The position numbers and the translations under genes are program-made. The notes beneath the pieces were generated by a model. That model had not been told where the DNA came from, did no database searches, and was given only the letters and a program-made list of their open reading frames with translations. This document shows positions 1 to 36,267 of a stretch of 36,267 bases of DNA, in pieces (the first letter of the stretch is position 1; each line of letters begins with the position of its first letter). Source of the DNA: Thiotrichaceae bacterium (GTDB lineage: Bacteria > Pseudomonadota > Gammaproteobacteria > Beggiatoales > Beggiatoaceae); assembly GCA_029939505.1 (NCBI GenBank), contig JAOZSV010000019.1, positions 1 through 36,267 of the forward strand, given 5' to 3'.

Positions 1-420
1 AGACATCGTGTAACCCTTGAAAACGTTTCACCGTTTTCTCTGTTGGGTTCCAAAACCCAAAAATGCTTTCCGTCTTTTTCATAACCGGTTTCCTCAGAAT
101 GATAAAAAGAAATGAGTATATCTTTTTATTGGAACCAGGTCAAGAATTAAAAACGGTTATTCGCATTTTAACGTCTTAAAACCGATTTTTTTTGGTTTCT
201 TAAAACACGTATAACGTGGAAAACCGGTGATTTTCATTGAGAATTGCTGGTGATTAACATTTTTCTTGTGCAGTGGGTTATGTACGTCCATGTCAGCTAT
301 GTAGGTCGGGTTAGATTTTTTTGCGCAGCAAAAAAACGTAACCCGACATTCCCAGCTAGTACATTGTCAAGCTAATTTTGACGGGTAGTCTTAGACCTGT
401 CAGGTCTTTTTGTATTACTT
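1..420. other. Intergenic region without a recognisable gene
   Basis: No convincing coding frame is seen on either strand. A hairpin at 301-349 (GTAGGTCGGGTTAGA arm, poly-T/poly-A centre, GTAACCCGAC arm) is a diverged relative of the larger inverted-repeat element at 8993-9120 and 25887-26014. A short perfect palindrome, AGACCTGTCAGGTCT, lies at 393-407; the same ACCTGACAGGT core recurs at 24367-24399 and 25818-25844. The rest is AT-rich and featureless to me. Confidence 0.6.
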
Positions 421-583
421 ACTGATGTTACGCAAAGCTATTCTATCTTAGAAATCCGATTTTTTTCAAAAATCGGATTTCTTAAACATCGTTTAGCCGC
501 TTAAACATCGCCGCTTAGAAATCCGATTTTTTGAAAAAATCGGATTTCTTAAACCTCTTGGAAACATAGTGCGTAACATCAGT
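421..583. repeat. MITE-like element with 14-bp terminal inverted repeats and two internal hairpins
   Basis: The ends ACTGATGTTACGCA (421-434) and TGCGTAACATCAGT (570-583) are perfect inverted repeats. Inside are two copies of a hairpin with the stem AGAAATCCGAT and a T-rich/A-rich centre (about 450-482 and 514-552). The same hairpin stem recurs at about 5801-5836 inside another element. There is no coding capacity. A non-autonomous element is inferred; the mobilising transposase is not visible in the window. Confidence 0.65.
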
Positions 584-591
584 TACTTAAC

Positions 592-706
592 TAGTGTCCA
601 TCCGGAAACGGCTTTAAAAATCCCAAAGCTGAAGCGTTGGACTCCAAAAAATGGGCTTCTTGGAGTACAACGCTTTCGCTTTGGAAGTGTTTCCGGATGG
701 ACACTA
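592..706. repeat. 115-bp MITE-like element with 18-bp perfect terminal inverted repeats
   Basis: TAGTGTCCATCCGGAAAC at 592-609 is exactly complementary to 689-706. The interior holds a second, imperfect inverted pair built on the AGCGTTGGACTCCA / TGGAGTACAACGCT motif, the same core found in the tandem arrays at 7355-7530 and 28684-28842. The ends begin with TA, which would fit a TA-targeting element such as the IS630/Tc1 group, but no transposase is present to confirm it. It lies 22 bp beyond the stop of the DUF4914 gene and could act as its terminator. Confidence 0.65.
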
Positions 707-728
707 ACTAATGCGCTATCACACCATA

Positions 729-2609
729 TCATGATTTGGTGAGGAATGCTTTGTAATCCTCTACGTTGCCATTGTTGAAACAACATTCTATAATTTCCCG
801 TCCCAGAGGAGATAAACTGGAACTGAGAAATGCTTTAAGATGTTCATGAAAATAGGTCTGCAATATCTTTGCGCCTTGATCATAACCCTCGTTCCCCACT
901 TCTGGTTGCGTATTGACTTCTAAGAACCAGTGTGATAGCCCTGTTCCTTCAATACGCATAGAACTGAGTGCATAACCGAGCAAAGCACATCGTGCTGTAA
1001 CGATTTGTGGTTTCTTAAATCGAGCATTTCCTCTTCGTGCCAAATAATCACGCACGAGCCACTGCGACATAAAACCGGTTTTCCATGCCCCGATGTGTTG
1101 GTTAGGAATCAGTATGTATTGTGTGCGCTCTGTTTCTTCAATTTGGCGTAGGAGCAGATTCGCTTGTTCGACTTTTTTACCCGTTGAAAATGGCCAATAA
1201 CTTCCTACCCCTTCACTACTCATACTCTCAGTGTCAACAATACTGGGATTGCTAAAGCCACGCGGGACGACTAAACGCCACAGCCAAGCCAATGCAGGTG
1301 GTAGAATATGAACCATTCCTATAATACCGTAAGTCGGTTTTTCTCGTGTACAGGGTGGGGTCCGAATACCCATACTCCGAATATCTATATTAACGGGTTC
1401 TCGCGCCACAATGCCTGGAATGATTGAACGTGGTATGATCACTCGCGGATTTGGGCAGCTGATACCTGGACTGTCTTCAATATGTTCCCAAATTAATGCC
1501 CGACTACCAGGAACGGCATCAATATTAAGGAATAATAAAGGCTTTGAGGGGACTGCGGTTAGCTTTTCCAGTTCCGGATCAACACCATACTCGTTGATGT
1601 GATTAACACGGACAAACCAAGCATCTTCAGCATCAATGAGGCCAAGTTTGCCATTCTTTTGTTGGATATCTGGATGACATAGTGCCATATCGTCACAAAT
1701 GGGATGCAAATCGCAAGTGCGTTGAATTTCCACATAACGTCTTTCACCAGTGACGGTATTATACCCTTTTAACATCCGCCCATCTGGCAAACGATGGGGT
1801 TGTTCGAGCATTTCACTTTTACCACTACCACTGGCACCCTCATGCATAAAAGTCACCACATTATCATACGGTGTAATCACTTGAACCGCAGAACAATGAG
1901 CGGTTATCCAGCCTTCCGCTTCGCCTTGGCGTATCAACGCACCATAAACCCCTTTTTTGGCACTGGGCCCCGGATAGAGATTGTATGAAAATATCTCGTG
2001 AATCTCATCCAATCGATTATGAACCACAATCTGGTTGCCATCAAAATGTGTTTGTCGAAAAGGCGGAGCCACATAAATAATGACTTTGGGAGAAAAGGAT
2101 TCGTCTATTTTTTCAGAAGAGACAATTCCTTGTAGAAGAGCCAGTCCCAAGGCAAAAAAGGCCGCATTGACTGGAACAATTGCCAGAGCATCTTCGCCCA
2201 GATCATAAGCACCCGTTTTAAAAGCAAATACGGCTAAGTTTTGGCTAGCGAGCCAAGCAAAAGTGTCTTGTCTCAGTTGACTAAAGTCTTCATTGAAGCG
2301 GTCATTAAATCTTGGTTTATCTGATGGTTTGTTATCCCCAATCAGCATACAATCCGGATCACGTCGTCGCATGTTAGGCTCAAGATAGTTAACGGCAATG
2401 CCATTGCGTACTCGTGCTACCGTGGCTTCAGTCACATAACGACCATCAGGCAGTTCGTACTCGACTTTGAAGAAATCTTGTTTTGCATTGCCACAGGCTA
2501 AGTTTAGCAGTTGCTCTGTGTTATCTGCAATGACTAAGCTGGGACAACTTTCAAGAATTTTGACCACTTCTGGGGATTTAGTTATGCTTTTTAATAAGTT
2601 ATTTTTCAT
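729..2609 (-). CDS. DUF4914 family protein, PEP-carboxykinase-like P-loop
   Basis: The 626-residue product matches my recollection of the DUF4914 family over its whole length. Family-like stretches include MRRRDPDCM near residue 80, YVAPPFRQTHF near 180 and LYPGPSAKKGVYG near 210. A nucleotide-binding P-loop of the kind seen in PEP carboxykinases and HPr kinase, GASGSGKSEM, lies at residues 258-267. No signal peptide or membrane segment is evident, so it should be cytoplasmic. The substrate and reaction are unknown to me; ATP- or GTP-dependent phosphate or carboxylate chemistry is inferred only from the P-loop. The gene stands alone: a repeat-filled gap of over 500 bp separates it from htpX, and a MITE follows its stop. 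The ATG start has only a weak ribosome-binding site. Confidence 0.82.
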   Translation of the reverse strand: MKNNLLKSITKSPEVVKILESCPSLVIADNTEQLLNLACGNAKQDFFKVEYELPDGRYVTEATVARVRNGIAVNYLEPNMRRRDPDCMLIGDNKPSDKPRFNDRFNEDFSQLRQDTFAWLASQNLAVFAFKTGAYDLGEDALAIVPVNAAFFALGLALLQGIVSSEKIDESFSPKVIIYVAPPFRQTHFDGNQIVVHNRLDEIHEIFSYNLYPGPSAKKGVYGALIRQGEAEGWITAHCSAVQVITPYDNVVTFMHEGASGSGKSEMLEQPHRLPDGRMLKGYNTVTGERRYVEIQRTCDLHPICDDMALCHPDIQQKNGKLGLIDAEDAWFVRVNHINEYGVDPELEKLTAVPSKPLLFLNIDAVPGSRALIWEHIEDSPGISCPNPRVIIPRSIIPGIVAREPVNIDIRSMGIRTPPCTREKPTYGIIGMVHILPPALAWLWRLVVPRGFSNPSIVDTESMSSEGVGSYWPFSTGKKVEQANLLLRQIEETERTQYILIPNQHIGAWKTGFMSQWLVRDYLARRGNARFKKPQIVTARCALLGYALSSMRIEGTGLSHWFLEVNTQPEVGNEGYDQGAKILQTYFHEHLKAFLSSSLSPLGREIIECCFNNGNVEDYKAFLTKS

Positions 2610-2718
2610 TTTTTCAACTCAACAAATTATAGGTTTTTTGGATTTCTTGTTCCCAAATTCTGTCACGAGAAACGAGAAATTTTTCCATACTGGAGCGTTC
2701 ATCGTTATACACAAAAAG

Positions 2719-2795
2719 TAGGGTGGGCAACGTTTTTTTGTTGCCCACCTTCTAAGGCTAAGGAAGGTGGGCAAAAAAACACTTGCCCACCCTAC
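2719..2795. repeat. Inverted-repeat element, GTAGGGTGGGCAA type
   Basis: GTAGGGTGGGCAA at 2719-2731 pairs with TTGCCCACCCTAC at 2783-2795, with further internal complementary GGTGGGC/GCCCACC segments. The same end motif recurs around 18270, 18709, 18841, 27351, 27483 and 28430, so this is one member of a family of short repeats. It lies upstream of the DUF4914 gene and has no coding capacity. Confidence 0.6.
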
Positions 2796-2960
2796 ATACA
2801 AATTGCTTTAAAATCAAATATTTAAATACTTATGACTCACGATGAATACTAGAAGAATCGTGGAAACAAGGGAACAGAGTTTTGGAACGATAATACGATA
2901 ATAGGAGTCCAACGCTTTCGCTTTGGGGAAAAGGTCGAAGTAGAGATTAAAACTAAAATG

Positions 2961-3118
2961 GTAACGACTCAGGGCAACCACAAGGGATTGCCCCTACATA
3001 TGAATATTTTCGGAACGAGGTGTATGAATATTGTTGTAGGGGCAATTGAATATTTTCGGAACGAGGTGTATGAATATTGTTGTAGGGGCAATCCTTTATG
3101 GTTGCCCTGAGTAGTTAC
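2961..3118. repeat. MITE-like element containing a 46-bp tandem duplication
   Basis: The left part begins GTAACGACTCAGGGCAACC, and the right part ends with the near-complement GGTTGCCCTGAGTAGTTAC. Inner arms read GGGATTGCCCCTACA and TGTAGGGGCAATCC. Between them a 46-bp unit containing TTTTCGGAACGAGG is present twice in exact tandem (3001-3046 and 3047-3092). A shorter relative with the same ends lies at 27249-27345. The right end reaches within 8 bp of the htpX stop. No gene is seen in the 2610-3125 interval. Confidence 0.6.
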
Positions 3119-3125
3119 AAGAAAT

Positions 3126-3983
3126 TTAATAACGACTCTGCTGCAAGGCAATAATTCTATCTTCAAGCGGCGGATGGCTTCTAAAAATACGCTGTATCAA
3201 ACCTTTACTCTTGCTCGCATTAATACCAAAAGCCGCTAATTGTTCGGGCAATTGTCCAGCATGTCCCATTTGTAAGCGTTGCAAAGCAGCAATCATTTTG
3301 TTTGCGCCAACTATTCTCGCTGAACCGGCATCAGCATGAAACTCTCGATGGCGCGAGAACCACATCACAATAATATTGGCGAGAAGACCCAGTACGATTT
3401 CGGCAACTATACTGCCAATATAGTAACCTGGACCATATCCCTGCTTATTTTTAAAGAGGACCCGATCAACTATTTGACCAATGACTTTTGCTAGAACAAG
3501 TATAAAAGTATTAATTACTCCCTGAATAAGAGCAAGCGTTACCATATCACCATTAGCAACATGGCTTATTTCATGGGCTAACACTGCTTCGACTTCCTGT
3601 TGTTCCATTGCATGAAGTAAACCGGTACTGACAGCGACTAATGCGCTATCACGTCTCATACCCGTTGCAAAAGCATTGACAGATTCTGAATCATAAATAG
3701 CGACTTCTGGCATACCAATTCCCGCTGATTGTGCTTGACGACGTACTGTATCCAATAGCCATGCTTCAGCGGAATTGCTCGGTTCTTCTATGACGTGCGC
3801 TCCGGTCATTTTTTTTGCCATCGTTTTAGACAGAGCTAACGAAATAAACGAGCCGCCCATACCTAATATGAGTGCAAAAATCAGAAATTCTACAGTATTA
3901 TTGGCACCGAGCATGGGTAAAATAAAACCGAGTAATGTTAAAACGGCTAAATTTGTTCCAAAAAATAATGTTATCGTTTTCAT
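3126..3983 (-). CDS. htpX: Protease HtpX, membrane zinc metallopeptidase (M48B)
   Basis: HtpX is an inner-membrane zinc endopeptidase of protein quality control that cleaves misfolded membrane proteins. The 285-residue length is normal for the family. Two N-terminal membrane segments (about residues 4-25 and 32-52) precede the catalytic motif HEISH at residues 137-141. The third zinc ligand is expected at E214, in REFHADAGSA. Two further hydrophobic segments (about 150-175 and 190-208) lie between them. The C-terminal SHPPLEDRI motif is typical of M48B. The start lies 9 bp after the thrB stop, so the two genes are probably co-transcribed. The pairing looks incidental, since no functional link is known. 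No truncation or odd residue is seen. Confidence 0.95.
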   Translation of the reverse strand: MKTITLFFGTNLAVLTLLGFILPMLGANNTVEFLIFALILGMGGSFISLALSKTMAKKMTGAHVIEEPSNSAEAWLLDTVRRQAQSAGIGMPEVAIYDSESVNAFATGMRRDSALVAVSTGLLHAMEQQEVEAVLAHEISHVANGDMVTLALIQGVINTFILVLAKVIGQIVDRVLFKNKQGYGPGYYIGSIVAEIVLGLLANIIVMWFSRHREFHADAGSARIVGANKMIAALQRLQMGHAGQLPEQLAAFGINASKSKGLIQRIFRSHPPLEDRIIALQQSRY

Positions 3984-3992
3984 GTTTGCTTA

Positions 3993-4925
3993 TCAGTTCG
4001 GTGTTTTTTCAATATGCGTTTTTAAAAGATTGCGAAAAACAGTAGGTTCTTTAATATGTGTGATTTCGCCAGGACGCGGGAAATGGTGGTCTTGCAAACG
4101 CGATAACCAAAATCGTAATGCCGCCGCTCGTAATATTACCGGCCAAGCATCATATTCGAGCGGAGTCAGTGAACGGTTTTCAAGATAGCCATCAAATAAC
4201 GCTTCTACCCGTTTTTCATCTAAACGCGCATTTGGCAGACGACACCAATCATTTACCGTGATCGCAATATCATAAATGAAGACATCATTGCACGCATAAT
4301 ATAAATCAATAATGCCAGATAATGTGTCACCTTCAAACAGGGCATTATCCCGAAACAAATCGGCATGAATAACCCCTGTTGGTAATGTGATATTTTGATA
4401 ATTTGCTTGAAAATATAATTCCGCTTTTAGCAGTACTGCATCATTGGTATCCATAAGAGGAAGCACCCGCTTGGCAGTGATTTTCCACCAATGAGGACCG
4501 CGTTCATTAGGGCGATGATATGGAAAATCCTTGCTGACGGAATGCAACCGCCCTAGTGAATAGCCTACTGCATGACATTGTGCAAGGTTTGGTTCCTCAA
4601 CATCTTTACCACGCAAACGTTTAACGAGGGCAGCGGGTTTACCATTCAGTTGGCGTAAATAATGTCCTTCATTATCAGCTAATGGATGGGCACTTGGAAT
4701 ATTATGTTCGGCAAGATAAGCCATTAATTCGAGAAAATAGGGCAATTCTTCATCGCCCAAATATTCAAACAAGGTTAGCACAAATTCACCTACAGAAGTG
4801 GTGACAAAGTAATTGGTATTTTCTATGCCAGCACTGATACCTTGATAGGCGACTAAATCCCCTAAATTGTAATGACGCAAAAAATCTTCAAGTTGATGGC
4901 GTTCAACGAGCGTATAAACAGACAT
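3993..4925 (-). CDS. thrB: Homoserine kinase, aminoglycoside-phosphotransferase fold
   Basis: Homoserine kinase phosphorylates homoserine with ATP to O-phosphohomoserine, the penultimate step of threonine synthesis, in the cytoplasm. The 310 residues match the APH-fold ThrB type of Gammaproteobacteria such as Pseudomonas and sulfur oxidisers rather than the GHMP-type enzyme of E. coli. The N-terminal GISAGIENTNYFV loop lies at about 29-41, the catalytic Brenner motif HADLFRDN at 187-194, and the metal-binding DLYYA segment starts at D207. The conserved FWLSRLQDHHFPRPGE region lies near the C-terminus. It is the first gene of an apparent thrB-htpX pair. The ATG start fits the usual family N-terminus (SVYTxVE), although the ribosome-binding site is weak. 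Confidence 0.93.
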   Translation of the reverse strand: MSVYTLVERHQLEDFLRHYNLGDLVAYQGISAGIENTNYFVTTSVGEFVLTLFEYLGDEELPYFLELMAYLAEHNIPSAHPLADNEGHYLRQLNGKPAALVKRLRGKDVEEPNLAQCHAVGYSLGRLHSVSKDFPYHRPNERGPHWWKITAKRVLPLMDTNDAVLLKAELYFQANYQNITLPTGVIHADLFRDNALFEGDTLSGIIDLYYACNDVFIYDIAITVNDWCRLPNARLDEKRVEALFDGYLENRSLTPLEYDAWPVILRAAALRFWLSRLQDHHFPRPGEITHIKEPTVFRNLLKTHIEKTPN

Positions 4926-5021
4926 ATTCAGTTATTAATTTGAGGTGATGATGTTTCGAGATTCGAGTTTTAAAATAGAACCTCGACATGGATTGAAAAA
5001 TTTTTTAGCCTCAAAATCAGT

Positions 5022-5696
5022 TTACTCATAAAACTTTTTTAAAGTTTCAGGCTCCACGCCCAAAGCATAACCTAATCGTAAACCCCACATCAACAAAATC
5101 GTCCAGACAATACCCTCTTGTTCCCAACGACGACTTGAAGTCATCACAGGCGTTCGTATGCAAAAAGGACGACTAAAACGTTTGAGTTGACGACTCAAGG
5201 CAATAGCTTCCATAAAAGGAATATCAGGAAATCCCTTGACTTGTCTATATAAGCTGCGCTGCACAAAAATGGCTTGATTCCCTGTCACAATGCCTGTTAA
5301 ACAGGAACGCAAATTCACTAAACGCTCTACCACACGCAGTAGCAATGCCCGCCCTGAGAGACGCACATTAAAACGTCCCCATTTTCTTTTTGATAACCCT
5401 TTAATGATCAAAGCATCAGCTTGTGCAGGTAAATGCGTATCGGCGTGTAAAAACAAAAAAATGTCGTGACGGGCAAATCTTGCACCCAAATTCATCTGCT
5501 GCGCTCGCCCAGCTTTACTAAGCAAAACGCTATCTACTAAAGGCGCGGCTAAAGTTCGCGTATTATCTGTGCTACCGCCATCGACTACAATCACTTCATG
5601 CCCAGCTTCACGCAATGGTTGAAGCTTTTGTAAAGTCTCAACAATGATAGCTTGCTCATTTAACGTGGGAATAATAATTGATAAAAATCCATTCAA
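5022..5696 (-). CDS. Family 2 glycosyltransferase, TIGR04283-like (rSAM/selenodomain-associated transferase 2)
   Basis: The GT-A fold domain starts with LSIIIPTLNE, then VIVVDGGSTDNT (near 41-52), AGRAQQMNLGA, and the metal-binding-type motif HAD at residues 84-86 in FLFLHADTHLP. These match the TIGR04283 family, whose acceptor is not firmly established. The frame opens at a GTG at 5714, but an AAAGGA ribosome-binding site sits 8 bases before a TTG at 5696, and family members normally begin just before LSIIIPTLNE, so I chose TTG. The usual late motif FMED is FMEA here (E163, A164), so the second acidic residue is missing. No membrane segment is obvious apart from a hydrophobic stretch near the C-terminus. 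Sugar donor and product cannot be inferred. Confidence 0.85.
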   Translation of the reverse strand: MNGFLSIIIPTLNEQAIIVETLQKLQPLREAGHEVIVVDGGSTDNTRTLAAPLVDSVLLSKAGRAQQMNLGARFARHDIFLFLHADTHLPAQADALIIKGLSKRKWGRFNVRLSGRALLLRVVERLVNLRSCLTGIVTGNQAIFVQRSLYRQVKGFPDIPFMEAIALSRQLKRFSRPFCIRTPVMTSSRRWEQEGIVWTILLMWGLRLGYALGVEPETLKKFYE

Positions 5697-5739
5697 GACA
5701 AGGTTCCTTTCCACAACGACTGCCCTGCAACCGGATTAA

Positions 5740-5880
5740 TGGTTAATGCTTAATGATGAATGATTGAGGTTCTTGCAAAACTCTGAACACACGAGGTTTA
5801 AGAAATCCGATTTTTGAAAAAAAATCGGATTTCTAATAAAACCATTCACCATTCACCATTCACCATTAAGCATTAACCAT
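5740..5880. repeat. Inverted-repeat element overlapping the antiporter stop codon
   Basis: GGTTAATGCTTAATG at 5742-5756 is the exact complement of 5864-5878. The interior contains the AGAAATCCGAT hairpin (about 5801-5836) also found twice in the element at 421-583, followed by three tandem ATTCACC units (about 5844-5864). The right arm carries the stop codon and last residues of the antiporter gene. The interval has no other gene. Confidence 0.65.
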
Positions 5881-7252
5881 TCGCCTCTTTGCGTAACAAA
5901 TGGTTCAATATCGGTGGTGTCAACAACGTTGTCAAAATCACCATGATGATGACGACTGAAAACAACTCTTCACTGATCACGCCAAGCTGTTTACCTATCA
6001 TGGCAAAAATCAGCCCGACTTCACCACGAGGAGCCATACCCCAACCAACGATATATTTATTGACAGGTCCAGCAACCAGGCCAGACACTAATTTGCCGAT
6101 AAAAGCCACCAAAGTAATCACTAAAGCAATACCTAATATTTTTGGATCAGATAAGGTTTTTAAATCGACTTGCATCCCCGTCACGACGAAAAACAGCGGC
6201 ACTAAAAAATGTCCAAGCGGTTCAACTAAGCGATCCAGATGATGTTTATCATGTATATTCAAAACATTTTTCACCTCTTGCTTGGTTTTCTCATCCGCGC
6301 CTTCCACTGCTTTTTCTATGGAAGCATTAATAGCGGGAGTCGCAAATCTTTGAAAATGAACAGGTTCTAGCATTAAACCTGCGGCAAAAGCACCCACGAT
6401 GGGAGCAAGCCCTACTAGATGAGCGAGATAAGCAAAAATCAAGCAAAAGCTGATGGCAAGAGTGAACTTCATGCCAATTCCAGTATGAATCAAAGAAAAG
6501 AATTTCCCGATTCGAGGCGCTAATAATTGCCCCAAAAATAGTGCGCCCACAAGGAATAATATCGCTTCTGTTGTTATCCAAGCTATCTCACCTGTACTGA
6601 CGACACCCGTCACCACAATGGCTGAAACAACCGCCAAAATAATTAATCCCATCACATCATCAATGACTGCCGCGCCTAACACAATCTGCGCTTCGCGAGT
6701 TTGTAGCTTACCCAAATCACGGAATACGCGCCCAGTAATACCGACGGATGTGGCGGTGAGGGTTGCGCCTAAAAATAAATAGGCATTCGTCTCCAATCCT
6801 GGCATCAGCCATATACCAGCAACATAGCCAAGCCCAAAAGGAACAACTACACCAACTGTCGCAACCATAAAGGCTCGTACTCCCACTTTACGCATTTCAT
6901 CAATATAGGATTCCAAACCAATTTGAAATAACAGAATCACCACGCCTAATTCTGCAAGGAATAAAATGATCTGATCATGTTTGACAGGATCAAACACCCC
7001 TAAACCAACAAGGGCGAGATTTCCTAACACAACACCCATGATCAACTCGCCCAACACCGCAGGTTGTTTCCATCTCTCAACCAAACTGCCTACTTTTGCC
7101 AATAGGAGTAAAACGGCGATCCATAAAAAAGCATTAGGGATAGCTGCATTTCCGCCACTCGCAGATACTGTGGAGGGCAAAAACAAAACGAGGATTAATG
7201 GATAAAACCATCGAGAACGCTCTTGAAAATAACGGTGTAAATTTTTTCTCAT
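5873..7252 (-). CDS. Cation:proton antiporter, CPA2 family
   Basis: This is a membrane antiporter of the monovalent cation:proton antiporter-2 family, likely exchanging Na+ or K+ for H+. It has about a dozen hydrophobic segments in 459 residues. The paired acidic residues D198-D199 in AAVIDDVMGL form the ion-binding motif of electrogenic CPA2 members, and TSVGIT (168-173) is the unwound-helix motif on the other side of the site. The first about 30 residues look like a cleavable signal peptide (hydrophobic core ending VSA). I chose ATG at 7252 because GAGGAA lies 7 bases upstream; an in-frame TTG at 7267 is less likely. There is no C-terminal TrkA-N/RCK domain, unlike KefB/KefC. The last codons lie inside the repeat at 5740-5880, so the natural C-terminus may have been altered. 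Confidence 0.9.
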   Translation of the reverse strand: MRKNLHRYFQERSRWFYPLILVLFLPSTVSASGGNAAIPNAFLWIAVLLLLAKVGSLVERWKQPAVLGELIMGVVLGNLALVGLGVFDPVKHDQIILFLAELGVVILLFQIGLESYIDEMRKVGVRAFMVATVGVVVPFGLGYVAGIWLMPGLETNAYLFLGATLTATSVGITGRVFRDLGKLQTREAQIVLGAAVIDDVMGLIILAVVSAIVVTGVVSTGEIAWITTEAILFLVGALFLGQLLAPRIGKFFSLIHTGIGMKFTLAISFCLIFAYLAHLVGLAPIVGAFAAGLMLEPVHFQRFATPAINASIEKAVEGADEKTKQEVKNVLNIHDKHHLDRLVEPLGHFLVPLFFVVTGMQVDLKTLSDPKILGIALVITLVAFIGKLVSGLVAGPVNKYIVGWGMAPRGEVGLIFAMIGKQLGVISEELFSVVIIMVILTTLLTPPILNHLLRKEANG

Positions 7253-7354
7253 CAACAAATTCCTCAAAATAAGTAAAAAGTTATAAATTATTATTAAAAA
7301 TAATATTTTAACAGATAAAAGTGCTATTCAGTCAATTTAAAAACCTATCCAAAA

Positions 7355-7530
7355 ATGGAGTACAACGCTTTAGCTTTGTTGCTTTGATATCCAACATTAA
7401 CTTTGTTGCTTTGATATCCAACATTAACTTTGTTGCTTTGGAGTTACAACGCTTTAGCTTTGTTGCTTTGGTATCCAACATTAACTTTGTTACTTTGGTA
7501 TCCAACATTAACTTTGTTGCTTTGGTATCC
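7355..7530. repeat. 27-bp tandem repeat array mixed with CAACGCTTTAGCTTTG units
   Basis: Units of the type CTTTGTTGCTTTGATATCCA followed by ACATTAA recur head to tail, two in the left block and three in the right. They are separated and preceded by the motif CAACGCTTTAGCTTTG. Because 27 is a multiple of three, the minus strand stays open and would encode a KATKLMLD(I/T) repeat, but it has no ribosome-binding site or homology I recognise, so I treat it as non-coding. The same CAACGCTTTAGCTTTG core forms the 32-bp array at 28684-28842. It lies just upstream of the antiporter start. Confidence 0.7.
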
Positions 7531-7732
7531 AAGGAATCTCAAAAAAACTGTCCTACCCAACCTTCATGTTTCCACTATAACCTAAAAATCGCAATTGTTT
7601 TGTAAATTATTATAACAATTAATTATAGTATTTTACCTTCATCCGCCTAAAATTTTTTTAATTTACAAGGGAACTGCCATTTTTAGGTATAATTTAGTTT
7701 TCTGCAAGAATATAAAAAAGAGGAAGGTGAAT

Positions 7733-7837
7733 ATGAAAATAATGGATAGTGAAAAGAAAGAGCTAATCAAAGAGGCCGCAAAGAGACTAAAAGGCCACGA
7801 AAAACGAGCGTATATCGCCAAAATATCATTAGATTAG
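7733..7837 (+). pseudogene. N-terminal fragment of a transposase (ISAzo13-like)
   Basis: A strong ribosome-binding site (GAGGAAGGTGA) precedes an ATG opening a 34-residue frame with a KEAAKRLKGHEKRAYIAKI segment. This resembles the start of ISAzo13-family transposases, where an (A)AKxLKGxxRRxFxA pattern is usual, but the match is short. The frame ends in a TAG that belongs to the left end of the IS remnant at 7835-8169, and nothing of the rest of the transposase follows beyond that remnant. It is therefore a broken gene whose 3' part has been lost. Confidence 0.45.
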
Positions 7838-8169
7838 ACATCTTTCCTAAATGGGACTACACCTCAAGTTGACAAGAGCAGCAACCAATCGCCATGTTAA
7901 ACCATAATTTTTATGTTTACCTCGATAAACATCTTTAACACAACGAAAAATTTTACATAATCGATTAATATTTTCAATCAAAATACGTCTTTTTGAAAGA
8001 GCTTTATTATGAGCTTTGGCCTCTGCTGTTCGGGGAATCCCCTCTTTCTATTGGAATAACAGAATTTTTATGATACTTGTTTAAACCCTGATACCCTGAA
8101 TCAGCAAGGAGTTCGGATTGAATATCTTAACACAATTGGATTTCATATGCTATTTAGGAAAGATGTCTA
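7835..8169 (-). mobile_element. 335-bp internally deleted IS element (IS5-like) with perfect 18-bp ends
   Basis: TAGACATCTTTCCTAAAT at 7835-7852 is the exact complement of ATTTAGGAAAGATGTCTA at 8152-8169. Between them, on the minus strand, lies the C-terminal third of a DDE transposase, so the ends and the enzyme belong together. The 5' two thirds of the transposase are missing. The ends include TA on both sides, compatible with a short TA-type target duplication, but a longer duplication is not visible because the two flanks are unrelated (transposase fragment on the left, toxin fragment on the right). Confidence 0.75.
7847..8150 (-). pseudogene. C-terminal remnant of an IS5-type DDE transposase, frameshifted
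   Basis: Reading the minus strand from near 8132 gives ELLADSGYQGLNKYHKNSVI, containing the second aspartate region (LADSGYQG) of IS5-type transposases. After a frameshift near 8040 it continues as AEAKAHNKALSKRRILIENI, with the catalytic glutamate in the RxxIEN context, then an R/K-rich stretch and LTWRLVAALVNLR. It stops with TAG at 7847-7849, inside the left terminal repeat. An in-frame TAA also precedes the conserved part. It cannot make an active enzyme; the ends could still be mobilised by a full-length relative elsewhere. Confidence 0.7.
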
Positions 8170-8300
8170 ATTTCTTTAACTTCTTCCAGTGTTTTAATCT
8201 TCTTTTTAGTTAAAACAAACATTAAAATACTCACCAAGTACCTGCGTACTGACTATGATAGAGTCAAAATTTTTATTAATGATTTTGGAAATGATCGCAC
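8170..8300 (-). pseudogene. Fragment of a PIN-domain (VapC-type) toxin
   Basis: The minus strand encodes AIISKIINKNFDSIIVSTQV followed by LGEYFNV, the central strand and helix of PIN-domain RNases (VSTQVLGEF pattern). A one-base shift then leads to LTKKKIKTLEEVKEI before the sequence ends at the IS terminal repeat at 8169. About 25 N-terminal residues with the first catalytic aspartate are missing, as is everything after the IS. It is a decayed toxin gene directly after the antitoxin remnant. Confidence 0.55.
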
Positions 8301-8301
8301 T

Positions 8302-8512
8302 TTATCTTTCATTCATTTTATCCCGATCAAATTGATAGTCGGCAGGCACACAAATGTTTTTTCACAGATTGAAAAAAACGTTCTTTACGTTTTGCAGTAT
8401 CATCTGTTACTAAAATAATCACATTCAGTTCCTTATCCAAAAAATCTGGGTACTCATTAGGGATTTTAATCATGCCATGCCGATCATCAGTTTTTCTGTG
8501 TATCGCGTTCAT
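8302..8512 (-). pseudogene. Frameshifted antitoxin partner of the PIN toxin fragment
   Basis: Starting at ATG 8512, the frame contains MIKIPNEYPDFLDKELNVII, then a KRKERFFQSVKKH segment. A frameshift near 8345 separates this from the expected C-terminus PADYQFDRDKMNER, which ends at TAA 8302-8304 just before the toxin remnant. The order antitoxin then PIN toxin, the small size and the (V/L)PADYxFDRD(K/E) ending fit short antitoxins paired with PIN toxins. Without correction the frame gives a 61-residue product with an unrelated tail. The module is dead. Confidence 0.5.
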
Positions 8513-8600
8513 TAGTGATAACCGAGTGAGTTAAATAAGGATGCTCAAAAGTTTCAAATAAATTGGAATATTTTATCACACATCGTTTAAAATTGAAATA

Positions 8601-8762
8601 CTACTCGCTGCGAAAATGTTGTTGAAGTAATTGATTACAAACGACTAAATCTAAACTCAACGAATCAATTAATACGCCATCTATATCCCAGAGAATGGCT
8701 TGGGTGTCTATGGGAATCCATAGACGTTCAGCGATGCTGATTTGTTCTTTTAATGTCTGCAT
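8601..8762 (-). pseudogene. N-terminal fragment of a HAD-superfamily hydrolase
   Basis: The 53-residue frame contains AILWDIDGVLIDSLSLDLVV, in which DIDGVLIDS is the HAD motif I with nucleophile D26 and acid/base D28. HAD phosphatases normally need about 200 residues; here a TAG stops the frame right after the first cap-entry helix (NQLLQQHF). No motifs II-IV are found between here and the antitoxin remnant. I read it as the 5' stump of a phosphatase gene. No start-proximal ribosome-binding site is strong. Confidence 0.6.
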
Positions 8763-8805
8763 AAAAAATAGTTTCTATTGAAATAAGCCAGGGCGAACAC
8801 GCAGG

Positions 8806-8886
8806 ATTCGATTCGAGGTTCAAGTTTTTTTACCGAAAAAACTTGAACCTCGAATTGAGTTTTTTTTCAAAAAACTCAAACCTCGA
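8806..8886. repeat. Two adjacent TTCGAGG-type palindromes
   Basis: The first palindrome pairs TTCGAGGTTCAAG with CTTGAACCTCGAA around a poly-T/poly-A centre. The second, about 33 bp, is built on GAGTTTT/AAAACTC and shares the CCTCGAA end. They belong to the family seen at 9121-9333, 18419-18460, 18719-18762, 27604-27720 and 28546-28666. The stem sequence differs between copies, but each copy remains self-complementary. Confidence 0.7.
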
Positions 8887-8992
8887 ATGCCCCTACAGCC
8901 ATTGAATACGTGGAGATTGATAGGGCAGACCTGTGTGTCTGCCCTTAACTTAATGGCATTGACACCAGTGGAATCCAGAAAACCTGAAATTC

Positions 8993-9120
8993 AGTTTTGT
9001 AGGTTGGGTTAGATTTTTTTGCAAAGCAAAGTAACCCAACAATTTTCGATGTTCAAGTCAAATGTTGGGTTACGTTTTTTTACTCTCGTAAAAAAAGCTA
9101 ACCCAACCTACAATATAACA
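8993..9120. repeat. 128-bp inverted-repeat element, copy 1
   Basis: The ends GTAGGTTGGGTTAG and CTAACCCAACCTAC are inverted repeats, and an internal pair (GTAACCCAAC / GTTGGGTTAC) gives a two-armed fold. The entire 128 bp is identical, in opposite orientation, to 25887-26014. It has no coding capacity. A mobile, non-autonomous repeat is inferred from the perfect identity at two unrelated loci. Confidence 0.75.
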
Positions 9121-9333
9121 TTCGACGTTTCCGTTTTTTGAAGAAAAACGGAAACGTCGAATTGAATTCGAGGCTAAAGTTTTTTGAAGAAAAACTTTAG
9201 CCTCGAAAGTTATTTCATTTTCGAGGTTTTAGTTTTTTTTCAAAAAACTAAAACCTCGAAACGTTCCTAATTTAAACCAAATAATTCATTTCGAGTTTTT
9301 AGTTTTTTGAAGAAAAACTAAAAACTCGAAAAT
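9121..9333. repeat. Cluster of four palindromes with differing stems
   Basis: Four hairpins follow one another, at about 9121-9162, 9165-9208, 9221-9262 and 9290-9332. Their left arms read TTCGACGTTTCCG, TTCGAGGCTAAAG, TTCGAGGTTTTAG and TTCGAGTTTTTAG. Each right arm is the exact complement of its own left arm, and the centres are alike (TTTTTTGAAGAAAAA or T8CA6). There is no gene here. The remaining 9334-9502 stretch holds only a small hairpin around 9356-9380 (CCTGA/TCAGG). Confidence 0.75.
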
Positions 9334-9502
9334 CATTTTTTTTAAAGCCATAAGCAACACCTGATGAAATATCAGGTTGCAGCCGTCTGAAGGGCGAGTA
9401 GGGCAAGAATTTTGTTCACTTTTTTTGACAAAAGTATTGGCCTTTTTCTTTTAGTCCCCACGTATGTTATACGTCGTTAAGTTTATTTCTCACTGACAGG
9501 AT

Positions 9503-9548
9503 CAGATCATTTAGATATTGATAATCAGATCGTTCAGATATTGATAAA
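9503..9548. promoter_or_regulatory. Two tandem 23-bp direct repeats upstream of the transglutaminase-like gene
   Basis: CAGATCATTTAGATATTGAT is followed directly by CAGATCGTTCAGATATTGAT, giving units of 23 bp (9503-9525 and 9526-9548) with two differences in the first 20 bases. They lie about 200 bp before the start of the 9749 gene. Units of about two helical turns suggest a tandem protein-binding site, but this is inference; no factor is recognised. Confidence 0.35.
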
Positions 9549-9748
9549 TTGTAGCGGCGAGCATGTTAAAGAAAAAACTTTGTCACATTTTTGATATATT
9601 CATTATTTCTATTTTTCTTATGTGTCATCGAAAAATGAATGTGACTGTTTTGGTATTTTTTATAGCCATTTGACATGTCATTAGTATATGGGGTAATTCC
9701 CTTCTCAAGTTTCGGAGTTTATTTTTAACCTAAGTAGGAGATATCATT

Positions 9749-12700
9749 ATGATACAAAAAAATTACACTTGTTTATATGTCCAACAAGTGGTTGCCGCGA
9801 GTGCTCTTTTTATTATGACGTTTGGGGCATCATACGCACAGGATGTTCGAGACCCAGCTCTTAAGGCAATGTTCGCGGCGGCTGGCTCCCGAACCTCACC
9901 CTTTGCCCCCCCTACACAAGATGTATTTGTCACGGATAGTGGGCCAGGGTTGGACACGGGGTGTACATTTAACGATGATCCAGGACACCCGCTAATCATC
10001 GAGATTCCCATTGATCGTTATGTTGGCGAGGTGGATGCCAATGGATTCTTGGTTAATCCGGCTCCCCTGATAGCCAAAGGCATTATCCCAGCGACCATAG
10101 AGGTAAGTATGCCTGCTTATGATGTTGATGTCAATGGTTCAGCACCACCAGAGCATGATCAGGCACTCTTTAATGGAGAGAGTTTGGGTTTGTTAACAGG
10201 GAACGACCGCACTTGGAAGTTAAACGCTTTCCAAGTGGATATCGAAAAGGTCAAATTTCCTGCGAAGCCCCTACCTGATTCTACCCCAACTCCCGTTGTC
10301 AACACGGTACAGATCAATATTGATCTCCTAAGCACAGGGCGCTGGTGTACCGCTATTGATTGGGTGGCCCTCGTCATACCAATACGGCCTAAGTTCGCGC
10401 TGACGTTAGAGCCTAAATATGGTTATAATCAAATTCGCAAGAACGATTCAAACGACACCATCAATATTATTCGTGAGGATTCTGTCGATGCTGACTGCAA
10501 TATTACGGAGGACATTGGACCTTATGACGAATATCCGTTTTCAGGTTCTGCTCAAACAGGCAAGGTTAAGCTACACACAAAGATGGAACCCTGTCCTGCG
10601 GATACCTTCTCATTACCGCTTGATGTGAAAGTCAAGTGGAATATTTCCGGCACATCGCTGAAAAATACAACCACTTGGACTGGTTTCAAGGGTGATGTGG
10701 ATATTAAAATGCCCGACAAGGTAGGGACTTATCAGGTTGATTTTGAGTATTTCGTTAACGATTCTTCGATTAAAAGCTTTTCGCGTAAGTTGTTCGTCAC
10801 TCAGAAAGTTCCCGTGTTGGATCAGGTGCCTAAGCGCTCGTGGTATGAAAAAGCGACAACGTGGGCATCTGGTGAAAAGGACGAAGATGCCATCCTAAAA
10901 AAGCTTTTGGGCGGCCTGTACGGGTTTGGTGGAGCCAACTGGCTTTACTATGACATTAACGTATGCTCTTGGGATGACTTGGTAGCCGAACCACTCACCT
11001 GTAACAAGGCAAATTGCTATATCTTCAGCGATGTCTTTGAGAAGATGGCTAAAACACTAGGTATTGGGGACTTGGTATCCATAAGAGTGGCACCCAATAA
11101 ATTTGTAACAAAGGTAGTTCGTTCTCTTGATCCTGCCTTCACAGGAAATGGTCGTCCCCTTGAAGGCGGTGCCTATAATCGCTACCTATTTGGCAGCCAT
11201 AGTCTGCGACAGAAAGGTGCCAAGTACTATGATGCCACTTTCAATGGAACCTATTCCTCTGAAACGGATTTCATTGCCTATAATATAAATAGTCCTTTAA
11301 TGGTCATCCCACCACTCAGATTGCATTATGAAACGGTTGAAGGTGTCAAAGTATATCCACTGTTTAGTTCACACTATGGCTTATGGGAGGATTATGAATA
11401 TAAACGTGGTGCCAGAGATAGCACTGTGGATATATTGTTCCCAGGTAGTACAACTTTCAGTACAGTTGACGATAATGACGATGGCCTTGCAGAAGCGGTT
11501 GTCGCAGACGTGGCCATGGAAATTATAACTGAGGGAGAATACAAGTTCATTGGTATCTTGAAGAAAAATGGGCAGGTCATTGCGGACATACCTTTCTTTC
11601 ATTCGCCTGTTCTAATGAACACAGCGACTCTAAATGAAGGTCCAGGGTTCTACACCGTTTCCTTGAGATTTTCTGGTGAGCAAATCTATCGAACAGGTGA
11701 AAACGGGCCATATGAGCTTGAACTCTTTGCCGTCAGCGCAAAAAATAGCGTTGTAGTCGCAGTCGCTCCGCCTACCTTCACTGAACCTTACGATTATAGG
11801 CAATTTAGCGAAATCGGAGGCTCTATCACGAGCATCACAGATGCAGCCATCAATGAGAATGGCAACGAGAAGTTCGACTTTATCGAAACGACCGTTACTG
11901 TAAAAATTCGCACGGCTGGAGATTATTACCTTTTAGGTGTCCTGAGTAAAGAGGGCACATTCATTGTCAATGTTTTGGATTCTTCCTTTGCCGCATTGGC
12001 ACCTGGAATACATACTTTGAAGCTACGGTTTCCGGGACAAGTCATTCGGCGTATGGGTTTGGATGGACCATATCAGGGAGTGGTCAAACTGATTGATACG
12101 AATGATGAACGTACCATAGGTCACATCAAATTCGTGACACAAGCCTATCTTTCCGATACTTTCGAGGTGTTGCTGGAAGTTGATGGTACCCTCAACGATC
12201 AAGGAATTGACACGAATGACAATGGGCTGTTTGATATTCTGCGGGTCAGCTTTGGGGCGGATGTCACCGAAGCGGGTACTTTTCTAGTAGAAGGTACGCT
12301 GACGAATCAGGTTTCGCAGGACTTCGTCTTCACAGAAACATTGATGACTCTGACGACCGGTTCACAAATACTCACGCTTGACTTCCTGGGGACAAAAATC
12401 CACGGGCAGAGAATGAACGGTCCCTATCAGGTGGAAGTAAAGGTGAAGGAACCGAGTACTTTCAAGATGTTGGACAGGGTTAAGTTGGGACAGGTAACGG
12501 CAGCGTATAAATTTACCGACTTTGAACCGCTGGGTGGTGTACGTCCCATCTCGCTAACAGGTAACTCTTCTGATGAAGGAGTTGATATCAACGGCAACGG
12601 TCTCTTCGACCAATTACATGTTGATGTGGAACTGGAACTGACGACCACCGACTTCTACGAATGGAGTGCTCGCCTTGTCGATGTCAATAATACTGAAATG

Positions 12701-13396
12701 GGTTTCGATTCGCGCTCTGCTACGTTGAATGCCGGAAAAGCGACTATCAACTTTGTATTCGATGGCAACCTCATTGGCAAAAACTGTGTGAATGGCCCTT
12801 ATTTTGTCAAAGGGCTACTTATCCATGGTCATCAAAGTGGGGGTAACTTGGTTAGCTTCAATGTGGCAAAGACGCAAAACGTTTACGGGGTTCGTCAATT
12901 TGAGAACTCTGGGGATTGTGCGAATTCGGTGAAATTGGATTCTTTGACTGCCGCCATAGACCATGAAGACATTCGTAGAGGATACATTCGTTTAGTCTGG
13001 AAAACGGGCATTGAAAGAAAGAATGCGGGTTTCCGTTTATGGCGTGCGATCAAAAACCCGAAAGAGGGATATACCGTTACCATGCTTAAACTTAAAGAAC
13101 GGGAATTTTATATAACGGGATGCACAACAGGTTATTTGGTGAAGGCTAATATTGAGGATTCCAGTTCATTTATTTCAGCAGTCGGCTCTTCGAGAAAAGG
13201 TGCTTGTTATTCCTTTACTGATACCAGCCTCACCCAAGAGGGCACTTACTACTATGTGCTTGAAGATGTTGACACGAGTGGGAAGAGAACTTTCCATTGT
13301 GATGCCATCGCAGCCACGACGAGAGGTAAGGGTTCGGCTATTAATTTAGAGGCGGTGAAAGCTTACTGTCGGCAAGTGACTGGTAGCGGAAACTAA
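9749..13396 (+). CDS. Secreted protein with transglutaminase-like domain and four beta-type repeats
   Basis: The 1215-residue product starts with a signal peptide (hydrophobic core ending SYA, cleavage near residue 30). A transglutaminase-like core is inferred from C423 in NKANCYIFSDVF, H484 in GSHSLR and D495 in YYDATF, spaced as in the family's Cys-His-Asp triad. Four repeats of about 105 residues follow (about 561-667, 684-793, 806-910, 930-1034). Each has an acidic loop of the DxNxNGLFD or DDNDDGLAE type, likely calcium-binding, and a GPY near its end. The C-terminal domain (about 1063-1197) has the NAGFRLWRA and YYYVLEDVD pattern common in secreted bacterial proteins. The RBS AGTAGGAGA is 7 bases upstream. 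It is the first of three tandem paralogues and the only one with the enzyme-like domain. The substrate is unknown; peptidase or cross-linking activity are both possible. Confidence 0.8.
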   Translation: MIQKNYTCLYVQQVVAASALFIMTFGASYAQDVRDPALKAMFAAAGSRTSPFAPPTQDVFVTDSGPGLDTGCTFNDDPGHPLIIEIPIDRYVGEVDANGFLVNPAPLIAKGIIPATIEVSMPAYDVDVNGSAPPEHDQALFNGESLGLLTGNDRTWKLNAFQVDIEKVKFPAKPLPDSTPTPVVNTVQINIDLLSTGRWCTAIDWVALVIPIRPKFALTLEPKYGYNQIRKNDSNDTINIIREDSVDADCNITEDIGPYDEYPFSGSAQTGKVKLHTKMEPCPADTFSLPLDVKVKWNISGTSLKNTTTWTGFKGDVDIKMPDKVGTYQVDFEYFVNDSSIKSFSRKLFVTQKVPVLDQVPKRSWYEKATTWASGEKDEDAILKKLLGGLYGFGGANWLYYDINVCSWDDLVAEPLTCNKANCYIFSDVFEKMAKTLGIGDLVSIRVAPNKFVTKVVRSLDPAFTGNGRPLEGGAYNRYLFGSHSLRQKGAKYYDATFNGTYSSETDFIAYNINSPLMVIPPLRLHYETVEGVKVYPLFSSHYGLWEDYEYKRGARDSTVDILFPGSTTFSTVDDNDDGLAEAVVADVAMEIITEGEYKFIGILKKNGQVIADIPFFHSPVLMNTATLNEGPGFYTVSLRFSGEQIYRTGENGPYELELFAVSAKNSVVVAVAPPTFTEPYDYRQFSEIGGSITSITDAAINENGNEKFDFIETTVTVKIRTAGDYYLLGVLSKEGTFIVNVLDSSFAALAPGIHTLKLRFPGQVIRRMGLDGPYQGVVKLIDTNDERTIGHIKFVTQAYLSDTFEVLLEVDGTLNDQGIDTNDNGLFDILRVSFGADVTEAGTFLVEGTLTNQVSQDFVFTETLMTLTTGSQILTLDFLGTKIHGQRMNGPYQVEVKVKEPSTFKMLDRVKLGQVTAAYKFTDFEPLGGVRPISLTGNSSDEGVDINGNGLFDQLHVDVELELTTTDFYEWSARLVDVNNTEMGFDSRSATLNAGKATINFVFDGNLIGKNCVNGPYFVKGLLIHGHQSGGNLVSFNVAKTQNVYGVRQFENSGDCANSVKLDSLTAAIDHEDIRRGYIRLVWKTGIERKNAGFRLWRAIKNPKEGYTVTMLKLKEREFYITGCTTGYLVKANIEDSSSFISAVGSSRKGACYSFTDTSLTQEGTYYYVLEDVDTSGKRTFHCDAIAATTRGKGSAINLEAVKAYCRQVTGSGN
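12406..12926 (+). repeat. 521-bp tract identical to 14731-15251
   Basis: This stretch covers the end of the third repeat, all of the fourth repeat and the linker before the C-terminal domain. By eye it is identical at every base to 14731-15251 (offset 2325), whereas the sequences on both sides differ at several percent of positions or more. The abrupt limits suggest recent gene conversion between neighbouring paralogues. Confidence 0.85.
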
Positions 13397-13415
13397 TTCT
13401 TAACCAAACCTTCTC

Positions 13416-13453
13416 TCCTCTAACACTCTCATCGGGTGTTAGGGGGCATTTTT
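13416..13453 (+). terminator. Rho-independent terminator of the 9749 gene
   Basis: The CCTCTAACAC arm pairs with GGTGTTAGGGG around an 8-base loop and is followed by CATTTTT. It lies 20 bp after the stop codon. A degenerate version follows the second paralogue at 15743-15779. Confidence 0.75.
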
Positions 13454-13494
13454 ATGTGTAGAGTAAGCGAAGCCTATTCTTTGAAGGCAAACCA

Positions 13495-13531
13495 AAGCCC
13501 CTTGATTTTTCCAATCAAGGGGCTTTTTTTA
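13495..13531 (+). terminator. Second strong terminator in tandem
   Basis: AAGCCCCTTGATT pairs with AATCAAGGGGCTT, followed by a T-run. It is a textbook hairpin about 100 bp after the stop. In the duplicated intergenic region at about 15827-15855 the left arm is partly deleted, leaving ATCAAGGGG and the T-run without a partner. Confidence 0.8.
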
Positions 13532-13627
13532 ATCAGCTATTCTTTCAATTTAGGTTGAATGGGTATATTATGCTCCATGGTCACATTCATTTGTTGGTTT
13601 ATCCATAATAAAACGAGGGGATTAATA
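13532..13627 (+). promoter_or_regulatory. Duplicated leader upstream of the second paralogue
   Basis: AATCAGCTATTCTTTCAATT and the following AGGTTGAATGGGTATATTAT occur here (13531-13571) and again upstream of the third paralogue (about 15856-15897). Conservation of this non-coding DNA after duplication suggests that it holds the promoter; GGGTATATTAT contains a plausible minus-10 box. The ribosome-binding site GAGGGG precedes ATG 13628. Confidence 0.5.
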
Positions 13628-15253
13628 ATGAAACCGTATTTGTATCTTGTGGCAATGGTTGCTATGTGTGCTATCATTATGACTTTAGGAGTATATACAC
13701 AGGGGGGAGACACTACGCCCTCTCTTAGGATTTATAAACAGAGTTCCAAAGAGTTCACTAAAAATAATCAGGATATACTGTTCACGGGTAACACCAGCTT
13801 CCGTACCGTTGATGATAACGGTGACGGCCTTGCAGAAGCGGTCATTGCTGAGGTGGAAGTGAAAATTCTAACGGCAGGAAAATACTCGTTTTTAGGTTTC
13901 TTAAAGAAAAATGGGCGGAACATTGCGAAGAACCGTCCTTTCTTTAGAACGGCGATTTTTAGCACGGCATCTTTAAACGAAGGCCTTGGACCAATTTTCC
14001 TGATATTTTCCGGCGAGCAAATCTTCAGATCGGGTGAAAACGGACCATATCAGCTGGATATTGTTGGCTTCGGTGAAAATAGCGACGCAGTCGCTCCGCC
14101 TGCCTTCACTGAACCTTACGATTATAGGCAATTTGGCGAAGTCGGAGGCTCCATCACGAGCATCGCAGACGCAGCCATCGATGAGAATGGCAACTGGAAG
14201 TTCGACTTCATTGAAACAACCGTTACTGTAGAAATTCGCATTGCCGGAGATTATAAACTCCGAGGAAGCATGAGTAAAGGAAGCACATCTATTATTCACG
14301 CTTTTGAATCCTTTACAGGATTGACACCTGGAACGCATAGTTTGAAATTACGGTTTCCGGGACAAGTCATTCGGCGTATCGGTTTAGATGGAGCGTATCA
14401 GGGAGTAATCAATCTTGTCGTTATCAAGGCGAATAAGCGATATCATACTGTGGATGGTATCAAATTCGTGACACAAGCCTATCTTTCCGATACCTTCGAG
14501 GTGTTGCTGGAACTTGATGGTACCCTCAACGCTCAAGGAATTGACACGAATGACAATGGGCTGTTTGATATTCTGCGGGTCAGCTTTGGGGCGGATGTCA
14601 CAAAAGCGGGTACTTTTCTAGTAGAAGGTACGCTGAAAAATCAGACTGCCGTCTCAACTGAAACATTGATGTTCCTAACTACCGGTTCACAAACACTCAC
14701 GCTTGACTTCCCGGGGACCATAATCCACGAGCAGAGAATGAACGGTCCCTATCAGGTGGAAGTAAAGGTGAAGGAACCGAGTACTTTCAAGATGTTGGAC
14801 AGGGTTAAGTTGGGACAGGTAACGGCAGCGTATAAATTTACCGACTTTGAACCGCTGGGTGGTGTACGTCCCATCTCGCTAACAGGTAACTCTTCTGATG
14901 AAGGAGTTGATATCAACGGCAACGGTCTCTTCGACCAATTACATGTTGATGTGGAACTGGAACTGACGACCACCGACTTCTACGAATGGAGTGCTCGCCT
15001 TGTCGATGTCAATAATACTGAAATGGGTTTCGATTCGCGCTCTGCTACGTTGAATGCCGGAAAAGCGACTATCAACTTTGTATTCGATGGCAACCTCATT
15101 GGCAAAAACTGTGTGAATGGCCCTTATTTTGTCAAAGGGCTACTTATCCATGGTCATCAAAGTGGGGGTAACTTGGTTAGCTTCAATGTGGCAAAGACGC
15201 AAAACGTTTACGGGGTTCGTCAATTTGAGAACTCTGGGGATTGTGCGAATTAG
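13628..15253 (+). CDS. Second secreted repeat-protein paralogue, ended by a TAG codon
   Basis: The start at 13628 is chosen over the in-frame ATG 13559 because GAGGGG lies before it and the N-terminus then matches that of the third paralogue (MKxxxYLYxVxMVAMC, a signal peptide). The 541 residues hold the four repeats found in the 9749 product but no transglutaminase-like domain. Calcium-loop motifs such as DDNGDGLAE, DTNDNGLFD and DINGNGLFD are intact. The region 14731-15251 is identical to the first paralogue. At 15251-15253 the codon TCG of that paralogue is TAG, which separates the repeats from the usual C-terminal domain. Unless the stop is read through, this makes a truncated exported protein. 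A role in the cell surface or extracellular matrix is inferred only from the signal peptide and repeats. Confidence 0.75.
   Translation: MKPYLYLVAMVAMCAIIMTLGVYTQGGDTTPSLRIYKQSSKEFTKNNQDILFTGNTSFRTVDDNGDGLAEAVIAEVEVKILTAGKYSFLGFLKKNGRNIAKNRPFFRTAIFSTASLNEGLGPIFLIFSGEQIFRSGENGPYQLDIVGFGENSDAVAPPAFTEPYDYRQFGEVGGSITSIADAAIDENGNWKFDFIETTVTVEIRIAGDYKLRGSMSKGSTSIIHAFESFTGLTPGTHSLKLRFPGQVIRRIGLDGAYQGVINLVVIKANKRYHTVDGIKFVTQAYLSDTFEVLLELDGTLNAQGIDTNDNGLFDILRVSFGADVTKAGTFLVEGTLKNQTAVSTETLMFLTTGSQTLTLDFPGTIIHEQRMNGPYQVEVKVKEPSTFKMLDRVKLGQVTAAYKFTDFEPLGGVRPISLTGNSSDEGVDINGNGLFDQLHVDVELELTTTDFYEWSARLVDVNNTEMGFDSRSATLNAGKATINFVFDGNLIGKNCVNGPYFVKGLLIHGHQSGGNLVSFNVAKTQNVYGVRQFENSGDCAN
14731..15251 (+). repeat. 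521-bp tract identical to 12406-12926
   Basis: This is the partner copy of the conversion tract. Its last base is the T of the TAG codon; the next base (A here, C in the first paralogue) is the first difference. The upstream limit is equally sharp: the base just before 14731 differs from its partner. Confidence 0.85.
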
Positions 15254-15700
15254 GTGAAATTGGATTCTTTTGCTGCCGTAACAGACAGAGAAGACATCCG
15301 TTTGATATGGTCAACCGGCGTTGAAAGAAACAATGCGGGTTTCCGTTTATGGCGTGCTATCAAGGATCCGAAAGAGGGATATGCCGTTGCCCTGCTTAAA
15401 AAAGAACGACATTTTTATCAAGGCGGTTGCACAAAAGGTCAATTGGCGACTGCTAATACTGATAGTTCTAGTCCGCTTATTTCGGCTGTAGGTAATTCGA
15501 GAGAGGGTGCTTGTTATTCCTTTACTGATACCAGCATCACCCAAGATGGCACTTACTACTATGTGCTTGAAGATGTTGACACCAGTGGAAAGAGAACTTT
15601 CCATTGTGATGCCATCGCCGCCGCAACGATAGGTAAAGGGTTGACTATTAGTTTAGAGGCTGTGAAAGGTTATTGTCGGCAAGTGACTGGTAGCAACTAA
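15254..15700 (+). pseudogene. Detached C-terminal domain of the second paralogue
   Basis: In the same frame, right after the TAG, 148 codons encode the C-terminal domain common to all three paralogues: RLIWSTGVERNNAGFRLWRA, an ACYSFTDT segment, YYYVLEDVDTSGKRTFHCDA and the CRQVTGS ending. No other lesion is present, so the nonsense change is recent or tolerated. A GTG follows the TAG directly and could in principle restart translation, but such a product would lack a signal peptide and there is no ribosome-binding site. Confidence 0.75.
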
Positions 15701-15742
15701 ATAAGGGATGGCAAAGAAATTCTTTGGCACCTTAATTAAATT

Positions 15743-15779
15743 CCCTCTAACACCCTCATCGGGTGCTGGGGGGTATTTT
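15743..15779 (+). terminator. Degenerate terminator after the second paralogue
   Basis: CCCTCTAACACCC and GGGTGCTGGGGGG form a mismatched stem followed by TATTTTG. It is clearly derived from the intact terminator at 13416-13453, with mismatches in the arms and an interrupted T-run. Termination may be weak. Confidence 0.5.
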
Positions 15780-15969
15780 GATGTGTAAGGGAAGCGAAAC
15801 AAACCTATTCATGGAAGGCAAACAAAAGTTCCTTTTCCAATCAAGGGGATTTTTTAATCAGCTATTCTTTCAATTTAGGTTGAATGGGTATATTATGATC
15901 CATGGTAACAAACATTCATTGTAACAAACATTCATTTGCTTATTTATTCATCGGATTAGGAGGTTAATC

Positions 15970-18069
15970 ATGAAACAACAAAAGTATTTGTATATCGTCG
16001 TGGTAATGGTTGCTATGTGTACTCTCTTTATCACTTTAGGGGCATATACACAGGGGGAAGACACTATGCCCCCTCTTAGGATTTCTAAACAGAACACTAG
16101 AGAGGCCGCTATGACTGTTCCAGATATCAAATTTACTGGTCACACCACTTTCAGTACAGTTGACGATAACGGTGACGGCCTTGCAGAAGCAGTCATTGCT
16201 GAGGTGGAAGTGAAAATTCTAACTGGGGGAGAATACTCGTTCATCGGTACCTTGAAGAAAAATGGGCAGGTCATTGCGAACCGTCCTTTCTTTGAATCGG
16301 CGATTTCTAGCACTGCTTTTTTAAACGAAGGCATTGGACTCTACACCATTTTCCTGAGATTTTCCGGCGAGCAAATTTTCCAGTCAGGCGAAAACGGGCC
16401 ATATCAAATTGAACTTTTTGCAGTCGGCGCAAACAAATTGGCAACCACTCTAACGGTTTCCACACCAGCTTGTGATCATACACAGTTCAGTGAAATCGGA
16501 ATACAATTCAGCAAGAACGGAACCATCCTCACGGGTGTTACCGATGCTGCCATTGATGAAACTGGTGACGGGAAGTTCGACTTTGTCGAAACAACACTTA
16601 GTGTAGAGGTTCGCACCACCGGAAAATATCGACTCCAAGGAACCCTGAGCAAAGGAGGCACATCCATCATCAACGTTGGGATATCCGTGACGTTGACGCG
16701 AGGAACGCATACATTGAAGTTACCATTTTCTGGACTACCCATTCGGCGTTCGGGTTTAGATGGGCCGTATGAGGGGATCGTGAACATTTATGATGCCAAT
16801 GACCATGCCCTAGATAGCCTAGAATTTGTAACACAGCCCTATCGTTCCGTTACTTTCAGGGCGTTGCTAGAGCTTGATGGTACTTTCAACGATCAAGGGG
16901 TCGATACAAATGGCAATGACCTGTTTGATATTTTGCGGATCGACTTTGGGGCTAACTTCACTGAAGCGGGTACTTTTCTGGTAAGAGGAGTGCTGACGAA
17001 TCAGGCTTTACAGGATTTCGTCTTCATTGAAACATTGATGACTCTGTCTACAGGTTCACAGACACTCACACTCAATTTCCAAGGGCCCCTAATCCATAAG
17101 CAGAAGATGGAGGGTCCCTACGAAGTGGAAGTTCTCGTGCAAAATCCTGATACCTTCGAGGACTTGGACCGTGTACAATTGGGGCAGATGACGAAAACGT
17201 ATCGCTTTACCGACTTTGAGCCGCTCGGTAGAAGCGTGGCTAGAGCCATATCGCTAACAGGCAAATCTTTCGATAAAGGTGTTGATACCGATGGCAACGG
17301 CTTATTCGACGAGTTACATGTTGATGTGGAAGTGAAACTGACCACCACTGACTTCTACGAGTGGAGTGCTCGTCTTGTCGATGTCAATGGCACAGAGATT
17401 GGCTTCGACTCGCGCAAAGCTACCTTGAGTGTTGGCACTGCAAGCATCAACTTTGTTTTCGATGGCAAGTTGATTAGCCAAGTTGATGGCCCCTACTTTG
17501 TGAAGGGGTTGCTTATGTTCGGTAAAACTGGAGCTAACCTGGTTAATAGCGATGTCGTCGCAAAAATACAGACCCACAACGCCAGCAAATTTGAGGTAAA
17601 CTCTTCATCAGTGGGACTACGTTCTTTTACAACCGTCACTGAAATGAAAGGCATCCGTTTGACATGGAAGACAATTAGCATTAAAGAAAATCATGCTGGC
17701 TTTCGCTTATGGCGTGCTATCAAAGACGACAAAGAGGGATACGCAGTGACCATGCTTAAGAAAAAACTGATATTTCATCAAGCAGATTGTATAAAGGGTG
17801 AATTGACGAGTGCAAATACTGACAAACTCAGTCAACTCATTTCTGCGGCTGGGATTTCAAAAGGAGGAAGCTGTTATTCCTTTGTCGATACCAGTGTAAA
17901 AAACAAGGAAGGTACATACTATTACGTGTTAGAAGATATCGATATAAGTGGTAAACGAATTTTCCATTGTGATGCCATCGCAGCAGTTACGATTGATCAA
18001 GGGTTGACTATGGATTTAGAGGCGACGAAAGATTATTGTCGGCAAGTAACTGGTAGCAGAAACTCATAA
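15970..18069 (+). CDS. Third secreted repeat-protein paralogue, complete
   Basis: The 699-residue product has a signal peptide (about residues 1-27), then the same four-repeat array and C-terminal domain. Repeat loops read DDNGDGLAE (near residue 62), DETGDGKFD, DTNGNDLFD and DTDGNGLFD. Each repeat ends near a GPY or GLDGPY motif. The C-terminal domain has HAGFRLWRA and YYYVLEDIDISGKR. AGGAGG lies 7 bases before the ATG. It is more diverged from the first two paralogues than they are from each other and has not been converted. It lacks the transglutaminase-like domain. It is probably expressed from its own promoter in the duplicated leader and ends at the terminator at 18147. Function unknown. 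Confidence 0.8.
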   Translation: MKQQKYLYIVVVMVAMCTLFITLGAYTQGEDTMPPLRISKQNTREAAMTVPDIKFTGHTTFSTVDDNGDGLAEAVIAEVEVKILTGGEYSFIGTLKKNGQVIANRPFFESAISSTAFLNEGIGLYTIFLRFSGEQIFQSGENGPYQIELFAVGANKLATTLTVSTPACDHTQFSEIGIQFSKNGTILTGVTDAAIDETGDGKFDFVETTLSVEVRTTGKYRLQGTLSKGGTSIINVGISVTLTRGTHTLKLPFSGLPIRRSGLDGPYEGIVNIYDANDHALDSLEFVTQPYRSVTFRALLELDGTFNDQGVDTNGNDLFDILRIDFGANFTEAGTFLVRGVLTNQALQDFVFIETLMTLSTGSQTLTLNFQGPLIHKQKMEGPYEVEVLVQNPDTFEDLDRVQLGQMTKTYRFTDFEPLGRSVARAISLTGKSFDKGVDTDGNGLFDELHVDVEVKLTTTDFYEWSARLVDVNGTEIGFDSRKATLSVGTASINFVFDGKLISQVDGPYFVKGLLMFGKTGANLVNSDVVAKIQTHNASKFEVNSSSVGLRSFTTVTEMKGIRLTWKTISIKENHAGFRLWRAIKDDKEGYAVTMLKKKLIFHQADCIKGELTSANTDKLSQLISAAGISKGGSCYSFVDTSVKNKEGTYYYVLEDIDISGKRIFHCDAIAAVTIDQGLTMDLEATKDYCRQVTGSRNS

Positions 18070-18146
18070 GCATTCACACCCCTGACTATAATGATATAGA
18101 AGGGCTTGTGTGGGTATGTGAATAATAATATCGTCGATAATTAAAT

Positions 18147-18184
18147 AAAGCTCCTTAGCTGCAAAGCTGAGGGGCTTTTTTTTT
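18147..18184 (+). terminator. Rho-independent terminator of the third paralogue
   Basis: AGCTCCTTAGCT and AGCTGAGGGGCT pair around GCAA and are followed by nine T residues. It lies about 80 bp after the stop codon and closes the paralogue array. Confidence 0.8.
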
Positions 18185-18418
18185 GTCGCGTTCCAATGCT
18201 CTGCATCACTGCCATTAATAGCCAGGGCGAACACGCAGGTTCGCCCCTACAAGCACTAGGGTTTTGTAGTCAGGTAGTCAGGTAGGGTGGGCAACGTGGT
18301 TGCCCACCAGCAATAATTGATAGGTGGGTAAAACCTCAAAACATCCCTTCCCTAAACCAACTTAAACTTGACTATCAAGTTTTTTTAACAAACGATAAGG
18401 ATTAGAACAGCGCAAGGA

Positions 18419-18460
18419 TTTCAGCCTAAAGTTTTTCTTCAAAAAACTTTAGGCTGAAAA
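18419..18460. repeat. Palindrome of the variable-stem family
   Basis: TTTCAGCCTAAAGTTTTT pairs with AAAAACTTTAGGCTGAAA across a CTTC-type loop. The centre matches that of the TTCGAGG hairpins, but the outer stem is CAGCC/GGCTG instead of GAGGC/GCCTC. The region 18185-18418 otherwise holds only GTAGGGTGGGCAAC-type short repeats. Confidence 0.65.
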
Positions 18461-18708
18461 ACCGAATTTGAGCGAGGGTGCAATTTGACTTATCCCTGCG
18501 CTGATCAAATCTTTGTCGTTATTTATTATGGTGTTAATCTGTTATACTGAATTTGAGTTGAAGAGATTGAACAGTTATTTTTTACCTAAAAGCTGATGAA
18601 ATTATTCTGTATTCTACTTTAGATAAGCCAAGGTGGGCAAACCTCTTTTTATGTGCATCGGCATTCGATTGTCTGAACATGATGGGGATTGATGGATGCT
18701 CAGTAAAT

Positions 18709-18826
18709 GTAGGGTGGTTTCGAGGTTAAAGTTTTTTTAAAGAAAAAACTTTAACCTCGAAAGGAACGAAGTGGAAACCCACCATTTTCCAACGGTATGG
18801 TGCCGTTTCACTTCTACCCACCCTAC
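18709..18826. repeat. GTAGGGTGG element carrying a nested TTCGAGG hairpin
   Basis: The ends GTAGGGTGG and CCACCCTAC are complementary. A TTCGAGGTTAAAG...CTTTAACCTCGAA hairpin is nested at about 18719-18762, followed by a GAAACCCACCATTTTCCAAC stretch. There is no coding capacity. The nesting of one repeat type within another is also seen at 25859-26052. Confidence 0.6.
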
Positions 18827-18840
18827 TTGCTTTAGGCATG

Positions 18841-18953
18841 ATAGCCAGGTAGGGTGGGCAAACGTCTTTTTATTTGCCCACCATTTCTATAAACCTCTTT
18901 TTCAGGGTAAATCTCTTGGTATTTTTTGGTATTTTAACGTTTTGGTGGGCAAC
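18841..18953. repeat. ATAGCCAGGTAGGGTGGG repeat, copy 1
   Basis: The core TTTCTATAAACCTCTTTTTC, then AGGGTAAATCTCTTGGTATT, is flanked by TTTGCCCACC and GGTGGGCAA arms. The same core occurs at 27351-27472, 27483-27590 and 28430-28530. This copy carries an internal duplication of TTTTTTGGTA. Confidence 0.7.
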
Positions 18954-18961
18954 TAATCCAA

Positions 18962-19114
18962 TCACCACCCCGCGCGGGGCTGACACCACCGCCCACACTT
19001 AGCACTGATAAATCCACCAATCCAACCAACGATGAGACTGTAAGTCATAGCCAATGCAATATTGACTAAAGGTTGATTTTGAAACCATAATATCAATCCC
19101 ACTCCAAGACTCAA
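18962..19114 (-). other. Possible 50-residue membrane peptide or gene remnant
   Basis: From a TTG at 19114 the minus strand stays open for 50 codons and encodes two hydrophobic segments, including LVNIALAMTYSLIVGWIGGF, then a Cys-rich tail. There is no ATG and no clear ribosome-binding site, and the frame begins right after the CHAT gene stop (19118). The composition looks like the last helices of a membrane protein, so it may be a fragment. I do not recognise it. Confidence 0.25.
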
Positions 19115-19117
19115 ATT

Positions 19118-21520
19118 TCATTTTAACCAGTTTCCAATCAGTGTAAAAGAAGACCAAAAATAGGGATGCTGATAATAATCGCTTTTTATCATGGCTTTTT
19201 GGGTTTCTTGTAAAGCTTTTGCTTTCGATAGCCCTTTACTGATGTTTTCATAAAAAATCGGCATAAATCGGGTAGTAAAATCTGGCTTGACTTTCCAGAG
19301 AGTCGCAACAGCACTTTGTGCACCAGCACGGAGGGCAACACCGCCTAAACCTAATGCGGCTCGATCATCTCCCAGTGCAGTTTCACAGGCACTTAGCGTG
19401 ATCAGGTTCAGGAGAGTGTCGTGGATTCGATTGAGCGTAAGTAAATCTTCAAATGGTTCTAGTTCTAAAGGACAAGCTTGGCTCATCAGGATGAAACTAT
19501 TGTTGATATCGGCTTCAAAAACCGCATGAGAAGAAATATGGATCATAGAATAACCGGTTTCAATCAATTTTTCCTTTAGATTGGTTTCAGTAAAATCTTG
19601 ATTCAGTAATTCTACCGATTTAGAAATGTGCTTTTTAATGCCTTCCATTTCATCTGTCGTATCCAATCTACTAAGGTTATAACCTCGTATGTTGACGGGT
19701 TCTTCTAAATCTAAGCCCGTCAGTAATATAGACTGATTAGTCGGTTCTTGTTCAGAAGTTACCCTTAAAGTTAAACCGGGTACAACCGCTAGCGCATAGT
19801 GCTCAATAAGGTAATCTTTACCATCGTGGAGTGCTGCTATCGGCATAGTGCGTAATTGACCATCTGGTACTAAGACTAAAGTTTCAATATCTTGTAAGTG
19901 GTTTGATTCCTTCAGAGGGTGGATGAGCCAATAGTATAAATTTTGGGCGTGTTTTTTAAATTTGTGATACAAATGCTCTCCATGATAGAGTTCATGGCGA
20001 AGATGATAGATTTCATCTTCCAATTTTTGGCGATTCGTTTCGGTAACGGATATAAGTGTCATACCGCCTGCTTTGTGCAGTAATAGTTCAAGCCTATCTT
20101 TAAGCATAATGGGATAAAGTACGGCAGTCTCTTTTTCTAGCTTAATTTCAGTCAGGGATATCTGATTTTTAATGACACACTCGTTTTGAAAATAATCAAG
20201 CAATTCGGCGGATTTTAATTTTTCCAGCGTGTCTTGTAGTTTTTTGAGACAATCTGCGGGTTGTTCCTGGAGACGACAGATGGCTTCTTTTTCCTCTAGT
20301 GAAAAGCGAGAAGCGTATGTTAATAACAATTCAGTAAATTCATAAAATAATGCACTGACTTGTTCACGGAATGAGGAACGAAACGTTCTGTAAATTTTGG
20401 ATAAGTCATAACGGATCGACCATAAAGTGTCTATTGCTTGTTTATAGGCTAAGGCGGATTTTGCGTGTTCGCCTTGTTCTTGGAAGATTGAAGCCATTTG
20501 CCACTGCCAATAATAAAGTAATTCAGGCAGTTCTTGGGCAAAAAAAACAGCCTGGCGTGTCAGGTTCAAAGCTTCTTGATAGCGTTTTTCATGTTGGTAA
20601 AGTTGGCCCTTATAGCCTAGTGCTTGAGAGATACCCGCCCTATCATTCGTTTGTTGGGCTAAGTGCCATGCTCTTTTCAACACCTCATAAGCTTTGCCCC
20701 GTAAGGTATTGTATTCAGCTGTCGAAAAATGCTGATTGCTTAAAATGATAAGCCGTCCTAGTCGTAACAGGGCTTGAATTTTTTCTGGAGAAAGTTCTAA
20801 ATCTTGAGTTTGTTCCAATAAATTAAACAGGGCTTGTTTAATGATATGGAAATCCTTATGCGAATCATTTTTTTGCAAATTATCTATAGCCATTTGCATA
20901 AAGTTGAGCGACGCTTTAACAGCTAGGAGATTGTTTTTTGCCTGAGTCGCTAACTCGGCACTTTGACGATAGTATGTTTCACGAAAAACCTCCGAGGTTT
21001 CCAAAACCTCGGAGGTTTGGCTCCAAACATTTTTCTGAAAGTCTATACATAGTCTCCGAAAATGAGGGAAACGTTTAGTTATTTCATCTTTTCGATAGGT
21101 GGCACAGACATTTCCTAAGTTGTTCAGTGCGACTGCGGCAATGGCCGGCTGTTTTAGCTGGCTTGCCTGGTTTATACTTTGTTCTAAAAGGACAACCGCT
21201 TTCTCAATTTTGCCAAGCATAAAGTAGGCATGACCCAGGCTGCCTAAAAGAGTCGCATAGAGGGCCTTTTCTTCTGATGTTTTTTGTAGCGCGAAGCAGA
21301 GTGCTTGTATAGACTTTTTATAATGTCCTGAGTGTTGGTATGCCTCAGCCTGATAAAGCAGTGTTTTTCCACTGAGGGCTTGGGCTTCTATCGCTATTGC
21401 TTTGTTATCAAGCACTTCTTCGCAATCCTGTCCGATTTCTGCCGCAGTTAACGGGGTATGATTAGCCAAAAAAATACTCAAAAGGAGCAGAGAACCCGCA
21501 ATATTTTTCCAAAGCATCAT
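19118..21520 (-). CDS. Exported TPR-CHAT protease
   Basis: The 800-residue product has a signal peptide (hydrophobic core about residues 9-26), a long helical TPR region (about 50-390) and a C-terminal CHAT domain (about 470-800). CHAT domains are caspase/separase-clan cysteine peptidases. The catalytic pair is visible as H665 in IHISSHAVFE and C712 in LSACETALGD, and the domain ends with the usual HPYFWSSFTLIG. It should therefore be an active protease acting outside the cytoplasmic membrane. It starts 2 bp after the stop of the exoprotein gene and is the last gene of the sigma/anti-sigma/exoprotein operon. This suggests that the exoprotein or its export partner is a substrate (inference). 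A 33-bp palindrome inserted in frame (20986-21018) adds a TSEVLETSEVF segment near residue 170, apparently in a TPR linker. Confidence 0.88.
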   Translation of the reverse strand: MMLWKNIAGSLLLLSIFLANHTPLTAAEIGQDCEEVLDNKAIAIEAQALSGKTLLYQAEAYQHSGHYKKSIQALCFALQKTSEEKALYATLLGSLGHAYFMLGKIEKAVVLLEQSINQASQLKQPAIAAVALNNLGNVCATYRKDEITKRFPHFRRLCIDFQKNVWSQTSEVLETSEVFRETYYRQSAELATQAKNNLLAVKASLNFMQMAIDNLQKNDSHKDFHIIKQALFNLLEQTQDLELSPEKIQALLRLGRLIILSNQHFSTAEYNTLRGKAYEVLKRAWHLAQQTNDRAGISQALGYKGQLYQHEKRYQEALNLTRQAVFFAQELPELLYYWQWQMASIFQEQGEHAKSALAYKQAIDTLWSIRYDLSKIYRTFRSSFREQVSALFYEFTELLLTYASRFSLEEKEAICRLQEQPADCLKKLQDTLEKLKSAELLDYFQNECVIKNQISLTEIKLEKETAVLYPIMLKDRLELLLHKAGGMTLISVTETNRQKLEDEIYHLRHELYHGEHLYHKFKKHAQNLYYWLIHPLKESNHLQDIETLVLVPDGQLRTMPIAALHDGKDYLIEHYALAVVPGLTLRVTSEQEPTNQSILLTGLDLEEPVNIRGYNLSRLDTTDEMEGIKKHISKSVELLNQDFTETNLKEKLIETGYSMIHISSHAVFEADINNSFILMSQACPLELEPFEDLLTLNRIHDTLLNLITLSACETALGDDRAALGLGGVALRAGAQSAVATLWKVKPDFTTRFMPIFYENISKGLSKAKALQETQKAMIKSDYYQHPYFWSSFTLIGNWLK
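20986..21018. repeat. Palindrome inserted in frame in the CHAT gene
   Basis: AAACCTCCGAGGTTT and AAACCTCGGAGGTTT flank a short CCA-type centre, forming a near-perfect palindrome. On the coding strand it encodes a repeated TSEV motif (QTSEVLETSEVF), which breaks the surrounding TPR-like helix pattern. The CCTCGGAGG type is distinct from, but organised like, the ACCTGACAGGT palindrome in the adjacent exoprotein gene. Confidence 0.7.
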
Positions 21521-21522
21521 TT

Positions 21523-24465
21523 TTAATCACCATGTCCACACCCAAATAGGGGTTTAGTTAAGGAAAAATTTCCATCAAATAAATTTGATTCAATCCTCTT
21601 TTTCTCAGTGTCTTGAGGGCGTTTACCCTCAAGGAAAAAACTAGTCCAAGGCGTTTCCGATAGATTTTTTAGGGCAACCTTGTGATGCCCTTTGTTAAGA
21701 AAGGTGTTGGCTATCGTGCGAGGTGTACAACCTTCTTTGAATAATTGAGACGTATCCAGAAAATTGATGGGGAGGGTAAACAGTCCTTCCATCACGTTAA
21801 TTTCTGGGGTATTAATTTGGATTTCGCCATCTATACCTAATTGTGAGGAAGCATTTATGGCTCTTCTCAGAGGAGATTCAAAAATACCTTGGATTGTGTT
21901 GTTATAAATACCGGTGGTTGTGATGTCGATATTGCCGCCCCTGCCTTCGTAGGCTTGAGCGATAATCTTGCTGTTATCAAGTACGATGAATTGAGGGGCA
22001 AGAGTAATATTGCCGCCATCACCTTTTTCGGCAAAAACACTGGTGATAATTCCACTGTGTATTAAGGAAAGATAACCAGGGGAAGTAATATGTATATTAC
22101 CTCCCTCAGCTTTATCTGCTGATGTTTTGATAAAACTATTTTGCATGATTAATTTATCTTTTACATTGATTACTACATCACCCGCATCACCTTGCCCTAA
22201 AGAACCACTTTCCTCATAACCAATACTTTCTGAAGTTATTTCTGCGCTATTATCAAGAAATAATTGTCCTGCTGTTAGTTCAATTGTGCCACCTTTACCG
22301 GCATTTTCATTTATGCCAAACGTAATTGCTGCTAATGAACTCGAAACTCCATTATTACCTTTTCCAGAAAGAGTAACAGGGCCACTTACCATAATTTTTA
22401 TATCACCGCCTTGACCAGAACCAAAAGTCACAGTACTTATCAAAGCCCCATTTTCAATTTTTAATTCCTTCGCTTCTAATATAATATCTCCAGCATTTCC
22501 TGTATTATTAGTTCGAGCAATTGAGCTTGTAAAGATACCACTACTATTGCCAGAAAGTGTGACAGAATTTGCCCGAATTTCTATTGTACTACTATGTCCA
22601 GGGCCAGATGTCCCAGCACTGATTTCTGTACCTTCTTTGAGAATTAAATTTCCAACTTCTAAAATAAGATTGCCGGCATCACCTGCATATTCAGCATCAG
22701 ATTCAGTCTCCGTACTAATTCCACTGTAATATTCCATCCCATTTCTTCGATCTTTGTCTTTACCTGATAGGATTATTTCCTTAGCAACTTTAATGTAAAT
22801 ATCACCACCTTGTCCACCTCCGAGATTTGAAGCATGTATTTGCCCACCATCATTCAGATACAACTGTTCTGCTTTTACAGTAATTGTACCACAGTCTCCT
22901 GCATTTTTCGCACGACTATTTGAGTCGGAGCTAATCAAAGTACCAAGACCATCAAAGTCTTTGCCAGATATATGGATTGGACCATTTACCAACATTGTTA
23001 TATTACCGCCTCGACCAGAACCAAAAGTAGAAGTACCTATTTTTATACCATCTTCTAAACGTAATTCTCCTGCCTCCAATAAAATATTTCCTGCATCACC
23101 AGTATTATTGCCTTCAACTGCAGACGAGGTAAGAATACCACTGTAAAACTTCTCTACTGTACCAGACATGCTGACTAAGCCAGATACCTGAATTTTTACA
23201 TTGCCACTTTTGCCTGTTCCTCTAGTAAGCGTGTTTATAATGGCACCATCTTGTAAAAATAATTGTTTTGCTTGCAGCACAATGTCACCCACTTTACCGC
23301 TATTTTCAAATTTCCCTGCACCTGTAATAATAAGGGTAGGTACTCCAGCTTCATCTTCTTCACCACCTATCACAATGGAATCCGCCACATTAATTTTTAT
23401 ATCTCCTCCATGTCCAGATTCAAATACTCTACTTGATAATCGCCCCTTCATAACCGTTAATTCATCAGTTTCTATGTCTATACCTATACCGTCTGCTGCT
23501 CCGAGACTATGAGTTTCTACTCTACTGTTATATAGTTCAAATCGCCCTCCACGAATATAAACTGCGCCACCACCTTCACCACTTGTACTCACTTTTGTAT
23601 TATTGATAGTGATTAGTCCACGTTGTGCTTCTGCACTGAGCTTTAATCCAAATTGGTTCGAGACGACTACTTCACCACGAGAAGCAACACTAGCAAGGTT
23701 AATTCTTCCAAATTCCGCAGAAAGTTCAGTGTTAAACGTTACCCCATCATCATAAACGGGTGGTTCACCATTCATGCGTAAATCACCACCAATCAACGAC
23801 AAAGTTTTACCCTCAGAGACAGACAATTCTGTATCTTGAACCGTAATCGCCGCCGGCGTATCTGTTAAAAATCCAAACGCTTCAACCGGCGCAACCGTCA
23901 ACGAGCTATTATTTGGATAACGCACATTAAATTCCCCACCATCACTCAAACGCAACGTGTCGGCAGTGCTGGCATGAAAACTCCCTTGCACGTCTAAACT
24001 CGCGCCCTCACCAAACATAATCCCATAAGGATTCAGAAAATACATATCGGCATTGGGAATAGTTGAACGCAATAACCCGTTAATATGTGAGGGATTACCG
24101 CCCGTGACTCGACTAATGATATTGTGAACATTATGAGGACCGGAAAAAGTCGCACTTTCACCGGTGTTAATGTTGAAGTGGCTAAAACTCTGGAATAAAT
24201 TACCACCGTGCTGTTGACCGAGTTCAGCACCGATTTGGTAATGGGGGCCTTCTAAAGCACCCCCAAATCCTAAAGTACCATCCAGTGTCACTTCTGCATA
24301 AGCGAGTGAGGCCAGTATACTGAAAAACAGTACATTACAGCTTTTCAGATAAATATTTTGGTATAAAGACCTGACAGGTTTTGGAAACCTGTCAGGTCTG
24401 AGAACTTTATTTTTCTGAAAAGCTATACAACTAACGGATAATTGAAAATTATGGAATTTCATCAT
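21523..24465 (-). CDS. Filamentous-haemagglutinin-like exoprotein (two-partner-secretion TPS domain)
   Basis: The 980-residue product has a long N-terminal leader ending SLAYA (cleavage near 57), then a TPS/haemagglutination-activity domain (about 58-190). Hallmarks are FSHFNINTGESATFSGP, IISRVTGGNPSHINGLL and NADMYFLNPYGIMFGEGA. The rest is a right-handed beta-helix of degenerate GDAGNIxLEA / GGDIxIxV repeats. The C-terminal part carries two cysteines (EGCTPR and LFGCGHGD). Such proteins are exported through a TpsB outer-membrane pore, but none is encoded in the window. The gene overlaps the anti-sigma gene by 17 bp and is followed 2 bp later by the CHAT gene, so it is part of that operon. 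The leader contains an inserted repeat (24339-24424). A surface structure or adhesin is inferred. Confidence 0.88.
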   Translation of the reverse strand: MMKFHNFQLSVSCIAFQKNKVLRPDRFPKPVRSLYQNIYLKSCNVLFFSILASLAYAEVTLDGTLGFGGALEGPHYQIGAELGQQHGGNLFQSFSHFNINTGESATFSGPHNVHNIISRVTGGNPSHINGLLRSTIPNADMYFLNPYGIMFGEGASLDVQGSFHASTADTLRLSDGGEFNVRYPNNSSLTVAPVEAFGFLTDTPAAITVQDTELSVSEGKTLSLIGGDLRMNGEPPVYDDGVTFNTELSAEFGRINLASVASRGEVVVSNQFGLKLSAEAQRGLITINNTKVSTSGEGGGAVYIRGGRFELYNSRVETHSLGAADGIGIDIETDELTVMKGRLSSRVFESGHGGDIKINVADSIVIGGEEDEAGVPTLIITGAGKFENSGKVGDIVLQAKQLFLQDGAIINTLTRGTGKSGNVKIQVSGLVSMSGTVEKFYSGILTSSAVEGNNTGDAGNILLEAGELRLEDGIKIGTSTFGSGRGGNITMLVNGPIHISGKDFDGLGTLISSDSNSRAKNAGDCGTITVKAEQLYLNDGGQIHASNLGGGQGGDIYIKVAKEIILSGKDKDRRNGMEYYSGISTETESDAEYAGDAGNLILEVGNLILKEGTEISAGTSGPGHSSTIEIRANSVTLSGNSSGIFTSSIARTNNTGNAGDIILEAKELKIENGALISTVTFGSGQGGDIKIMVSGPVTLSGKGNNGVSSSLAAITFGINENAGKGGTIELTAGQLFLDNSAEITSESIGYEESGSLGQGDAGDVVINVKDKLIMQNSFIKTSADKAEGGNIHITSPGYLSLIHSGIITSVFAEKGDGGNITLAPQFIVLDNSKIIAQAYEGRGGNIDITTTGIYNNTIQGIFESPLRRAINASSQLGIDGEIQINTPEINVMEGLFTLPINFLDTSQLFKEGCTPRTIANTFLNKGHHKVALKNLSETPWTSFFLEGKRPQDTEKKRIESNLFDGNFSLTKPLFGCGHGD
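24339..24424. repeat. 86-bp MITE-like insertion within the exoprotein leader sequence
   Basis: AGCTTTTCAGA at 24339-24349 and TCTGAAAAGCT at 24414-24424 are inverted ends. Between them sits the palindrome GACCTGACAGGTTT/AAACCTGTCAGGTC (24367-24399). It is translated as part of the exoprotein N-terminus (about residues 14-43), placing a basic segment rich in Arg, Lys and Pro before the hydrophobic core of the signal peptide. Confidence 0.65.
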
Positions 24466-25033
24466 ATTTAAACCTCACGACGGCTTGGTCATACGAATTT
24501 GGAGGGGGAAGTTTTCTATCATAACGCGCCAATAGTTGCGTTAATTTTTGATATTGCAAGGCTGATTGCTGAGAAAATTTAAATATCCAGGTATTATTTT
24601 CTTGTTTGTGGGTAAATTGAATACCTTCCACCTGTAAAGTTTGGTAAAAATGAGCCGTTTCTGTTTTTGAAGCGACTATATCATTTATAAAATGATTATC
24701 AGGCGATTTTTCCACTGATGGTCGCCCAACCTGTTTTCCAGTCAACCAACCCTGATATTGGATAATAGAAACAGGTATGATTAAAATAGCTAATATAGTA
24801 ATTATCGCATAAACAGGGCGGAACTGGATCGGGTATTTATATGTTTGCTTGACTGGTTTTGGAAAACGCAAAGGGGGTAAATGTCGTCGATTTTGCTGAA
24901 CGTATAAAGCCGCCCGTAGGGCATTTGCACTTTTAGTCACTTCTGGAACAGCATCCGGCACAGATTCACCGCCGAGTATATTGAACCAATCTTGATCATC
25001 TTTACTCCACTCTTCATTTTTATTAGACATCAT
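24449..25033 (-). CDS. Putative anti-sigma factor, single transmembrane segment
   Basis: The 194-residue protein has a cytoplasmic N-terminal region (about 1-72), one hydrophobic segment (about 74-91, YAIITILAILIIPVSII) and an extracytoplasmic C-terminal region of about 100 residues. I chose ATG 25033 because AGGAG lies 7 bases upstream and it overlaps the sigma stop as ATGA; an upstream ATG at 25051 lacks such a site. I do not recognise the family, and no zinc-binding ZAS motif (HxxxCxxC) is visible. The anti-sigma role is inferred from the translationally coupled position directly after an ECF-like sigma gene, the topology and a (W)x9W-rich acidic N-terminus. Its last 17 bp overlap the exoprotein start, so expression of all these genes is likely linked. 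Confidence 0.6.
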   Translation of the reverse strand: MMSNKNEEWSKDDQDWFNILGGESVPDAVPEVTKSANALRAALYVQQNRRHLPPLRFPKPVKQTYKYPIQFRPVYAIITILAILIIPVSIIQYQGWLTGKQVGRPSVEKSPDNHFINDIVASKTETAHFYQTLQVEGIQFTHKQENNTWIFKFSQQSALQYQKLTQLLARYDRKLPPPNSYDQAVVRFKYDEIP

Positions 25034-25791
25034 ATTTCTCCTCTTATGCATGCTTTCTTACAATGTTGTTCTGCATCGGGCAAGCCTTTTTTTCGACATC
25101 GACTCACATCTTGACGGATTGCACTTTCTGATTTACCGATTTTCTGACTTATTTCTTGAGCTGTAAAACCTAATTGCTTTAATTTGATGATTAACCAACA
25201 AAGGGTTTCTAAACCATATCTTTTTTGGTAGGCTCCCAAATCCTGATAGTGTTTCAATTCACGACGGCACTGTACTAACTGTTTTTTGGTTTCACGCACC
25301 GTTTGGGAAAGCATATTAGCAATATCTTCTATAGATAGAAGAGACTTAAGTTCAGATAATGTGACAAGCAAAGGGCAAAGGGCCTTGGGATAATCTTGTT
25401 GATACTGAGTCAGGGCTTTTTCCATACAACGCTGTAAACAAAGCATTTTTTCCATCATGTCAAGTGAATCAATCTGTTTATTTAATGGAATGGGATCGCT
25501 TTGTTCATTGTCGCCATATTGTTCTGTGAAAGAGATCGTTTCTTTGATTTTTTTTATCTCTTTAAAAGCTAAGTTCTTAGCTGCCCTAAAAATATAGGCT
25601 TCTTGATTAGAAACTTTTCCAATAAGGGGCATGACATCTAAAAAAGTTTGCTGGACCATATCTTCAGCCGTTTCCGCTGAAAAACGAAATTGAGATTGAA
25701 GATAGTAGGCGATATGTTGCCCTAGCTCCGTATAGAGTCTTTCAATTTCTGCTTGCGGGTCATTTTTTTTTCGTTTGGGTAATAAAAACAT
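25030..25791 (-). CDS. ECF-like RNA polymerase sigma factor with an extra C-terminal HTH
   Basis: The 253-residue protein has a sigma-2 region (about 13-85) with AEDMVQQTFLDVMP and AYIFRAAKNLAFKEIKK. A sigma-4-like region (about 110-182) contains SIEDIANMLSQTVRETKKQL. After it comes a second helix-turn-helix (about 205-237, LGFTAQEISQKIGKSESAIR), which an ordinary ECF factor of about 190 residues would not have. It starts the four-gene operon with the anti-sigma, exoprotein and CHAT genes and presumably directs their transcription, including its own. The start ATG has GAGG about 9 bases upstream. A palindrome at 25818-25844 sits in the 5' untranslated or promoter region. Relation to anti-sigma is inferred from the ATGA coupling. 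Confidence 0.8.
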   Translation of the reverse strand: MFLLPKRKKNDPQAEIERLYTELGQHIAYYLQSQFRFSAETAEDMVQQTFLDVMPLIGKVSNQEAYIFRAAKNLAFKEIKKIKETISFTEQYGDNEQSDPIPLNKQIDSLDMMEKMLCLQRCMEKALTQYQQDYPKALCPLLVTLSELKSLLSIEDIANMLSQTVRETKKQLVQCRRELKHYQDLGAYQKRYGLETLCWLIIKLKQLGFTAQEISQKIGKSESAIRQDVSRCRKKGLPDAEQHCKKACIRGEI

Positions 25792-25817
25792 TTTATGCCG
25801 ACCTCGTTATAATTTAT

Positions 25818-25844
25818 ACCTGACAGGTTTTTAAAACCTGTCAG
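25818..25844. repeat. ACCTGACAGG palindrome upstream of the sigma gene
   Basis: ACCTGACAGGTTTT pairs with AAAACCTGTCAG, starting 27 bp before the sigma ATG. The same palindrome type is inserted in the exoprotein leader of this operon (24367-24399) and occurs as a half copy at 393-407. It could be an operator, but its presence inside coding sequence argues for a dispersed repeat. Confidence 0.55.
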
Positions 25845-25858
25845 CTCTATTGTTTTTA

Positions 25859-26052
25859 GGAACGTGCATGAAATAACTTCTTCAATTGTTATATTGTAGG
25901 TTGGGTTAGCTTTTTTTACGAGAGTAAAAAAACGTAACCCAACATTTGACTTGAACATCGAAAATTGTTGGGTTACTTTGCTTTGCAAAAAAATCTAACC
26001 CAACCTACAAAACTTTGATTTGGACTTGACTAAGTTATTTCATGCACGATCC
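25859..26052. repeat. 194-bp nested MITE between the sigma and caspase genes
   Basis: The outer ends AACGTGCATGAAATAACTT (25861-25879) and AAGTTATTTCATGCACG (26032-26048) are inverted repeats with one mismatch over 21 bases when the flanking GG/CC are included. The 128-bp element at 25887-26014 is nested inside. The right end abuts the stop codon of the caspase gene at 26053. It separates the caspase gene from the sigma operon. Confidence 0.65.
25887..26014. repeat. 128-bp inverted-repeat element, copy 2
   Basis: This copy is the exact reverse complement of 8993-9120. Its ends are GTAGGTTGGGTTAG / CTAACCCAACCTAC, with an internal GTAACCCAAC / GTTGGGTTAC pair. Full identity over 128 bp at loci 17 kb apart implies recent movement or homogenisation. 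Confidence 0.75.
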
Positions 26053-27129
26053 TTAAGGAATATAACGATTTATCCTCTGAAAAAGTTTATCTTTGCCTTT
26101 TATAACCGGTTCTTGCGCTTTTTCAGAACACTGCCTAGAATGTTCAAGAACGCTATCGCGGGTTTCATCAAAAACCTTCAATAAATTGACTTTGACCGAT
26201 TTCTGTTTTGCCCGTTTTAACGCTTGCAAAAAGAAAAAGGTAAACCTGCCACCCTTGACCCCTTTTTCATATTTTCCCGTTTTGTGACATTGTTCACCCA
26301 ATTCTACAGCCTTTTGTCCTTCCTTGGTCGCTGATAACAATACCCCTCTAATCGGATCTAAGGTTGCACCAATATGGGAAGGAACTTTTCTTTTTTTAAG
26401 CCTTTTTCCTTTCAAAGCTTTAATACGCTCCGTTGAACCTTTTCCTTTATCTAAACCTTCTGAAAAACAAACATCCATCACGGTCAAAATATGAGGCGTT
26501 TTGTTGTCTATAGCCGCAATCAGCTTTGAAAATTCATCATCTCGTATCATAAATCCTTCAATTCCATTTTCATCTATTTTTTTTGATTTGGAATAAGTCA
26601 CAAAAAATTCATCCAGCCCATCTTTTTCGTCCTTATTATCATCATACCACTGATAACCATGACCAGAATAATAAATGATCACTAAATCATCAGCATTCAC
26701 CATTTTTTCTAAACGCTTCAAAGCGCGTCTAAATTCCGATTTAGAAACATCTCTTAGCAGACATACTTGACTTTTATCAACTTGAAAAAGCCCTTGCATC
26801 GCTTGAGCAAAATTTTCAGCATCATAAGCTGTTTCTTTTAATTTGTTCTTACCTTTACCCGTATTTGCACCCATCGCTAAAATAAAAACGGGATCACCTT
26901 TTAAAGGCAGCCAGCAATCATTAGCTGAATCATGATAAGGAGAATCACCAAAGAAACCATCCATAATATCGAAAAGCCCTTTTGATGATTCTGTTTTTTT
27001 GGCAATGGCAGGTATTGGGGAAGCCATTTCTAAAGCCCTATCCCTAATATTAGTTTTTTGGCACCCCATTAGGCTAAAAACGATGAATCCTAAAAAAAAT
27101 AATCGTTTATTTTTCAATTGGTTAGTCAT
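26053..27129 (-). CDS. Caspase-like (C14) lipoprotein
   Basis: The 358-residue protein begins with a lipoprotein signal peptide: a hydrophobic core followed by lipobox LMGC, with C23 as the acylated residue. I chose ATG 27129 because GGAGG lies 5 bases upstream; the in-frame GTG at 27162 has no such site. The C14 p20-type domain shows VFILAMGAN (first strand), H157 in YYSGHGYQW and C221 in MDVCFSEG, the caspase/metacaspase catalytic dyad. The protein should be an active cysteine protease anchored in a membrane and facing the periplasm; Ser at +2 or retention cannot be judged. It lies upstream of the sigma/anti-sigma/exoprotein/CHAT operon in the same direction, 261 bp away across a MITE. Partners are unknown. 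A role in processing surface proteins is a guess from context. Confidence 0.88.
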   Translation of the reverse strand: MTNQLKNKRLFFLGFIVFSLMGCQKTNIRDRALEMASPIPAIAKKTESSKGLFDIMDGFFGDSPYHDSANDCWLPLKGDPVFILAMGANTGKGKNKLKETAYDAENFAQAMQGLFQVDKSQVCLLRDVSKSEFRRALKRLEKMVNADDLVIIYYSGHGYQWYDDNKDEKDGLDEFFVTYSKSKKIDENGIEGFMIRDDEFSKLIAAIDNKTPHILTVMDVCFSEGLDKGKGSTERIKALKGKRLKKRKVPSHIGATLDPIRGVLLSATKEGQKAVELGEQCHKTGKYEKGVKGGRFTFFFLQALKRAKQKSVKVNLLKVFDETRDSVLEHSRQCSEKAQEPVIKGKDKLFQRINRYIP

Positions 27130-27248
27130 CATTACCTCCGTTAATATCAATTTTCTTGTCACACATTTGAGCTTTTTTGCTCTTTAATTATTATAGATGT
27201 TTGATAATGCCTTATCAACATTCAGGGCATAAAAACCACAAAATAATT

Positions 27249-27345
27249 GTAACGACTCAGGGCAACGATAAAGGTGTGCAGCCTACAATATTCTTATGAA
27301 GACTGACAAAAATATTCTTATGTAGGGGCAATCCCTTGTGGTTGC
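27249..27345. repeat. GTAACGACTCAGGGCAAC element, short copy
   Basis: It starts GTAACGACTCAGGGCAAC and ends with GGGATTGCCCCTACA-type and GGTTGCCCTGA complements, as does the element at 2961-3118, but the interior differs (ATATTCTTATG occurs twice). It is followed without a gap by the ATAGCCAGG repeats. Confidence 0.6.
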
Positions 27346-27350
27346 CCTGA

Positions 27351-27472
27351 ATAGCCAGGTAGGGTGGGCAAACGTGGTTTGCCCACCATTTCTATAAACC
27401 TCTTTTTCAGGGTAAATCTCTTGGTATTTTAACGTTTTGGTGGGCAACGTCTTTTTGTTGCTCACCCTACCC
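27351..27472. repeat. ATAGCCAGGTAGGGTGGG repeat, copy 2
   Basis: It has the same core as 18841-18953, with arms TTTGCCCACC/GGTGGGCAA and ends GTAGGGTGGGCAAACG and GTTGCTCACCCTAC. It lies head to tail with the next copy at 27483. Confidence 0.7.
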
Positions 27473-27482
27473 GACTCACTGA

Positions 27483-27737
27483 TAGCCAGGTAGGGTGGGC
27501 AAACGTCTTTTTGTGTGCAACGGCATTTCTATAAACCTCTTTTTCAGGGTAAATCTCTTGGTATTTTAACGTTTTGCCGTTGCACCAAAAAGACGTTTTC
27601 GATTCGAGTCGAGGCTAACGTTTTTTTTGAAAAAAAAAACGTTAGCCTCGACTAAAGTTTTTTCTTCAAAAAAACTTTAGCCTCGAATTTAGTTTTTTGA
27701 AAAAAAACTAAAACATCGAAACCACCCTACCCGGCTT
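27483..27737. repeat. About 255-bp composite repeat, left copy flanking the toxin-antitoxin pair
   Basis: It consists of the ATAGCCAGG core with exchanged arms (GTGCAACGGC / GCCGTTGCAC instead of TTGCCCACC / GGTGGGCAA) followed by three TTCGAGG-type hairpins and an ACCCTACCCGGCTT end. The right copy, 28430-28682, has the same organisation with scattered differences. The two copies bracket 27758-28440 as direct repeats. Confidence 0.75.
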
Positions 27738-27757
27738 AAGTTTATCAATGGATTATT

Positions 27758-28240
27758 ATGATAAAATACAGTGTTTATGTTGAAACCAGTGTGGTGAGTT
27801 ATTTAGTCGCTCGTCCCAGCCAAAATATTATTACGGCAGCTAATCAGCTCGTCACTCAAGAATGGTGGGATAATCATCGTTCCAAATTTGAGGTGTTTAT
27901 TTCGCAATTGGTGATTAATGAAGCAAGTCAAGGTAATACCGAAGAAGCAACAAAACGATTAGCTATTTTAACGGATATTGCTTTATTAACCTTAAATGAT
28001 GAAGTGGTTAAATTAGGTACTCATTTTCTACAGGATAAAGGATTACCTGCTAAAGCGACTGATGATGCTTATCACATTGCTTATGCAACTGTTCATAAAA
28101 TTAATTACTTACTGACTTGGAATTGTAAACATATCGCTAATGTTCAAATCCAGCAGAAATTACGTCAAATAAGTGCTAAAGAAGGCTACGAATTGCCAAT
28201 TCTTTGTACACCTTATGAATTGTTACAGGAGAACCTCTAA
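27758..28240 (+). CDS. PIN-domain toxin of a type II toxin-antitoxin pair (VapC-like)
   Basis: The 160-residue protein matches PIN-domain RNase toxins. It starts VYVETSVVSYL, where E9 takes the place of the usual first aspartate, as is common in this subgroup, then VINEASQGN, TDDAYHIAYA and LLTWNCKHIAN, the acidic cluster that binds the metal ions. Such toxins cleave specific RNAs. The stop codon overlaps the start of the next gene by one base (TAATG), the usual toxin-antitoxin coupling, although here the toxin comes first. The gene appears intact. The ribosome-binding site is weak. The pair is bracketed by two long direct repeats. Confidence 0.82.
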   Translation: MIKYSVYVETSVVSYLVARPSQNIITAANQLVTQEWWDNHRSKFEVFISQLVINEASQGNTEEATKRLAILTDIALLTLNDEVVKLGTHFLQDKGLPAKATDDAYHIAYATVHKINYLLTWNCKHIANVQIQQKLRQISAKEGYELPILCTPYELLQENL

Positions 28241-28440
28241 TGTGGAAAGACCCGATTATTGAAGAACTTCACCAAATCCGAGAAGCCCATGCCAAACAAT
28301 TTAATTACGATATGTGGGCAATCTATGAAGATTTAAAAGCCAAAGAGATAAAAAGCCATTGGAAAAAAGTCACTCGTTCTAACCATACCCCTTCATTGGA
28401 AAAGATCAATAAAGTTTCATCTGCTGAACTAGCCAGGTAG
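28240..28440 (+). CDS. Putative antitoxin partner of the PIN toxin
   Basis: The 66-residue, charged protein starts WKDPIIEELHQIREAHAKQF and continues NYDMWAIYEDLKAKE. I recall similar small proteins (WKDPIVEEIRxxRxxxAxxFNYD) as regular neighbours of PIN toxins in cyanobacteria and sulfur bacteria; the antitoxin role follows from that pairing. No DNA-binding motif is obvious. The last four codons and the stop (GCC AGG TAG) are part of the repeat that starts at 28430, so the original C-terminus may have been replaced. Translation is coupled to the toxin by the TAATG overlap. Confidence 0.7.
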   Translation: MWKDPIIEELHQIREAHAKQFNYDMWAIYEDLKAKEIKSHWKKVTRSNHTPSLEKINKVSSAELAR

Positions 28441-28682
28441 GTGGGCAAACACGTGTGCAACAGCATTTCTATAAACCTCTTTTTCAGGGTAAATCTCTTG
28501 GTATTTTAACGTTTTGCCGTTGCACCAAAAAGACGTTTTCGATTCGAGTCGAGGCTAAAGTTTTTTTTGAAAAAAAAACGTTAAACGTTAGCCTCGACTA
28601 AAGTTTTTTCTTCAAAAAAACTTTAGCCTCGAATTTAGTTTTTTGAAAAAAAACTAAATCCTCGAAACCACCTACCCGGCTT
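28430..28682. repeat. About 253-bp composite repeat, right copy flanking the toxin-antitoxin pair
   Basis: It begins TAGCCAGGTAG inside the antitoxin stop region and has the same modules in the same order as 27483-27737. Differences include a shortened GGTGGGCAAAC start, an AAAGTTTTTTTTGAAAAAAA hairpin with a partly duplicated right arm (CGTTAAACGTTAGCC) and AAATCCTCG for AAACATCG in the last hairpin. Confidence 0.75.
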
Positions 28683-28683
28683 T

Positions 28684-28842
28684 GAACGTTTTTTGGAGTC
28701 CAACGCTTTAGCTTTGGACGTTTTTTGGAGTTCAACGCTTTAGCTTTGGACGTTTTTTGGAGTTCAACGCTTTAGCTTTGAACGTTTTTTGGAGTTCAAC
28801 GCTTTAGCTTTGAACGTTTTTTGGAGTTCAACGCTTTAGCTT
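28684..28842. repeat. Five tandem copies of a 32-bp unit
   Basis: The unit GAACGTTTTTTGGAGTTCAA followed by CGCTTTAGCTTT starts at 28684, 28716, 28748, 28780 and 28812. The first has GGAGTCC for GGAGTTC, and units 2-3 begin GGACG rather than GAACG. No spacers of unique sequence are present, so it is not a CRISPR array. The core is shared with 592-706 and 7355-7530. Confidence 0.85.
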
Positions 28843-28948
28843 CCCAGCATTTTAACTCTTGGCTAACTAAAAGACTGAGTCGTTACGGAAATTTTAAAAA
28901 AACTGCGGAATTGAGTGAAAAGATGTTAAAATAAATTATCAAAGGACT

Positions 28949-29074
28949 ATGAAATCAGGCGTTAAGATGATTGTCATCGCACTGCTAGTCATTCATGATG
29001 AAAATCCAGCTGTTCAATTTTCTTGGTTCAAAAAATATTTTGTTGAAAAGTTGAGTCAACAATCTCTCATCTAA
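28949..29074 (+). CDS. Possible 41-residue peptide
   Basis: An AAAGGA ribosome-binding site lies 3 to 5 bases before ATG 28949. The frame encodes a hydrophobic N-terminal half (MKSGVKMIVIALLVIH) and a basic C-terminal half (SWFKKYFVEKLSQQ). I do not recognise it. It could be a small membrane peptide or the tail of a lost gene; just upstream another short open stretch (LTKRLSRYGNFKKTAELSEK, ending at 28934) looks like a gene remnant too. Confidence 0.25.
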   Translation: MKSGVKMIVIALLVIHDENPAVQFSWFKKYFVEKLSQQSLI

Positions 29075-29626
29075 ATATCTGGAAATTGATTAATAGGCTT
29101 TTTCGTGGGGTGGACGCAAAGTCTGCGTTAACCTCAAGTTAAAAAGGGCGACTCAGAGATTTTATTTTTAAGTCGCATAGTTGGTGAATAGCTCTTTTGA
29201 AAATGAGCAAAATCACTGTATCACTCAATATTAATCGGGAAACTTTGCACCAGCAGCCATTGGTAAGGCGACGACGGTGCGATTTTAGTCAATGCCAAAG
29301 CTTGGAAATAACCTTTCTGTTTCTGAGTGGGGTAGGGTGCGGGCTGTCTTGCTTATATATGTTATCCACCGACGTTTCTTAAAGAAACTTGGTTTCTTTT
29401 CTGTATAGTTGATAGTTATAGTATCTTTGATCCCAAATCACTTAACCCAGTTGACTAATATACATTAAGGATAAGGTTCCAATAATGTCTAATATATAGT
29501 TGAGAGGAGTGCTACCAAGAATGCCATATTTGGTAGTTTTACCAGCGGTGAATTTGCTATTAACCTTTAAACAATTAGCAAATTTACCTTTCTATAATTG
29601 TCGAAATAATTAGGAGAAAAAAACTA
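29075..29626. other. Leader region of the giant secreted protein gene
   Basis: No gene is supported here. An ACGCAAAG motif near 29116 recalls cyclic-di-GMP-I riboswitches, but the required partner helices are not found. A stem GCACC...GGTGC occurs near 29248-29280. The ribosome-binding site TAGGAGA lies 10 bases before ATG 29627. The long, conserved-looking leader may hold regulation, but nothing specific can be named. Confidence 0.4.
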
Positions 29627-32600
29627 ATGAACCGAGATCTTAAAAAACGCGTCTTTGTCAAACGGGGCGCAAGTTCAATACCAGCCCGACAGCGATGGCA
29701 AAAGCATCTTGCCCAATGGCTAATAACGGGATTAATGCTACTCGGTATCAACAATTTAGCTTTTGCATGTTACGAGTCAGCATATACTTCACAAGTTGCC
29801 TACCTCAGTGAATTAGCTTTAGGTGATAATAATGCGGAATGTGTTACTTTTCCTTATTTGGGGAAGTATAGTAATCCGGCTCCTCAATTGCCTATATACC
29901 ATGCAGGTATTGATTTGAGAGCCGATGACGTTCCAACATATTCCATTGTTAAAGGTACTGTAAAATCTACAGGAGGTAGCTTCGGTAAGGTTGTCATAGA
30001 AACCGACTACAATGGTAGCAAAGCACGGGTGTTTTATCTGCATCTGGGTTCATTCAATGTCGCATCTGGTGACCAAGTTAATGTGGGAGACCTCATAGGA
30101 ACAACCGGGGAAGCGGGTACTGAAGGTTCGCCTCATTTACATATTGAAGTAAGGTATGATTACAATGGCACTTCAGCAGTGGGTAGAACAAGTTGCTCGG
30201 GCACTTGTGATACACAAGCTAAAGTTGAAGCAAAGACTGTTGCTCCGGAAGAAGTTTTAACTTCTCAATGCAAAAACGAGTGGTATAAAGGAAATGCCGG
30301 TGAACTTGTACGTGATTACAAAAACTATGGCATCATTTTTAATGGCTCCCAGGTCAATTATTGCCTTATTGATACAAGGTATAACTTTATTGCCATCCTA
30401 ATTCGTGCTTTGGAAACGATTGCCGGTAAGGATGATTTGAATGATCATGGCCCTTCTTACTTTATTGACGTAGCTGAGACGGAACAGTTTGGACGAGAAG
30501 TCTATAAAGCCGAAAATTTGGGTATTATTTCCAAACAAGCTGATCATAAATTCGAGCCAAATCGTGGCATCACGCGGATTGAGGCCCTCACTTTTACTGT
30601 GAGAACTTATGAAGCGATATGTGATGATGAGATTCAAATTCAAGTGCCTCCTTTTAAAGACCTTAATGAAGGAGGAGAATCTTGGATGCCTCAAATCATG
30701 AAGAAGGGTTATGCTCAAGGTTTAGTCAGTGGTCATGAGTATTTTAGACCTAATGAAATTGCACCACGTCATGAGTCCGTTGCCTTTGTTGATAAACTGA
30801 TTAGTCAAGTTAAACAATGTTCCTCTGATGATAATGTCACCATTTCTATTTCTTATACAGGTACTGGTGATGGAGAGGTAACAGTAGATTATTCAGGAAA
30901 CTCTGAAAATTGTTCCTCGTGTAGTACATCAATTTCAATTCCTAAAGGAACCCAAGTTGATGTTTCTGCTGAAGCTAATGCTAGTAGTCAATTTGTTGGT
31001 TGGGATATAACTAACTCTTGTCTCTATAACAATTCCAGTTCTACTTCTTTCGTTGCGAATAATAACTGTTCTATAATAGCAAAATTTGAGCAACAAGTAA
31101 CTGAGCAAGGAAAACTCAAAACTTCTACCTATGAAGATGGAATACCTAGTTCTACTGTGGTCCGCGTATCACCTGAAGGTGACAATTGTGGAGGCTCCTC
31201 TGGTCAGTGTTATCTCTATGACCAAAATACAGAGGTTGTTTTAAGAGCAGATACACCTGAAGGATATGACTTTGACAAATGGATAGGAGATGTATGCACT
31301 ACAGAAACTAGCCCACGGTGTGAAATTACAATAACGCCAATTTCAAACTTACAAGTAGGTGCTGTTTTTGTTAAGAAACAGATTTGTCCAAAAATAGCAG
31401 GGCAAATTACTTTGTCTGGTAGTCCGTTGTCAGGTATAAGAATGGATGGGCTGCCAAGTGTGACATGGACTGATAGCGATGGTAAATATTCGGTTTGTGT
31501 TGGTGAAGGATGGAGTGGAACTGTTAAGCCCTTTAAGGCTGGTTTTAGTTTTAACCCAACATCACGTCCCTATTCAAACGTGTCCAGTACCATTTCTTCA
31601 CAAAATTACACTGCGACGGCTAAAATCCACACAATCAAGGGCCAGGTCAATTTTAGTGGTAATGGTTTATCAAGCGTGGTTCTGAATGGTTTGCCAAGCA
31701 ATCCCATGACAAATTCCAATGGCGAATATTCCGTTACGGTGCCATTCCATTGGAATGGAACAGTGACACCACAAAAAACCGGTTATTCCTTTAGCCCATC
31801 TTCTCGAACATACGTGGAAAATGGTGCGAGCCGGTGGGAAGAAGACTATACCTCGGTTCAACAAACTGCCCAAATTTCTGGTAGAGTGACTTTTGGCGGA
31901 AGAGGACTTGCCAGCGTGTTGCTCAATGGATTTACTGGGAGTGTGTTAACTGATAGTAGTGGTTATTATTCTACCATCGTGCCTTATGGTTGGACGGGTA
32001 CCGTTTTGCCACAAAAGTCGGGCTATCAATTTTCACCCCTGCCCTATAACAATGTTAAGTCAAATAAATCCAATCAGAATTACACAGCCACTGAAAAGGC
32101 GGTAGGTTCTAGCCGTTTGTGGGTTGTGTCAACTGTGCAAGAATTGGAAAATGCTCAAACATGGGCAGAAAGTGGCGATATCATCCTCGTTAAACCGGGT
32201 ACCTATAAGGTTGGTTTGGAAGCCAATGAAAATGTCACGTTACTTTCTGAGGCTGGCCCTGAACAAACGATTATCCAGTTGGGTTCTGACTTTCGTATGA
32301 ATGAGCCGAACATGATCGTTGATGGATTTACGTTTGAAAGCTCATTTGATTATGAGATGATACAAATTCATGGTGGCACCAATGTTCAGTTGAAAAACTG
32401 CATCCTAAAACCCGCTGAGCATTTTGCTGTTCGACTTGAAAATGCTCATGATGTGCTGTTGGAAGGCAATAAGTTTGTGACATCATGGGGTGTGTCGATT
32501 AGAAGTAGTAACTCAACTGGAAGTCTGACAATTCGCAATAATCATTTTTCTTCTGGTAGTATACAAGGGGCTGGTAATTCAAACTTACAGGTCATTATTG

Positions 32601-35600
32601 AAAATAACTGGTTTGAAGGACTTGGTTATGCCCTTGCAATTGGTGCTGGATTTAAAAGTTTGACTATACGCAATAATGTCTTTGTGAAAAATAGTGTAGC
32701 CGCTGAAATTTCTGGACTCAGCGCAGTGATTGATCACAACACCTTTGTTGATAACTCAATAGGTGTAGACCTTAGATCAGAAGCATCGGCCACAATTACT
32801 AACAATATTTTCCAAGGCAATAGTAAGGGAATACAACGCTCAAGTGCGAAAGTTGTCACTGCACATCATCTTTTACATTGGGATAATAATTCCTTATGGT
32901 ATAAGAATTCTGGGCAGAAAATTGTCGATGATGCGACGATTTGGCATGGATATCCCAAATTTGTCAATTTGAATGGTGACTATCATCTTCAATGGAATTC
33001 ACCGGCTATTGGTAAAGGTGAAAATGGTAGCGATTTGGGTGCGTATGGTGGTTTGTATAGGAACCAATGGAATGATTCAGTACCGGGTAATCCAGCAAAT
33101 CCGCCGGCTTTGTCTAGTATTGATACTGGTTGTCCGGCTAACTTGAATATAGGAGATACCATTTATTGCTCGGCAAAAGCGTTATACGCTGGTGGATACT
33201 ATAGCAAGATTGAGAAAGTGGCACTCTGGACTTCTTCCAATCCTGCCGTACTCCAATTCCAAAGCGGGGGACAATTTGTCGCTCTAAAACCGGGTACGAC
33301 AACGGTCACAGTGACTTATGGTAGTCGTCAAAAGCAACACCCTGTCACGGTACTTAGCAGTAATTTGGCTCTTAATGCGGTGGGTACGCCTAATCCCGTT
33401 TTTCCGGGTAGTCAGTTGACATACGAGATTACTTATACCAATACTGGGCCAGGCATCGCTAAAAATGTGCAAATTTCTGCAACCTACGACACCAACACGA
33501 CTTTTGTGTCAGCGGAACCGACACCCAATAGTGGTACTAACCAGTGGAATATTGGAGACCTTGCTCCTAATGAGTCTGGCAATATCACGGTAAAGATTCA
33601 AGTCGCCGAAGGTTTGTCAGGAGAAAGTCAACTCACCAATACAGCAACCATTCAAGCAGATGCCATAAATCCGAAATTGGTGACTGAAAGTACAAAAGTC
33701 GAAGTACCTGTTGTAGCGGATACCGATGGTGATGGTATGCCGGATGATTTTGAAAATCAGTATGATTTCCTCAATCCACTTGATCCTTCAGATGCGTTTG
33801 CTGACCAAGATGGTGATGGCATCTCTAATTTGGATGAGTATAAGAATGGAACTGATCCAAGCGTTAGTAATTCGAGTACTACCAATTTATGTGTAAATAC
33901 CGCAGTTACGGGTATACCACAAATTGAATGTGAAGCTTTAGTTGCTCTTTATGAAAGTACAAACGGAGATAACTGGAAAAATAATTCTGGCTGGTTGAAG
34001 ACGAACACGCCTTGTAGTTGGTATGGTGTGACTTGTGGTGGTAATCATGTTACAGGTCTTGAGTTGTATAGTAATCAACTGAACGGAACGATTCCATCCG
34101 AATTAGGTAACTTGGTCAATTTGACATACATTTGGCTGTCCAGAAACCAGCTAAGCGGAACCATTCCATCCGAATTGGGCAACTTGGTCAATTTGACAAG
34201 CATTAGATTATATAACAACCAGCTAAGTGGAACCATTTCATCCGAATTGGGCAATTTGATTAATTTGACAAATATTAATTTAGTCAGCAACCAATTGAGC
34301 GGAACGATTCCATCCGAATTAGGTAATCTGGTCAATTTGACCTCTCTTTATTTGTACAACAACCGACTGAGCGGAACGATTCCATCTGAATTAGACAATC
34401 TGGTTAATTTGTCAGTCCTTAACCTAGATAGCAATCAATTGAGTGGAATTATTCCATCCGAATTAGGCAGCCTGGGTAATTTAACACAGCTCAATCTGAG
34501 TAATAATCAATTGAGTGGAAGCATTCCTTCTGAGTTAGGCAATCTGGTTAAATTAGCACTCTTTTACCTGAATAATAACCAATTGAGTGGAAGCATTCCT
34601 TCTGAGTTAAGCAATTTAAGTAATTTACAGTTGCTATGGTTTAATAGTACAGAACTATGTGAACCAATAGATATCGCTTTCCAAGAATGGTTAACAGGTA
34701 TTAATAATTTGCAAAGCACTGGTAAGAAGTGCAATTTTGATGCGGATAATGATGGGATACCTGATGATTATGAAAATCGGTATGATTTCCTCAATCCACT
34801 TGATCCTTCAGATGCGTCTGCTGACCAAGATGGTGATGGTATCTCTAATTTGGAAGAGTATCAAAATGGTACTAACCCAAATGATGTTGTTGTTACTCCA
34901 CCTAATCCGGGTGGCCCAGTGCTTCCTATGATCGTGTGGGGCAATCTCACTGAAAATGGGCAACCAATGCCAGTTGGAACAACCATTACTTTTCTAGTAA
35001 ATGATAGTGTGATTGGAGAAACAACTACACTCACCGCCGGAAAATTTAATCAAAATGGTATGTTGGGTGGCGATGTGCTGATTAATCAACACAGTGGCAA
35101 ACTGTCCTTTAAAGTGAATGGCGTAGATGTCACTGTTGAACAAATCACGCCTTCGACATCAAATAATGCCTCTTGTCCTACTGATGCTGATAATATTACC
35201 TTTGTCAGTGGTCAAAGTTGTCGCTATGACATTGCACTTTCTACGACTATTCCACCAGGTTTGGAAGAACCGGCTCAAGTGAGCTTAGTTGTCACGTCTA
35301 ACCCAACCCCCGTAGCGGGTCAAGACTTTGATATAACCTTCGGTGTTATGACAAACAGCTACAGTGTTGATAGTGAGCAATTCCGAATGGTATTTGACCC
35401 ACAAAAACTGGAAGCGAACAGTATCACAAGTAGCGGTGTATTAGATTTTCCGCTCATCAGTGAAATTAATAATACTGAAGGCTATATTAACTTTGCGGAA
35501 GGTAGTTTCTTTAATTCGCCTCCAACTGAGGACTTTGAGTTAGTCACGATTAACTTTACGGCAAAAGAAGCCACAGACAGTACGGTGCTGCAATTTGATT

Positions 35601-36267
35601 CGGCACAATGTCAAGCCGCTTTTGAAGGTAAAGCCCTGACACAAGGTTGTGAAGAAGTGACTTTGGTGATTAAAGAACCCACTTTAGCCTGTCAAGTGGC
35701 ATTGGAAGGTCGTCAACCCGCACCAGATGGCAGTTGGATAACCCCCTTGAGATTGTCAGGTGCCTTATCGCAGGAAGTGGTTAGCGATGAGTCAGGGGCT
35801 TGTGAGTTTGAGAGATTATCGGAGGGTGAACACACGATTTGCATCAAAGGTCCCAATGACTTGCAAAACAAGATCGACATCAGTTTGCCTTTAGCAGACG
35901 ATAACGCGGTGATTGATTTTGGGCTGTTATTAGAAGGGGATATTAATGATGATAACGCCATTGAGTTGACTGATTTTTCACTTTTGCGAAGCAGTAACGG
36001 TTTATGTCAAACCAATGCGAACTTTAACAATAACGCTGATTTAAATGTTGACGGCTGTGTCGATTTCAATGATGCGTTGCTCTTGAGAAGCCATTTCCTG
36101 AAAGTGGGGCAAGAATGTTCGACAGTTAAGTCTCGCCGTGTGGTTAGTCGTCACTTGAGAACGACACGAAATGGTAAAACCACGGATACGGTCAGTTTGC
36201 TGACTAGCCCTATTACTGTCGGTGTAGAGCCGGGTAGTATTATTGAATTTGATATTATCATCTTTAC
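29627..36267 (+). CDS. Giant secreted multidomain protein: M23, SLH-like, LRR, cohesin-like, dockerin-like (partial, runs off window)
   Basis: At least 2213 codons are open in one frame to the window end. An extended signal peptide ends LAFA (cleavage near 47). An M23 peptidase domain has H92/D96 (HAGID) and H170/H172 (HLHIEV), the zinc and catalytic residues. Next come SLH-like repeats (about 220-400; FEPNRGITRIEA, FRPNEIAPRHES), two bacterial repeat domains (405-583), three carboxypeptidase-regulatory-like repeats (588-823), a parallel beta-helix (828-1151), a BIG2-like domain (1158-1241) and DUF11 (1244-1358). A TSP3-like calcium segment (1364-1415) is followed by an LRR domain of about eight 24-residue repeats (1422-1685) and a second TSP3-like segment (1705-1753). 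A cohesin-like domain (about 1883-2015), a dockerin-like pair (about 2104-2165) and the start of another cohesin-like domain close the visible part. It is probably a surface scaffold or adhesin with cell-wall-cleaving ability. Stop not in window. Confidence 0.85.
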   Translation, partial: MNRDLKKRVFVKRGASSIPARQRWQKHLAQWLITGLMLLGINNLAFACYESAYTSQVAYLSELALGDNNAECVTFPYLGKYSNPAPQLPIYHAGIDLRADDVPTYSIVKGTVKSTGGSFGKVVIETDYNGSKARVFYLHLGSFNVASGDQVNVGDLIGTTGEAGTEGSPHLHIEVRYDYNGTSAVGRTSCSGTCDTQAKVEAKTVAPEEVLTSQCKNEWYKGNAGELVRDYKNYGIIFNGSQVNYCLIDTRYNFIAILIRALETIAGKDDLNDHGPSYFIDVAETEQFGREVYKAENLGIISKQADHKFEPNRGITRIEALTFTVRTYEAICDDEIQIQVPPFKDLNEGGESWMPQIMKKGYAQGLVSGHEYFRPNEIAPRHESVAFVDKLISQVKQCSSDDNVTISISYTGTGDGEVTVDYSGNSENCSSCSTSISIPKGTQVDVSAEANASSQFVGWDITNSCLYNNSSSTSFVANNNCSIIAKFEQQVTEQGKLKTSTYEDGIPSSTVVRVSPEGDNCGGSSGQCYLYDQNTEVVLRADTPEGYDFDKWIGDVCTTETSPRCEITITPISNLQVGAVFVKKQICPKIAGQITLSGSPLSGIRMDGLPSVTWTDSDGKYSVCVGEGWSGTVKPFKAGFSFNPTSRPYSNVSSTISSQNYTATAKIHTIKGQVNFSGNGLSSVVLNGLPSNPMTNSNGEYSVTVPFHWNGTVTPQKTGYSFSPSSRTYVENGASRWEEDYTSVQQTAQISGRVTFGGRGLASVLLNGFTGSVLTDSSGYYSTIVPYGWTGTVLPQKSGYQFSPLPYNNVKSNKSNQNYTATEKAVGSSRLWVVSTVQELENAQTWAESGDIILVKPGTYKVGLEANENVTLLSEAGPEQTIIQLGSDFRMNEPNMIVDGFTFESSFDYEMIQIHGGTNVQLKNCILKPAEHFAVRLENAHDVLLEGNKFVTSWGVSIRSSNSTGSLTIRNNHFSSGSIQGAGNSNLQVIIENNWFEGLGYALAIGAGFKSLTIRNNVFVKNSVAAEISGLSAVIDHNTFVDNSIGVDLRSEASATITNNIFQGNSKGIQRSSAKVVTAHHLLHWDNNSLWYKNSGQKIVDDATIWHGYPKFVNLNGDYHLQWNSPAIGKGENGSDLGAYGGLYRNQWNDSVPGNPANPPALSSIDTGCPANLNIGDTIYCSAKALYAGGYYSKIEKVALWTSSNPAVLQFQSGGQFVALKPGTTTVTVTYGSRQKQHPVTVLSSNLALNAVGTPNPVFPGSQLTYEITYTNTGPGIAKNVQISATYDTNTTFVSAEPTPNSGTNQWNIGDLAPNESGNITVKIQVAEGLSGESQLTNTATIQADAINPKLVTESTKVEVPVVADTDGDGMPDDFENQYDFLNPLDPSDAFADQDGDGISNLDEYKNGTDPSVSNSSTTNLCVNTAVTGIPQIECEALVALYESTNGDNWKNNSGWLKTNTPCSWYGVTCGGNHVTGLELYSNQLNGTIPSELGNLVNLTYIWLSRNQLSGTIPSELGNLVNLTSIRLYNNQLSGTISSELGNLINLTNINLVSNQLSGTIPSELGNLVNLTSLYLYNNRLSGTIPSELDNLVNLSVLNLDSNQLSGIIPSELGSLGNLTQLNLSNNQLSGSIPSELGNLVKLALFYLNNNQLSGSIPSELSNLSNLQLLWFNSTELCEPIDIAFQEWLTGINNLQSTGKKCNFDADNDGIPDDYENRYDFLNPLDPSDASADQDGDGISNLEEYQNGTNPNDVVVTPPNPGGPVLPMIVWGNLTENGQPMPVGTTITFLVNDSVIGETTTLTAGKFNQNGMLGGDVLINQHSGKLSFKVNGVDVTVEQITPSTSNNASCPTDADNITFVSGQSCRYDIALSTTIPPGLEEPAQVSLVVTSNPTPVAGQDFDITFGVMTNSYSVDSEQFRMVFDPQKLEANSITSSGVLDFPLISEINNTEGYINFAEGSFFNSPPTEDFELVTINFTAKEATDSTVLQFDSAQCQAAFEGKALTQGCEEVTLVIKEPTLACQVALEGRQPAPDGSWITPLRLSGALSQEVVSDESGACEFERLSEGEHTICIKGPNDLQNKIDISLPLADDNAVIDFGLLLEGDINDDNAIELTDFSLLRSSNGLCQTNANFNNNADLNVDGCVDFNDALLLRSHFLKVGQECSTVKSRRVVSRHLRTTRNGKTTDTVSLLTSPITVGVEPGSIIEFDIIIF
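33731..33850 (+). repeat. TSP3-like calcium-binding segment, copy 1 (direct repeat in the giant gene)
   Basis: It encodes DGDGMPDDFENQYDFLNPLD, then a DQDGDGISNLDEY loop. It is nearly identical to 34751-34870, at an offset of exactly 1020 bp (340 codons). The leucine-rich repeat block lies between the two copies. Confidence 0.85.
34751..34870 (+). repeat. TSP3-like calcium-binding segment, copy 2
   Basis: It encodes DGIPDDYENRYDFLNPLDPS, then DQDGDGISNLEEY. A roughly 50-base central stretch (TATGATTTCCTCAATCCACT onward) is identical to copy 1. The two copies frame the LRR domain. Confidence 0.85.

Follow-up and report, generated by a model that had tools for sequence, protein, structure and literature searches.

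Caspase-clan proteases, an ECF-type sigma factor and a putative membrane anti-sigma factor in a recurring gene set of Beggiatoaceae

Background

What might a bacterium do with a gene set that places a sigma factor, a protein with one membrane helix, a two-partner secretion (TPS) exoprotein and a CHAT protease in one tight row? Such a set lies in the window, the whole stretch of 36,267 nucleotides analysed here. The first-pass annotation took it for a sigma factor that turns on a surface fibre and, with it, a protease that matures or destroys that fibre. The present analysis suggests another answer: a conserved sigma factor and its likely membrane brake are encoded beside exported relatives of caspases, and cutting the brake would turn genes on. 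Caspase homologues can be very numerous in giant sulfur bacteria, with 59 metacaspase genes reported from one Thiomargarita cell in the available text of PMC4853749. The module offers a linked candidate substrate, the membrane anti-sigma factor, and its readout is sigma-dependent transcription, which makes the caspase-substrate question testable.

Results and discussion

Organisation of the gene set

All four tightly packed minus-strand ORFs were recovered where the first-pass annotation had placed them (Table 1), and so were their junctions: the sigma and 194-aa ORFs share an ATGA, the 194-aa ORF overlaps the TPS gene by 17 bp, and 2 bp separate the TPS and CHAT genes. That annotation includes neither the caspase gene upstream nor the second copy of region 4 in the sigma factor. 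Among 100 block-shuffled versions of the 7-kb region, the longest open frame reached 202 codons, compared with real ORFs of 253, 194, 980 and 800 aa; the length of the 194-aa ORF alone therefore gives no support, and this ORF rests on its homologues.

Table 1 Features of the gene set in the window
Feature	Position	Strand	Evidence
TPR-CHAT protein, exported-looking, 800 aa	19118..21520	minus	Pfam CHAT 5.2e-58; dyad H665/C712
TPS-domain exoprotein, 980 aa	21523..24465	minus	Pfam TPS 1.2e-35; TIGR01901 above cut-off
Putative membrane anti-sigma factor (P0002), 194 aa	24449..25033	minus	Model, family alignment, hydropathy
ECF-type sigma factor (P0001), 253 aa	25030..25791	minus	TIGR02937 above cut-off
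Palindromic repeat copy between caspase and sigma genes	25818..25848		
Exported-looking caspase (Peptidase C14), 358 aa, at the head of the set	26053..27129	minus	Pfam 1.6e-17
Sigma-70-type promoter-like site upstream of caspase, TTGATA-17 nt-TATAAT, 11/12	27190..27218	minus	Consensus match only

Family assignment of the sigma factor, proteases and exoprotein

The sigma factor matched TIGR02937 (sigma70-ECF) with 45.6 bits, the cut-off being 42.9, and Pfam sigma regions 2 and 4 fell below cut-off. Comparison of its family profile with structures gave a match to sigma-E (4.7e-14), and by family-level match the protein is a predicted ECF sigma factor. Region 4 is present in two copies, at residues 113-185 and 198-235 (region-4 profile, 1.2e-11 and 8.8e-7); the second is unusual in a sigma factor of ECF type.

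The CHAT domain of the 800-aa protein scored 197 bits in Pfam (cut-off 24). The His/Cys dyad assigned to it earlier was correct, and an alignment of 15 TPR-CHAT sequences, that of the window among them, shows no variation at either residue; by domain and dyad the product is a CHAT protease of predicted activity. As TPR-type chains alone made up the best 60 of 98 PDB matches to the full TPR-CHAT profile, a CHAT-only profile was used, and its sole PDB match at E<=1 was 7zoq_A, 'TPR-CHAT' (9.1e-5). The caspase has the dyad H157/C221 and a hydrophobic, lipoprotein-like N-terminus.

Hydropathy scores placed hydrophobic segments at the N-termini of both the TPS and CHAT products, which fits the export signals claimed for them. 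In the exoprotein such a segment precedes a TPS domain of 124 bits (Pfam), and by this domain and the predicted export signal the product is a putative two-partner secretion exoprotein (TpsA). The gene set contains no ShlB-type (TpsB) pore gene; the one ShlB match in the same genome lies on another contig.

A one-helix membrane protein linked to the sigma factor

The 194-aa protein has a single hydrophobic segment by hydropathy, modelled as a membrane helix at residues 74-97. The model also contains N-terminal helices (11-20 and 30-49) and a C-terminal ferredoxin-like domain (114-189). Lysine and arginine residues number seven in the 30 residues before the membrane helix and three in the 20 after it; we infer an orientation in which the part N-terminal to the one helix is cytosolic. 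No Pfam family was matched, the described anti-sigma families and DUF1822 included, and NCBIfam gave no anti-sigma family and one sub-cut-off match, to an unrelated family. Foldseek searches with the modelled fold found no match at E<=0.001. VIA-align reached Z-scores of up to 5.6 with only the C-terminal domain covered, and its rows include periplasmic domains of PrgH, PulL and EpsM together with designed proteins, a common arrangement.

The membrane protein resembles an anti-sigma factor in its gene context: a sigma gene lies directly upstream of it, or is fused to it, in 21 of the 28 rows found through the anti-sigma profile (L085-L111; two L085 rows are pieces of one gene). These rows are quoted because loci L025-L035 were fetched through their sigma match, so that sigma adjacency there is circular. 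Seven rows lack a sigma gene by the criteria used; L095 was scored so because its sigma ORF overlaps by 67 bp, the limit being 60 bp, and L094 was scored as having sigma since both parts stand in one frame, which may stem from the assembly or from an indel. In L092 and L096 the anti-sigma protein carries a fused region 4. These fused copies look damaged: the remaining sigma of L092 forms a separate 101-aa ORF, and the fused ORF of L096 stops before the membrane helix. A model of the natural L092 fusion (mean pLDDT 71, pTM 0.36) was too weak and gave no readable interface.

Anchoring of the anti-sigma protein follows the location of its partner. Among 30 proteins with a partner, 22 were anchored and had an exported partner and eight were unanchored and had a non-exported one (P 1.7e-7), with partner location assigned by hand from a hydropathy listing and anchors and clusters recomputed. 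By clusters at 40% identity the match stood at 9 vs 2 (P 0.018); seven of the eight unanchored proteins form one sequence cluster, so few independent switches were seen.

The recurring core and the place of the TPS gene

The four-gene set proposed earlier proved conserved as a neighbourhood of sigma, putative anti-sigma, exoprotein and CHAT genes, but the stable core that recurs in Beggiatoaceae consists of caspase, sigma factor, membrane protein and protease, with TPS optional. A caspase gene lies upstream of the sigma and anti-sigma genes in 17 of 42 rows, and further upstream in 10 of the 28 rows described above. Within 700 bp downstream, 16 of those 28 rows have a protease-type gene (eight TPR-CHAT, one M48, seven CHAT-like or STAND). 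The complete order caspase, sigma, anti-sigma, CHAT was found in L026, L086, L087, L097, L098, L102, L104 and L105.

The fibre-processing model of the first-pass annotation, in which the sigma factor turns on both a surface fibre and a CHAT protease that acts on this fibre by maturing, shedding or destroying it, while the one-helix protein senses the envelope, was weighed against these loci. At five of them (L097, L098, L102, L103 and L104) CHAT follows the anti-sigma gene with no same-strand TPS gene within 4 kb. At four others (L028, L031, L035 and L085) an M48-type peptidase gene comes next after the anti-sigma gene, and STAND-type genes also occur in the place of CHAT; different protease classes adjoin one sigma/anti-sigma pair. 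Fibre processing therefore cannot be the protease's common role. A link between TPS and CHAT is nevertheless real, as judged by adjacency and fusions. The same genome holds four TPS-CHAT pairs within 6 kb where 0.39 were expected (P 7e-4; the window pair is included), among them pairs without a sigma gene, and a DUF928 gene stands between TPS and CHAT at one of its loci (L036). TPS-CHAT fusions occur in L030, in one 1179-aa frame (G033:C467) and apparently in one annotated Acaryochloris gene, and the two are repeatedly found together in the cyanobacterial plasmid regions that were read. Across the family the excess is modest, with 11 pairs within 6 kb (7/11 on one strand) compared with 2.1 expected, and four within 3 kb compared with 1.2, both counted over the 150 best-listed rows of each domain. 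We regard the fibre-processing model as a credible but fairly unlikely rival.

Beggiatoaceae are rich in such genes, CHAT being present in 42/42 and TPS in 35/42 genomes, and the genome of the window has 19 CHAT and nine TPS matches. This abundance would favour genes placed together by chance or by history, with no shared function. Against it, the gene order is conserved, and overlaps and fusions occur, over many genera, and we consider such an origin very improbable.

Outside the family, 16 cyanobacterial regions were read, hand-picked from the best matches. Their sets comprise sigma-like, DUF1822, CHAT-CHASE2, DUF928, TPS, ShlB/BamA-type and CHAT genes; like the window they bring together a sigma factor, a partner protein, CHAT and TPS, but no membrane-anchored sigma partner was seen in the regions read. 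L130 and L133 have neither a sigma nor a DUF1822 gene, and in L141 an exported-looking CHAT is paired with a DUF1822 protein in which no membrane helix is evident. Comparison of the cyanobacterial sigma-like and DUF1822 proteins with the window sigma factor and its anchored partner gave no support for homology (probabilities 6.2 and 0.2).

Within the order, 20 of 42 genomes matched the anti-sigma profile, and all 20 belong to one family. In a class sample it occurred in 2/369 genomes, both from Beggiatoaceae, of which the sample holds four members; the other 365 gave none, with at most eight first-look candidates scored per genome. The sigma factor found no relative in a wider genome-contig search and no match among plasmid records. 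A DNA pattern for QDW[LF][DEA][LF][LF]AG matched 17 stretches: sigma and anti-sigma were confirmed in two (L113 and L114, Parabeggiatoa), one had caspase and CHAT matches only (L125, Parabeggiatoa), one had a lone sigma match (L128), and the remaining 13 had no such matches.

Relation to conflict systems

A second alternative makes the set a cell-death or conflict module, with caspase and CHAT as effectors, the sigma factor as a transcriptional arm, and proteases that do not act on the anti-sigma protein. Paralogues of the anti-sigma family in L027, L032 (1.5e-17), L088 (6e-14) and L095 (1.5e-6) carry a DUF1822 C-terminal part and adjoin CHAT-nSTAND1 or CHAT-NB-ARC proteins, and the available text of PMC8195603 predicts conflict systems in neighbourhoods that combine ECF sigma with DUF1822. 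The CHAT-nSTAND1 neighbours have no H/C dyad by pattern and may not be proteases. The window caspase, CHAT protein and exoprotein look exported and would be ill-suited to killing from inside, and PADLOC found no specific defence family: the caspase and TPR part matched only generic caspase (6.7e-7) and TPR (7e-4) models, and the sigma, anti-sigma and TPS proteins had no match at E<=0.001, nor did eight further window ORFs match a defence family. An EACC1-associated caspase model stayed far below its cut-off (25.6 bits; cut-off 140). We hold a conflict module to be unlikely.

A proposed envelope switch

The reading we favour, giving it an even chance, is an envelope sigma switch freed by caspase-clan proteolysis, in which the TPS fibre takes part or is what the switch produces. 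The one-helix protein would use its N-terminal part to hold the ECF-type sigma factor inactive. On an envelope or surface condition to which the exported caspase and TPR-CHAT protein may respond, these would cut the anti-sigma factor in its periplasmic ferredoxin-like domain, and further degradation of the anti-sigma factor would free the sigma factor to transcribe its targets, plausibly including its own gene set. In the copies that have it, the TPS exoprotein could be the surface counterpart of the CHAT protease or be made as part of the response. Counted for this reading were sigma adjacency or fusion, the caspase and protease-type genes on either side, the loci with complete gene order, the anchor-partner match, the varied proteases, the 7zoq_A match and the Csx29/Csx30 precedent; counted against it were the absent anti-sigma family match, the weak fusion model, the damaged fusions, the small number of independent anchor switches, the CHAT-nSTAND1 neighbours that show no dyad, the rows without sigma, the absent shared promoter and L141.

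Comparison with described systems

The sigma-E/RseA/DegS envelope stress response uses a single-pass sigma partner with a periplasmic domain. The window likewise has a single-pass partner whose periplasmic domain is the proposed protease target, and its sigma profile matches sigma-E; unlike that response, its proteases belong to the caspase clan and are encoded in the same set.

The earlier statement that no characterised system has these genes holds for the exact set, which was absent from the literature searched. It does not hold for related ones: predicted sets are published (PMC8195603, PMC3501461), CRISPR systems that follow the same logic have been characterised (PMC10028731, PMC11417357), and the window set is a variant among Craspase, CalpL/T/S, ECF-DUF1822-caspase sets and metacaspase-sigma operons, as far as the available texts describe them. 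In type III-E CRISPR (Craspase: Cas7-11, Csx29, Csx30, CASP-sigma), as in the window, a TPR-CHAT protein, an ECF-type sigma factor and a sigma partner are encoded together. The available text of PMC10028731, which also mentions RseA and DegS, describes cleavage of the sigma inhibitor Csx30 by the TPR-CHAT protease Csx29. The window differs in having no match to Cas proteins, Cas7-11 included, among 13 ORFs scanned (E<=0.001), an exported-looking CHAT protein, a membrane-anchored partner and additional caspase and TPS genes; the III-E sigma model NF041236 gave 15.5 bits on the window sigma, the cut-off being 100. CalpL/CalpT/CalpS resembles the proposed module in joining a protease, an anti-sigma factor that is cleaved and an ECF sigma factor, but CalpL is a Lon-SAVED protease triggered by cA4 in a type III CRISPR context (available text of PMC11417357).

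The sets of ECF sigma, DUF1822, EACC2 and caspase (available text of PMC8195603) share with the window a caspase, an ECF sigma factor and a third protein, and share DUF1822 with paralogues of its anti-sigma family; the window protein instead has a membrane helix and ferredoxin-like domain without DUF1822, and stands with exported proteases and TPS. The metacaspase-sigma70 operons of Myxococcus and others likewise hold a caspase and a sigma factor in one operon, but belong to other lineages, and their description in the available text of PMC3501461 names no CHAT, TPS or anti-sigma partner.

A bolder proposal, which we think unlikely, is that the module is a CRISPR-free envelope counterpart of the Craspase signalling arm, in which the exported caspase and TPR-CHAT protein make the first cut in the membrane anti-sigma factor, while the TPS exoprotein, at some loci fused to the CHAT domain, acts as a surface sensor, contact or damage being read as transcription. 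Type III-E CRISPR could have drawn its TPR-CHAT and sigma parts from modules of this kind. Were the envelope switch correct, sigma release by a TPR-CHAT protein would not be confined to CRISPR systems.

Other features of the region

A search for promoter autoregulation of the gene set gave no convincing two-block motif: the best word in front of 17 caspase-first sets consisted of A and T only (7/17, compared with up to 6 in shuffles), and for 12 sigma-first sets A-rich upstream words reached 6/12 (up to 5 in shuffles). An Rfam scan of the window gave no match. Promoter-like sites of the type upstream of the caspase number 35 in the region, where 23.6 were expected. The palindromic repeat between the caspase and sigma genes has related copies at 20988-21018 and 24369-24399.

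Organisation of the gene set

The genes and other features of the window are listed in the table. The first-pass annotation had described four tightly joined minus-strand genes, an intact CHAT dyad and export signals on the TPS and CHAT products, and the analysis agrees with each of these. From sigma to TPR-CHAT the first two junctions overlap, by ATGA and by 17 bp, and the third leaves a 2-bp gap; H665/C712 is present and invariant across the aligned TPR-CHAT sequences (n = 15, the window's included); and the TPS and CHAT products carry hydrophobic N-terminal segments, as does the caspase, which has an H157/C221 dyad and is separated from the sigma gene by 261 bp. The longest frame in the block-shuffled region (n = 100) was 202 codons.

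Features of the window
Feature	Positions	Strand	Remarks
Caspase	26053-27129	-	first in transcription order
ECF-type sigma factor	25030-25791	-	second
One-helix protein, 194 residues, putative anti-sigma	24449-25033	-	third
TPS exoprotein	21523-24465	-	fourth
TPR-CHAT protein	19118-21520	-	fifth
Palindromic repeat	20988-21018, 24369-24399, 25818-25848		one repeat, three copies
MITE-like inverted repeats	25855-26056		between caspase and sigma
Tandem array	28647-28874		period 32 bases
Three ORFs (1215, 564, 699 aa)	9749-18069	+	DUF4785_3rd match in each
Very large ORF, open at window end	29627-36265	+	M23 peptidase, SLH-like, beta-helix and leucine-rich-repeat matches

Conservation in Beggiatoaceae

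A profile of the 194-residue family matched 20 of the 42 genomes of the order, all from one family, and 2 of 369 in a sample of the class, both members of that family. This family is taken as Beggiatoaceae in the GTDB sense: the family searched spans 25 genera, and 25 GTDB genera are given for Beggiatoaceae (PMC11172852); NCBI places Parabeggiatoa in Thiotrichaceae. The surroundings of the matches (42 ORFs, 41 loci in all) were retrieved and their genes listed by family profiles. A sigma gene lay directly upstream of, or was fused to, 33 of the 42 ORFs, with a caspase further upstream in 17. Because the first loci were found through sigma, the 28 rows of loci L085-L111, retrieved through the anti-sigma profile, give the fairer figure: 21 of them have sigma and 10 a caspase, and 16 have a protease-type gene no more than 700 bp downstream (8 TPR-CHAT, 1 M48, 7 CHAT-like or STAND).

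The full caspase-sigma-anti-CHAT order occurs in loci L026, L086, L087, L097, L098, L102, L104 and L105. A same-strand TPS gene follows within 4 kb in L025, L041, L086, L087, L099 and the window; one adjoins the set divergently in L105, and a TPS-CHAT fusion adjoins it convergently in L030. Since TPS is found in some loci only, the core of the module is caspase-sigma-anti-protease, and TPS is optional. An exported-looking M48-type peptidase takes the place of CHAT after the sigma/anti-sigma pair in L028, L031, L035 and L085, the assignment in L035 and L085 resting on similarity to L028.

Sigma factor and putative anti-sigma factor

The window sigma is ECF-like (TIGR02937 match above cut-off), and its family profile matched a sigma-E structure at 4.7e-14. 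It has a second region 4 (residues 198-235, 8.8e-7), also present in the sigma factors of L025, L026, L096, L098 and L103; that of L108 likewise has two stretches. In two paralogous loci of the window's genome, L092 and L096, the anti-sigma N-terminus is fused to a region 4; the two are 81% identical across their common part. Both copies look damaged: the remainder of sigma is a separate 101-aa ORF in L092, and the fused ORF of L096 stops ahead of the membrane helix. In L094 one frame covers both sigma and partner. These fusions argue for physical contact between the two proteins, although they do not prove it.

Alignment of the anti-sigma family gave a conserved N-terminal motif of about KDDxDWLxxLAGKxVPDAxPxTVxEAxALRxAL. 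The predicted model (mean pLDDT 79.8) has helices at 11-20 and 30-49, a membrane helix at 74-97 and a beta-alpha-beta-beta-alpha-beta domain at 114-189, for which fold searches returned only a common ferredoxin-like arrangement. Paralogues in L027, L032, L088 and L095 have no membrane helix and end in DUF1822 (above the Pfam cut-off); their neighbours, CHAT-nSTAND1 or CHAT-NB-ARC proteins, show no evident export signal. Of 33 proteins, with neighbour location taken from a hydropathy listing, 22 have the anchor and an exported neighbour, 8 lack the anchor and adjoin a non-exported protein, and 3 have the anchor and no neighbour of these classes (P 1.7e-7; clusters at 40% identity, 9 vs 2, P 0.018). 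Such a pattern would be expected of a protease that acts on the C-terminal domain of the partner. The CHAT-nSTAND1 proteins, which show no H/C dyad by the pattern used, speak against it, as does Nostoc locus L141, where an exported-looking CHAT accompanies a DUF1822 protein with no evident membrane helix.

The TPS-CHAT link

The first-pass annotation had proposed that the protease matures or destroys the fibre. The fibre-protease link is real. In the window's own genome, with its nine TPS genes, TPS and CHAT pair up four times within 6 kb, the window pair included (0.39 expected), and such pairs also occur without sigma; in one, L036, an opposite-strand DUF928 gene lies between the two. Across the family, the best-listed rows show a modest excess (11 pairs vs 2.1 expected within 6 kb; 4 vs 1.2 within 3 kb). 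Both domains share one frame in L030 and in contig C467 of another family genome, G033, and both query parts matched an annotated Acaryochloris gene (L133, 4776-10046). Fibre processing draws support from this link, shared frames included, but the link is not the constant part of the module, and we consider that explanation rather unlikely.

It has been proposed that a Beggiatoa relative exchanged genes with a phylogenetically distant group (PMC5108060). Most of 16 cyanobacterial plasmid regions bring together TPS, CHAT, DUF928, CHASE2, DUF1822, sigma-like and ShlB/BamA-type genes; in L130 and L133 sigma and DUF1822 are both absent. Cyanobacteria are reportedly the distant group in that exchange. 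In cyanobacterial loci L129, L135, L136, L137 and L139 the gene directly upstream of DUF1822 encodes a protein of 504-548 residues; its annotation is 'sigma-70 family' in L135, and hypothetical in the other four loci. Region 4 matches the L129 protein only weakly (0.0035), so annotation may miss divergent sigma factors in these loci.

For its nine TPS exoproteins the window's genome gave a single ShlB-type pore match (C345:4322-5323); many exoproteins may use this one pore, or further pores may be too divergent for the model.

Candidate mechanism and relation to known systems

The CHAT profile had a single PDB match at E <= 1, 7zoq_A, named TPR-CHAT (9.1e-5), which we take to be a type III-E protein. 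In type III-E systems CASP-sigma is described as inhibited by Csx30, which the TPR-CHAT protease Csx29 cleaves (PMC10028731); the window set similarly places a TPR-CHAT protein beside a sigma factor and partner. In another type III system the anti-sigma factor CalpT is cleaved by CalpL (PMC11417357). Given these parallels, the TPR-CHAT match and the fact that one sigma/anti-sigma pair is accompanied by proteases of differing class, the likeliest reading, which we hold at about even chances, is protease-gated sigma release: a protease at the envelope would act on the putative anti-sigma factor and free sigma, the fibre serving as sensor or output. That the set is a death or conflict module seems slightly less probable than fibre processing.

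Operons pairing a metacaspase with sigma have been on record since 2012 (PMC3501461), and ECF-DUF1822-EACC2-caspase sets, which share DUF1822 with the unanchored paralogues, were predicted in 2021 (PMC8195603). A literature search covering listings and excerpts of papers, with few subscription journals among them, returned no description of an exported version with anchored partner, CHAT and TPS. As far as that search goes, several features are new: the anchored partner family and its DUF1822 link, the relation between anchor and neighbour location, the second region 4 of sigma, the sigma4-partner fusions and the TPS-CHAT fusions.

Repeats and other features

An Rfam scan of the window gave no match. 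The MITE-like element has outer arms at 25855-25885/26026-26056 (31 nt, 87%) and inner arms at 25894-25917/25987-26010 (24 nt, 96%). Two copies of the palindromic repeat lie within open frames, lengthening the TPR part of CHAT and the N-terminal extension of the exoprotein, and look like in-frame insertions of a small repeat; the remaining copy sits in the caspase-sigma gap. An exact 25-base match to the repeat is present in 7 of 147 retrieved loci, some overlapping one another. The plus-strand ORFs of 564 and 699 aa have similar beginnings.
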